Origin: Paramacrobiotus metropolitanus
Taxonomy: Eukaryota; Tardigrada; Eutardigrada; Parachela; Macrobiotidae
Reading direction: 5' to 3'
DNA: 64,000 bases
Assembly (NCBI RefSeq): GCF_019649055.1
Contig: NW_026570363.1
Location: 124,001 to 188,000, forward strand
In this document: positions 1 through 64,000 of the stretch, one piece after another
Layout: each line of letters opens with the position of its first letter
Position numbering within the stretch: the first letter of the stretch is position 1
Program-made: the position numbers and the translations under genes
The notes under the pieces: generated by a model
Seen by the model: the letters and a program-made list of their open reading frames with translations, nothing else
Database searches by the model: none
Told to the model about the DNA's origin: nothing

Positions 1-1634
1 TCTTTTAAAGTAAGGTCCACTTCAGCGTGTCCTGAAGGAAGTCCGTGTGTGCATCCAGGAAAAAGCAAAAAACAATACAGGAAAACGACTGCTTCACCAG
101 GAAAGCCTAATTGTACAGAATCATCCCAAGTAAACAGACATTTACAACAGCATAAAAAGGTATAGTATATTACGCACGAATGTTGGGTTTCTAGCCAGTA
201 TCGCAATGATCGATCTGTTTTCTTCCTACGGGAATGTTTGTTCTAACACATCGTCTGCCGTCATTGAGCACGTTAGGAGCACAAAGCTTCCGGCAGCACT
301 TTACTACCTATTGTAGACGTTTTCAAGGTTCTTGTAAAAGCCTTTTGTTGTCCATATACGACTAGCACGTTCTGCATCCGTGAAGTATTTACTCTATGCA
401 AGTGTAAGGACGTGCTACAGTCTTGTTGTGATACCATACCCCGATATTTAAGAAACAGGGAACGCGCGCAGTTAATAGATCCCATTCAGGGAAGCCTACG
501 TAACGTTGGCCCGCCTGCTCGTCAGCCATTTACGTCTACCGTACTACAGCCTCAACTTGTACTCATAGTTGTAGTTTTTTGAATCAAAACTCAAAACGGT
601 GCGAACAACAATGGATTAATCGAGGTGTACACTGTACAGTGTATTGTGTTACGATAATATACACTGTATTCTGTTTGCGAACTCCATGACCTTTTAAAAA
701 ACCAACCACAGATAAAGAAGAAATTCCAAACAGCCTTGCATCGAAGTCAATACTCGTGGAAACTGAGTCAGTTATACATTCTGTTGTAAAAAATCATGTT
801 TGCTCCGGAGCAGTTTCCCGGATGGTGGATCACGTTCCGATAGAACACACGTTTTAGCGATGAAGTGTTTACAACTGCACGTGAATGAGGGAACCATGTC
901 TGAAATTCAAAAGATTTCACAGCAAGTTAATTATTCCTAATTCTGCCAGAAGTTACCTTATGACTAAATGGCTCGCACGTTTGACCGAAAAGGTAAAACT
1001 GCATGTGAAAATGAGTGACGCAAGATAAGAACTGCATGCCATGAAAAGCTAAATTCATTCATTGGGAAGTTGGCCGGCTTAGAACAGCTCTGCGGGCATG
1101 GATCAGTGATACGAGCTTGGTGCGATATTCCGCTGACATGATGAAAAATATTACCTAAAACAATAAAACATTTATTGTAGTTTTTATCCAGAATTTGTAC
1201 TATGAGGAAACACGTATCGCTGACTGATACCGGTATAAAAGGAAACTCTTTCCCAATTATCGTAAAAGGAGCAGCACCCAAAACGCTCATCTCTTTATCT
1301 CGAATTATTTCTAGGCATAAACGTTGACACATAAAATGCAATAAGATGAAAGCTATACTGACCGATGCTGCACACCAATGATCTTTTTTTACCTAATTAC
1401 AGTAATTACCCAACTAATTTTAATGAGCTATGTTTCAAATCAGTATTTCTTTTAATGTTTTATTTATCATAACAGACATAAACTCTGTCCAAAATTGGAA
1501 TGGTTCAGCAAAATTACCGTACAGCGAAAGAAATTATGGACTAAGTAGTACCTGTTTGCAGTACATCAAAAGTAAGTGTTAATTGTCGATATACCGAGTA
1601 CCAAGTAGTACTAACTGTTTTAACTGAACATCTT
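1..1634. other. Intergenic, no gene recognised
   Basis: AT-rich sequence with only short ORFs that lack domain character. The GPCR to the right reads towards this region. A possible donor at its NP motif (near 1782) could lead to a last exon here, but I found no convincing acceptor followed by a TM7 tail. Confidence 0.5.
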
Positions 1635-2702
1635 TTATTCTGTATTTGTTATAAAAATCTGTATCTGAATATCTGTATTTTTATTTGAGTGGATACTATT
1701 TTTAAGTACTTTACTGTGTATGTAATTAGTATTATCAAAATTTTGAGATGGAATTCTATTTAAAACAGCACGACAGTTTACCGGATTTCCGGCAAAGCCC
1801 ATAAAGTACACAGTCCGCGTCCACAATCCAAGGTGCGGATACACCGCATAGAGAAACGGCGCCAGTGACACAATCATCGTATGCGGCAGATAGCACAGTA
1901 GATACCAGAACGCGGAGACAAACAGCATGCGTGCCATACTCAACTTCTTCCGCTGTCGCTGGAGGTCACTCTGTTGCGCCGGTGTCAGAACGCTATCATC
2001 CGGGACCGTCCGACGGATTCCGTACTTTTTCCACGATCCCAGCAAAATAATTGCGTAGCACAACAACGTCCCGCTTAACGGAATAACCATGCAGAGGAAA
2101 TTGACGGCCTGCAGCACCCAGCTTTGTCCGGAGGGCGAAGGGCGTACCACACACGTACCCCAGGGAATGTACACCGGCATCGACTGGCCACCGAATTTCG
2201 CCGCCAACATGATCATAACAATTAGCGGGACAATCCAGGCAAAGGCCAGCGTGACGAGTACGGACTTTGTGTTGACGTAGCGGCTGTACGAGTGCGGGAA
2301 GTGAACAGCCATTAGACGGTTAATGGAGAGGTTCAGCATGGTCCACTGCTCGGCGCCCGCGATCCACATATAAAAGAACTGAAAAATATCGCAAGAATAG
2401 GTCCCGAAGCGAAACTTCGGCAGGTAATACGTGAACTGGATCGCAGGATATAACCCGCTACAGATGGCTAATTCCGCTGACAGGAAATGGAGGATGAGGA
2501 TTTGCGATGCGCTGATGCGATTTTGTCCGGCTTTAACGACGGCGTAAATGGCCAAGATGAGAAAGGTCACCGAAACCAACATCAGGATAAAGTTGACGGC
2601 AAACCACACGGTTAAGTGCGTATCAGCGACACTTTTTGGAATTGGTGATCCGGTGCGGTTATCCCATGTATCGAATGTCGGTTGGTTGGAGTCGTTTGCC
2701 AT
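1635..2702 (-). CDS. Rhodopsin-like G-protein-coupled receptor
   Basis: A 355-residue reading frame with seven hydrophobic segments, a short N-terminus with NRT glycosylation sites and no signal peptide. TM1 is near residues 33-56. TM3 is followed by SINRLMAVHFP, at the DRY position but with Asn in place of Asp. TM6 (FVSAFWYLLCYLPHTMIV) carries the CxxP-like hinge. TM7 ends in GNP. This is class A GPCR architecture, acting in the plasma membrane; the ligand cannot be inferred. After GNP the frame continues into a low-complexity tail rich in I, N and Q. That tail may be intron read-through, because a GTAAAC donor sits exactly after NP, so the true C-terminus may lie in an unrecognised exon. 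The first Met fits the usual N-terminal length. Two other receptors in the window share the Asp loss and the FP motif. Confidence 0.82.
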   Translation of the reverse strand: MANDSNQPTFDTWDNRTGSPIPKSVADTHLTVWFAVNFILMLVSVTFLILAIYAVVKAGQNRISASQILILHFLSAELAICSGLYPAIQFTYYLPKFRFGTYSCDIFQFFYMWIAGAEQWTMLNLSINRLMAVHFPHSYSRYVNTKSVLVTLAFAWIVPLIVMIMLAAKFGGQSMPVYIPWGTCVVRPSPSGQSWVLQAVNFLCMVIPLSGTLLCYAIILLGSWKKYGIRRTVPDDSVLTPAQQSDLQRQRKKLSMARMLFVSAFWYLLCYLPHTMIVSLAPFLYAVYPHLGLWTRTVYFMGFAGNPVNCRAVLNRIPSQNFDNTNYIHSKVLKNSIHSNKNTDIQIQIFITNTE

Positions 2703-3608
2703 TACAGTATATCACGCACCAGTGGTAACTAAAGGTCACAAAGGTACGGAACGGTACGATGTTGATGCAGCCTTTGGCAAATTTAACTCCCGATTACTCA
2801 GAAACGCGTGTATAGTTCTTACGTGTCAACCAAACGAGCAGTTATATGTGCAAGCTAGTTCAGATGCGCAAGATTTGCTTTTACGTCACGCCTAACGGAA
2901 AACAAGCTGTAGCGTCAGACTAACGCTTGGCTCACTTCCTGTTTGGCAAGTAATTTGCAGCCTAAGTCGCAGTTTGCGTAATAACGCAATTCGAGTGTTT
3001 GCGTCACTTTGTAGGGCAATTCTTTGACTAGGTACTCGGAAGGATGTTACAACATTCACTCTCTTCAGTCGTTGTTCAGATTTGCGTAGTGAATGTCACC
3101 GTTAATTACGAGTAAATAGGCAAAAAAGTCTTACGACGTTTCCGGTGATTAACTGGCCAGGAATAACAAGAGCGGAAGTTATTCGTCTCGCTGCTGTGTC
3201 TACCTGCTTGTTAATGATATTGAAAGCGTGCGGCCAGAATCGCACAGATTCGCCAGAATCGCACAAACAAAGCAATAAACTGTAAGCACTGATTACGACG
3301 GAAACAGTTGATAGTTATATAATACGGTAAAACGACAATTACCACTTACTGTACGAGACAAAAAGCCATAAACAAACCATAATGTGAAATAAAATTGCTA
3401 AAATCGCAAATTACAAACTCTTTAGGAAAAACTTCCCTGGAGCAATCCAAAAATCACAACAAAGATCAAGCTAAAATCCACATTAAAAGCCCACGGAGCC
3501 CACAGAGTCTACCTAACTCAACATGGAAACTTTTAGTAAATAATCGTTAAGTTAACACGTTAATCAGCACAGTCTAAGCACTTCACAGTGGCGTCGTGCC
3601 GTTTCTGC
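2703..3608. other. Intergenic between GPCR and HTH gene
   Basis: This stretch holds the upstream side of the minus-strand GPCR and the downstream side of the HTH gene's last exon. I see no ORF with protein character, no RNA gene and no clear repeat. Confidence 0.5.
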
Positions 3609-6600
3609 TCATCGGAAGAAATACGGCAGATGTGGTATGGAAATCTTGCAGCAATGGCGCATACCGATCTGCCCGCTTAAGGATAGCAGCGCCTCCGCTG
3701 CCTCAGCCCGCGCATGTCCGGAAGGGGTCGGAGACAGTTCTCCAGTATCGCTTTCTTCATGGGATGGACCGGACATTAAAATGCTACGGACCCGTTCCAT
3801 GGTCACACCCAGTTGCTCGGCAATACTGGCGACGTGGAACTCCCCACCAAAAAAATCATCAAAGGCGTCCATCTGCTGCTCGTCGTCACTGCTAACCTCT
3901 GCAAAAATTAAGCAATGTAAGTCACTGAATGTATTTACAGTTATACGTAGAGATTCGACGGACAAACTAAATAATACACAAAAAGTACCGGGTGGCACCG
4001 GTCCGCGGTTCAAAAATTATTTCTGATTCATATCCGCTGGATTGAACGGATATGATCTTTTGTTTGAGCAATACTACGATGTGCCTCAAAGCCCGATCAC
4101 TTTGTGAAAATGCGGCTTGAAACACCAGTCACTCACGCATCCCATTTCTTAGAGGAAACGAACCGGTATGTGGTAATAAAATCGTGTACATTCACGAAAA
4201 CATTCGTGCACTCCCAAACACTTTTTCGCAATGTTTTATGGCATTGGGAAATGATGCATTATACTAGCGCGAAAACCGCTTGTGCGAGCAATATCCCAGT
4301 GGAAAGTTGTGAGGTAAAATTAAATTCTAGAACGATTAAACGCAAACGTCATACCAAACGTCTCGTTAACGACTTATATTCTTTTTTTTGGAAATCACTG
4401 TAGCCACCACTTTTCACCCCCGTTTTTTATAGACACCCATTTTCGCACCTCGTAAATTAAAGCACCCGCTTTTACAATTATTTAAATAAGAACACCGTGT
4501 TTGCGGTTATTACAGACACCCATTTCATTGTCCATTTTCAGGAATCTGACATTTACATAAATTGTACGTAAACTTTTTGTTGATTATGACCTTTCCACCG
4601 GGCAAAATGACAATATCAACTAAAACGTTTGGATCTTTGACATGAATTTCGTTGAATATTTTACTTGTTCCAACATTTCTACCGCAGTTCTCCAACCTCG
4701 GTCAGTTATTTCCGCTTTGATGGGAATGTCTGCGATCGATCGTCAGCACTCAACAGCCTGCAACATCTTTGCCCGTCTCATTACCCATTTGAAGTTGTAC
4801 GGTTGTTAATGCCTTTAGCGACTTCTTGACTGATAGTTAGTGATACCATTGTCTTTTTCTCCGCCGAGTTTACAGTTAGCAGTCAATTTTCTGGAATCTT
4901 CTTCCATCTTTTCTGAATGAGCGTGTGGTTGTAATCCACGACCCCATCGTTAATCCTTAGAATTTTCGTACGCGCACTAAGCGCATTTAGGTAGGCTACA
5001 GCACCTACCAAACGTTAAATGCGCATATAGCCAACTGTCTAATGGTGCCTATAAAATTCCGGGTGTCGTCTTAAAAGAAATCAATTAATATAAAAGGGTG
5101 CCTGTAATTCCTTTTCTAATTCAGTTTTTCATTCCTTGTTTTTAAATTCAGTTTTTAAAACATGCTGGAAAGATGGGCCCGTGTCAAAACTATCTGTTCA
5201 CCTTAATGCCATATCAGCGAGATTCGAAGAAGATCGAGCCGTATAACGCGACTTTTGGTACATGGCATACCTGAATGCGTTCAGCATATTCGGAATCTTT
5301 CTTACCGTCGTAACTCCGCAACCGGAAGTTGCGTGCGTTGACGATTTTCACGTCAACATACACAAGTTATGTGGCTTAAGCGTACGAGTGCACCATGAAA
5401 TAATGCAAAAAAGCGTTTAAGGGTGAGTTCGTACCTCTCTATAAAATCAACCTCTACCTCTACAGCCCATTTTGTACCTTCCTATAAAACTGGCCCGTTT
5501 TTTTGTGCACTGCATTCCACGTATTCCGACATGTGCTCCATCTGTATTTACGGTGTATTCTTAACAGATTTGCATTAGATGGTCTCTGTTGATTGTCAAA
5601 AAGCAATAAAGCCGAAATATTTCTTGAGACGGGTCAAAACGGTACGAAAGAACCACCGTAACAGGTATCCATTCAACGGGGTATGTGTTAGGGAAAGTTT
5701 TTTTTCCCGCAATTTGTTTCCAGGGCAATATTTCTGATATACTGTATCCTGAGAGTACTGTACGTCACCATATTTTGTTTTGGTTTCTTAGTTTTTTCAG
5801 GCTTGGGTTATTTAACTACTGTAGAACAGCAGTCAATACTTAGTGAATAAAAGACGCATACTTGGAATCCGGTACCATGCTGGAGGAAGTAGACAGTAGT
5901 TATAGAGGCGGCTCAGGCGAGATAACAAAGTTTGAGGAATACTTTGGGAATACAGGCGGAATACAAATTGTATACGTGGAAATACGGGCACACTCCACAG
6001 CACTTATCAGTCCTACCTGTATTACTAACCAGGGCACATAGGGGTCCTCCAAATTCAGAAAAATTTCATATTTTGTAAAATGGTAGTATACTATCGTAGT
6101 ATGGTTAAAAAAATATTTCATCTGCCATGGTCAAGAGGGCGTGGCCAGACAGCATTTAAAAGTTTGCATAGTATCACATACTATGCAATGCAGTGAGTGG
6201 AGTTATTCGTAATTAGTTTTATATTAAATATTTACCGTAGCACCGTGAACTTTTGAAACTGTTGAGTGGTGATGTAAACGAAGACCACGTGCGGCGACTC
6301 GTGTCACTGCTGCCTAAATCCACATTTTCGAAAATCTGTTATGAAATGCAGTACGAGTACATATCTGCTAATTAGTAAAAGAAGTTTTTTGCACGGTTTA
6401 CTCGTACATACAATACTAACTGATAAAAAATTTTCGAAAATGTGTACTGGCAGCAATGACACGAGCTGCCGCACGTGGGCATCGTTTACATCACAACTGG
6501 ACAGCTGCAAAAGTTCACGGTGCTACAGTAAAAATTCAATATAAAACTAAATACGAATAACTCCGCTCACTGCATTGCATAGTATGTGATAATACGCGAA

Positions 6601-9600
6601 CTTTTAATTACTGTCTGGCCACGCCCCCTTGACCATGGCAGATGAAAATATTTTTTTAAGCATACTGCGATAGTATACTACCATTTTACAAAATATGAAA
6701 TTTTTCTGAATTTGGAGGACCCCTATGTGCCCTGGTAAGGTACTTTTAGTCTTCAACGGTATTACCACATATTTCATTCGTAATCTGTCTGTATTTCTAC
6801 TGTGTTTACGAGGTGTTTACATTATATAGCTTTTAGTCATGACTGTTGTCTTCTTTAGTGAGTCCCGGTATTCTCCCTTTTCCCCCCGTTTTTCTCCATG
6901 CATCTGCATTCTTGGATTTTTAATTAAAAATATTAAAATACGCGCTGAATTCCGGTAGAATACTTGCGGAACACGGAAGAACTATATCTCGGTACACTAA
7001 AGAAGACTGGAGGCAAACATCAAAGTCAGATAATAAACAAATTGTTATTACGGTAGGATTAGGGCAGAATACGCAGGATTACCGGCCCATTGGTAAAGAA
7101 TACTTAAATCACATTATAGCGGAAGCGGAGAATACGATATGAGTACAGTACGAATACAAGCGGAATACCTATGGTTAGGAATACAGTAATAAGAAGCGGG
7201 GTCGATTTTTTAAAGTGATACGAAAAGGGCCATGTCTATAAAGGTGATATAAGTACAAATTAAGGGTGCACGAAAGTTTCCGTGAATGTGCCCGAATTTC
7301 GTACATTGTAGCGAAACGCACTTCTTAACGAGAGGTTCTACCGTGTTCGCTATCTAAGCCGCAGAATCGATTGCACGCAATGCGCGAAGCGCTAATAGCA
7401 AACCCGAGGCAACTAATAACACCCAAAATGATTATACTACACATTCCAATGAAATAAAAAAATTGTTTGCATGTTTTAAGCGAAAGAAACCGAAGTTATT
7501 CACTACGATTTTTTAAACTGTTATAAAAAATTTCATTGATGTCAAAAAAATTTATTTTTTACGCAGATACAGTGCATACTGGAATATGAAAAACTTTGTG
7601 AAGAGCTTTTTTCAATAAAGTTTAAAATGCGTTTAAAATTTGCATTTTTTGACACCCGATGACACCTTTATTTTTATGTACGGAGCTGGGAAACAATAAT
7701 CTAGAAAAACGCTCCACAAAGTTTTTAACAAATGTTTTTTTTTGCATACTGTTCAAAGTTGGGAATTTTCTTAGGTTTTCTAAATTAGTTATAGATTTTA
7801 CGGATTAAATTTGTCAAATTGCGCAGTATTTGGCGAAGAACTTTCTTTGTTCTACACTTTCGTGGAATGCTTCACTTTTGCGCCTGCAGTGCCGCCACAA
7901 TAATATGAGCGGAGAATGACCACTGGCGCTCACACAACAGTGTTAGGCCTATCCCTTTGTCTTGCGGGACTTGTTATCGCTTAGTGTCCTCACTGTGTAT
8001 ACATGCTTTTGGTCTGCTTTCTATTACAGCTGCCATTCGATTGTTATTCTAACGCCTTTTTCCTTCTTATTCTATTGCCAGTTATGGTCATTAATTCGGC
8101 TGTGCGCTTTCACCACAGGTGGCAGCAGAGCAGAAAGATCTTCAGTCCGCCAAAACAATAGGAGCAACTATCACAAAAAAATTTAAAAAATTTTAAGTTG
8201 CCATTCGATTTAACCGAACTTTGGTCTGAAGGTGTACCAGACCATGTTGATTACAGTTACAAAGTTTCGAAAATCAATATTTTTGTAACCACGACATGGT
8301 AGAACTTCTTCTTAAGAAGAAGTTTCTTCTTACAAAGCTTTCAAAATGAATGTTTTCCGGGAACTCGGCATAACCGTCTCTGATGTTATGGTACTTGCTT
8401 TTGATAAATAAACACACAAATCTTCCCGTTGCATATCTCGAAACCCAACGCGTCACTGTGCACGTTTCTTTGATGTTTTGCTTTATTACGTAAATTGGAC
8501 GCAGTGCTTAACCTACCGTTGTGGCTTTCCACGCAACCGAAAGCAATGGCCTCAATATCGGTGAAATCGATAGCCTCTTCCAGAGGTGCTTCCGGAGCCG
8601 CTGCTTCCTCATTCTCGCTTAGCGATGACGGGTCATGGGCTGTTTGATTCTCATCTTGAAGCTTCGGAACGCCGTGATCACCCCTGAAACTTTTTGAACA
8701 TCCGAGACGGGATTTCGGGCGACGACGTAGGATGGACTTTGGCTGTGACGCCGGTTGAAGTTGCGGTTCACCGTCATCGACGTCATTGACAACGCGTACC
8801 TCCCACATGTCGGCTTCCTGGCTGGCTTCCTTCAGGATCTTTTCTACAACCCAGGTACCGGCCTTGGTATGCTCCTTAATGGTCGCATACGTGCAACCCT
8901 CATCCCGCAGTTTCCGCACAATCTCCTGCAAATAAGACGGGAATCCAACATTAAAGATTTCAAAGTTAAACGCTGAAATAGAGTCATTCCAAAATCAAAA
9001 GTGGCATTAACGTACATTTTCTTAATATTTCATCTAGAAATTTTCTTTAGGTTGCTCTGTAAATAGGTCCGAATACAAGCTTGTCGAGGAATCGAGGGAG
9101 TAAAGATACAAACAGTGCACATTAAGCGCTTTATTGGCATCAGAATGATGGCTACTACACTACAATTGTCGCAGTAACAGTTATTTAATACAAAACTTCC
9201 AATATTATTTTAACTTCTGAAGTAAGTATAAGGTAAAACAACAAAGAAAATATGAAGAAATATGGACATATAAATATTTGAAGTGCACCAGCCATGCCTA
9301 ATGCTACGGTCACACTTCAAGTTTGAAGGCCTTCGCACAGTGCGAAGACGAAAAGTTATAAGAAGTGTGAGCGCACACTGTTCTAAGGGAGCATTCGTAT
9401 CGAACAAAAAGTGTGAGCGGCTTTCGCACCTTCTTCTTAAAACGTGTGGGAAAAGCGTCTTCGCACCGTTTTTGGTGGGAGGGGACTTTCTTCCTCCTTC
9501 GCACAAGTGCGAAGGTTTGATCTTAATGGTCAAAACCATGCAATTTAATATTTAATTACATGGTATATGCTGCTATTTAATATTGTGTGCATTGAAGGTA

Positions 9601-11421
9601 TAAGTGGTAACAGTGGTTCACAGTTTCACGCAGTTTTGCAGGAGTTTACATAATGCACACATACCTGCAATTTTAATAGCAGCGCAGCCAGCGCTGCACA
9701 TGAAACGCCATCTACTAAAGCACAACGAAAACCACCAGTTGGCTGACCTCAGCAGTAGCCGAAAACAGGGGATGACGTCTAGTTTTATCATTTTATGTAT
9801 TGTATATGTACTTTTAGCATATATAGGGGAAATCGATAGCATTCTATACGCCTTCCCTGTACTGCTCCAGTCATCCGTATGGCTTTCCACGTCATGGCCG
9901 AGGAGGGATTCTTAAAAGCGCCACATTTATACCTGAACATTGATAGCTATAAAGTCGCTTTAGCAAGCATATCTCGAAATGCGTACGAATGATTACCTTC
10001 AAACTGCCTTGTACCTGTATTTCAGGAAAATCTCTTTCCTGTTTTTTACAAAAGATTCACAAAGACCTCAGAGTTAAACGTTAGAAAAACGAATTTTATG
10101 GACTTCCGGCGCGTGACACAGGTGGCAGTGACAGTGGCACCGCCCCGCGTGATTTGGCTCACATTTAGAAAGTTTTCGAAATCTTCCATCCTTTTAATTT
10201 TCGATTTTCGGGCGCAAGAGTGGCTTCTTCTGCGCAACTTTGGTTGCAGAATGAAGAATAAATTACGAGAATCAATCTAACAATAAGTGTTAAATGTGCC
10301 TTTTTGAACCAGATTTGTGAACACTCCCAAGATTCTGGCTGCGCGGCGCACAAAAATGTGCAAATTCTACTGTCACTGCAGTGACTGCAGCACTTTGTTG
10401 ATTACACGGTACATGTACCTGCATCCATGTAGAGGTATTATGCAGCAGCTTTAAAAAGCCCTGTTCAGCCTTGACGTGGAAATCCATACGGATGACTGGA
10501 GCAGTACAGGGAAGGTGTAATGTATGCTATCTATTTCCCCCTATATGTATCGCAATATAGGCTCTCTGACAGTATGTTTACGGCACTCAACGGTCCTCGT
10601 TTGGCACTTAGCAGTAGGTGCATCACCGACCGAAAATTTACCGGCCACATTTTGAAAACCGGAAACTTCCCGTGCATGTCCACGACTTTCATACTATGTA
10701 CCGGGTCACTGCACGGGGTATACGTATATGCACTAGCGGAGTTACATAACAAAAGCACATAATGCGTACTTGTAAACTGTTTGTTATTCAACCCTACCTG
10801 CAGATGCTGGTATTTGTACTGGCCGCGCCCCGGAAAGGACTTTCCATGCTGCTCCAGCAGCGTCTTCAGTTGATAGCGATTCAGTTTGAACTGGCACATA
10901 ATGTCGGGGCCACTGGCTCCTTGGTCGAACAAATGCAGTGCCGTGTTTCTCTGCTCCGGCGTAAGAGGAAGGTTGTCCCGTTTAGAGAAGCTGCGGCCTG
11001 CTTGATAAATTACACTGTCCACGGCCGAATCAACCACTTTGACGTTGTGTACAATGTCCGTTCGTGCTAATCCTTTTTCGAACAACTGTAGGATCAGTTT
11101 CCGTTGCTCCTCACTGACGGCAGGCTTCGCGGCGTCGGACGGGTCATCAACCGGATCGGCAGCGCGTAGTATCTTATAGACTGTTGTCAGGTCAACTTGC
11201 AGCCGCTTGGCTATCTCGATTCTTGTGCACTGTTTGTCACGATCCAACCGGAGAATCTCCTGCTTTTGTTCGTCCGTAAGCCGCTTCTTCTGCACTCTTC
11301 CTTCCTTTAGCAGAAACCGCCCTAGTGCGCTGTGGTTGATGCCCGCGCGTTCCACAATTTCGTTCCGTGTGGAACCCCGGTCCAGCAGTTTGAGAATGAG
11401 TTTCCGCTGCTTCTTGTCCAT
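3609..11421 (-). CDS. Protein with six helix-turn-helix-like repeats (3 exons)
   Basis: Three exons join in frame: 11421-10798 (phase 0), 8925-8517 (phase 1) and 3898-3609, giving 440 residues. The introns are 8926-10797 (1872 bp) and 3899-8516 (4618 bp). Exon 1 holds four tandem units of about 45-50 residues, near 1-42, 49-88, 103-143 and 154-194. Each follows the pattern EQRxxILxLxDxG...I......V..IL. The exon 1/2 junction rebuilds a fifth unit (about 205-243). A more divergent sixth HTH (FHVASIAEQLGVTMERVRSIL) lies near 365-385. Between units five and six is an acidic, low-complexity linker with a basic patch (RRRPKSRLG). The pattern resembles homeodomain-like or transposase-type HTH folds, so sequence-specific DNA binding is the natural inference. 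I cannot name a family. Start: first Met, immediately before repeat 1. Confidence 0.72.
6029..6735. mobile_element. 707-bp foldback MITE, Harbinger-like
   Basis: Nearly the whole element is an inverted repeat. The left arm starts CCAGGGCACATAGGGGTCC and the right arm ends with its complement; arms are about 330 bp around a short centre near 6380. TAA flanks both ends (6026-6028 and 6736-6738), compatible with the 3-bp TWA duplication of PIF/Harbinger elements. It contains no transposase. It sits in the second intron of the HTH-repeat gene. Confidence 0.8.
8303..8324. repeat. Perfect 22-bp palindrome
   Basis: The two halves AACTTCTTCTT and AAGAAGAAGTT are exactly complementary. It lies in the 4.6-kb intron of the HTH gene. 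No function is evident. Confidence 0.8.
9300..9540. repeat. Hairpin-rich repeat with CTTCGCAC motifs
   Basis: This intronic block has two short palindromes, CTTCGCACAGTGCGAAG near 9331 and CCTTCGCACAAGTGCGAAGG near 9497. Several GTGTGAGCG/CTTCGCACC words lie between them. Both orientations give ORFs that I regard as artefacts of the symmetry. It is probably a small non-autonomous repeat, but no target duplication was identified. Confidence 0.45.
9721..9783. repeat. Solo arm of a dispersed MITE family
   Basis: On the minus strand this resembles the arms of the foldback elements at 31952-32262 and 39962-40168. Shared words are CTAGACGT, CGGCTACTGCTGA and GTCAGCC followed by a CTGG-like run. 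A matching second arm was not found close by, so this may be a truncated copy. Confidence 0.45.
9819..10548. mobile_element. 730-bp MITE with about 100-bp inverted ends
   Basis: The left end (ATATATAGGGGAAATCGATA...) and the complement of the right end (ACATATAGGGGGAAATAGAT...) align over about 75 bp. Alignment includes an uninterrupted shared run through CCTTCCCTGTACTGCTCCAG and the bases after it, then weaker similarity to about 100 bp. The unique centre has no transposase. It lies in the first intron of the HTH-repeat gene. The boundary is accurate to a few bases; the target duplication is unclear. Confidence 0.72.
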
Positions 11422-12635
11422 TCCTCTCCCGGCAGAAGACTTGAATTATATTTCTACTTCACCTAGTACAATGAAGGAAGCACTATCAAGTTGTGGCGGA
11501 ATTACGACATTAACACCACAAATCTTTTAGCAAAACGTTCAGGATGCCGTGTCTAGTGTCTACAAGCCAGAAGCCCACATTCCGGAAGTGTGAGTGTTGG
11601 CGGAATCGGAGCTCGTGCAGTTGTTTACGTATGTGTGCAAATCCAAATCTTATTACAGTGAAACGTGAAACTTCTCTATAACATACACCCTCCGTTCCAG
11701 GCTTTCTGAATGTTACACAGAGGTGTATGGTATACAGGAGCACTGCCTCCAGGGGCACTGCCCTCAAGGGCTCAGGGGCGTAGCCGCCGGGTAGGAAGGT
11801 GAATGTTAAGAGGAGTTTCACTGCAATTTTTAACCTAAATTCGCGTTAGTTTTACTTATTTGCACGCGCATTCGTCCCTAGGCCTGCGTGAAACGTCCCT
11901 ATTTTCCTAGAAAGCGGCATGACAAAATCATTTTGTTTAATAATTTAAATTACAAAAGGATAGAATTCTAAAGTTAATGACATTCTGCACTTTACGAAAA
12001 GTGGGCAGGAAGAAGGTAAAACTGACCAAAACCATGGGGGAAAGACCACGAGGAAGGACGTCAGAAATTGTCAACGATTTCTCTGACAATTCTTCTCAGT
12101 TCGATATCAGTTATTTCGGGTTATAACTTCTTTCGATTCCTCCATGAAGGACGTGCGGACGATATTGGTAATATTAGCTGCATACGTTTAAAGAGAGAGA
12201 AACAAAACAGGGAAACTTACTTGTGGAATGTCCTTTGTACGAGTACAATACATTAGCTGTACCTTACTTACGTACTTCGTTGATAATGAGTTCCCCATAA
12301 AACTTTATGATAAACAAGAGCGGGATTATGACGCTGCGAGTACTGCTGAAATGCAGATTAGTCTATATTCAATCTTCAAAAAAGTACACGTCCCATCAGT
12401 GTTGACTGCACTGTTACCGAATCGGTACCGCCAGCATCCTTCTTCGGTCGATATGACGATCGATGGAGTTTTCAGTTTGGTACACGCACCTTGCATACAG
12501 TACGTGCAACCATCCATTGTTCTCATACGAAGCGGATGCTCGATTCTTAGAAAATTTGATTTATTTCTGCCCCTCTTTTGTTATGCAGCACTGACAAAAG
12601 ATTAATGAGACAACACTTAATCAAAACATACAAAG

Positions 12636-12680
12636 CATGTAGATTATGCTGGTGTAACTTACACCAGCATATTCTATGTG
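12636..12680. repeat. Strong hairpin
   Basis: A perfect 13-bp stem (TATGCTGGTGTAA and its complement) with a one-base centre spans 12645-12671. Weaker pairing extends on both sides through CATGTAGAT and ATTCTATGTG. Confidence 0.75.
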
Positions 12681-12753
12681 AGCGAATACGGCTCATCGGC
12701 CTTTTCCAAACACAATATGTACGTATAAAATGTCCCATAAAGCAGTTTTTTGG

Positions 12754-12792
12754 GTCATGAGGAAGTTAGAGCATCTCTAACTTCCTCATGAC
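12754..12792. repeat. Perfect 18-bp stem hairpin
   Basis: The stem GTCATGAGGAAGTTAGAG is exactly complementary to the bases after a CAT loop. It lies about 80 bp after the preceding hairpin. No function is evident. Confidence 0.8.
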
Positions 12793-13338
12793 TGAACGAA
12801 AGACGAAAGACCGTACAGAGAACGAAAGACCGTACAGTCATTGAATGATACGTAACTGTCCGCCTGAGTATATTCAACTGGTAGTCCTGATACGAGTACA
12901 TACCTGATAATATGAGTACATACCAGATATCAGATGCATTTGACCTGAATTGTTTTGTTGCTTGACACCTTAAATTAAACCACTCTTTTATGAAACAACT
13001 TCCAGTTGAATTTTTTTGGGATGGTCTATTTCTGATACTTGTGTTGATCGAAAGGCCCGAAAGCCATCACGACGCACTGTATGTCGAAGTTACGCATTAA
13101 CGACATTTTCAAAATCTTAATAATTATTATGTAAATCGTGCATCACTGTAAGTCAACAATACTGCTGTCTTAATTATTCATTAAATCTAAATTGTTCACT
13201 ACAGTTACAGTCCACACATTCGAAATGGCTCGCTTACGGCGCCGCGCCCCCGTCCACTGTGCCCACTTGTAGCTTTCGCCTGAACGGTTTTGTCTGAAAC
13301 ACGTATTGAACCCTCGTCAAAAAGTTTGTTCTAAACTG

Positions 13339-13692
13339 TGTGAGACCGGGATCACTAGCGTTCACGTCAGTGGCGCTAGGCGCTACGCCTTTGGATTATG
13401 GCCTGTGTTGTGTCTCGCTTCTGATTGGTTTATGTTTTGTTAGTGGGCGCGGCATAGCACGTGCTGCACAGCGTTGCACGCTGTTGAATGGGCTCCACGC
13501 TTTACGATCGAGCTGCGCCGATCAGTGTTGATTTTCTGTTGAGCAGATTTGTCAATATTATTAAAAGTCAGCGATTACGGTGCGACGTTTTGTGTTTCCG
13601 CATAGTTCGCGAACCATATCGTTTCGCTCACTCCACAGGATAGATTCTGTTTCTGTCTCTGTATCTGGATCACAGCTGGATCTAGCATTAGA
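13339..13692 (+). repeat. 5' LTR
   Basis: It starts TGTGAGACCGGG and ends CATTAGA directly against the primer site. The first 309 bp are identical to the 3' LTR. Eight differences fall in the next 27 or so bases, followed by 17 identical bases. The 3' boundary is set by the primer site; the canonical CA end is not present. Confidence 0.9.
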
Positions 13693-13703
13693 TGGTAGCA
13701 GAG
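13693..13703 (+). promoter_or_regulatory. Primer binding site, initiator tRNA-Met
   Basis: TGGTAGCAGAG is complementary to the 3' end of animal initiator tRNA-Met (…CTCTGCTACCA, established knowledge). It begins immediately after the LTR. The match stops after 11 bases. Confidence 0.75.
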
Positions 13704-13861
13704 CCGACAGCGGTTCTCTGATTTGATTTGTGTCAGGCAAAGTTGGCCTGTTATTTGACGTGAAACCCGACCAGTAAGGCACAGGTCTATCCGACAGCAA
13801 AGCGCAACACCACAAGCGGTGCAAGTTCCTCATCTGACGTGGATTTCCAGCCTTGTTTTCG

Positions 13862-14012
13862 GTGCAGCGTCTTCAGCGAAGACCTGTACTGTTGCAGGGA
13901 CTGTGCAAGAGTGCAAGAGTTCAGTCGCCAGTGTTCCTCGGTGTAGAGTCTTCAGCGAAGACCTACACTGGTGTCATTGGTACTCGGCAAGGATTCAGCG
14001 AATCCTAAGCCG
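13862..14012 (+). promoter_or_regulatory. Three AGC-loop stem-loops in the leader
   Basis: Hairpins lie at 13862-13889, 13941-13968 and 13985-14012. The first two share the stem GTCTTC-AGC-GAAGAC, one unpaired base, then a second stem: GTGCAG/CTGTAC in one copy and GTGTAG/CTACAC in the other, so pairing is kept despite base changes. The third is GGATTC-AGC-GAATCC with a lower CGGC/GCCG stem. Position 0.2-0.3 kb after the primer site is where packaging and dimerisation signals lie in retroelements; that role is inferred. Confidence 0.7.
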
Positions 14013-14569
14013 TGGGGCAGAAGCGCCGAAACGCCGAAAGGGGCGTACGGAAAAGACCGATCAGACTCCTCCAAACTGGAGTAGAGCGCCACCACTGTTG
14101 CTACGGCAGTCAGCCGGCACAGTAACCTATCAAAAGCGTGCGGCACCACCGTTACGGTAAAACCGGCGGCAGCGCGGGAACGGATAGTGGAAGAAGAATC
14201 TGGATCATCTGGATCGATTCTCGTGGAACGGACGAGGAAACAGGTAGAAAACCCGTTATTAATTACGGGATTGGTTAGATGGTAAAATTCTCATTTTTCA
14301 TTGGTCCGTACTGAGCTGAGCGTAGAAGTAGGCGGAGTTTTGCACGCGGCGCGCATGTCTGGCCGTTGACCGTGACGTCAGGCAGATAAAAATTTTTTAA
14401 CGGAATAACGTGATTGGTCAGTTATCTGAGCTGTGATTGGCCGAAATTTGAACTGAATATTTTGAGCTAGCGGACCAATCAGAAAGAAGTAAACAACCCG
14501 AATGGGGATTTTCCGCTGAACTCTAGCTGTAATGGGAAATTTGATTTGAGATAAGATAATTGAGACGAA

Positions 14570-15085
14570 AAGTGACCTTTTGAGTTGAGACAAAGGAAAA
14601 GTGACCTTTGATCGAATTGAGCTTAAAAGTGACCTTTAACTGGAATTGAGCGGAAAGTGACCTTTAACAGAAATTGAACTGGAAAGTGACCCTTTGAGTT
14701 GAGTTGAGTCGGAAAGTGACCTTTGAGACCAGAAGTTGACTTTTGACTTTGAAAAGTGACCTTTACCAAAAAGTTGGAATTGATCAAATTGACCTAATTT
14801 TAGTGACCTTTATGATCTGAAAGTGATCAACGGTGACCTTTAACGGAGTTGGAATTGAGTTGATTAATAGTACAGCGATATCAGTAGCTGTAGGATTTCA
14901 TTCGCTAACGTATTCTGAGCTGTAAAAGCGGGTTCGAAGTTTTGTCCGAAAGTGACCTTTTAGGGCAAATCTCTCGAACTTTTTACCGAAAAAGTGACCT
15001 TTACAAAGGACTTAGTCGAAATTTTTCAGTCGAAAAGTGACCTTTAATAAGGACTTAGAAAAATTTCGGAGGTTTAGAGTGACCT
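14570..15085 (+). repeat. Leader array of AGTGACCTTT words
   Basis: Twelve copies of TGACCTT, most as AAAGTGACCTTT, lie in about 0.5 kb just upstream of gag. All have the same orientation, and spacing is irregular at 25-60 bp. The surrounding bases differ, so this is not a simple tandem duplication. The reverse complement, AAGGTCA, is the word that dominates the coding and 3' regions. Confidence 0.85.
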
Positions 15086-15162
15086 TTAGGATTATTGAAT
15101 AAACCATACAATAACGTGTGTGTGAGAACAATTGACAGGGGCGTCCAAGTTATCCGATCAAC

Positions 15163-18100
15163 ATGGACAGAGAACAAGAGGAACCAACATCTAACAGCAG
15201 TCAGGGAAGCAAAAGCTCCCGTAGCTCACAGCAAAGCGCACCAAATCCATACAAAAAGGATCTGTACCCGTACTCACGTCCAGTTGGACATGAGCGGAAC
15301 ACTCGAGCGCCCAAGGCATTCGAGAAGAAGGATTCACGAGGCTCTGATAGCACTTATCAGAAGGCGCTCGAGGCGGTCGCCAATCAGGAAAGTTCAAGCG
15401 ACGACCAGAAGCACACTCCCGCGTCTACGGCGGGAAGCAATCCGATGAACCAGATAAAGGTCACCGGGGAGGATAAGCCCACAGAAAGAAGAGCGGAACC
15501 GGTTGGAGCATCACAGTCGGATGCTACCACCAGCAGCACAAATGAGCGGGATAAAAATGTAAACCTGGCTCAAGTGGAAGATGGAAATACAAAGGTCACT
15601 GAAGAGGAACTTGTTGAACTGGGACTGGATGACCTTTCACTGAACGATAAGACCATCGGTGATGACCTTTGGGCAACTCCAATGGTCTCGGATGAATCGA
15701 ATGAATCATACTTCACGGATGATGAAGCGACGATGAATATGTCCTTCCAGACTGCGATGAAAGAAGCTGACCGTGCTGAAGGGATGACACCATTTAAGGA
15801 CATACCCGAGCACCTTATTGAACGGACACAAACAGGAAAGGTCATCAATGTTAGACCGCCATCACCGAACAGTCCCACGTCAACTCTGAAGAGACGCGTG
15901 AAGGAGTTGGAAAAAGAAATCGAAGCCAAGGAAGGCCAGGCGACAAAGAAGAAACAAGAGTATCAAAACCGGATAGGATCTCTCGACGCCCGTATCTACG
16001 AATTGGAGCAGCAACAGGCTGATTTGGAAAGCGCAGCGGATGAATGGAAGATTAAATACGAGCGTCAAAAAGAACTCGCCGAGGAGTACTTGAAAATGGT
16101 AGATGACAGAGAAATGGAAGGTCACCTTGCAGTCAGTGACCTTAACGAGAGCATGTCAGAAGAATCAGCCGAAAGGTCACGGCACTTGGCAGAATTAAAG
16201 GACGAATGCGACTCCCTGAAACAAAAGATCACTGAAGCTGAAGCCAAGAGAGATGACTACGCGACTAAACTCGCCGAGGCTACCCAGCGACTGCTGACGA
16301 ACACTACCGAAGTGTTTAAACTCAGGAACGACCTGAAGCTGCGCGACGAGAATATCGGGATCCTCCAAAAGGAATCATATGATCATCAGAGAAGGGCCGA
16401 TGAAGCCGCCAAAGTGGCTAAAGACCTGCGAGATCGTATAACCACCGAAGGCATACGGTTGAACAATGAGATAAAGCAGGCGAAAGAGGAGATTAAGGCG
16501 TTGAAGGAGGACAACAAAAAGGTCACCGAAGCGAATGACGAACTTACCGAAAGAGGCCAAAGATGGGAGCACGAAGCAGATCTCCTAGACACAAAGGTCA
16601 CCGCACTTGAGTTGAAGGATAAAGAGTGGCAACAAATGGTTCACCAGAAGACACAGGAGATCATCAGACTCAACACGGAATTGATTGATATGACCCAAAC
16701 GGCAATGACAAGAGAAGATGAGGTCAATCAGACAAAAAACCAGCTGAAAGCAGCAGCCGAAGAATACATGACGTTGGAAAGAGATGTGACCCAGTTGGCG
16801 GAACACATTAAAAGGGTGGAGAATGACACTGAAAAGGTCATTCAGGAGAAGACTTTCCAACTCCATCAGCACATGCTAAAGGTCAACGAGGAAAATCAGA
16901 ATTTGAGAACGGAAAAAGAGGAATTCCAGTTGAAAGTCCGTCGCCTTGAAGACGAAAATAAGGCGCTCACCATGTCGAATAAACACAAAGATGAACAGCT
17001 GTTGCAATATGGAGTCAGAACGGCAACAGTAGAATCACCCCCGCCCAGTTACAGCAAGGCGCATGAAACGGGCACGGGTAAAAGCTTTCACTTTGAAATG
17101 CCAAAACGAACTGGTACTGGAAAAGGAAGCATCAAAGCGGAACGGGAAGGTGGAAAGGTCAAAGACGACAAGGAGCCACCATCGGAAACTTATTCCCACT
17201 CGAATCGCGGTGATCCCTCCCAATTTCCCCCACATATTGAAACAAAAATTTTTGTTGACGAAAGGAAACAGGAGAGACCGTCTAGCCGTCAAGAACGGGA
17301 TAGACCGTCTAGCCGTCAAGAACGTCCAAGGAAGTCCCGCTACGCAAAGACGAAGCGAAACCAGGAAGATGACGACAGTGATTCTAGTGCAGTAGAAGAT
17401 CAAGATCCGACACAGAAATTGGTAAATGCACTCAATTCGATGGCACGGAAAACGACATTGGTGACCTTTGACGGAAGTCGCGACGCAGTGAACGGTTGGA
17501 CACAACTGGTCAGAGACACCCAACGGACATATCATCTCACCGACGATCAGATTTTGATTGAAATAGCCAGCGCAGTCAAAGGACCGGCGAAGACCTGGTT
17601 TGAAGGAGAGAGAGAAATCGCACTCCAAGAAGAAACGGAATACACCATTACAGAATGGATGGCCAAGTTTAAAGATGAATATGGAGACCGTGACGAGGAA
17701 GTTCTTGGCTTACGAGAAGCTATGGCAAGGAAATTTGACCTTGGAAAAGAATCGCTTGATCAGTTTTATCAAGCGATTATGAAATACAAGGCGAAGAGGA
17801 TCATAACTGAAAAGCAGGCAGTCGGGTTCCTGATTGAAGGATGTAGAGTGGATGGTGACCTTTATAAGGCACTACGCACGCAACAGTGCAGGACTCCAAC
17901 CGAAATCAAAGATTTCTTCCGTCACTGGTCAGCAGGAGAAGACAAATATAAGGCGCCTAAAGGTCAACGTAATCAGGAATACGTGACCATCCGCCAAGGC
18001 CAAGTTGAAAATGCACCGCAACAGAGGATGGCGGCCACACCAGTCCAACAGCCAGTCGAGTACCGCAGAGAGGCGCCGGTCCAAGAGGTCACAAAGGAAG

Positions 18101-18966
18101 TGACCTTTATCGACAGTCAGACCGGGCAACCGTTAACATACGCAATGGTGGCAGCGATACAGGCAGCGGCCCAGGTGAGGCCAGTAGCCCAGAATGTGGC
18201 TCCCCAGAATGTAGCCCAGCAGCCACCTCAGAATATGCCTCCGAATATGGGGTTACCACAACAAGGAGGGGGTAACGGAAACTTCGGCGGAAACGGATAC
18301 GGAAATGGAAACTGGAATGGAGGTCAGGGGAACTTCCAGAACCAGGGACGAGGTCAAGGTCAAGGAAACTTCAGAGGGAACCAACAGCAGAATCAAGGAT
18401 CACGAACAGAGTTCAAGTTCCAGATGATTGATGGATGGGTGGCGAACAACGTGCAGATGTGCCAGTACTGTATGTATGGCAACCATCAGACACAGGGATG
18501 CAAGTTCGCCAATACACCACCGGAACAGAACCCGAATCTGTTTGCCTTTAACGAATGGCAACGCCTCCGAGCTATAGGTGGCTGGCGCCCAGCGGTCGCA
18601 AACGGATATGACCTCATCACCCAATGGTACCAACATAAGGCAAACTTCCAAAACCAACAAGGGAATGGAAACGGGAACTACGGAAATGGAAATGGGGGCG
18701 GCCAAGGCGGCGGCTATCGCGGCGGTGGCTTCGCGGCGGCTTCAGAGGAAGAAACAGAGGCTTCGGCCGCGGAAACTTCAGAGGAGGCCAAAACAATGGC
18801 GGCGGCCAAGGGAACTACCAACAGGGTGGCGGCCAATATAATAACGGTGGCGGACAGAATCCTAACCTGGCAAATGATATCGGACAACAACAAGCAAATG
18901 TGCAGGGCGCGCAACAAGGTGGAGCGCCGGTTCAGGGAAACGGGCAAGATCAGTAGGCACCGGTGA
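15163..18966 (+). CDS. gag: Gag-like protein of the LTR element
   Basis: A 1267-residue ORF. The N-terminus (1-230) is acidic and serine-rich. Residues about 240-640 form a long, charged coiled coil. Residues about 757-930 (TLVTFDGSRDAVNGWTQL... to FFRHW) match the retrotransposon Gag/capsid domain. A CX2CX4HX4C zinc knuckle lies at 1100-1113, followed by a Gly/Asn/Gln-rich tail that should bind RNA. A long coiled coil before the capsid domain is unusual. Near 18735 the frame leaves an RGG-rich stretch. The +1-shifted frame continues it (RGGFRGRNRGFGRG) to a TAG at 18954, so the annotated C-terminus after about residue 1190 is probably a one-base frameshift artefact. The start is the Met before a serine-rich run; an upstream ORF at 15095 is out of frame. 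Confidence 0.88.
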   Translation: MDREQEEPTSNSSQGSKSSRSSQQSAPNPYKKDLYPYSRPVGHERNTRAPKAFEKKDSRGSDSTYQKALEAVANQESSSDDQKHTPASTAGSNPMNQIKVTGEDKPTERRAEPVGASQSDATTSSTNERDKNVNLAQVEDGNTKVTEEELVELGLDDLSLNDKTIGDDLWATPMVSDESNESYFTDDEATMNMSFQTAMKEADRAEGMTPFKDIPEHLIERTQTGKVINVRPPSPNSPTSTLKRRVKELEKEIEAKEGQATKKKQEYQNRIGSLDARIYELEQQQADLESAADEWKIKYERQKELAEEYLKMVDDREMEGHLAVSDLNESMSEESAERSRHLAELKDECDSLKQKITEAEAKRDDYATKLAEATQRLLTNTTEVFKLRNDLKLRDENIGILQKESYDHQRRADEAAKVAKDLRDRITTEGIRLNNEIKQAKEEIKALKEDNKKVTEANDELTERGQRWEHEADLLDTKVTALELKDKEWQQMVHQKTQEIIRLNTELIDMTQTAMTREDEVNQTKNQLKAAAEEYMTLERDVTQLAEHIKRVENDTEKVIQEKTFQLHQHMLKVNEENQNLRTEKEEFQLKVRRLEDENKALTMSNKHKDEQLLQYGVRTATVESPPPSYSKAHETGTGKSFHFEMPKRTGTGKGSIKAEREGGKVKDDKEPPSETYSHSNRGDPSQFPPHIETKIFVDERKQERPSSRQERDRPSSRQERPRKSRYAKTKRNQEDDDSDSSAVEDQDPTQKLVNALNSMARKTTLVTFDGSRDAVNGWTQLVRDTQRTYHLTDDQILIEIASAVKGPAKTWFEGEREIALQEETEYTITEWMAKFKDEYGDRDEEVLGLREAMARKFDLGKESLDQFYQAIMKYKAKRIITEKQAVGFLIEGCRVDGDLYKALRTQQCRTPTEIKDFFRHWSAGEDKYKAPKGQRNQEYVTIRQGQVENAPQQRMAATPVQQPVEYRREAPVQEVTKEVTFIDSQTGQPLTYAMVAAIQAAAQVRPVAQNVAPQNVAQQPPQNMPPNMGLPQQGGGNGNFGGNGYGNGNWNGGQGNFQNQGRGQGQGNFRGNQQQNQGSRTEFKFQMIDGWVANNVQMCQYCMYGNHQTQGCKFANTPPEQNPNLFAFNEWQRLRAIGGWRPAVANGYDLITQWYQHKANFQNQQGNGNGNYGNGNGGGQGGGYRGGGFAAASEEETEASAAETSEEAKTMAAAKGTTNRVAANIITVADRILTWQMISDNNKQMCRARNKVERRFRETGKISRHR

Positions 18967-19036
18967 GCCTACTGATCGACCCGACCCTAAACCACCGGAT
19001 AAAAGGGAAAGGTCACCACTGCAGAATGGTACTGCA

Positions 19037-19651
19037 GTGAACGTGACCACTGCAACGGCTATATGGATGCCGTCAGCGAAAAAGCAAAGTGGACCGGCTA
19101 TATGGATGCCGCAACCACAAGAAACGGCTAGATGGATGCCCCTACAGCAAAGAGAAACGGCTATATGGATGCCGTCATCGCAAAGAGGAAATGGAACGGT
19201 TATAGGAATACCGTCACAAAGTGAAAGGTCACCGCAGAATGGCACTGCGAGTGGAAACGTTCAAGTGGATAAAAGGTCACCGCAGAATGGTACTGCGAGT
19301 GGAAACGCGCAACGGGACCAAAGGTCACCGCAGAATGGTACTGCGAGTGGAAATTGTCGTGACGGTAGCGCGACACTGCAAAAAGGGCAGCAAAATGAAA
19401 GGTCACCGTATTGCAGCGAAAAAGTGTTAGCTGAACGTCGTGCATTACGTAATGCCAAGATTCGACAAGCGCTGTTAAACCAAAAGAAACCGCAAACTGA
19501 AACCGCAGAAGAAGTGGAAATGCACCACGAATGGTTTCGGAAACAGATAAATGGCAAATCGAAAGACCAAAATTCACCACCGCAGAACGATACTGCGCAA
19601 GAGGAAAATGAGCAACACGCGAAATTCCGGAAATTTGGCAGAAAACCATAG
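19037..19651 (+). CDS. Repeat-rich ORF2 of the LTR element
   Basis: A 204-residue ORF with two short internal repeats: AIWMP-type units (five, about residues 6-60) and RSPQNGTASGN units (three, about 75-115). The rest is charged and glutamine-rich. The repeated DNA forms small hairpins (GCAGAATGGTACTGC and CGGCTATATGGATGCCG). No known domain is seen. It overlaps the next ORF by 101 bp in another frame. Since the amino-acid style continues across the overlap, it may once have been one reading frame with ORF3. Its start is uncertain. Confidence 0.55.
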   Translation: MNVTTATAIWMPSAKKQSGPAIWMPQPQETARWMPLQQRETAIWMPSSQRGNGTVIGIPSQSERSPQNGTASGNVQVDKRSPQNGTASGNAQRDQRSPQNGTASGNCRDGSATLQKGQQNERSPYCSEKVLAERRALRNAKIRQALLNQKKPQTETAEEVEMHHEWFRKQINGKSKDQNSPPQNDTAQEENEQHAKFRKFGRKP

Positions 19652-20594
19652 GGCGAAGGAGCCAAGTTGCGATTGTTACGGGGAGCCAAAGCCAAAGTTT
19701 TGGAATTGCTCAGAAGATGAAGAAGAGAAGTTGATAAGGCAACAATGGATTCAGCAGAACACCACTGTTAACAGTAAAGATGAAAGGTCACCTTCTGTCG
19801 GAAACGTCCAAGTGAAAGGTCACGGAGCGAGTGCGAATGTGAAAGGTCACGGCGACAGCGTCGTGTCAAAAGGTCAAGAAAATGACTTGACACTGCGAAC
19901 AGCGCAGCAACAGAATAACGAACTGGCACACCAGAACTCCGACGACTCACTTGACGATGCAGTAACGTTACAACAGAAGGAAAGGTGGCAAAAAGTGGCC
20001 TACAGACCAAATGGGAATCACGGGATGTGGATACCTGTGACGCCGAAAGCAAAGCAGAAAGCGAGAATGTCACAAGAGGATTACTGGGATATGCAACAGT
20101 TGCGAACGCAATGTGAAAGAAAGCGACTGGAAGAGTTGGTTACCGGGAAACCAGCGCAAGGGCCATCGAACCCAGTCCCAGTATTCAATCCAGACGAATA
20201 TAAGAAGACATTCGCTGACTGGAATCATTCACGTAATGCTCCACCACAGGATAAACCGCCGAATTATGGAGAAAAAGTCCCCATACAAAAGCTGACAGGT
20301 GGCGGATTTGTCATGAAGCGCAACGAAAGGTCACAGGACTTAGCGCAAAATGGACAAAAAGGACGGTCAAATGAAATGGCGCAAACGAAACAGAGTAACG
20401 CAGTTGAAAGGTCACGGGACTTATCGGAGGCGCTGAAAAAGGATGCCAATGACAAGTCACCAGCCCGAACAGACGGAATGTCTTCACAAATTGATCAGAC
20501 GAAAACGAACAATGAAGTCTCCGCGAAGGTGATCGAATGGATGACCGAAAAGGATATGACATGGTTACATATGAAAGGTCACCAGATGAGATGA
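19551..20594 (+). CDS. ORF3 of the LTR element, unknown function
   Basis: A 347-residue hydrophilic ORF rich in K, E, Q and N, with KGHG, ERSP and ERSQD words produced by AAAGGTCAC in different frames. I see no domain or membrane segment. A Cys pair (SCDCYG) lies near residue 40. The part overlapping ORF2 (about the first 33 residues) looks like out-of-frame translation, so the functional part probably starts later or is reached by frameshift. It overlaps ORF4 by 58 bp. Confidence 0.55.
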   Translation: MANRKTKIHHRRTILRKRKMSNTRNSGNLAENHRAKEPSCDCYGEPKPKFWNCSEDEEEKLIRQQWIQQNTTVNSKDERSPSVGNVQVKGHGASANVKGHGDSVVSKGQENDLTLRTAQQQNNELAHQNSDDSLDDAVTLQQKERWQKVAYRPNGNHGMWIPVTPKAKQKARMSQEDYWDMQQLRTQCERKRLEELVTGKPAQGPSNPVPVFNPDEYKKTFADWNHSRNAPPQDKPPNYGEKVPIQKLTGGGFVMKRNERSQDLAQNGQKGRSNEMAQTKQSNAVERSRDLSEALKKDANDKSPARTDGMSSQIDQTKTNNEVSAKVIEWMTEKDMTWLHMKGHQMR

Positions 20595-22906
20595 AAGATA
20601 GCGAAGAAGACGAATTGAAGCGAGCTGACCAAATAACAAGCGAAGTCATTCAGAAGCTGAGAGATAAGCGAAATGAAAACCGTAAAGAGGAATTGATCCA
20701 TCAGACGATAAATGAAGTGACTAAAGGTCACATGGATGGCACAAAAGCAAATGAGCAAGTGCAGAAGGTGGAAAAGGTCACCGGTGATAATATGGCTACA
20801 GAGAAGCGAACAGATAAAGAAAAGCCGCGAAAATATTACGATGTTCGGACTAACGTTCCACACAGGATTGATAAGTTGAGCGAGATACTGAAAGGTCACA
20901 GCAGACCAGCAAAAGGACAAGTGCTTCCCGATATGGATCCGGGACCAGTATCGCTTATCCCTGTGAAATGTAAGATTCACACCTTGAAGATTCAAAACGG
21001 AAAATTGCCCAAAAGAATTGAAGCATACACACATGAAGTGAAAGTGGGAGACATAAAGGTCAACGCAATGTTGGACACCGGCGCTGAGACGTCGCTGATC
21101 AGCAAACCGTTTTGCGAGAAGAATGGACTCCACATGCTCCCATTGCCACCTGACAGATTGGTGAAAATAAATGGAATTAGCGGAACGTCAGGATTCCTGG
21201 TAACGCACTACTGTGTAGCACCAGTGACCTTACGAAAGAAGACAAGCGAACATTCCTTCTACGTCCGACCGAAGTGCGACGACGTACAAGTGCTACTGGG
21301 ATTCGACTTCTTAGAGAAGAAGTTCGTACTGATGGATAATGAAGGCGAAGAAGAGAAAGAAGATGACCCCAAACCAGTCGCCAAGGTTCAAGTCGGAAAG
21401 GTCACCGAACTTGTAAAACAGACGGGAAACTCTCAAACGGTTAATAAAACGCTAATCCCAGTACCAGAGGCACCGGGAAACGAAAAGAAAAAGATGACGC
21501 GAAAAGAATTGTCACCATTTGAGCAGTTGCAAATGATTCAGCAGGAGATCGAAAAGACATTAAATCGGACCATGCCGGCACAGAAGGGAAGAGAAAAGGT
21601 CATCCCAGTACCAGAGGCACCGGGAATGACAAAAGTGCAGCAGGAAGAAATTATCCCAGTACCAGAGGCACTGGAAACGAAAAATGAAAATGGAAAAGTC
21701 GGAAAAGTTATCCCAGTACCAGAGGCACTGGGAAAGGAAGACGAAAGGTCACCAACGACAAGAGATAAGAACTTGGAACCAGAGCGCATTTCGAACCTTT
21801 TCGAACCACGATCTGTTACCCAAAATGAAAGGCTACCAGATAAAGCCAAAGAGGAAGTAACAGAACGTGACTCTCAAAAGGAACCCTTTTTCGAACCGCG
21901 ACCTGCTACCGAAAGGTCACCAACGATTGAAGAGATAATTGCCACACAGAAAGAAGCGGCAGTTGCAGCGAAACAGTCTCTTGTGCCAGACATGGAGTGG
22001 GCAAAGCCTATCCCAGTACCAGAGGCACTGGAAATAAAGACGGCTAAAGTGGCGAAGGATAAAAAGAGTGAAAGATTACGAGTTCTAAAACGGATAGCCG
22101 AAGAGGAGCAGATGTTCACAAGTGAAATCCGCGATAAGGCACTCGAACAATTGAAAGGTCACCGAACAGAAAAAGAACCAGAGGTCATTGAAATATCCTC
22201 TGAGGATAAAAGCGTGACTCCAATCGAATGTGAGGAAGATACCACAGTACAGGAACAGGTTAAACCTGAAGCGAGTCAAAGGACATTAACTCCAGAAGAA
22301 CGAGCCGGGAGTTGTCACCACGGTTACTTTGAGGATCCGTGCAGAGTGCAACCACAATGGGAATGCGCGGAGTGTTGTGAAAATGCCTCTCAAGATGACC
22401 CTTCAGAATGGCCAAGATGTAATGCCGCATTAGCAGACCTTAAAGGTCATGCCCAAAAGAAAGCGAAAAGCATCATGCGGACAAACGAAATGTGGAAACC
22501 ACACATCGAACGATATCATTGGAATAGATATCGAACGTGGTTGTCATGTGTAGAAAGTTTTATAATTGGAAGAGGCAGATGGCTAAACCATTGGTTGCAA
22601 CGTGTCGAGAAAGGAATCCAAGATCCTCTCGATCCGGTAGCAACAGAAAGGAGATTTGAACGAGAGATAGAAGAAATGACCGAAGAAGGAGAAATGTGGG
22701 AAGAAGCGAGGGTTGACCTTTTTTGGGACTTCCGTGTGAACCACATGTATAAAGGTGAAGGGAGAACGATCATCTTCCCGGCAGGACTTGGTACACCTGT
22801 CTATGAATCACTGGAAGTGTACTACAATGCGATAAAAGATGGAAACGAAAAACATTCGAAAAATATTGGAATAAATTTGAAGAGGAAATCCCCAGATTTG
22901 ATGTAA
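20537..22906 (+). CDS. ORF4: retroviral-type aspartic protease plus Cys-rich tail
   Basis: A 789-residue ORF. Residues about 165-270 are a retropepsin: the active-site DTGAETSLI has its Asp at residue 180, and the flap-side and C-terminal motif LLGFDFLE closes the domain. It should act as a dimer to process Gag and Pol. After it comes a long linker with about five copies of IPVPEA(P/L) and two FEPR boxes. A Cys/His-rich segment follows near residues 595-635 (CHHGYFEDPC, CAECC and a further C). Beyond that is a Trp- and Arg-rich C-terminus. The Cys segment is not part of standard Gypsy polyproteins I know. The ORF ends six bases before the pol Met, in a different frame. Confidence 0.82.
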   Translation: MDDRKGYDMVTYERSPDEMKDSEEDELKRADQITSEVIQKLRDKRNENRKEELIHQTINEVTKGHMDGTKANEQVQKVEKVTGDNMATEKRTDKEKPRKYYDVRTNVPHRIDKLSEILKGHSRPAKGQVLPDMDPGPVSLIPVKCKIHTLKIQNGKLPKRIEAYTHEVKVGDIKVNAMLDTGAETSLISKPFCEKNGLHMLPLPPDRLVKINGISGTSGFLVTHYCVAPVTLRKKTSEHSFYVRPKCDDVQVLLGFDFLEKKFVLMDNEGEEEKEDDPKPVAKVQVGKVTELVKQTGNSQTVNKTLIPVPEAPGNEKKKMTRKELSPFEQLQMIQQEIEKTLNRTMPAQKGREKVIPVPEAPGMTKVQQEEIIPVPEALETKNENGKVGKVIPVPEALGKEDERSPTTRDKNLEPERISNLFEPRSVTQNERLPDKAKEEVTERDSQKEPFFEPRPATERSPTIEEIIATQKEAAVAAKQSLVPDMEWAKPIPVPEALEIKTAKVAKDKKSERLRVLKRIAEEEQMFTSEIRDKALEQLKGHRTEKEPEVIEISSEDKSVTPIECEEDTTVQEQVKPEASQRTLTPEERAGSCHHGYFEDPCRVQPQWECAECCENASQDDPSEWPRCNAALADLKGHAQKKAKSIMRTNEMWKPHIERYHWNRYRTWLSCVESFIIGRGRWLNHWLQRVEKGIQDPLDPVATERRFEREIEEMTEEGEMWEEARVDLFWDFRVNHMYKGEGRTIIFPAGLGTPVYESLEVYYNAIKDGNEKHSKNIGINLKRKSPDLM

Positions 22907-22911
22907 AAGAG

Positions 22912-25900
22912 ATGCGAGAATTACAGATAACCCGGAAAAGAAGATTACCGGGATTAATGCAAAAGAAAAAGGTGACCTTTGCACCAGATCCAGATGGAGT
23001 GGACTACCCCGAACGAGGCGGTGATACATGGTGCATGTATGAAACGATCCCAAATGATGAATGGGTCACCGAAGAGCTGATGGCAAACTGCATCTTTGTT
23101 GGGCCTAAACGACCTAAAGGTTACGAAACAGTTCAACAGGATGAAGCCAATAAAGGGACTGTCAAAGAAGCAGAGAAAGAGGAACCAGTTCAAGAGATAG
23201 TCGAAGGAAGATCGAACGAAACGGAAGAAAGTTCAAAGTCGGCTTTCGACATTGCACAGATGTTAACGGACAGGGGCGAAATGTGGAAGAAGTTTAAAGA
23301 AGAAGTTGAACGAATATCCAATGAACAGCAAAACCCAGTAACTGAGGCAAAAAACGGGGAAAGGTCACTCGATAACGGTGAGGAATGTCCGCCGGTCGAG
23401 TTGACCGAAAAGCCATTAACGAGCCTTGAAGAAATAAATGAACTGGAAAAGTCAAAATCGGACGAAGAAAGGTCAAACTCCGATCAATCAGAAAGGTCAC
23501 CGACGAGAATTCGGGTAGCAAGGAGTCACCCGAGAGTAGCCGCACGAAACGGGCGAAAGGCAAAAGAAGGGGACAAACCCCTGCTCAAAAATTTGAAAGC
23601 GAAAAAACTTAGCGATTCGCGAGAAAACGAAAGTGACCTTTCATCAGAAGATGAAGGAGTTGATGAGCGCCCACTTGAAAAGGTTGACAAAGGTCAAGCT
23701 ACTGCACAAGAATATGAGAGCAGTAACTCCGACTCCGAGTGGACGAGTTCAAGCGATAACTCAACAACTTCGGAAGATTCAGGTGTAAGTGACCTTTCGG
23801 AGCAAGAGGATTTAATGGACTTGGATGAAGATGACGAAGTAGATGAGGAAAAAGAAAAGGATATTAAAGTCAGAAGGTTGAAAGTGGAGAAAGCTAGAAT
23901 GTCGAAGGACGTGATCAAAGTTTACAGCGATCAGCGAATCAAATTGAAACCGTCAAACTGCACACGTGTAAAGGTCAAGATGGGAAAATATGCACCGGCT
24001 CAAAACAAGCTGATGTTTACACCGGTCCCACAAGTGGAAACTGAAGTGCAACCGTTGGCAGGAGTGACGGACCACAGGGGAAAATACTTCGAAATCGTCA
24101 TTGCCAATCATAGCAGTAAATACCGGATTGTGAAGAAAAATCAGCTTCTTGGCTACGTTGAGCCGTACGAACATATGGAAAATGTAAAGGTCAACGCCGG
24201 GACAGTAAAGAACGTACTCGAGGACCCGGAGGTGGACGACACAACGAAAGCTGAATTGAAAAAGATAATTGAAAACTTGAAATTGGGACCTGACCTTACC
24301 GAAGAGCAGAAGAACGACGTGTATAACGCGTTCTGGGAATTCTGGAAGGTCTTACCCACATCAAAGAAACCATATGGAGATGTGAAAGGGGTCACCCATG
24401 TAATTGATACGGGAGATGCGAAGCCAGTTAAATGTAACCCGGCCAGAACGAGTTGGACAGGCCGCGAGTTTATAACGAAGCATATCGAAGAGATGCTGGC
24501 ACAAGATGTAATTGAACCGTCAGATGCCGAGTGGAGTTTTCCAGTCGTGCTGGCAGTAAAGAAAAATGGCGACGGAACAATGGGGACAAGATTTTGTGTC
24601 AACTATATCATGCTTAACAAGCTAACGAGAAAGAATAATTACCCGTTACCAAATCCGGATGAGTTGCTCGACGCGTGCGCAGGCAACAAATATTACGGAA
24701 AAATGGACTTACAAAGTGGATTCTGGCAGATCCCAATGGATCCAGCGTCAATCAACAAGACGACCTTTGTAACACAAGATGGAATGTACCGATTTAAAAG
24801 AATGCCATTTGGCGTATGCAACGGACCAGCAACGTTTCAATTGTGTATGGATAAAGTACTTTCGAAAGCGAAAAGAAAGGGTTGCGTTTTCGGGTATATC
24901 GACGACGTGATCTTCGCCGGAAAAACTTGGGAAATTTTCATGCAGAATCTGCGAAATGTTTTAATGAGTCTGGTGGAAGCGGGATTCACGATTAAGCCAA
25001 CGAAATGCGAATTTGGAATGAGACAAATGGGATTTCTGGGTCATATACTCAGCGAGGACGGAATTCGTATGGACCCGGAAAAGGTCACCGCGGTCTCCGA
25101 GTTCAAACGGCCTCAGACTGAAAGACAATTAAGGTCATTCCTTGGACTGGCGAACTATTATCGCAAATTCATAATGGGATACGCACAGAAGACTTCCCAC
25201 TTATATGAACTGCTGAGACAAGATAAGCACGTGAAAAAGGACTGGACGGCAGCACATGAAGAAGAGTTCAATAGTTTGAAGAAGTTGTTGTGTGAAGGTC
25301 CAGTACTGGCAAAGTTTGACCCCGCGAAACCGACCGTTATTGAATGCGACGCGAGCAAAGAGGGAATCGGAGCCGTACTGTCACAAGATGGACATCCGAT
25401 CGCGTACGCCAGTCGTGTCCTACATGGAGCGGAGAAGAATTACGGTGTAACAGAATGGGAATGTCTGGCAGTCGTGTTTGCTGTCAGAAAATTCAAGCCG
25501 TACATTGATTATGCTGAATTCACCGTAAGGACGGATCATCAGGCGCTCACCAATTTGTTAAGGTCAGAAACGAATAAAGTTGGAATGAATCCACGTTTGA
25601 CAAGATGGGCAATGGCGTTGCAAGGTCACCAGTTCAAAATTGAATATAAACCGGGAAAGTACTGTGACAATGCGGACGCGTTATCGAGAGCACCGATCGA
25701 AGGGCCAACGTGTCACGAAGAAGAATTTGACGAAATTCCGAATTTCGAGGATTACAAGAAGGAGTTTGATATGAAGGAACCAGCAATTGAAGTTGGACAG
25801 CTATTCCTGCAGATGGTGGAACAGAGGGAGAAACGATTAAAGGTCACTTCAGCTACGGCGAACGAGTCGGCTGAAAACGAAGCAAAAGTGAACCGAGTGA

Positions 25901-28245
25901 GAAGCTGGTTGCCCGCCGTTAGTGACTTAAAGGTCACCGGACTTGACGCGGAATCTCAAATGCAGAATGGAAAGGTCACGGGACTTGATGATAGAGCGGG
26001 GAATAGAGACGACCTTTGGGAAACGGACAAAGTGGCACAAGCGTTGAACGAATGCCCAATCAAACTGTTGAGATTCCCAAAACAGGCGAAAAAGCGATAT
26101 AAACCGTTACCACGATGCAAGGTCATCAAGGATTGGAATGAACTCAGTACAGCGACAGTTCGCATTGTCAACCTGCAAGGTGACGAAGAAGAGGTTGATG
26201 ACTCAAACTTGCAATTGCGGAATAAACAGTTGAAAGATCCCCATCTGGCAATGATCATAGACGAATTGGAACACCTACCAGACGCGGAAACAAGATCGAA
26301 ATTTGAAGTGCATTACCAGTTATGGAATGGTATATTATACCGAGTAAAGGATAAAAATGGGAAACTTGAAAGGTCATATGTTGTACCGTTGTCAATGCGA
26401 AGAGCGATAATCCACGCATTGCACGATGAGAAGGCAGCAGGACATTTAGGATTTGAGAAGACACTGACAGCGATTCGACTCCGATATTACTGGGACAGGA
26501 TGAGTACAGATGTGAAGAATTACATACTCGCCTGTCAAGGATGTCAGTTTCGTAAAACACCGAGGAAATGCCCACCTGGAAAATTGCAAGAGATTAAGGT
26601 TGGACATCCGTTCTTCCGAGTGTACGCTGATCTGAAAGGACCGTTGCTCCCAACGAAGAAACGCGGATACAAATACATAGCGGTATTCATCGATCAACTG
26701 ACGAAATACGTGATTGCAGTACCGATGAAAACGGCGACGGCCAAGGAATTCGCTAAAGTGTTCGTGAAGCACGTGATATTGGTACACGGAGCACCGCACA
26801 TCCTACATACGGATCGCGGACGACACTTTACAGCTGAAGTATTAGCAAAGGTCACCAACGTGTTTAAGATTAAACACACATTTGGAACCGCATATCACCC
26901 AGAAGGTCAAGGCCAAGTTGAAAGACAGATGCAGACGATTGCGGATGGCTTGGCGCAATACCTGAAAGCGGGAAATGAAAGAAAGTTTAACAAGTACCTC
27001 CCATATGTCATTTCAGCGATGAACAGAGTCGTACACGCCACAACGGGATATTCAGCATACTATATGCTACACGGCAGAGAAATGACAATGCCGGAAGATG
27101 TGGTTACGAAAACGAATATACCCGATGATTATGGGACTCCAGACGAATGGGTGGAGACCATGAAGAAGAACTTGACCTTTGCAGAAGAAGTGGCACGGTG
27201 TAATATTAAAGACGCTTATGAGAAGAACGCGGAGATTTACAACAAGAAGAAGTCTGAGCCGAACTTTAAAGTGGGAGATTTTGTATTGATACGGCTACCA
27301 AAGGATACGAAACAAGGGAAAAAAGAAAACCAATCGGACTTTAAGTCGAAATACGATAAAGTTTGGAAGATTCTCAGTTTCCCGCGACCAAACGAAGCCG
27401 AGGTCATTGAACAGAACCCGAAGAAAGAAGCAGACCTAAAAGTAGTCTCCATTGATCGCTTGAAACCATGGCATCCGCCATTACCCGACGAGAAAAATTC
27501 GCAACGAACGTTGAACGAAAAAGAAACGGAAGAAGCCGAGCATGCTTCGAAAAATGGTACCAATCAATTTTTCGAACCACCTCTGCTACCTGAAATGGAG
27601 AATGCTAGTGGAAAAGAAGACGAACCAGAGCGGAGTCCGAAAAATGACTCAGTTACACAACAGAAGCCATTTTTCGAACCACCTCCGCTACCTGAAATGG
27701 GAGAAGGTCAAACGAATGGGTTAAACGGAGATAAACCGAAACAGAAGCGAGGAAGGAAAAGGAAAGAAGACAAAGACTTTGAAACTGCAGTCACAATTAA
27801 GTTGAACGCAGAAGCTGGTAATTTGGCAGAAAGGTCACTGGAAAAAGATACCGAAACGAGTTCCAAAGTACCAGAGCGTTCCTCCAAAAAGGACCTGCAA
27901 CAATCCTTTTTCGAACCACGCACTGCTACCGCAGATAAAGATGACCTTTTGAAACAGCGAACGGACGCTGAGATATCAGAGCGTGACTCGAATTTTTTCG
28001 AACCACGCACTGCTACCGGCAATGAGAATGACCTCATAAAAAAGAGAAAAGAGGAAATAGAGGCGGTCAAATCAAAAGCCGAACAGTTGGACCGTGATAT
28101 AGCGAAAGCAATCGATGAGAGAAAGGTCAAACAGAAGAAAAAGAAACTAACTCCTACAGAATTGCTGACGCAGAAGGGTGAAGTTGAAGATGCCGCCGAC
28201 AAAGAACTTCTTGATAGGATAACTAAAGGACGCAAAAACAAGTAA
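22912..28245 (+). CDS. pol: Pol: reverse transcriptase, RNase H, integrase
   Basis: A 1777-residue uninterrupted ORF. Residues 1-430 are an acidic, serine-rich extension. The RT spans about 500-690, with YIDDV at 662-666. RNase H spans about 800-915, with the first acidic residue in ECDASKEGIG at 813. The integrase zinc domain runs from HDEKAAGH (about 1168) to CQGC (about 1208). The catalytic core has D1240, D1301 and E1337, the D,D-35-E spacing. Integrase C-terminal KVGDFVLIRL is followed by a tail of about 270 residues. The tail carries repeated FFEP(R/P) boxes and a lysine-rich end. All key catalytic residues seen are present, so this ORF looks functional. Expression would need initiation after ORF4 or frameshifting, since the previous ORF ends in another frame. 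Confidence 0.93.
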   Translation: MRELQITRKRRLPGLMQKKKVTFAPDPDGVDYPERGGDTWCMYETIPNDEWVTEELMANCIFVGPKRPKGYETVQQDEANKGTVKEAEKEEPVQEIVEGRSNETEESSKSAFDIAQMLTDRGEMWKKFKEEVERISNEQQNPVTEAKNGERSLDNGEECPPVELTEKPLTSLEEINELEKSKSDEERSNSDQSERSPTRIRVARSHPRVAARNGRKAKEGDKPLLKNLKAKKLSDSRENESDLSSEDEGVDERPLEKVDKGQATAQEYESSNSDSEWTSSSDNSTTSEDSGVSDLSEQEDLMDLDEDDEVDEEKEKDIKVRRLKVEKARMSKDVIKVYSDQRIKLKPSNCTRVKVKMGKYAPAQNKLMFTPVPQVETEVQPLAGVTDHRGKYFEIVIANHSSKYRIVKKNQLLGYVEPYEHMENVKVNAGTVKNVLEDPEVDDTTKAELKKIIENLKLGPDLTEEQKNDVYNAFWEFWKVLPTSKKPYGDVKGVTHVIDTGDAKPVKCNPARTSWTGREFITKHIEEMLAQDVIEPSDAEWSFPVVLAVKKNGDGTMGTRFCVNYIMLNKLTRKNNYPLPNPDELLDACAGNKYYGKMDLQSGFWQIPMDPASINKTTFVTQDGMYRFKRMPFGVCNGPATFQLCMDKVLSKAKRKGCVFGYIDDVIFAGKTWEIFMQNLRNVLMSLVEAGFTIKPTKCEFGMRQMGFLGHILSEDGIRMDPEKVTAVSEFKRPQTERQLRSFLGLANYYRKFIMGYAQKTSHLYELLRQDKHVKKDWTAAHEEEFNSLKKLLCEGPVLAKFDPAKPTVIECDASKEGIGAVLSQDGHPIAYASRVLHGAEKNYGVTEWECLAVVFAVRKFKPYIDYAEFTVRTDHQALTNLLRSETNKVGMNPRLTRWAMALQGHQFKIEYKPGKYCDNADALSRAPIEGPTCHEEEFDEIPNFEDYKKEFDMKEPAIEVGQLFLQMVEQREKRLKVTSATANESAENEAKVNRVRSWLPAVSDLKVTGLDAESQMQNGKVTGLDDRAGNRDDLWETDKVAQALNECPIKLLRFPKQAKKRYKPLPRCKVIKDWNELSTATVRIVNLQGDEEEVDDSNLQLRNKQLKDPHLAMIIDELEHLPDAETRSKFEVHYQLWNGILYRVKDKNGKLERSYVVPLSMRRAIIHALHDEKAAGHLGFEKTLTAIRLRYYWDRMSTDVKNYILACQGCQFRKTPRKCPPGKLQEIKVGHPFFRVYADLKGPLLPTKKRGYKYIAVFIDQLTKYVIAVPMKTATAKEFAKVFVKHVILVHGAPHILHTDRGRHFTAEVLAKVTNVFKIKHTFGTAYHPEGQGQVERQMQTIADGLAQYLKAGNERKFNKYLPYVISAMNRVVHATTGYSAYYMLHGREMTMPEDVVTKTNIPDDYGTPDEWVETMKKNLTFAEEVARCNIKDAYEKNAEIYNKKKSEPNFKVGDFVLIRLPKDTKQGKKENQSDFKSKYDKVWKILSFPRPNEAEVIEQNPKKEADLKVVSIDRLKPWHPPLPDEKNSQRTLNEKETEEAEHASKNGTNQFFEPPLLPEMENASGKEDEPERSPKNDSVTQQKPFFEPPPLPEMGEGQTNGLNGDKPKQKRGRKRKEDKDFETAVTIKLNAEAGNLAERSLEKDTETSSKVPERSSKKDLQQSFFEPRTATADKDDLLKQRTDAEISERDSNFFEPRTATGNENDLIKKRKEEIEAVKSKAEQLDRDIAKAIDERKVKQKKKKLTPTELLTQKGEVEDAADKELLDRITKGRKNK

Positions 28246-28300
28246 CCCACATAAATAAGATTAACGGGCGTTTACGATGTTAAGAACGGGAGTTGGGAAG

Positions 28301-29775
28301 GAGTAAAGGTCATTCGACGCAAACCAGCGATCGTTTTCGTTGCTAGTGGAAAGGTCACCATACTCCGACAAAAAAGACATCAAGTTGAAAGGTCACTAGA
28401 ATCCGACTGCGGTTCAAACAGAAACGTCAAAAGGTCAAGAGAATTTGGAAAACGCGGGAAACAAGAAAGGTCATCAGACTTGGACTGAATCATACGGGAG
28501 AAATGAAAGGTCAATCGAAATGAAAGGTCAAGATACTGCGAATTCAACAGAACAGCGAAAAGGTCACGGGAGGCCGGAATCATCAGAGAGGTCGAAAGGT
28601 CCTCAAAGTAGTCAGAACAGTCATCACAAGGTCATCGAAGACGAAAGGTCATCAAAAACTGTCGTCCAGTTGAAAGGTCATCGGACTCTGAATGAAGCAC
28701 AAAATGAAGTGAATCGTCAATTGAAAGGTCAAAGTGACGGAAGAGGTGCAAACGTCGACTGAAGCAAAACCGGAGCAAGTGAAAGGTCAATCAAAAGGTT
28801 AAGAGACTCTGGCAGAAATCCAAATGGAACAGCCAAAAGGTCACGAAAGATCTGGATCAGCAAAAAGGAAAGGTCATCAGACGAGATTGTGAAGCCAGAT
28901 CACCGAAAACCATAAGGTCAAGTGACCGATGAACCAAAGGTCAAGCGCAAATGAACTCAAAGGTCAAATGTCAAATGAACAAAGTGTCAAGTGAAAGGTC
29001 AAGTGACAGACCAACTGAAAGGTCACGGGACTTTGACAGAAAAAGACGAACAGCCTAAAGGTCAAGAGACGTCTGGAACTGTGGCAGGAGAAATTCAATT
29101 GAAAGGTCAGGAGATTACGGAAAAAGGGGAGAAAGAAAAGGTCATGCTCCCAATGGAAAAGCGGCAGTAGAGGTAGAAGCGGACTCCGCGCGACAGGTGC
29201 TTCAAAAATCGTTGTTTACACCGTAAAAGACGCTTCAACGACGGAGAAACCGAAAGGTCAGGAGACTCCACTGGCGCCCGAGAAAGCGAAAGGTCACGAG
29301 ACTTTGTCTCAAAAAGAGAAGACTGACCAACCGAAATCGGCTCAGTTGGCGATATTGACAATTGATGAGAAACGGAGCCAAGAAACAAACCCAACGGACT
29401 CGGCATCCCCCTAGAAACTGGATACATGCGGTACACCAGCGAAAGACATCCCGGAGTACATACTACCGGAACAAAACAAAAATGCGTGGAGAATGGTCAT
29501 AACTGATGCCATTGGATAATATGACGACGACATGACCTTTTGAGTACAACGCTGTCGACTTCGAACTGGAAGAACTTTGTACTCGAATAATGGCGAAGAG
29601 ATCAGAAACAGTTGAATGTTAATTAATTATCGATGGGGCACTAGAACTGGTGTAAACGTCAAAAACGTGAAAGGTCACCATGTGAGAATGAGCTTAATAA
29701 TGCAGCGTGAAAAGGTCATCACGTTAAAGTACTGAAAAGGTCATCAGAAGCGGTTATGATGGTTAAGTATAAAGG
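28301..29775 (+). repeat. 3' array of AAAGGTCA words
   Basis: About 29 AAGGTCA copies lie in 1.5 kb of non-coding sequence after pol, usually as GAAAGGTCA, with one copy in the opposite orientation. Spacing is irregular. Fragments in the same style as the upstream linkers (KGH, ERS) are readable in short ORFs such as 28445-28762, suggesting decayed coding linker. Confidence 0.85.
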
Positions 29776-29876
29776 TCACGTGACATATTTACTTAAATTG
29801 TATTCGTGTATTGTTTGTTTTCAGCGTTTATAGCACAGAACCGCAAAGGATAAAGAAATCATGTGGAGCATCGATT

Positions 29877-30330
29877 GGGGTTAAAATTGATTCGGTCTAC
29901 AAAGCCGGCCCCAAGGGAGTAGTCACGGCAATCAGCCGGCTCTCCTTCTTAAGCGACTCAGTGTTACAAATCGGCAAGAGAAATTACGGTAATCAAGCCG
30001 GATCTCTTGAATACGAAAGCGGACCACAAGCGGCGAAAAAGAGAAAGATAACAGGTGGAAATATTAATGGGGTAAACTTGATGCGGCAGTCAGCCGGCCT
30101 CATTAGAGTTGCCACGGTAAACTATGCCGGCACTCTCTTTAAGCGATTCAGTGTTAAAATTAAAACGAGAAAAACTACGGTAACCAAGCCGGATTTCTCG
30201 TAGTGATGTTAGCCACAAGCGGCGACCAAGAGTAAAAGATTAAAGGTGGAAATTTCATGGGGTAAACTCAATGCGGTAACTAGCCGGCCCCATTAGAGAT
30301 GCTACGGTAAACTTGCCGGCACTTTGGCCG
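29877..30330 (+). repeat. Imperfect direct repeats with AGCCGGC cores
   Basis: About two and a half copies of a unit of roughly 150-180 bp. Each contains AGCCGGC, a CATTAGAG-like stretch, GCCGGCACT and GTAACCAAGCCGGAT-like words. An ORF across it (29811-30203) has no domain. Confidence 0.6.
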
Positions 30331-31118
30331 CTCGAGGCATACTGAAGTTGGATGTGCGACGCAAAGGTCAAATCAAGTTTTTACCAGGGAGGCAAGCGAA
30401 GAAGTGCTTGAAAGCCGCAGATAATTGGCTAAGTTCCTCCATGACCTTTAATGGAAGTTTGACGAAAAGTCGGATGACCTTTGGGATCATCAATTGCCCA
30501 ACGAGAGTCACCGTAATGGAATGAAAGTCGCATGACCTTTGGGACCATTAACCCAAAACGAGTCGCACATCTCAACGGATCATCTTAACAAAGGATGACC
30601 TTTACTAGGGAGGAAGCGAACTACGCTTGTCTTCATTGACGTCCCTCCATGACCTTTATTGAATCTCATTTTGAAGTCGTACGAATGATACGCACCAGAT
30701 TCCAAAGATTGAAGCAGTATTCCTAAGTCGTACTTGATACGCACCTGATTCTCAAGCGGATTGTGATGGAAAGTCGCATTATGGATGCGCAGGATTGCTC
30801 AACAGAGCGGAATAGGCCAAAGTGCGGAAAACGGTGGACAGGACCTGTGACCTATACGAGTCAGAAATGGAGGATCCTAGTCTACTTTTGATTAATACTT
30901 TTGTTGATCTTTTAACTGTTGATCTGTTTTGTATTAGATTTGATATGGAATAGTATTTTGATACAGATCTCTTTATTCACATTGTGCATTTGGAATTATG
31001 TGATAAATGGAATAAGAGAATTTGATGTTTTCGAGCACGCACAGACACTGGCGACCGTCTTCTCGTGGATTCGGGAGTGTGTCCAGCCTCACAGGAGCTC
31101 GGCATCCCCCCAGAGGCA
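30331..31118 (+). other. 3' untranslated end of the element
   Basis: Five TGACCTT copies between about 30440 and 30660 are oriented opposite to the array just upstream, as in the leader. The remaining 400 bp up to the LTR is AT-rich. I could not identify a clean polypurine tract; the bases before the LTR are CCCCCCAGAGGCA. Confidence 0.5.
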
Positions 31119-31472
31119 TGTGAGACCGGGATCACTAGCGTTCACGTCAGTGGCGCTAGGCGCTACGCCTTTGGATTATGGCCTGTGTTGTGTCTCGCTT
31201 CTGATTGGTTTATGTTTTGTTAGTGGGCGCGGCATAGCACGTGCTGCACAGCGTTGCACGCTGTTGAATGGGCTCCACGCTTTACGATCGAGCTGCGCCG
31301 ATCAGTGTTGATTTTCTGTTGAGCAGATTTGTCAATATTATTAAAAGTCAGCGATTACGGTGCGACGTTTTGTGTTTCCGCATAGTTCGCGAACCATATC
31401 GTTTCGCTCACTCCACAGGATAGATTCCGTTTCTGTCTCCGTCCCTGGATCCATTCTGGATCTAGCATTAGA
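31119..31472 (+). repeat. 3' LTR
   Basis: It has the same length and TGTGAGACCGGG start as the 5' LTR, and its first 309 bp are identical. The first difference is at 31428, and eight differences cluster before the final 17 identical bases. It directly abuts coding-like sequence of the Kv channel. Confidence 0.9.
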
Positions 31473-31951
31473 TGGTGGTGGTGGCGCATTTCCTGGAATC
31501 TAGCGATTGCGATATATCGCCCGTCGAACATGAGCAACATTCAGTTTCCTGCTTGAAGGCGTACCGCAGCTATTTTATTTCTTTGGATATACTGTATTTG
31601 GTCATATTTACTGTGGAATACGTCCTAAAGATATGGGCATGCGCCAAAGACGTGCGTTTTTCTGCTAAGTTTTAAGTCGATTTTGGATGTGGTATGTAGC
31701 AGAAACCTAGAACCATAACTATATACAGTCTACAGAAGCTGTGTATTGAGAAATAGACACACATGACATTGCACACTTTTGGCTTTTGCAGATTTGTCTC
31801 CTAATTACTGTCCTGCGACTGATATGGGGTACTGAACTCAACGAATACGAGTTCGTTGGAATATTTTCTGCTCTCCGTATGCTTCGCGCCTTCCGTACGT
31901 ATGAAACGTTGTAGACTATACTGCTCGAAATTAACTTAAGCCAACTAGGTA

Positions 31952-32262
31952 ATACACGGGGCAAAACTAGACGTGTTGCATCGTTTCCGGCTACTGCTGA
32001 TGTCAGCCAGCTGGGTTTTTACCTGCGGCTTGGCAGTGTTTTATGTACTGCGCTTCTAATAAGATTACGCGTACTTCAGAGAAAATGCAGGTAAACATGT
32101 AACCGTAAGCTTGGTTCAGCTGATACCACATGTATCGTCAATGCCTAACCTTAATAACAGCGCTGTACATAAAACACTGCCAAGCCACAGCGTAAAAGAC
32201 CAGCTGGCTGACATGAACAGTAGCTGGAAACGGTGCAACACGTCTAGATTTGCCACCTGTAT
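31952..32262. mobile_element. About 310-bp foldback MITE in the channel intron
   Basis: The arms at 31952-32070 and 32145-32262 are inverted copies over 80-115 bp. Shared words are CTAGACGTGTTGCA, GTCAGCCAGCTGG and GGCAGTGTTTTATGTAC. It begins four bases after the presumed exon donor. Arms resemble those at 39962-40168 and 9721-9783. Confidence 0.7.
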
Positions 32263-33799
32263 GACTGTATCTGTAGTTGAAGTTAAAGCACCGGTTAGTG
32301 CATTCAGCATCGGCACTGAAGCGGCTTTAGAGCTGCATTGCAGTTGTTACGACTCGGTAATAATGTCTGGATCGGTTGCGATCTAATTTATTGTCCATGT
32401 AAAACTATACGCTTTCAGGCTGACGATACAATTGTTATCATAATGCACAAGACGTGTAACACTAACGCCCAGAGTTCACCAGGTTTTGCACATATTTAAC
32501 GTGCACTGTTCTTCTGTCTGTCCCTTCCAACTATTATCGGCTGTGTTTTGTTTTGCACGGAAAATACGAATACTGATGATTGTAAGAATACTTATAATAC
32601 CGGAGTTTTTTGCCAGCGCTTTGGAAAACTGCTGTAGAAAGTTTAATGTCAGTATTAGAACAGACTACTACTACTGTATTCAATTAACTTGATTATTGGT
32701 CAATACATTTTGGTTTTTGAAATCGTAGGGAGTTTTATGATATCCGAAGATTCAGATGGTGCGTATACTTTTTTGCATACTTTTCGTATGTGCATTCATA
32801 ATGCGTGCATCAAGGAATGCAAACTCACTTGCATTACAGAATTTAAACTGATTAAACACACCCTGCGGAACAGTAGAATGGAACTGCTGATGATATCTTA
32901 TATGCTAACCCTTACCATTGCGATACTGTCTACAGTGGTATATCATTGTGAGAAGAATCAACCGGATACGGTTTTTACCAGCGCTATGGCCTCGTCCTGG
33001 TTTATTTTGATAACCATGACGACCGTAGGGTAAGTTGGATTAATTGTTGCGTTTGGTGTGCCGTTTTCTTCTGAAACGTTGTTAAGTTGTTCAAGTTCCA
33101 TACAGAAAAATGCCCTAAAAAAGTATACCGCTGTCGGCAAGTACTGAAAACTGAAGCAAAGCTAGAAATTAAATTATACGTTGATACGTTGATTTGGTAT
33201 TGGTGTTGGTATTTATGATTGCGCAGCTATAAAATTTAGTGAGACAGCAAAGGGTCAGGACTTGGGCTACTAATGTGCTATACATGAACCAGTCTACCGC
33301 AGACGGGCCGGGATTGAACGTGAAACGGATCCGGTCTGGGCTAGTTTACGGGACGGAAACGATTGAGAGCTAAATTTTAAAAGAGCCAACACTGTTTTCC
33401 ACAGGGAGATCTCAGGTGCAGCTCTTGTTCTTTGAAAACTACAAAATTAATGGCCTGGCACAACCGCATTATCGTTGTGTTATCTAACGCGAAGCACAAC
33501 GATAACGCTCGATAGAGTTCGGCTCGGGTTCGGTCCGGTCTCACTAGATGTAAAATTGCGTAAATAAACTGCAAGAGCGTGACCAGCCGCTTTGTGGGGG
33601 AGCAGTTTGAGTGAACAGACGACTCAAGTATAGCTGTATAGGTTGTTGGCACTTAAGTATAGGATGGTATTTGCTTTATTCTGGAAAGGTCATTATAAAT
33701 ATTAAAAAGGTTGAAGTATGGAAAACTATTTTTTTAAGACTATGATTGTAAATTTGTAATCGTATACAGTATACGCTATTACGCTTTCGTAGTCGTATT

Positions 33800-34100
33800 T
33801 TATGAAACCTAATGACGTCCTAACGTTTTTAATTTTTGACGTTCTGAATTTCTGATGTTCTACTGTTTTGACGTTCTGACAATCTGATATATTCTGACGT
33901 TCTGGCGTTTTTAATTTTTCATGTATTGACGTTCTGGTGTTCTAACGTTCTAACGTTCCTAATTTTTCACGTTCTGACTTCTAATATTCTGACAGTCTGA
34001 ATTTCTAATGTTCTTAATTTTTCAATTTCTGATTACCTGACGTTCTGCCTTCTGACATTTTGGCCTTCTGATATTTTTACATTCTGAGTCTCTGACGTAT
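33800..34100. repeat. Degenerate TTCTGACG-type tandem repeat
   Basis: About 300 bp of loosely periodic words such as GACGTTCTGA, GACGTTCTAA and AATTTTTCA, every 8-20 bp. It lies in the intron between channel exons 3 and 4. Confidence 0.65.
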
Positions 34101-35195
34101 ACAGATACTGTACATGCGACAAAAGGGGCGCTGTACTTTACCTTTAGGCTTTAATGGACGTTTTATTCTTAATTAATTTCCTGTTCACACAATAATTAAT
34201 TAATTATCGTCTACACTAAAAAGCAAGTATTTATGTATCCGCTGTAGTCTCCGTGTTTACAGTTATTATGTTAAGTACTTTTTTTTGCTGTGCAGTCACT
34301 GCAATGAATACTCTTTACGTCTCCCATACTTAAGAACTGGTGAATCCATCTTGACCCCTGGTTATCAAAAACAAACAAAAATCTATTGGCACACCTGTTG
34401 AAAATATGGAAACTTTCAAGGCTAAGCTGGACTAAAACTGACCACGCGTTTACGAGAAGATAAAAAACAGCGCATAAATACGCTTTGGTCGGTAAGCGTG
34501 TACTCGTATGAACATATAAAGATAAAGCATTATGCATTTATACGTGAACAGCAAGTAACGAACAACAAAACCAGTTATAAAGCAATAAATTATAAAGCGT
34601 TAATTATAAAGCAATCATGAAAACAAGTGTCTGGCAGCGCGTGCAAGCGAAAAGGCTCGTACATTTACAATACGTTAGTCTGGAAAATTAAAAGTCTGCA
34701 ATGCTGACGCATTTAGTTAGTGGTGATGAATGCATATTTGTATTATTTTTGCAATCTGTCTACGCTCCCGTGCAGCACGCGAAGGAATTAACAATAACAT
34801 AACTTTGTTTAGTTTCCAAGCTCATTACTGCATAAAAGTGGGCTTTAGTGCTTAACTGAAAGTTATCTATAAAATCAAAATTTAAAGCACAAACGGAATT
34901 TAAAACGGAATGAAACTATGGCTGAAGAACGTCTAGCACCTTGCGCTAACTATTGTCCATGCGGAACAACTGGATTTTAGCATCTTTTATGCTACTAATC
35001 ACCAGCACATAATAGACTATTTCATCGATTGCATAAAAATCATAAATTAAATTGTTACGTATTTGCTATAACCGATACTACCTGTAGACAGCAAATTTTG
35101 AAAACTCATTATCCTATTGAAATCTGTGCAAAAGGAAAAAGGCCATGTATCCGGTTACTTCTCCTGCCGGCGCCGGATGGTAATTCTAGTTAATG

Positions 35196-35308
35196 GTATT
35201 AGTTCTGGTACTGGTTGTGGAAGTGGTACCAGTGGTGGTACTGGTAGTGGTAAGTAAAGTGGTACTGGTACTGGTGGTAATGGTGGGAACGGGACTGGCA
35301 GTGGTCAT
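35196..35308. repeat. GGTACTGGTA-type simple repeat
   Basis: Imperfect (GGTACT/GGTAGT/GGTGGT) repetition over about 110 bp in the same intron. The remainder of the 33030-36579 intron has only short ORFs without domains. Confidence 0.7.
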
Positions 35309-37219
35309 TGTAGTTTTAAAGTAACACCACAGATATCTTACTTCTGTTGACTTTCTTACTCCTCTTATTACGTTTTTAATGTTTTCTGTTTTTCTTGTTT
35401 TCTTATGACTTGTGCAGTATATAAAAACTAACTTTTACCGAAGCGTAGCGAAGGTCCTTTATGTTCAGCAATTATGGAAAACGTAGTGTCGTCCGTCGGT
35501 CACCGCCAATAAATGCTCATGTGCGCAGTGGTCTTTGCTAAAGAATGCACATATGCGCCGTGGTCGTGTGTACCCATACCACATGTACCTGGCGGTGTGC
35601 CTTCGTCGGCCACCGCCACGGAGGATAGGAAGGGAAGTTGACCCGTACATCGACCCTTTGCACTCGCGGCTTCTTCCGAAGGTTCCAAATTTACACGCCG
35701 TTGATTTTAAGAATACGAAGAAAGTTGGATGCTGCGGATATATCTTGCACGAAGAGCACCGGCACCCGACCGCATTTCACTTGTCTGCATTTTGAACCGT
35801 GTGCCAGTATGTAGCAGCATTACGCGCCACGGCTATTCCGATGCTCTTTACAATCCGCTAGCGCTCATTATGCTTATGAATCGTTCATTAACCCAATCCA
35901 GCAGGGTGTGCTCAAAGAATCTAACGATATTGGTTATTCATAACCTTTCCGCATTTAAACCGAAACTGCCACCAGGGATGCTAATGATTTACCGTAAGAA
36001 AGAGAATAATAATGATAAACTGAGAAATTACCTCTGGATAAAACTATTCGATTTTAAGTGGTTAAAATTACAGTATTGCTGGATGACAATAATTATTAAT
36101 TTCATGAATTAAATTATCATCGAAGAAACAACGAGAAACCGCGATGTGTGTAATCGGTACAGTCCCCGACCAGGATAGCACAGGCACAGTCTGCACAGAG
36201 AGAGTATTTTTGTTATGAACGTGGTTCTGTTTTGGTACTTTGTTTATACTAGCATTGCGCTACTTCTTAAAATGATACGGAACGAAATAATTAATATCAT
36301 TCATGTTTGGCGCTAAAGAACTCGTTGCCTCAGTAAAGCTCAAAAATTAAACCGAGTCAAATTTTTCAACTAAATATTATAGATATATCTGTATATCTAT
36401 ATATCTGTATATCTACGGTCATGCGGTCCCCGCCTAAAGCGTGTGCACTTTCCTAATATTGTGTTATTGCATTAAGATAGTAATACTATTTTATAGTGCT
36501 TACGATTTTCAGGATAGATTTCTCTGCATCTGTAAACGGTTTTATTAAAAAAAGCTTTAATCAGAACCAGAACTTTTAGGTACGGCGATATGGTGCCGAA
36601 GAGCGCCAGCGGAAAATTTTTTTCCGGAATTTCCGCAATAATTGGTTCGTTTGTAATGAACCTGTTCGTGCAAACGATATTTTGGAACGCATGCAAGGTT
36701 TTCAGTCTCTATTGTCGTATTAACGAAGAACGGAAGGCAGAGGTAATCGTGGCAAACTACCAGACTCATATCAATAAATGGCACTGCAGTGTTTTACGTT
36801 ATCTTTCCTAGAAGAAAACCGGAAATGCCCCGCAGGATCGAGCAGCAACATCGACCTGATGTTTTTTTGTGCAGTTGACCCTTTGTATACGCTGCAATAC
36901 GAGCAACACATTTACCGACTGGCGGAAACCACGAGCATCTCTCAGGAAATTGACGATCAAACACGATATGCGTGACGGATATAATCTTTAATCAAGATAG
37001 CACAGAGGTGGTATTTTTGTTTTTACCTTGTTAGTTTTTAAAACGCTGGCCAGGTTAAATGCTATATTTGAATCAATTAGCGTTGTCTAAACATTTGCAT
37101 CATTCGTGTCACCGGCGACATGTCATGGTTCCTTTTCGCAGTCTTGGCATTATTGTCAGGGAGAACGCATTATCAGAGTAATGTAAAAAATTGTGCGTAC
37201 GTAGTTTTACAGCCAGAAA

Positions 37220-37810
37220 ATGGTGGTAGCAAACATTCTACCGGCAATAACACTTTCCGCATACGCTGGGCTTATTAACGACACACTGAGGAATGAGACG
37301 CTTTTGGCGGAATTAATTTTTCCCCCGCCTGCTGTATCTTTGAACTCATCAGTATCCGATAATTTTAATAAACTTGCCGTTAGTTTGATTACTAATTCGT
37401 CTATCAATGGCACGACGGCTACAATAGGTAAACAATCAAAAAGTTTAGGCCGTATGGAATTCTATCTCCGCCTTGGCTTGGGATCCGCGTTATTTGTCAT
37501 GTTTGGTATAATTGTTGGCTGTGCATCGGGCAGAAGAAAAAGCTTTCTCCAGAAGCAACAGCAGACGGACCAGCAAGGTACGTGTATTAGTTCGATACCG
37601 GGCTTTAGGTAGTGACAACATATTTTCATTTTGCTATTTCTCTTAGTACATAATGCGATCGCGCGGGTTGACGTCCCGGAAGATAACGGTCATGGCCGTC
37701 GTGCCCGGTGTAAAATCAGAACCGGGTTTCGAAGAAACCCTATTGCCGGACTGGTGCTGTTTTGCGCTTTGGTGGGGCTAGTGGTGCTCCTGACAAAGGA
37801 TCCCTCGTGA
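37220..37810 (+). CDS. Small membrane protein with two TM segments (2 exons)
   Basis: Exon 37220-37577 joins 37647-37810 in phase 1 across a 69-bp intron (GTACGT...CTTAG), giving 173 residues from the in-frame Met. TM1 is RLGLGSALFVMFGIIVGC (about 83-100). The second exon adds a basic stretch, then TM2 (PIAGLVLFCALVGLVVLL) and a short KDPS tail. The region before TM1 has several NxT/NxS sites, so it should be outside the cell or in the lumen. In another frame, an ATG at 37120 opens a good signal peptide (MSWFLFAVLALLSG) followed by about 37 protein-like residues ending at a TAA near 37280. A one-base shift would fuse it to this ORF, so the N-terminus is uncertain. No family was recognised. 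Confidence 0.55.
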
Positions 37811-39961
37811 AAATGTATAAGTTTTTTTGTAACAATCTTTGAACAGCGGCTGTACCTTTTTGTGCCGTAAAAGTTAGTGTAGAACTTATAATTCCCAACT
37901 TAATTTGGAACTCGTTTTTAGACGTTTCATTGTACTGTATTCAGAACTTTTGCTTTATCATTGTCAGAAACTTTATTGCAACTTTTGCCGCACATTACTC
38001 GTAATTTTGGACATACTTCAATTCAACGCACAAAAGATGGCACTGAAATTACAGAAAAAAACCACAAATAAACATCAAACTATCGTCTGAGTGCTGCACT
38101 TGCTGTTTTAAAACACAGAAATTTAGAAAGAAAGAATATACTGCAAAATTCAAAAATTAAACCACAAAAAGCCTGTTTCGGTTCCGGAGTCGACTCCAGT
38201 CCATCAAATGGGCAATGAAGTCCGGAAGTTTCCTAAAAAACGGGAAAATATTTACCACAAATTAATAATTTTGGTCTGCACGTACACAAATTCAGTTACT
38301 TAACAATTAACTCCACACCAACTTACTCAATTTACTCAACGTCTAAATCCAGTTTGTGGAGCTCACCTTTGTTTAGACTGGCAGTGTGCTTCACAGCTCC
38401 ATCCAAAGGCCCAGTGTGCGCTCGTGTGCGTTCGCAACGAAGGTGCCAACAAGTAATGCTTAACGCGTACGAAGGGGAAGAGAGATCGTTCCATGGAGTC
38501 GTCTCCAAAAATAACCGAAGAACCTGTTACAAAATACCATAAAATTAGCTTGACTGCCTTTAAGACTGCCAAGTAGCACAGTCAATTTTTAAAACTAGAA
38601 CGTGTAAAGGGATTTTCATAAGGATGTGAGCAAATCAAAGAGAGTCGACTCCGTCCAGCGTAAAATAAAGATGAAAAATTTAAATCGCTCTTTTTTAAAA
38701 CTTTCCAAATTTTCAATTTTTCTACGCTTACTAGAAGGAAGTCGACCCCAAAATCATATGGCTGCGTTCCATATAACGTTTTATTACCAGTCATCATACC
38801 TGTAACAGAATGATTGGGAATCTACTATCAAGGCAGGTTCATCCAACAACCCAGCTGCAGGCTCCTCATCCAGCACAGACACTCTCAACGGCGATTCAGC
38901 TCGTAGACCCGTGAAGAAGCAGTCTTAACCTGATACTGCTTTCTGACTCAATGTTTCAAAATTCAGAAAGCTACAAATTACGTCTGGTTTCAGACCTTAT
39001 CATTTTCTACTCAACCCTTAAAATCAAACCGAAGTGCAGTTAAAACTAGAAAGTGAAACAAACTGATTCCTACAACTCACAAGTGTGTTGAATTTCAACG
39101 GCTCGACTGCGTTATTAGCGAGCTGAGCTACGTTTACGAGCTCGAGCGTGCGCCCTTATTGCGGCCGCCACCTCGTGGGGTAACATGTGTACCTTTCACA
39201 TAGCTGCTTTGTGTACTGCGGCTACTGCCACAAAAATGTATTGCTATTTTTGTAATATTTTGTTGTTATAAAGTTTTATTGCAGTACGGCGTCTTATTTA
39301 TTTTAGTTGCTAGTAATTAAAAGTCACATTGGTTAATTTTGTTTTACGATGCCACCGAATTACTTAATTCAATGTTTATTATCTGTATGAACCGCAGAAA
39401 TACAAAATGAAGTGGAATATGTATTGTATACATACATGTGCAATTACTAATAAAAAAATTAATCATGTTTTAATATTTTAAAACTACATAGCATGAAATG
39501 TTTTTGTGCATTTGCGCTGTATAAAGTAGCAATGCACTATGCAGTTACGCAGTAATATGCAGTGATGCAACTTACGTCAATTGGTGGCTGCTTATTACTG
39601 CTTAAGATTACTACAGAAAATAAATTACAAACCTTGCGTGACTGTGCGTCAGTGCTGTAATACGAGTAAGTAACTTTTGACCAACTTGAAGTATTCCGTA
39701 AGTTATATGAAAGGTCCAAGTTATAATCGGCTGTCATGAAAACTTTTTTGTAAGTTTAGCGTAACTTTACAAGTACTTCTTTTGGTAACTGGATGTTTTT
39801 AGTAACTTTTATTTTCACGAGGGGATGAACGAATTGTCAAATTAAAGGTAAGACCGTGAGTGGTAAGCGAATGAAAATTTCGGTATTTTTATGCGCTAAT
39901 ACATTATGTCTATATATTAAGATCGGCCTGCGCGCTTGCTTTACAGAAAGCATGGAGATGT

Positions 39962-40168
39962 ACATATACAGGGAAAAATGAGACTAGCCGAACCAGTCCC
40001 TTGTACTTCTGATGTCAGCCGGCTGGTGTTTTACGTTGTGGCTATACGTGGTGCTTGTGTACCGCGCCTGATTTAACCGTATGTATTGCCGTAACGTCAC
40101 ACTCCAGGCGGGTGACGGCAGCAGTACAGGGAAACGGGCCGAGTAGAGTTGTGTGTTCCCCTATATAT
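39962..40168. mobile_element. About 205-bp MITE
   Basis: The left end (ACATATACAGGGAAAAATGA) and the complement of the right end (ATATATAGGGGAACACACAA) are related terminal inverted repeats. Each is followed by a CCCTTGTACT/CCCTGTACT word and a GTCAGCC/GTCACCC word. The right end also matches the ends of the 9819-10548 element (TTCCCTGTACTGCT), linking the copies in one family. Confidence 0.6.
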
Positions 40169-40504
40169 CGTAATTTTTAGAATTGAAACTATTTGCACTA
40201 TTGATTTAGAATTGAAACTATTTGCACTCATATTTAACAAGTTGGTTTTGCAGTAATTCAAAGAAATCACGACCCTACTGCCCGTCGGTTCCCCTTCCAA
40301 AGAATTCTAATTAGGAAATTGCTACTCTCACCTCCTATCACCACCTTTTGGATATTCGCACCGCCGTTTTTAAGACATTTTTATATCACCATTGGCTATA
40401 GTCTTAACATTTTCACACCTCCTTTTGGCAGTTCCCACGGACCCACCTCCTTATATACATTTCTGTTGTATATATTATTTTTTACCTATTTTACCTAATA
40501 TATT

Positions 40505-40543
<39 letters not shown>
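40505..40543. repeat. (TA)n(GA)n microsatellite
   Basis: About nine TA units run directly into about ten GA units. Confidence 0.9.
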
Positions 40544-42354
40544 TTATTACGTGTTACGTATGTTAAAACTACTTAAAGTAAAAGTTGCCAAGGACATGTT
40601 TCTTATTTTTATTTTTATTATTCTTTATTCTGTATTATTATATTTATTTTTTTCGTATTTTTCTAAAGAAAATGTTTCTTTTTTTATGTTTTGTTCATAT
40701 CTGCCGCTTTGTATGGTTTATGTTATTCACTGCCCAGACATGTTTGCTGACTGCTGAACGTTGATATTTCATGGTGCTGACAAAAAAAAGTTTGGTTTGC
40801 CAGAATTTGGCTCAAAAATTTCCATTTGGCTTTTAACGGGCATCTCACAGCCCTAACAAAATTTATGAGGCACAGCCACAGATCTGCCATTTCTTCACAG
40901 TAGAAGTACAAATAATGTACCAGGCAATAGTCACAACAGTACTCTGTAACAACACTTGCACGCGCGACGCGTCTTCAAAGGTCAAATTTAAACCTTAAAA
41001 AAAAGCCCTAAGTCTTTATTTTTTTTCCGAGTTAGCCAATGTCAAAAAGCAAGAATTCTTGTGTGGTCACAACGTCGGCCGAAATTTTCTTGGCCAAAAC
41101 TTCCGCCAAAATCAAAATGAACGACATTCAAAAAAGCTACCAAATGAACAAAGTTTAGAAAGTAAGTAAAATAGAATACTTAAGTCCTAAATAAAACTCC
41201 AGTCCAGCATGCGCAGAGTCCGAAATGTTACATAATTTCGGATATCAAAAACGACCAAATTTAAAAGAACCGACAACCTGCGCCACGTTTAAGCGGTATA
41301 TCGTTTGAAAGCACCGGAAGTGTGGTGTCAAAGCTTGCGACAAGAAACTTTGCAAAAGTTTGCGAAGCCATTAATATAATTCAACAATCTTACCGCAATA
41401 CCGCTCAAAGCATAAATGCCATGGGTTACTACTTACTATTAATGGTAAAGATAAACCAGCGCGTGGTTAGTTCAAGTCAAACTTATGGTTAGTGTATGAA
41501 AAGTCTTATTTTCTGCAGCGGTTTACCCTTTAAAATTTAACTGTTCGTTCACATTTGAAAACCATGTCATGTCCTTTACAGAAGAAATGCTAGTACACAT
41601 TTGTAAAATAAGGAACACTGTTGGCGGTAATACTGTATTGAATAGAATTGTACCGCCTGAGAAGTTATGATTTTTAACTTTTTAAAAGTTAAAAATGGGC
41701 AATGGTTATTTTTATTCGGCAATAGCCAATTCAAATGACAATAAGCTTGCAGAGCTATAATCTAATTAAAATTATTGGTAATTTAAATGGTAAACACATT
41801 GCTGGGTCTCATTGGGGGCAAATTAACTCACGCACTCCATTGTTAAGAGACCGGTTTTAAGAAGCGAACATTACAAGAGCTGTTTGCGCGTGTCAGTGGT
41901 TATTGCAAATAAAGAAGAAATCAAACAAACAAGATGGATAGATATTATCCTTCCAATATAATATTGCCGAGCGCGAATGCGCGCGCCTCGCCGGGAGGCA
42001 TTCCTTGTATGCACTTAAGCATACAGATACATAATTGAATTTCTGTTTATATGGCTCAATATGGGTTGCACTAGCTCACTCGCTCACTGAAAAGCAATGA
42101 GTGAAGTTATCCCAAGATCCCATTTTAGCGGCAGATGTTGCACGGCAATAGTTGGCATACGTGCTTGAGTAGCGTACATTTTGCACTTACATTAACTCAG
42201 GACAGATTTGTTGTCATCACCTGCATAAAACTGTCAGTTAAAGAACGTTATATTATCATTTCATCCGCGCCAGTATTTTCCAGGATAGTTCTTTACTGTG
42301 TCTTAATACCAGTAAAATCATGCTGACCTTTGCTGACCACGAGGTACGGCTTGG

Positions 42355-43601
42355 ATGGATAGACACTTTTGTCTGTTGAAATGTGCTGGAGTCGTGCTGT
42401 TTTCGATTTACATGGTGCTTTCCTTGGACAATTTCCACTCATCAGCCTGTCCGACAGCTATACAAAAGGCCTGCCACAATATCACGTGCTACTACACTAT
42501 CGCCACCCGTCAGTCTTTTATAGCATGAAACGTATTGTACAATCTGTAAACAATGGGGCTCATAGCAAGCAAGCAAAACAAGCGTGTAGTATTATTTTTT
42601 TTTATTATGATATTGCATGTATGTACTTTTTATTATTAATGCATATCTAACAGCCTATTGGCCTTACAGTGGAACGAATTGTCCAAAACGCGACGCGCAA
42701 TCCAGCCAGTGACAAAATCCACTTGGCTTTTGAACTACATGACCGTAGCGCTTTTGGCAGCTTTGTCCAAGCGGTCCGCGTTGACTCAGGCGCTAGTGCT
42801 TCCCTGGCGTGCGCGGTGCACAATGTCACATTCAGCACTCCGCAGGAACTTCCGGAAATTTATTGGACAATTAATCAGCGCATGCTAGCGTCTCTCCGCA
42901 ACGGCCGTCTCACCAGTCCAGGCGTTTTTGACCTTAACCATTCCACAAAATCCCTTCCATTGCCCACCTCCGCCTACGCTAACGTTACCGTAACGCTGAC
43001 CCTGAAAAACGTTTCGTGGAGAGCCAGCGGCGACGTGGTCTGCTCCCAGCTGTGCCATCTGACCCCAGTGATTCGGCCTGTGCCCGTGCCCATCAGGACG
43101 GGGAGCGTCGGAAAAAAAACATTCTGCACCAGCTACAACCAGTACTTCCGCTTGCTGGTCTTTCCGTCGGCCAGCGAGCTTTTTCCCATTCCGCTGGCCA
43201 ACATCACCGTGCTCCGTTGGTCTGATACCAATATCAGCTGCGTTGTCAATCGCCTGGATGCCGGCAACATACCATCTTTCATTTGGCGCTTCAACGGCCG
43301 GGTGATTGCCGCCCCCGCGGACCACCCGCTGCATGCCTTGGCTAGCGCTGTGGTGGATCGTCGCGGTGGCTCCGGGCCGGCGGAATATTTTCCTTTGTAC
43401 AACATCTCCACAGCGAAGGAGTTGAAGTTTGCCGTATCATCCAGCAGTACGGCGACGACCAGCAGTAGCACGCTGTTCATCAGCCGCGTCGACCTGCATA
43501 CTTCTGCGCGCGTGGAGTGCTGGGTGCGGCCGGATGACAGCCAGGAGGTGTGGCGCCGGCAGATTGCCTATCTCCATGTTGAAACTACCCCGGCCGCTTA
43601 A
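42355..43601 (+). CDS. Secreted Ig-like protein A (2 exons)
   Basis: Exon 42355-42508 (154 nt, phase 1) joins 42670-43601, giving 361 residues. Exon 1 encodes a signal peptide (core AGVVLFSIYMVLSL) and a short Cys-rich start, ACPTAIQKACHNITC. Exon 2 encodes two Ig-like domains. The first has Cys near residue 99 (SLACAVHN), Trp in EIYWTIN and Cys in GDVVCSQLC. The second has Cys in NISCVVN, Trp in FIWRFNG and Cys in ARVECWV. Many NxT/NxS sites are present, with no TM or GPI tail, so it is likely secreted. The minus-strand paralogue about 0.9 kb away has the same exon structure: exon 1 is 154 nt in both and the intron phase is the same. Family name unknown; a recognition or adhesion role is only inferred. 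Confidence 0.75.
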
Positions 43602-44537
43602 TCGCCAGCAGAATGGCATTTCGCTGTAACCTGTGTTCTGATGTTTTCGCGTGTTTTGTACCAGTAGGGCCGTAAAAGATGCTTACATGTTGTTATCTGC
43701 ATTTTTTTTCCGAAAAAAATTTAAAATATTTGTGTAGTGCTGTCTAATCGTAAAAATATATTTATTAGGAATCGAAGGCTGCCCTGCACTGTAATACTGT
43801 AGTACATAAACACTTATGCAGCACTGCGTATCCGTTTGTTTTTGTTAGGCCATGCCGTGTGGGCCATGGCAGATGAAAATAATATTTTCACTAATTTTAA
43901 ACAAAAATTTTCTTAATTCACAGCCGGTGATGATGTGGGCGTGTATTCCATGTTCCCACATGTTCTGCTTATACCGGAAACAGACCACTAAAATTTACAC
44001 AGTTTGATAGTGCTTTCGACTAGGAAAATACTATGATACTGCGGATACAAGTCAAAATCCATGCCCAGGAAAATTTAACGCGCGCTACCCGTGCCATAGG
44101 TGTTATCCTTTTTTTTGTGAAATTTTTTGTCGCTCATCATCAGTTGCCACTTGCCAGTGCCGAAATCAGAGTTGCGTCGTTTTACTGGTGTCATAGTCAG
44201 GAAGAACCGGGTTGCGAACATTAACAGTAACCGAAACGAACTGTCTACAGTAAAAATATTTAAAAGGGGATACCAACAGCCATTTCTTATCATATGATCC
44301 TGCTTTGGTCATGCAGTTCCCGCAAAAAGCGAGTGCACTTTCCTATTATATCAGTGTCTCAGTTATTTCGAAATCTGGTGCGTGCAGTCTGATGCAGATT
44401 ATTCAGACAACTTCTGCAAGAATTTGCTAGGAACAAGAGTGGATACGAGTCACCTTTAGGTCTTCCGCATACGCTAATTCGCCGCAGTGAACCGTTCTAA
44501 TAGTAACAAAAAATTCGCACTGGCATCTGCAGGCCGA
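43602..44537. other. Spacer between the convergent Ig-like genes
   Basis: AT-rich 3' flanks of the two genes. Near 43850-43895 a stretch (GCCATGGCAGATGAAAAT) resembles part of the 6029-6735 foldback element. Near 44300 a 45-bp block (GGTCATGCAGTTCCCGC...) resembles sequence near 36417. No gene seen. Confidence 0.5.
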
Positions 44538-45684
44538 TTAGGCGGCCGGGGTAGATACAACATGGAGGTAGGCAATCTGTCGGCGCCACACCTCCTGGCT
44601 GTCATCCGGCCGCACCCAGCACTCCACGCGCGCTGACGTATGCAGGTCGACGTCGCTGATGACAAGCGTGCTTATGATTGTCGTCTCCGTGATGTTGAAT
44701 GATACGGCAAAGGTAAAATCCCTCGCTGCAGAGATGCCGTACAGAGGGAACTGTTCGGGCGGCACGCGGCCGCCGCGAGGATCCACGACGAGGCTAACCA
44801 GAGCACGTAGTGGATGGTCCACGGGAGCGGCAATCACGCGGCCGTTGAAGCGCCAAATGAAAGCAGATAGGGTGGCTGCGTTCAGACGGTTGGCCACGCA
44901 GCCAATGTGGGCATCCTCTCCTCGGCGCAAGCTAACGTTGGCCAGCGGGACGGGGAACAGTTCGCTGGCGGAAGGAAAGACCAGCAAGCGGAAATTCTGT
45001 TTGTTGCGGTCGCAGAACGTAGCATCCCCAACCATCCCGGTATGTGGAGGCTCGAAAACGATGGCCGGGTTCAGACGGCACACCTCGGAACAGGCCACGT
45101 CCCCGCTGATCTTCCAAGAGACGTTCTTAAAGGTCAATATCATGATGACGTTAGCGTAGGCGAATGCCGGCGACGGACGGGAGTGCACGGAATACTGGAG
45201 GTCAAATTTGCCTTCGCTTAAAAGGCGGCCGTTGCTGAAGAACGCTAGCGCAAGTTGTTGATGCGTCCAGAAGATATCCGGAAGTTGCAACGGAGCGTTA
45301 TAGGTGAGGTTGTGCACGGCGCACGGGAAGGAGGCATCACCACCGGAGTCGACACGGATCACTTGAAGAATGCCGCGACCAGCGCTTGGGGCGGGTCGCT
45401 GGAAAACCAAATGGATTTTCTCGCTGGCTGTGTTGCGCGTTGCGTCTTCAACGATTCTCTCCACTGCAAGACGTACACTTTCTGTGTAAAATGCACCTAA
45501 ATTATGCTGCAATGCAAAAATGGCACTAACGAGTGGCGATACTGTACTGGCAAGGGACGTTGCGGCAGGACTTCACTACAGCCGTCGGACAAGCTGACGA
45601 TGAGGAGCTGGTCAAGAAAAGCACTGCATAAACCAAAAGCGACACGGCTGCAGTGAACGTCAATCGACAAAAGCTGTTACCCAT
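44538..45684 (-). CDS. Secreted Ig-like protein B (2 exons)
   Basis: Exon 45684-45531 (154 nt, phase 1, GTTAGT donor) joins 45463-44538 after a TTGCAG acceptor, giving 359 residues. A signal peptide (TAAVSLLVYAVLFLTSS core) precedes ACPTAVVKSCRNVPC, matching the Cys-rich start of protein A. The two Ig-like domains have Cys in SFPCAVHN, Trp in DIFWTHQ and Cys in GDVACSEVC, then Cys in HIGCVAN, Trp in FIWRFNG and Cys in ARVECWV. No membrane anchor is present. It is convergent with protein A. Most of the protein is clearly diverged, but the last 31 residues before the variable end are identical to A. Reading only the long exon-2 ORF would miss the signal peptide. Confidence 0.75.
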
Positions 45685-46721
45685 CGGTGCGGCATCTCGT
45701 TGTCAGAAAAAGTCGTTAAGTTAGAACGACTCTGCAAAATGTTAGACTCAAAGGGATGATATGCTGAGCTATGCTTCACGGAGCAGTATACCGATAATAC
45801 ATTACGCCGCTACTGAAGTACTTGCGTGGAAAAAATGCAGAACAAAATAAAATTAACTGTGTCATCGAAGCACATTACTGCTGTAATACTTACTGCGAGT
45901 CACTTATGTGCATGTGCGACTGGGGCAGGATTAATTGCCGTGCAACCGCACCCTACGTAGAAATCGAACCCGTGGCTAGTGGGATCAATTCATGCCTTAT
46001 ACTGATTAGCTTTTCGCATTGGTATCGGGATTATCGTTCCACAGATTGTTAATTTTTTTGCGTATCTTGATATCGGCTTGCAATAATCTCAGTGCCAACG
46101 TATTTCTGTAATTCAAAAAGAAACGCTGCATGCAAAACCCTGTCGGCACTGCGCATTCGGTATGTACTAAAAGGCCAAGACCTAGCTGGAGCTTTTCTGC
46201 TTCTGCATTTCTGCTCTGCCATTTCTGCTTTAAGACTTTAGTGTGCATTGGCTCAGGCTAGAAAAGAACACTTTGTACCATAAATCAGTAAAAAACGCCC
46301 GGTCTCCATCCTTGTTTGGCTGTTGCCATCTTAATGCAGGATAATTAATAGTTAATACACTCCCAAAAAGATTAGACACTGGGCTATGGTAGTGTATGAA
46401 AATCTGACAAGAAATTTTTTAGTTTAGAAAAGTCCAAAACACCATCGCAGGTTGTACGTATTGGACATTACCCGACGTTTCGTCCAGCAAATACAATGTA
46501 AGGAACACTGGTTACACGTCCTTTAATTCCGCAAATTGAGCTGTTAATCAATCAAGCCTCCTCATATATAAGTAACGATGCTCGCCATTCGCACCTGCGG
46601 TCTGCTGTTGGTATAAAACCAGTAAGCAGGTACTAACTCTTGGAAACTAACTCTTGATATTGTTATCATGCTATTGTGAATTAAAGCATTTCGTACGTAG
46701 CAGGTACTAGGCAGCTACAGG
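45685..46721. other. Intergenic
   Basis: Upstream of Ig-like gene B and downstream of the second GPCR. Only short ORFs without domains; no repeat of note. Confidence 0.5.
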
Positions 46722-47924
46722 CTATCGATCTGACGCGCGGCTCTCTTTCTTGGCAAGGCCCTGCAGGCGGTACATCCCTCTCAAGACATACTCCCGAATC
46801 TCCGACACCGCCAGCGCCATAATCACCGGATCCATCACCGTCTGGAAGTTGAACAAGATATTCAACACCGCCACCACATCTTCATTCCACAGCCCATCCT
46901 GAAACGGAACGATGGCGTAGTAAATCGTTGCTGGGCTCCAAAACACCACCAGACTGCAGGTGATCACGGTCAGCAAGGTGGTTGCGTTGGCTTTCAGCTT
47001 CTTCGAAGCCACCATCCCGGAGGTGTACTCGGTCGGGACACTGGAACTCGTGCCTTTGGTAAAGATCTTCCGTTGGCGTTTCGCCTGTTTGTATATGATG
47101 AAGGCGTACATGAGGAGGATGCTGCCGATCACCGTGCACGTGGAGAACTGCACGCAGATCATCCAGTTCTTCTGACCGGCGTTTACGGCCACGTCCACTT
47201 GGCAGCCGTCCGACAAGTCCAGTTTGCGGTACTTCTCCGCATCGATAATTATTCCTACAATACAAAACCGTTCAATTTCCAATATTTTATACTAAACTTG
47301 CTGTTTCAAAAGGTCAGCACTTCATTAGAATTCATAACTTTGCTTAAACAAAGCGTCACTTAGATGAGCGTTGTACGCTATTAAAACCTTAAAAAAGCTC
47401 AACACTAATAAAAGCGTAAAAGTTTAATCTGGCGAGCTTTCAATTTATTTACAGCAATAGTGAATAACTGCACCTGGAAGCGTGATGGTGTGGGCGGCAA
47501 TCCAGGCTCCAACCGACAGCGACACCGCCAGCACATTGGTATGATTATGCCGGTACTGAATGGGAAACGCCGCCGCGCAGAACCGATTCAGACTGATGAT
47601 AAAATGCATAAAAATTTGGCAGCTTGTCAGCGTCCATATTCCGTATAGATACAGCGTGCAAGCCGGAAACCCCGCCCACCATACGGGCCATAAATTATTC
47701 ACAAAATCCAGCACACTCCCGGTGAAAGCGTATTCAACGTTAGCTGTTAGCAAACTGATTACGTAGATGTTAAACGAGGTGTGCAGGCGCTTTTTACGGA
47801 TCACCAAAAACAGAACTAAAGAGTTCAACGTTGCTGATAAAATGGCGATTATCAAAGAGAAGATGGACACATAGTTCCAACGAACGTTCGCAATATCAAT
47901 GGTAGAAGAGTTGTTTGTCGACAT
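46722..47924 (-). CDS. Rhodopsin-like GPCR (2 exons)
   Basis: Exon 47924-47474 joins 47254-46722 in phase 1 across a 219-bp intron, giving 327 residues. The donor GTGCAG, inside what looks like continuing ORF, gives THTITLPG|IIIDAEK-type continuity. The more obvious GTAAAT donor further on would create a stop at the junction. Exon 1 carries TM1-TM4, with SLNRFCAAAFP after TM3 (Asn in place of the DRY Asp). Exon 2 carries the extracellular loop with a conserved-type Cys (SDGCQVDV), TM5, a basic loop, TM6 (SLVVFWSPATIYY) and TM7 with DPVIM at the NPxxY position. A plasma-membrane receptor with unknown ligand. Length and topology are normal for class A. The Asp-Pro in TM7 and the NRF motif are atypical. 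Confidence 0.8.
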
Positions 47925-49279
47925 TTTTGCTAATAAATGAACGCTTTTTGCACCTGAATGAAATACGACAGGCAGAGTAAAATGCGGGAGCGGTGTTAAT
48001 CAAGAAAATTACTCCGCTACTTGTCAGCAAGCGCGATGATACTCGTCGCTTTTAAAGTGGTGCCAGCAGATTGCCAATTAAGCGCGTTCAAACATTTGCC
48101 TGCAGATATATGACGGCATGCTCCCTATTCACAAAGAGCAGCGGAAGAAACGCTTCCCAGAATCAATGCGCTATGCTGTAAATGAAACGTGGATTAACCG
48201 ATATCTCCACCTGCGCGGCAGTGTGTCTGAAATTCGGGATGATAATGCAGCGCGTAACTGGATCATGACATATCTAAAGTGTTTTTGTCCTGTTGATCGA
48301 TGAAAATCAGTGCTCTCGGCTTCGAGTCACCCAGATAATATATTTTACCGTCATCGAGTAGAATACAAGTCGTATCGTTGTTCCAAGCACCCAAGCATCG
48401 TGTTCACCCGTAGAAATTTAATGTGCAGTTAATGAACGTCACAAATCGTAAACTGGCTGGAAGTGGTTATAAAACAACGCGCGTGAAGATGCTCTTCTTG
48501 TGCCGCTTAAATCCATGCATCCTTCTATGATTTACGAGAGCACGTAATGTCGGGCAGCCCCATGACATCCCGTGGTGAAATCTTTTTTCTTGGTAGCATG
48601 ATAAATGAACTGTGATCTGCGCAACGGGACAAGTTCGACCTTCTCGTAAATTACGTAATTATTTATTTATTGGGGTCGGCAGGAGCAGATAGTAGCCTTG
48701 TTTACCCGCTCATCACGCTCGTACAAAAAGACAGGTGTGCACATTTTGCATAAAGATCATTGATGCACTTTTGATCAATGTTTGCTGAGCGCTTACATTC
48801 TTGCCGATGGGTCGAAATAACATTGCTTAGCGAGGCAGTTGATTTTACGTCAACACTTAGAAAATGATTATGTGATTACTGGAATGACTTCCAAGGTCAT
48901 GGTTGAAGGCGATTGTTGCTGTTTTGTTGCTCTGTTTAGTAAATACGAGTATTTTGTGTTGCCTTTAGCGTTATTATTGTTGGCATAAACGTATCAGCAT
49001 TTATTTATCATCGTCTAAATAAACAGGTATAGGTTTTGTTTATTACAGTTTTTGTACTTGTACCAACATTATGAGGCAGCGGTTTTTGTAGGGAGTATTG
49101 CAAGAAAGAATAAAAAACCAAGCTTAGCATAACGTATGCGTTGCAAGCTAACCAATTAACCGCTGCCCGGAGCTGTAAGAAAACGGCGTCACAATCAATA
49201 ATAAAACACGAACACCTGAAGATAACGAACGCAATTAAAGATCAACGACAGGATCACAAAACCAACGCTGGCAGCAGCT
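47925..49279. other. Intergenic
   Basis: No gene recognised. A 61-codon plus-strand ORF at 48118 has no domain. The sequence is ordinary AT-rich spacer. Confidence 0.5.
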
Positions 49280-49957
49280 TCACTGTACAATGGACTCGCG
49301 CGTCACGACGTGCGTCATCCGCGGCTCCATCCGATTGGTCCGCAGCTGCGACATGACGCGCGCAATCCCGACACACATGACGATGCAGCTGATGAACATT
49401 ATGAAGAAGAAAATCAGGTCAGCCAGCAGAACGCCGAGAAATGCCGTATCATCGGGGTGGAAGGCATCCGCGCTGCTGAAACCCGCTAAAAGCGCGGCGC
49501 AGAACAGCAGCAACGGGAAGGCGGTCAGGCTGGCGATAATGGTTAAGACCAGCGCGGTTATAGCGAAACGCCGCCTGGAGGGATGGTAGTCCCGCGCGCT
49601 GAATCCGCTGGCCACGCCCACACATCCAGTGGTCATGTAGAAAAGGCCGAAAACGGTGCCGAGGAAGACGGTTATCGGATATCCGAATAATCCAATACCT
49701 GCAATAACCGGATATAGAATTATGACGAACAGAACAGCAATGACGAGCGATTGTTTCCTAGTTAATTTTTTAAGAACCCGGTTACGTAATGTTCGGAAAA
49801 GGAAAGCGTCTTGGAACACTCGACAGATTATTAGTTACACAAATTAGTGCTTTTCCTTACATGTCATATCAGTAATGAAAATGGCGATCCCGCACAGTGT
49901 TTGAATCCCTCCCACGACAATTAACAGTTTAATATCCATTGGAGTTTCTTGTGTCAT
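49280..49957 (-). CDS. Four-TM protein, MS4A-like topology (2 exons)
   Basis: Exon 49957-49861 joins 49698-49280 in phase 1 across a 162-bp intron (GTAAGG...TTGCAG), giving 171 residues. Exon 1 supplies TM1 (IKLLIVVGGIQTLCGIAIFI). Exon 2 holds TM2 (FLGTVFGLFYMTTGCVGVA), TM3 (ITALVLTIIASLTAFPLLLF) and TM4 (LADLIFFFIMFISCIVMCVG). Both termini are hydrophilic and predicted cytosolic. A Gly-rich TM1 with a VGGIQ-type motif, a short loop to a Gly/Cys TM2 and a basic loop before TM3 resemble MS4A/CD20-like tetraspanning proteins; the resemblance is to pattern and not strong in sequence. The long ORF alone would begin in the intron and miss TM1. Function unknown; expected in a plasma or vesicle membrane. 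Confidence 0.66.
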
Positions 49958-51542
49958 TTTTCTCCGTCAGCAAATACATCGAAAGCTAAATTGCCCAGGC
50001 TGGAAATTTCTTTAAGTGTTGTTTCGTCCACGGCAGCCATCCAAAATCAGCAGCAGCCATGCATAGACAAAGGAAAGTAGAAAAACTTTGTTTAATCGCG
50101 CGACTAACCGTATTGACATCGGAATTTCCTAAGGGGAATTTCTTAAGGGCTAATTTACGAGAGGCATTAAGTCCCGAAAGTTGCGGTTGATTAGACGCGG
50201 AATTTTTTGTAAATATAGAACCTTGCCATACAGTAACAGCTGATGCTATTAAAACCGTGAAGATCTCAGGAATGCAGCGTTACTAACGCTGTGCTAACCA
50301 GTTATCTAGGTCCGCTGTTTTGTTGTGCTTTATCAGTTTGTCCAAATTAATCTACAGCCCTGCGCCATTGAACACCATTCTTATCTAATCAGGTTAATGG
50401 TTTCTCGCGTGGCTTTTATGTGGTTTTTGTTGTACTGTGACGCTTTTGTATACTGTTCTTTTCTCTTCAGATTTGTTCGGATAAATGGCGTATTGTGTTT
50501 GTCTTGTTAGCACGCCATCGCATTGTGATGGCGAACAAATGGTTCAATTAATCAGGTAATCCGAGCGAGTGCCGGACACGTGATTCAGACGTACGCGCCT
50601 CGTCATACAGACAATGAACAATTTGCACGCTATTTCGCAGCCGACACTAGTACGCGGAAAAATACTAAAATAAATCTTACGGGAATATTGTAAAGGCGTG
50701 TCAGCGGAAAACTATCGTATTTTAACAGCAAAAAGCTGTGTTTCTTAAGCGCTATGTACACCTTCAGTTGTTGTGATTGTAGAAAGTCGGGTAAAAGCGC
50801 AAATGCATCGTTGATTAATCAGTGCAGCGCAATCCGACTGAGCCATCCGCTCACACGCTTCTCAAGAGGAAACGGCTAATTGGCATTCATTTCCTGGTGT
50901 CGGCATTCCATATGCGTTGTTAGTGTCCAATATATCGGTCGGTGCACAGCAGTTTCTTCGCCGTACACAACATGCGCGCGTCATCCCTAAGTGATACCTT
51001 CTCCTGTTCAGCCTTCTCATTATGGGAGCTCCGCTGCTGATCACCTGCTTAATTATCCGCTTTTTCTATTTCCGCATGCTGCGAACTGACGGTTGCGCAG
51101 TGCCGGCGGCAAATGTTTACTGTTTCGCGGTTGGTTATATCAAATTACCGGATCCTATCTAAGAGAAACATGGATACTTTGGGGGTACCTAGACCCAACT
51201 GATCATAGTTAATTTCCCTGTCCTGCGATGTAATTTAACTTCTTTCCGTGCGTTTCTTTCTTCCACTTTGTACTTGGAATAGTGCAAGACTGCTGGCTTT
51301 CGGGTAATATTTTTCCGCTTTACAGAGGACATACACCAAGTTTTACAGTTTACCAAAATGTTCGATTATCGCGTACCAAGCTCTTCCGTATTGGCGATTT
51401 TGCCGACTTATGCTCCTATTTGCTGACACTGTTTGTTGATTTTATTATTTAATTTTTACACCGCGGACCGACTGGCCGATCTCCACATTTTTAGTCCTAA
51501 GTGCATTGATGGATGTACTTATCGTTATATTCTGTTGAAACC
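49958..51542. other. Intergenic
   Basis: The shared upstream region of the divergent MS4A-like gene and third GPCR. No further gene or repeat recognised. A 60-codon ORF at 50325 has two hydrophobic stretches but nothing else to support it. Confidence 0.45.
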
Positions 51543-52653
51543 ATGAACATCAGTTTGCCGCTCAACGCCACACGCCACAATTGGTCGGCACTCCAACCAA
51601 ACCTTACGCTATGGCTATCTTGTATGCTGCTCCTCTGCTGCATCGGGACGATCATCACCTTCACCCTCCTCTTGATGTTCTTAATCAAGGAATCCCTGCG
51701 CAACGCCGTGGGCTACTTAACCGCCAGTTATCTCTTCAGCAACCTCCTAATGTTGTCCATCAACATGCCGGTATACTGCATCTCCGTCTTCTTCTCCTTA
51801 TCCCACAGTACACCCATCGCCCATTGCGAACACACCTACTATTTCTTCATGGTCAACACCCACTCGTTGTACTACTCCTGGTTCTTTATCGCCATTCACC
51901 AACTCGTCGCGATCTTTTTCCCGTTTGCATTTCACCAGCTGACGTCATATAAACTCGTCGGATTAAAGATTGTTTTGACGTGGTTGATACCGTTGATAAT
52001 TAATCTCCCGGTACGACTGGGTTATGGAGGGCGGTACATCCCTGGCGGGCCGTTCGGCGCGTGTATGGTGGAGTTGTCCAAGAATCCCTATCCCAATATC
52101 CTGGTTTTCTTGGGAGTGTATATCCCTTCGGTGTTCGTGCAGGCAGTGTACGTGGCGGTGTTGGTGAAGTTTGCGGCGTTGCGGGTGTCGCGACGGCGGG
52201 TGTGGTCGGTGAGCGTGACTTCGGATCGACTGGGCCTGTCGTTAGCCTGTACTCCGCGCAGGCAGTTTGCGCTGCAGCGCTCCAGTGTGGCGCTGCATCC
52301 GGCCGTGACGCGGATGGTAGTGTCGTTTTTGTATATATCATGCTTTGTCATCTTTATGCTGACGCGCCTGTACGATCGCCAGGATTTCTTGGCGATGCCG
52401 GTGCTGGAGTTATGGATTATGGCGTTCTTTATTGCGCCGTATGTGTTAAGTGTGGTAAGTGGTTACAAAGACTGCGTTACAATGGAGCAAAATTTAGTAC
52501 ATAATTATATATTATGTTATCTGAACGTTTTAAAGTTTTCAAGAACTGAACATGTTTAATTGTTTGCAGATTATTTTGGCAGCATCACTGCGGCTAACCA
52601 GAATAAAAGAGAGCCGATCACGGGGCCGATTGTCACCAGGTCACAAGAACTAG
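51543..52653 (+). CDS. Rhodopsin-like GPCR (2 exons)
   Basis: Exon 51543-52454 joins 52570-52653 in phase 0 across a 115-bp intron (GTAAGT...TTGCAG), giving 331 residues. The N-terminus MNISLPLNATRHNWS carries N-glycosylation sites. TM1-TM6 follow. TM3 ends in FFIAIHQLVAIFFPF, so the DRY position reads HQL. The third loop is long and basic (RVSRRRVWS). TM7 is split by the intron, and the short last exon gives a basic tail ending in GHKN. An upstream in-frame Met at 51513 would add ten residues, but the Met at 51543 starts the typical glycosylated end. No Asn-Pro-x-x-Tyr is seen in TM7; APYVLSV replaces it. Ligand unknown. Confidence 0.77.
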
Positions 52654-53015
52654 TCAAATTGTCGTAATCTTTGTCTCTTTAAGGGTAACGGTGCTGCTGA
52701 TTGGGAGCAGAAATTATAGTTGAGTATTTCTTATTATGCTTATGGAGAATGAGTTTGAAGTTAATCTGTCTATATTTAAAATTATTAATATTTGTGACCT
52801 TGGGGTAAATCACAAAAACTGCTCAAAGATTGTTTCGAAAGCTGTCAGAAAGTTAGCAGTCAAACAGGTTTGACATCTGAATGCTTGGTCACCGGTTTTT
52901 ATCGATTATTCATAACGCTGGACACATTTCTGCTAAAGCGTATGACAAACGTACTGTACTGACTATCGTTCAAGTATCGTTCTGTAACAAACCGTGCATA
53001 ACACCGAACAAAAGC

Positions 53016-54726
53016 TTAGGGCTGCTCATACACTTTCCAGTGGTCTTTCCTATTCGGCATATTCCAGTCTGTGGTATCGCTAGACTTCAGGAAGGGGTCC
53101 ATCGCCAAGGTCGCAGCATATGGCCTATCTTCGACCTTGCTAATAAGACAGCGCTCGATAAACCGTTGCATTAAGTCTGGCAGGCCGCTTGGCAGAGCCG
53201 GCGGTTCTCCAGAGGCAATGAAAAACATTATACACTGATTTTCAAGGAGTTCCGTCTTCCCTCGGAAAAATCGCGGCGCCCTGCCGGTAACCATTTGGAT
53301 GACCACGCAACCCAAACTCCAAATGTCGGTGCAACGTCCAACATTTCCTCTGTGGTTCATCACCATTTCCGGCGACATGAACTGGTGCGTGCCCTTCTCG
53401 TTTGGCACCTCATTTGCCTGGGTAACTTCCGATACGATGCGTTTCACATCTCCAAGATCAGTCAATTTCAGGTTACAGCTGTTCGCATCCGGACTACTAA
53501 GGATGATATTGGCGCCGTTAATATTGCGGTGGATGAATCGTCTCTCATGGAGATACACCAAAACGTCGAGCAATTGTTGAGACCACTTTTGTATCAAAAC
53601 GGCTGGCATTTCATTCTTGGCGACATACTGGCTAAGTGGGCCCCCTGCATAAAAATAATAAGTAAACAAATAATGGCGAATTTATTATCTTCGTGCAACG
53701 GAGTCATGCCCCTTAACAACAGTGAACAAAGAACAAGTTACGCAAATCGAAGGCCGATACAAAATGAGAACAACAGCAACAAGTTTAGTTATCTGGGAAC
53801 TGAGTGTGATAGAAAATAAGTACGGCTTAAAAAGAATCATTACCGCAAACAGAAAAAATAAAGATGTTTTAAGCCACGATCTTGCTAAAGTTTAACCAGA
53901 GAAAGTAAGAAAGATTTTGCTTGCATATCTATCCGGAATAGTACTTCAACGTTACGTGAACGAGTATGTGCGAAATCTTGACCTTTTATCCATTTTGGAA
54001 CCTATGTATGCACACGGAATGTTCTAAAATTGTAGTACTTTATTATAATTTTATCATTGACGGGTTTATTAGCATTGACGTCTCTCATCGTGGCGATTTT
54101 ATTTTATTTTTCATCGTTAACTGTACCTCTTTTTATTGAACTGAGCTGGGGTTTTTTGTATAGATATGTATTGGCAGTTATAACTGAGTGGCTGTAGCTT
54201 GTAATTCTCTAAAGCGTTTTCGACAGTTTTGTCTGTGAATCTCGATAAGGAGTGATTCGTTGTATTTGCAGACATTAAGCAATAAACCTAAAAAAACCTG
54301 ACCTATCTATGTATATGATGGCAGTTTTACGAGATATATAGCACAACTTACAACGTGCTGCGACAATAGGGTCATCAGCTACAACAGATCAAAACGTACC
54401 GTCACAATATTCCATGACGATCTGGAACATCGTCTGCTGAGCGCCTCCGATATCTGAATGTCGTTCCATAACAATTTGGTGAGCAAATGCTGCACCAGAT
54501 GCAGGTGTCTCATTTCTAAAATGGCTGTAGCTGCGCTTTCAGTTTGGAGATCGCCTCTGCTCTTTTTTTTGAGATCTTGATCTTTGAAGGAACTGAAGCG
54601 AACAATTTTTACAGCCACAGTGTCCTCCGTATCTAACCAACACGCTTTATAGACCAATCCTTGGATACCGGTTCCGATAACTTTCTTAAAATCCACTTCA
54701 ATAACCCTGTCACTATCCGCAGTCAT
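53016..54726 (-). pseudogene. STE11/MAP3K-like pseudokinase, frameshifted
   Basis: Exon 54726-54400 joins 53644-53016 by a GTACGT donor and TGCAG acceptor in phase 1, giving MEYCDGGPLSQYV-type hinge continuity. The N-lobe has the loop GTGIQGLVYKA and the Lys motif VAVKIV. The C-lobe has HRNINGAN where active kinases have HRDxKxxN, so the catalytic Asp and Lys are both Asn. It then has DLGD at DFG, FMSPEM at APE, and DIWSLGCVVIQM. Between about 54480 and 54430 the N-lobe frame must shift by one base to reach MFQIVMEYCDG, so the copy has a frameshift or an unseen micro-intron. Family members of this style are cytosolic signalling kinases. Either a true pseudogene or a pseudokinase gene with a sequence error. 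Confidence 0.65.
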
Positions 54727-55347
54727 GGCAAAATATGTTTCATGATACCAAAAATTGTTCTAAATGAATACACAAAATATTTTAAACTAAGGATAAGAAA
54801 ATGTTAGATAAGTTTAAGTAGGCACTTTTACATTTCAGGCAGACACTTACTACACTGTCGTGCAAGTAATAGAATATAATGTTGTTGTGCTGTTGTTGTT
54901 GCATTTCCCGGGCACGACACAATCGGGAATAGAGCTACTCTTATCTCAACTTCTTATGTATTTCATGGAACGAAAGTAAAGATGATGGTACAAATCCTTG
55001 ATGATGTGCGGAGATGAAGAAAACTGGAACCCGGAACACTGCTGCAAGCACGAAAGGAAAACACAAGAGAGATGCGAGGAAGTTATACGTTACCTGTCCG
55101 ACGTTAGATGGTAGCCGAAGCGTATGAGAAATCCATCAACCTGGCGCTACAGGGCATGAAGATCGAAGGGACCGAAAGGTCAGGGGATGCAAGTGGGATC
55201 TAGTGGGTAACCTGTTACGTTACGAGACTATCCGAAGATGATATTGCACGTCAACGAGATAGAGGGATGACCCCTGACAATGAGTGAAAGGTCACTCAGA
55301 GGTCAGTTAGAACAACCTCACTTGGAAAGAGAAGACCAGAGCAAAAG

Positions 55348-57461
55348 GGGTCGGCCAAGATTACCTTTGCCTCCCCTTTGCCTTTGCCTTTTCACTTTGC
55401 CTTTTTCAACTTCACCTTTACCTTTGCCTTTGCCGCCGTCAACACCTTACCGTCCCATTTAACCATCCCAAACACCGTTTCAGAAAAACCATTGCCGTCG
55501 ATTATAACCGTTGCATGACAAACCACCGTTAAAAACTTTACCATTTTCAGAATTTATCGTCGGCATCCACGCTTGTGGAATTATTGTTCAAATTATTAAT
55601 ACAAATTAAACAATAACATCGCCCTTTATCTAAATTTAAAAACTGGGCACTTTAAAGGTTGCATCAATTTGCAGAGAGAACTGACGGCTGCAATACTGAA
55701 CCTGCATAAAAATTTTTAGTACAAAAAAAAATTCAACCTTTATTGCGATTTTTTCCTATTCACATTATTACACATTATTATAAAATTTTATAAAAGTCAG
55801 TTCTCGAACTGGTTAATGCTGTAGCGCTCTCGTGCAACGGGACAAAGTGCGCCAGCGCCGGTGACTGTAACAAATGGTCTGTGAGCGCAGGCGTACATGC
55901 GTCACCCTCGCTTTGGCAGTCTGATGTGTTTTGCCGCACGCCCGCCTTACGCGTGGCGGAAGCATGGTGTTCTGCGCGCACCCGCACTGTATGGCGGTTA
56001 CGTGCGCATTTTTCACGCTTGCTGCAGTCAGCAATGCGGAGTTGTCCACGAGGAAATTCTATCGAATTTAGTCTGCGTTTTATAAATTCCTAGCAATCAC
56101 GCCGTTTCTCGCTTTCCGTAGCGTAGGCGCATTTATAGCATTGCTAGGCTTTTTGGTAGGCAGAATTCCGTCAATTCTGTTCCTACGCGTGAACCTTCAT
56201 TGGGTCCACGCTTTCAGGTCCATTCAGGGGCTCCACGAGACCCTGACGACCTCGGGACATTTTTTTAGAGCAAATCTGACCTCGGGATAATTTTTAGCGC
56301 ATTTCTCTGATATAGAAACCATTTTTCAAAATTTTTTTCGGAAGAAAAAATTTCTGACTGCCGGTGCCCCATACGCCCCTCAAATACCTTGGGCGGTTGC
56401 AATGACGCCACAAAAAAATCTTTTATTTTGGCGTTTCGAACACTTTTTCTAGGTATATCGATATCGCTGAATCTGAATATGTTGTCAGAAAAATTGTTTT
56501 AGTTATAGGAAGGAAGAATTCCAAGTTTTAAAATTTTTGGATAGATTTTGCAAAATTTTGTTTTTATCGAAAAAATTATTTTTTTCGAACTGAAATTTTT
56601 TTCTGATATTATATTCAGAATCAGCAATATCGATTTACCTAGAAAAAGTGTTCAAAACGCCAAAATAAAAGATTTTTTGTGGCGCCACTGCAGCCGCCCA
56701 AGGTATTTGAAGGGCGTATGGGGCACCGGCAGTCAGAAATTTTTTCTTCCGAAAAAAATTTTGAAAAATGGTTTCTATATCAGAGAAATGCGCTAAAAAT
56801 TATCCCGAGGTCAGATTTGCTCTAAAAAAATGTCCCGAGGTCGTCAGGGGTCTCGTGGAGCCCCTGGGTCCATTGTAGCATTACTTCAAATGATATAATT
56901 ACAGACCACAGGATACAGGCTACTCTTGGATACATTCAGGATATCAGAAGCTGAGACCTACTGAGTGCTATTTGTAGCTCGGTCCAAGTAAAAGCTGTGA
57001 TTCTCCAGAAGTTTTAATCAGCTACGTTTCCATTAAGCGGCAATACTCGCACATGACACGAAAATCTTAAATCTTCTGTCTCCACTTTTAACGCCAAAAT
57101 GCTGCAATTCGGCCTATCATTATTGTCGCCACTTTGTCCTTTGTTATAATAAACCGAAAAAAACTGACAATAAAAATTACTAGCGTCTTCATATTCCAGC
57201 TCTATAATATTAATAATTAGAGCAGTGAATTCACAAACGTGGATGCCGGCGATAAATTCTGAAAATGGTAAAGTGTTTAACGGTGGTTTGTCATGCAACG
57301 GTTATAATCGACGGCAAAGGTTTTTCTGAAACGGTGTTTGGGATGGTTAAATGGGACGGTAAGGTGTTGACGGCGGCAAAGGCAAAGGTAAAGGTGAAGT
57401 TGAAAAAGGCAAAGTGAAAAGGCAAAGGCAAAGGGGAGGCAAAGGTAATCTTGGCCGACCC
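55348..57461. mobile_element. 2.1-kb DNA transposon relic with 9-bp target duplication
   Basis: The terminal inverted repeat begins GGGTCGGCCAAGATTACC and extends about 260 bp into each side, including CCTTTGCCTTTGCC runs. The 9-bp word GAGCAAAAG flanks both ends (55339-55347 and 57462-57470). A 9-bp duplication with long inverted ends fits Mutator/MULE-type elements. No transposase ORF remains. A hAT-type MITE is nested inside. Confidence 0.8.
56225..56866. mobile_element. 642-bp hAT-type foldback MITE
   Basis: The ends are CAGGGGCTCCACGAGACCC and its near complement ending GGAGCCCCTG. The 8-bp word GGTCCATT flanks both sides (56217-56224 and 56867-56874). CAGGGG termini and an 8-bp duplication are hAT hallmarks. 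The arms are close to 300 bp and nearly meet, so it would fold into one long hairpin. Confidence 0.88.
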
Positions 57462-57980
57462 GAGCAAAAGCCTGAAGTTAATCAGATCGAGTACAAGCCT
57501 CTACTTTTGCTGGGATTACAACCCTTGACATTTCTGTGGGCGACGAGCGCCTTATATAGCCCTGGGCACTCGCAGGCGCTGGCTCTTCGTACGCGCGCGC
57601 TCTTCTTACGGATCTGAGAACAATAGAGATCTAAGCGTCAACCAATGAGAGACGACTACATACACGTGGACTAATCTAAAGAGAGCATCAACATACGTGG
57701 ACCAATAAGAACAAGAGGGCTGCTAGTACAACTAAACAATAGGTTAAGCTACGTCACTGAGTCGCGGTCACGTCGAAATGGCAAGTCGCGGTCAAAGTTG
57801 TCTGCCGGAGATATCTAGGAAGTCGAAACTGAGATTCGGGGCCATGACTCGAGAAGGGGCTGTAGTAAGGAGTAAGCTTAAGCCTTGGGGTAGAAGTAGT
57901 AGAAGTAGTACCGATGTGTACTAAGGGACGCCAGTACACGTCAACACAGAAAATTAACCGGGTTCTAAAGATTAACTTAC

Positions 57981-59822
57981 CCTGCGCTGATCACTGCAAA
58001 AATAATAAGCCGTTGGTTTAAGCTAAATGTCGTATATTTATTTGACAGCTCGGGAAAGGTGTTGCACAATGCACACGTTTTGCTGACACAGAGCACGTTA
58101 TCGTACCGTACTAAACTAGTAATTTTAAGTATTACTATTCTGCGTTATACTGAGAATCCAGATTGAAACATAATTTATTATGATGGTTGTGCAACATAGC
58201 CAAAAATTAATAAGTGCTGCGGTTGTCTTAGAGGCAGTTTATCGGACCTGACTACTTGCTACTTGCTACCAATTTCGTAGGCGTGGTCTCCCGTAGCCGT
58301 TTTGGTAGCAAGTAGTTCCACAAAATGAGTTTATGCTGGCTGACTACTGCTACGTAGCTGGCTATGTAGCACCGACTATGTAGCGCAAATGTCTGCATAA
58401 ACAGACGATGCTACGGGTAGTCGTGACTAGATTGCTAGCTCGTAAGGACAATGGTTAAGCCATGCAGTAACCTCTTGAGGTTGCTAAGGCATATACCAAC
58501 TTCACAGATAATGCGGAGAAATTCGATACAGTACACAATAACCATTAAAAAGTTTGAAACCAAGTTCGAATTAACAAACACGATCAGGTAAGTAATGAAA
58601 CTTTTTAAATTTTAACTTCAATTTTTTTAACTTCTAAATTAAATTTGAAAGTTAAACTGTATTTTTTTTAAAATTCAAGCTCAATTGGAACTTATTTTTT
58701 TTTTAAATTTCAAAATTAAAATTTTCAAAGATTTCAATTTAGATTTCAAAGATAAAATCGAAACAAATCAAATAAATAAAAAATGTTTCATGTGTACAAT
58801 AAATTAAAAAGTTAAAAGCGGATTAAAATAATTTCCAGAAAACAGCAATATTACAAGTACGCCTAATATCGGCTTGCCATAATGTATTTAATGTCAGCTT
58901 GCCATATACCTAATGTCGGCTTGCCATAAGCCTAATATCGGCTTGCCATAGTCAAGTAGCCCGCCACCATAAGAGGTTGTCCGCTGCCGCAGCGGTGGGC
59001 GGGCGCTGCTGTTGCTACCTGCCGTTACTGTGGGCGGTTGCCTTCTGCGGTCACACCGGGCGGGTGCCGTCTAGTCGTAGCAAGTCGCTGTGAACTGGCT
59101 ACTTTCTTGCTATCAGCTAGAAGTGTAGCAAGCTGGCGGCGAGTTTATGCGAGCAGACTAGCATTTGTGCATCGGGGGAGGGGATAGCACGTAGCCACAA
59201 AGTTGTAGCAACCGCTATAAACTCCCTCTTATTCATTTATGACCGCTGTAATCAAACATCTGTCCGACGATAGCCCACACTGATCAGAGCAGACAATCAA
59301 TAGTAAGAAAAGGGGAATTAGGCTTATCATGACATCCGAGCGTAAAGTACACAATTATTAAGTGTATCATTATTTGCTGTTAGATTACTGTTCACACGTT
59401 ACAACAATTTGAGTAATTGGTGATCAATCAAGAATTTGCTCGTATAATAAGTCGACCAAAGTTTATACCCATCAAATTCTACTTACCTTATGTTGTATTA
59501 CCAGCCATTACCGAAACGGTGGATATCCACGTTAGCATTGTACTGGTCTATCCGTTAGTGAAATCGCAGGTATCAATCGAAACTTGAATAATTTTTATGA
59601 CAGATACCACGTCAGATTAGCGCCAAATCAGATCGGTGAAAGTAAGTGTAGCATGGCAATGATACAGTTGGTAATAATATTATTAAGTGTTAAGTGCTAA
59701 TTTTACTCGTACCTTCTGAGTGTACGCCTTTAGGCTCGATTGTAGGGTGTATAAACTGTACTGTAGAGTTTTATTTAACATTGTACAGAAAGTGTTCTCA
59801 AAATTCACGAAATTTGTGCAGT
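57981..59822. other. Repeat-rich intergenic region
   Basis: No coding region supported. GTAGC-rich blocks at 58240-58450 and 59050-59230 contain short inverted repeats, such as CTACTTGCTACC at 58259 against its complement at 58304. AT-rich homopolymer runs occupy 58600-58800. Confidence 0.5.
58862..58951. repeat. Four copies of a CCTAATGTCGGCTTGCCATA-type unit
   Basis: Tandem units of about 20-28 bp, sharing TAAT(A/G)TC(G/A)GCTTGCCATA, differ by short spacers. Confidence 0.8.
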
Positions 59823-62800
59823 ATGGACGTTGCGGACGGAATAACTGGATTTGGCTTAAAGTGCTGTTTGTCGTATGGAGCATCTGATTGTATTGGCAAT
59901 TCGAAGAGCGTTTACAAAGCTACAGTACTGGAATGCGAAAGTCCATCCGACGTCCGTTTCTTAGCTGTTAAGCTGATAAGTATGACGCCGGAATCAGCTG
60001 CGGAAGAAGAGCTAATGGAGCAATGTAAACGCCTCATTGCATTAAACGATGAAAATGTGGTAGTTTATCGGAATGTGACGATCAGAGTAACCAAAATGAA
60101 GGGGTATGCGGCGTTCGGCATGGATTATCATCTAGGTAATTTACTGTACTGGAGCCGACGATCTACTGAATAGCGAAAGCCTGGCACAGCTAAATAAACA
60201 GGGTCATTTTGCATATCTAAGTATGTAAGTTTGCATTATTGCATATACCTAACTGCAAATAGCAGCTGCATTAAATGCTACATAAATACAGCGTATGTAT
60301 TTCGAGTTTGAAGTGTTCGGGCCAGATTTAAACCAGCTTCCGCATATTTTATGACCAAAAATTCGAAATTACTATACGTATTAACATAAACACGTTCTAA
60401 GGTTTATTCCTCGAAGAGCGTTTTGGTTTGGCTGTTGCGAATAAAAACTTTACTGAAAATCTTTTATTCAACAAAAGCCAATGCACACATGTAAAAATGC
60501 GCTGCGCTGGACACTAATTAAAATGATACGAATTTAAACATTAAAAAAAAACTTACATGGATGTTGGTGTAGTGTACGTACATATGTAGATTGTATCTAT
60601 GGTCGTATAGCAACGATGGTTATTGTGATACTTCTTACTTGTTGTTATTACCAGTTATCATTCAGTATCGATTGTACTGATGTGTAGTTAATTAATAAAT
60701 ATTAACTACACTACGGAGAGACTTCACAGTTGGGAATAGGTTTTGTTAATCAGACGTAGACTGCATCGCGGTAGCATTTATGTTATTGTGATGGGCTGTT
60801 ACTTCATAAAGAGTGTTGTTTTGCTCACAGTTACTAATATGTAAACTTTGGCAAAATGTTACGCCCAGGTGGCAGCCTGAGAGATACCATGGTGCGCTAC
60901 GAAAGGGAACGAAGGAAACTGGCAGTAGCAAAATTATACAACTGGTCCGAGCAAATGGCTAGCGGGTTGAAGTATCTGCACGGGCCCCAACAAAATATAA
61001 TTCACGGTCACCTGAAGCCGAGCTGCATCCTTATGGAGCTTTTACCAAACAAGCAGATGCGGCTGCGCATTGGTGGTTTGAATCGTTGCATTGCACTACC
61101 TATCCCCCAAAAAACGTTACCTGATTTACCACGCATTCGCGACAACATGCGCATGCAGATCGGGAAATCCACCAGTTTGTACCGGTCTCCGGAGATGGCC
61201 CACAACGTGAACCCCGACACCGAAGTGACATTTGGGCCAGAAACGGATATCTGGAGTCTGGGGCACATCATTTTGGAACTGGCTGAATGCTGCTATGGCG
61301 AGAAAAATCCTCAGAGCAGCCGCGATGCTGGAGACCGTGTGGATGCTGCTGACCAGGATCTTTCATGGATGTGGAGACTGGTGCGCACAGCCGAAGGGTA
61401 CATCCCAACACCGTCGAAAAGTGTCCCTAATGAGTTCAGAAAAGAAATCATTGAGGTATGCTTGCAAAGCGATTGCAGAAGTAGACATTCGGCCGCGATG
61501 CTGCACAAAACACTGATGGGTGCAAGCACAGTCGCTCAAAACAGGCAGTTAAACGGAACCACGTGGCTGGCTAATTTAGAGGAAAATGTTGTTGCAAGCG
61601 AAGACGGTCAGATGGACGGGGCGGAGAATGCACGCGAGATGACTGCACACGAAACAATGCATCCCATAGTGGAAGAAGTTGGTGGTCCCTGTGAGTTCAA
61701 GGCCGCATTTCCGGAGTGCTTTATTGGTCAGGGAGCTTTTGGCAGTGTGTTCAAGGCCACCGTCACTAGATTCAGTTACCAGGTAAACGGCAGCCATGTT
61801 AACTATCTTGGCCCATCTACGGTTGCCGTTAAATCGCTGCGGGTGGATAGTGAAAAAAGAAGACAGCTAAGCGAACCAGCAGCCTTGTGTAAAGAAAAGG
61901 AGCGCTGGGAAGCTCTGATTAAACTCCGACATTCATATTTGGTATCTTATCACAAATTTATTCTTACATTGTGGAAGGATAACGCAAGAACAGACATCCT
62001 GATGAACTGTTGTTCAGGTTAGTGACGGGACTTAATTGATAGCGTCAGTTTGCAAGTATAAACTAACGATGTTCAAGTAGCTCACAGTGCTAGTTTATTC
62101 GAGTGCAGCGAATTTTTAGTTGATTTTGTTGTAACTGTTTTTTTCAGCTGGTGACCTTGGAGATCTGATTCAGAAATATCATAAACACAAAAATGTGTTA
62201 AATATACCAAGTATGATCACCATGGCGTCGCACTTAGCCAGTGGTCTCGATTTTCTCAATGAGAATAACTTCATCCATGGAGATTTGAAACCGGGCAATA
62301 TTTTTATTAACGGAAGAACTGGCCCGAAAGGTTGCTGTATGCTGGTCATCGGTGACTTGGATAATGCGGCGCGCATCCACAACGGCAGAATAGACAAGAC
62401 AGCACTTCGGGGCTTTCAGTACACTACCGCTTACGCGTCCCCGGAACTACTGAAAGCAGTAGCCCTGCAGGCATGTGAGCAGAGTCTCCAGCGCAGCGAT
62501 GTCTGGAGTCTTGGGTGTGTTCTGTTGGATTTGGCTAACTGCTGTTACTTAATTCAAGATAAGATGTACTACAAAGCGGCAGATCCATGCGATAAAATAC
62601 CGGATAATGCACATGACCTAATGCTCAAAATCATAGAAGGCTACACTCCATATATTTCGGAACAAATTGCGGAAATTCAGGCCGGTCTTATCCGTTCCTG
62701 TCTGACTGTGAAGTGCGACCAACGAATCACGGCTGGCCAGTTATGGAAAAAATTAAGAACAATAATTAACAAGTATAGTGAAGACGTGCGTGAGAAAACA

Positions 62801-62899
62801 TTCGGTCGTAATCGGGTCATCGTAAATTCCGTAGAGGATGGCCTGTCTGATCCTTTTTCAGCTGAGCAGCAACCTTGGTTTTATTGGTTGGGCAAGTAA
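59823..62899 (+). CDS. Tandem pseudokinase-kinase protein (3 exons)
   Basis: Exons 59823-60135, 60869-62017 and 62148-62899 join in phase 1 at both junctions, giving 737 residues; introns are 733 and 130 bp. Kinase domain 1 (about 10-330) keeps a Lys motif (LAVKLIS, K50). It has HGHLKPSC at 150-157 where HRDxKxxN belongs and GGL where DFG belongs, so it lacks the catalytic Asp and the Mg-binding Asp. It has SPEM and DIWSLGHIILEL. Kinase domain 2 has an intact glycine loop GQGAFGSVF (391-399), VAVKSL, HGDLKPGN (catalytic D533, N538), GDLD at the DFG position (D557) and DVWSLGCVLLDL. It is probably active as a Ser/Thr-type kinase. No signal or TM segment, so cytosolic. The order recalls JAK-type pseudokinase regulation, but the sequences are not tyrosine-kinase-like. 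The start Met could be an upstream in-frame one at 59694. Confidence 0.75.
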
Positions 62900-63249
62900 A
62901 TACAGTATAATAAAATTATTATTATTATCGACCGAAGCGGTGGCCTTCTATATGCAGGAACACGGGACTTTGTGCGTCTGCAAAGCACTAAGCAATTAGG
63001 GCTTAATCATTAATGTGATACCGACTGACACCTATAGTCCATTTCCCAGTTTTTGGTTCAGAGGTGAAAACAAGGGGCGTGGCTTATACACCCTACAGAC
63101 TTACAGAAAATTAGAATGCTTGTGCGTTCACATACAGTACATCCATTCAGATTAAGAACGATAATTTTATTAATATACTTATACATGCAAAATGCCATTT
63201 TCACTTAAACTCAAAAGATCAGCTAGCTAGAAATAAAACAACCCTTCCA

Positions 63250-63809
63250 GCTCTTTAGAACAAGCAACAGTACCCAAAACGGAAGCCGCATTTCAGCGCT
63301 GAATCTCGGCACTTATGTACACGCTGCCACAAAAACTCAGTGGCACGCGCTTCTCCTGTTTGCCCTTTGATGCGCCGACCGACTCCACTGATAAACTGGC
63401 GGGTTTTGGTGCCGCAACTACCCATCGTTTCCAAAGCTACCGGTTCAAAGAAATATCGGTCAGTGAGTTCCAGATAGACGTCCCTCTTTCGTTCTTCCCC
63501 GTCGTCTGCTGCTAAACCCGCTGCCACTAATGATCCAGCTATGTACGACATCGCGAATGTGTCACATACCGTCACATCCCATATCAGTGGAAGGCCGTTC
63601 CTCCAAGGAAAGAGTAATAAGCCCTCCGGCCACTTTCCGTCTGATCTGCTCAATCCAGGAGGTTCTAGAATTGTCGGGACTTTCGCTGACACAGGACTGA
63701 ATTGTATCACCCTATTCAAACTCGCATGTTGCCCGAATGAATGTCGCCTGATTAAAAACCAGTGTGCAACGGTACTAGTACAGCAAGCACAGTGCGCACA
63801 CAGCCACAT
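63250..63809 (-). pseudogene. Fragment of a retroelement C-terminal region
   Basis: The minus-strand frame contains LEPPGLSRSDGKWPEGLLL, PLIWDVTVCDTFAMSYI, EPVALETMG and GRRIKGQTGEARATEFLWQR in order. I recognise these from the region downstream of reverse transcriptase in many metazoan retroelement proteins. After QRV the frame shifts by one base. The shifted frame reads EIQR, a TGA near 63295, then NAASVLGTV, so the end is broken twice. No RT domain is present in the window to its right. A dead fragment; the parent element type is uncertain. Confidence 0.5.
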
Positions 63810-64000
63810 TCACTACAGTAAGTTTGAACCAAAAATTACCCAAGGAGATGGACCACTAACAGATGAAATGATGTATCGCGTAATTTTATGTTTAAACAAT
63901 GTTCGCTTAAATAACCTAAAAAAATGCACAGATGTTTGTTGGGTACCAATCAGCAAATAGTGCATTAAATTGCGTCATTAAGTAAATTAAGCAAATATGT

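Follow-up and report, generated by a model that had tools for sequence, protein, structure and literature searches.

A short word resembling a nuclear-receptor site is kept by selection throughout the body of a tardigrade LTR retrotransposon

Why does a single seven-letter word recur over a hundred times inside one mobile element of the tardigrade Paramacrobiotus metropolitanus? In the window (the whole 64,000-nucleotide stretch of DNA that we analyzed), an exact count of positions 14570-30660 found 84 copies of AAGGTCA and 33 of TGACCTT, very close to the earlier note's estimate of about 85 and 33. The contrast with the remaining 47.9 kb is real, although that remainder holds 9 and 7 copies rather than the dozen or so that the note reported. 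Chance falls far short of these numbers, as the note had claimed: dinucleotide composition predicts 1.84 AAGGTCA and 0.65 TGACCTT in 14501-30700, and in 200 dinucleotide shuffles per part the total never exceeded 5 in any part of the element.

The full word is the 8-bp AAAGGTCA, frequently with C next (AAAGGTCA(C)). It occurs 103 times in the element, and the first position is A in 88% of the 117 AAGGTCA sites. The 21 neighbors of AAAGGTCA that differ at positions 2-8 total 23 copies, compared with about 17 predicted from flanking sequence, while the three that differ at position 1 total 14 copies compared with 1.5 predicted. Site density is highest in the leader array and the 3' non-coding tail, and there are no sites in 13648-14572 or in either LTR. 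The sites are not spaced more evenly than random placement would give. A model of one site per nucleosome was not supported, with 147-bp windows occupied at 0.633 versus 0.658 under random placement.

Structurally, the element belongs to the Ty3/gypsy-type LTR retrotransposons (Table 1). Pfam identified reverse transcriptase (RT), RNase H and integrase, in that order, in the pol ORF and an aspartic protease in the ORF preceding it, which is the Ty3/gypsy-type arrangement. The gag-like ORF had no match in Pfam, but inspection of its translation by eye revealed a retroviral-type CX2CX4HX4C zinc knuckle. The sequence TGGTAGCAGAGC may resemble the end of an initiator-Met tRNA. Inspection of the LTR flanks revealed no clear target-site duplication. 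The earlier note placed one retrotransposon at 14570..30660, but these limits are too short, since the LTRs reach 13339 and 31476. Nor is the element alone in the genome. Searching the genome for pol, we scored 36 of 2545 candidates, the window copy among them, and long matches within that set had 84-100% protein identity.

Table 1. Features of the retrotransposon. Coordinates are window positions unless given as residues; "sites" are copies of the word.
Feature	Position	Strand	Details
5' LTR	13339..13696	+	358-bp match to 3' LTR, 97.8%, first 309 bp identical; 0 word copies
Primer-binding-site-like sequence TGGTAGCAGAGC	13693..13704	+	at 5' LTR edge, by inspection
Leader array	14573..15086	-	12 sites, all reverse; 28-119 bp apart
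Gag-like ORF	15163..18966	+	1267 aa; 19 sites
Middle region	18967..20536	+	overlapping ORFs 19037-19651 and 19551-20594; 48-bp tandem repeats; 11 sites, all forward
ORF with aspartic protease domain	20537..22906	+	13 sites
Protease	residues 167-260 of ORF preceding pol		Pfam
Pol ORF	22912..28245	+	RT, RNase H and integrase; 26 sites; widest site-free gap 24291-25081
RT	residues 551-713 of pol ORF		Pfam
RNase H	residues 803-904 of pol ORF		Pfam
Integrase core	residues 1248-1330 of pol ORF		Pfam
3' non-coding tail	28246..31118	+	36 sites, of which 30 forward; the final five (30442-30656) reverse
3' LTR	31119..31476	+	direct repeat of 5' LTR; 0 word copies

The internal DNA of the element is kept saturated with AAAGGTCA(C), on both strands, by selection at the nucleotide level. 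In the coding parts this is achieved largely through synonymous choice. Synonymous shuffles of the gag-like, protease and pol ORFs gave means of 3.0, 1.3 and 2.6 sites against the 19, 13 and 26 observed, and none of 2000 shuffles reached any of these totals. Codon-preserving shuffles, which the earlier note had named as a possible refutation, therefore do not yield similar counts. The word is present at 58 of the 87 places allowed by the protein sequence, whereas control words (two, each in both orientations) occupy 4 of 93. Forward opportunities were realized at 43 of 60 places and reverse ones at 15 of 27, compared with 1 of 34 for the two control words in reverse. Strand-specific selection in coding DNA was not supported (Fisher p 0.15). 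Since both strands are used in the ORFs, duplex DNA is favored over RNA as the thing that is read.

The non-coding tail tells the same story in a different way: there, the sequence around the word changes but the word itself is conserved. We made tail alignments with the words masked and compared substitutions in the word with those in 10-bp flanks. Between the window and the related copy L052, substitutions affected 12/256 word positions and 92/630 flank positions, and between the window and a second copy, L053, 31/240 and 157/597 (Fisher p ~1.5e-5 in each case, treating bases as independent). The L052-L053 comparison gave 18/232 and 102/579. The word in the tail thus evolves two to three times slower than its flanks. 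In L053, 8 of 34 words were altered and 4 lay opposite gaps, a point against the reading proposed below. Both copies keep most words at homologous non-coding places, the other point on which the earlier note had staked its claim.

We propose that this array, kept by selection through the element body, may be read by a protein of the host, probably of nuclear-receptor type. Judging from sequence comparisons, we give this best explanation about an even chance. The word would be the binding site of a sequence-specific host protein that binds double-stranded DNA, and the likeliest reader would be an orphan nuclear receptor binding as a monomer (NR4A/HR38-like or NR5/ERR-like). Such a protein would be loaded across 16 kb at an average interval of 140 bp, narrowing to about 46 bp in the leader. 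Once bound, it could keep this very long unit of transcription open and active in the tissue that makes the protein, whether germ line or early embryo, or alternatively insulate the element. An element kept open or insulated in this way would resist silencing.

The earlier suggestion that the word resembles a monomeric nuclear-receptor half-site holds up, both in the literature and in the host's own DNA. AAAGGTCA is described as the NR4A response element NBRE, bound by a monomer (PMC4777543); the element's 8-mer is identical to it, and receptor binding in the tardigrade is putative. At the domain level, the host genome yields 63 zf-C4 matches, which are nuclear-receptor-type zinc-finger exons, and one paper counts 42 C4-type zinc-finger proteins in the host (PMC12941274). 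In 245,862 bp of host DNA outside the element, AAAGGTCA occurs 47 times and ranks first of 840 words of the same composition (mean 9.2, sd 5.9), in a sample that possibly includes mobile-element fragments. In the same DNA AAAGGTCAC occurs 15 times versus 1.9. The 7-mer occurs 70 times in the host, where words of the same composition average 29.5 and 8 of 420 equal or exceed its count. This enrichment depends chiefly on the same-composition comparison: with the reversed word as control, 20 random loci had no AAGGTCA excess (54 vs 51) and a modest excess of AAAGGTCA (35 vs 21) and AAAGGTCAC (12 vs 6). The reversed-word control had suggested a host background near chance, which we rejected because the same-composition ranking puts AAAGGTCA first.

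The mammalian SINEs mouse B1 and Alu are short and carry one or a few receptor sites each. NR5A2 sites in mouse SINE B1 are used by the host receptor, the site as quoted being TCAAGGCCA and not AAAGGTCA (PMC11202083), and retinoic-acid and HNF4 receptor sites are described in Alu (PMC1785376, PMC3252374). There a mobile element spreads receptor sites that host receptors use; the tardigrade element has more than 100 sites per copy, selected within the element. In C. elegans, PATCs (periodic An/Tn clusters) are described as a non-coding DNA feature able to prevent transgene silencing (PMC7725773); the likeness is one of proposed effect only, and the tardigrade word differs in sequence. Another parallel is Drosophila gypsy, also of Ty3/gypsy type, which has 12 host-factor sites within a 340-bp stretch of its 5' untranslated region in a genome whose own Su(Hw) sites are reported to be mostly isolated (PMC2374998). 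Likewise, the tardigrade leader has 12 sites in 514 bp ahead of gag, and 38 of the 47 host AAAGGTCA sites have no other within 500 bp. Among 14 loci that were chosen because they hold the word but do not match the element, two (L022 and L025) carry clusters. By itself, the leader array would be expected to act like the gypsy array, an insulator that is bound by a host zinc-finger protein and blocks enhancers. However, the word is different, and about 105 further sites run through gag, pol and the long 3' tail, those in coding sequence fitted largely through synonymous codons.

Promoter factors usually act in LTRs, and searches for regulatory sites in mobile elements generally look there or in short leaders. 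The absence of any site from the LTRs is an observation that counts against a host-factor reading. A binding-site-like word selected across 16 kb, gag and pol included, means that DNA-level selection shapes the synonymous positions of a retrotransposon, and no description of such word saturation appeared among the open-licence papers listed. If a host factor does read the word, recruitment, chromatin opening and escape from silencing could be tested on a naturally occurring array of more than 100 sites, in an animal phylum whose regulatory biology is little known.

Among the copies compared, the word appears to belong to some lineages only and to mark a lineage, which the earlier note had not foreseen. 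Copy L008 bears it, as the window copy does. A 2-kb pol piece of an 84%-identical copy (L054) has it at 0 of 11 permitted places, where shuffles predict 0.5, and differs silently from the window at 6 of the 11 sites; the L005 piece has it at 0 of 12 (shuffles 0.2). L003 has little, at 4 of 16 opportunities, yet more than its own shuffles. L003 and L004/5 had been candidates for word-rich copies and were rejected after these codon-opportunity counts. With pieces of close relatives at chance level in the same genome, the word is evidently not needed by every such element.

A relative at about C1:97.7-120.6 kb is instead rich in GAGATC(A/G), with 22 copies over the 6,018 bp that were read, a density 20 times that of the host. 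Its stretches not used for word discovery have 29 in 16,852 bp, versus 47 in 637,100 bp around them (one strand, among matches listed, which also set the element limits; 11 of 100 listed places, beyond 660 kb, were excluded as another cluster). Of 11 homologous sites that have changed in L003 (one of them a gap), 5 read AGATC(A/G), and neither GAGATCA nor GAGATCG is enriched in the host sample. Each of several related lineages in this genome may fill its entire body with a word of its own, AAAGGTCA in one and GAGATC(A/G) in a sister, and may have switched words at homologous sites, so that the words form an evolving address code that follows changes in DNA-binding proteins. We hold this idea only tentatively and lean against it. 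If lineages truly differ in this way, their words would document how specificity has changed between a parasite and a DNA-binding protein. The second word is less sharply defined: AGATCA scores 5.0 against 7.8 for the best chance word (trinucleotide background, 17 random loci, with three satellite-bearing loci excluded). Counts of AGATCA are raised in L008 too (6 vs 1.8, p 0.004) and GAGATCA in L054 (3 vs 0.5, p 0.006), so the words are not cleanly sorted by lineage.

A word rich in one relative and not in the host would be fitted at least as well by a lineage-specific, possibly element-encoded reader. On that account Gag, integrase or the product of an unassigned ORF would recognize the word in cDNA of the element, with reader and word changing together in each lineage, consistent with the variable word state and with the changed sites in L003. 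We nevertheless consider it unlikely: AAAGGTCA is overrepresented in the host's own DNA, the five ORFs have no sequence-specific duplex-DNA-binding domain in Pfam (protease, RT, RNase H and integrase only), and the blurred second word and imperfect sorting weigh on the same side.

The leader raises the prospect of a role in RNA, where its reverse words UGACCUUU would pair with forward AAAGGUCA in the body and tail and fold or multimerize genomic RNA for packaging. Nine of the 12 leader sites have the form AAAGGTCACTTT, and nine leader-type arrays elsewhere (among the first 100 listed genome-wide places of the leader word) are each one-way, at 59 of 59 sites. The six sites nearest upstream of gag in a distant element at C1:208-220 kb are all reverse as well, and the body sites of the window copy lean forward, 84 to 21. 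However, tandem duplication can yield one-way leader arrays, two sites further upstream in the distant element are forward, its pro-pol stretch is mixed (9 forward, 6 reverse), and the strong selection of reverse words in the ORFs also makes pairing improbable.

Less probable still is that a host repressor or marking system recognizes AAAGGTCA and the element tolerates it. Sampled host DNA is word-rich and the element has many copies, as such a system might predict, but synonymous escape is possible and yet the word is maintained and its variants are rare; the L054 piece, with its silent differences, encodes the same or similar peptides without it. Some local tandem repeats do carry the word (28-57 bp in the leader; 48 bp at 19224-19353), but short-satellite amplification, protein-motif repetition or codon and composition bias can hardly account for it when flanks are unrelated at 64 of 73 sites in 20660-30660, forward words span all three reading frames and reverse words both frames in which no stop arises, shuffles fall short, and the word is conserved in non-coding DNA.

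Other candidate words did not hold up. GGGCCAA, considered as a third private word in the distant relative L032, has 18 copies in 10 kb and beats synonymous shuffles in three of five long ORFs (7 vs 2.0, 8 vs 2.7 and 2 vs 0.3), but its score of 7.9 lies within the top-word range of other loci, and genome-wide it shows no excess (12,255 vs 14,320 for the reversed word). AGTTCA, considered for the L054 lineage, occurs 7 times vs 2.8 in 2 kb, but also 10 times vs 4.0 in the window pol. L051, a candidate tail of the C1:97.7-120.6 kb copy, matches the element over only about 150 of 2,751 bp, and the absence of the word there was not counted as evidence. The right flank of the element in the window (32.6 kb) is itself mildly enriched, with 12 sites against a shuffle mean of 3.5 and a largest shuffle value of 9.

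The window is part of contig 143 (genome size 169.8 Mb), and its Ty3/gypsy-type retrotransposon has a pol ORF with reverse transcriptase (RT), RNase H and integrase domains. None of the five ORFs scanned with Pfam showed an envelope-like domain. The closest relatives of the pol protein were Paramacrobiotus metropolitanus proteins at 98 and 95% identity, with two more on contig 1 (C1). A search of the same genome with this protein returned 50 matches, the long ones 84–100% identical (36 scored of 2545 candidates, window copy included).

Features of the window (window coordinates)
Feature	Position	Strand	Basis or remark
LTR retrotransposon, Ty3/gypsy kind	about 13339-31476		LTRs, gag-like ORF, aspartic protease ORF, pol ORF
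LTR pair	13339-13696; 31119-31476		309 bp identical, then 8 mismatches in final 49 bp (uneven divergence)
51-nt unit, five times, in protease ORF	21429-22034		61-100% alike; encodes IPVPEA-type peptides
Protease and pol ORFs separate	22906-22912		Several other copies have one longer open frame, about 3,000 aa, across the pol match
Imperfect inverted repeat	31949-32265		About 470 bp beyond 3' LTR
Tandem arrays, AACGTTCTGA-like units	33823-34077		
CCTTTG / GGCAAA arrays	55364-55434; 57375-57445		Mirror-image, equal length
Long ORF around element	1635-2702	-	Rhodopsin-type GPCR domain
Long ORF around element	51513-52559	+	Rhodopsin-type GPCR domain
Long ORF around element	53016-53669	-	Protein kinase domain
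Long ORF around element	60856-62022	+	Protein kinase domain
Long ORF around element	62195-62899	+	Protein kinase domain

An earlier count by eye had given about 85 AAGGTCA and 33 TGACCTT between 14570 and 30660, with about a dozen elsewhere. We counted 84 and 33, plus 9 AAGGTCA and 7 TGACCTT in the rest of the window. Of the 117 sites, 88% have A at the first position of the extended word, AAAGGTCA; directly after the word C predominates (52%), followed by A (23%), T (21%) and G (3%). AAAGGTCA itself is present 103 times, both strands counted. The 21 variants of it at positions 2–8 total 23 occurrences against about 17 predicted from flanking sequence (summed over rows), while the three at position 1 total 14 against 1.5. 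This pattern fits a site under constraint whose first base is flexible; a decaying repeat would leave many variants at every position.

In 2000 shuffles of synonymous codons inside each ORF, the word never became as frequent as observed in gag, pro or pol (19 words vs. a mean of 3.0, 13 vs. 1.3 and 26 vs. 2.6, respectively), so the codon-preserving control that the earlier note had proposed did not reproduce the counts. Forward words use all three reading frames and reverse words the two that avoid a stop. Where the encoded amino acids permit the word, it is present at 58 of 87 opportunities across the three ORFs (forward 43/60, reverse 15/27); opportunities for two control words, in either orientation, were filled in 4 of 93 cases.

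For the non-coding 3' tail, we aligned the window with L052 (85% identity) and L053 (79%), two copies picked among 40 scored candidates, masking the words beforehand. L052 has 29 of the 34 window words intact and in register (3 changed, 2 opposite gaps). L053 has 22, with 8 changed and 4 facing gaps; an intact word lies within 3 bases of three of the changed ones. Control 8-mers shifted by 12–30 bp were intact at rates between one fifth and one half. These two related copies keep most tail words at homologous places, a point on which the earlier note had let its claim depend. Substitutions per base between the window tail and each copy were 0.047 in the word vs. 0.146 in flanks for L052 and 0.129 vs. 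0.263 for L053; between L052 and L053 they were 0.078 and 0.176. Unmasked, the alignment gave 29/34 and 25/34 conserved words. We regard it as almost certain that the word is a selected site in duplex DNA.

Both LTRs and the first 0.9 kb hold no sites. The leader has 12 in 514 bp, every one in reverse orientation, and nine of these have the form AAAGGTCACTTT, which occurs 1,297 times genome-wide, its reversed form 116 times. Within the first 100 places listed, AAAGGTCACTTT forms nine clusters of at least three (59 sites), each running one way. A distant element at C1:208-220 kb, with protein identities of 63% in pol and 33–38% in gag, was read in two stretches: the six sites immediately before gag likewise point in reverse, another two farther upstream point forward, and the body has both orientations. 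The window copy's biggest gap, 790 bp starting at 24291, falls within pol near the start of the RT domain; other than that gap, sites are no more evenly spaced than random.

The word is also common in the host. Our sample was 245,862 bp outside the element, comprising 20 random loci (L032 included) and the window flanks. AAAGGTCA occurs there 47 times, ranking first of 840 same-composition words (mean 9.2, sd 5.9), and 38 of these copies lack a neighbouring copy within 500 bp. AAAGGTCAC occurs 15 times vs. a mean of 1.9, a count matched by none of 600 sampled words. Genome-wide, AAAGGTCA outnumbers its reversed word by 42,562 to 15,522 and AAAGGTCAC by 19,414 to 3,461. Within the 20 random loci, a plain comparison with the reversed words gave a weaker contrast (7-mer 54 vs. 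51, 8-mer 35 vs. 21, 9-mer 12 vs. 6). Among 14 loci fetched for holding the word and without a match to the element, two had four further copies within 300 bp (C1 around 305.0–305.5 kb and 331.8–332.1 kb). A 28-bp stretch with AAAGGTCA, nearly unchanged at about 33,684 and at L038:4846 and L039:4186 in two random loci, is probably a dispersed repeat carrying the word.

Relatives of the element have similar proteins, yet their word content differs. L008 (63% pol identity) fills 9 of 16 opportunities and L003 (72%) fills 4 of 16, exceeding its own shuffles (0.6). L005, which from order and strand appears to be part of one element with L003, fills 0 of 12 (shuffles 0.2). L054, a 2,051-bp piece of a copy with 84% pol identity, fills 0 of 11 (shuffles 0.5) where the window fills 11 of 18; it encodes the same amino acids at six of those 11 window sites, four of them one base off in the word. 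Since the zeros of L005 and L054 are what shuffling predicts, they indicate absent pressure rather than avoidance. AAGGTCA is absent from 10 kb of L032, a distant relative whose pol shows 46% identity in the portion covered.

The L003/L005 element carries a second word, GAGATC(A/G), with 22 copies in 6,018 bp vs. 0.18 per kb in the host, where neither GAGATCA nor GAGATCG was enriched. AAGGTCA stands at 1.16 per kb in this element, compared with 7.27 per kb for the element of the window and 0.30 per kb for host DNA. In stretches not used for its discovery, the second word occurred 29 times in 16,852 bp vs. 47 in 637,100 bp surrounding (a one-strand listing of 100 places, from which the element limits were themselves drawn and 11 places beyond 660 kb omitted as another cluster). 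Further local clusters, as YGATCTC, lie at C1:664178-668691 and C1:674761-677737. AGATC(A/G) exceeded synonymous shuffles in L003 pol (14 vs. 6.9) and L005 gag (11 vs. 4.8), and L003 carries it at 5 of its 11 changed window sites (one a gap), against an assumed chance rate of 0.03 per site. Each lineage might saturate its body with its own word. However, trinucleotide-corrected scores in those 6 kb (AGATCA 5.0, AGATGA 6.8) did not exceed 7.8, the top word score from 17 random loci. L008, a bearer of the first word, likewise has an excess of AGATCA (6 vs. 1.8). These results slightly lower the odds of that reading.

The word is maintained in duplex DNA and is probably a binding site, whose reader is probably a host protein. 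Given the second word in a relative, the reader could instead be encoded by the element, or lineages could be tracking different proteins. For a host protein, the chance that it is a nuclear receptor is about even. AAAGGTCA is the NR4A monomer element (PMC4777543), the host genome has zf-C4 exons, and 42 C4-type zinc-finger proteins are reported for this host (PMC12941274); on these grounds the leading candidate is an orphan receptor that binds as a monomer. NR5A2 and mouse SINE B1 (PMC11202083) offer a precedent for a pioneer-type receptor working via repeats. The gypsy/Su(Hw) insulator has the same plan, with a leader array in the element and isolated sites in the host (PMC2374998). More tentatively, the word may act on the element body, on its chromatin or its transcription. 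Because sites run through the body instead of sitting at the promoter, they suggest that the whole transcription unit benefits in its chromatin state, the least supported step; we liken it to the germ-line protection of transgenes by C. elegans PATCs (PMC7725773).

Beyond the element, the mirror-image CCTTTG / GGCAAA arrays suggest an inverted duplication. Words of the same kind as the AACGTTCTGA-like units, ACGTTCT and AACGTCA, make up large arrays in L038 and L039, two of the random loci.
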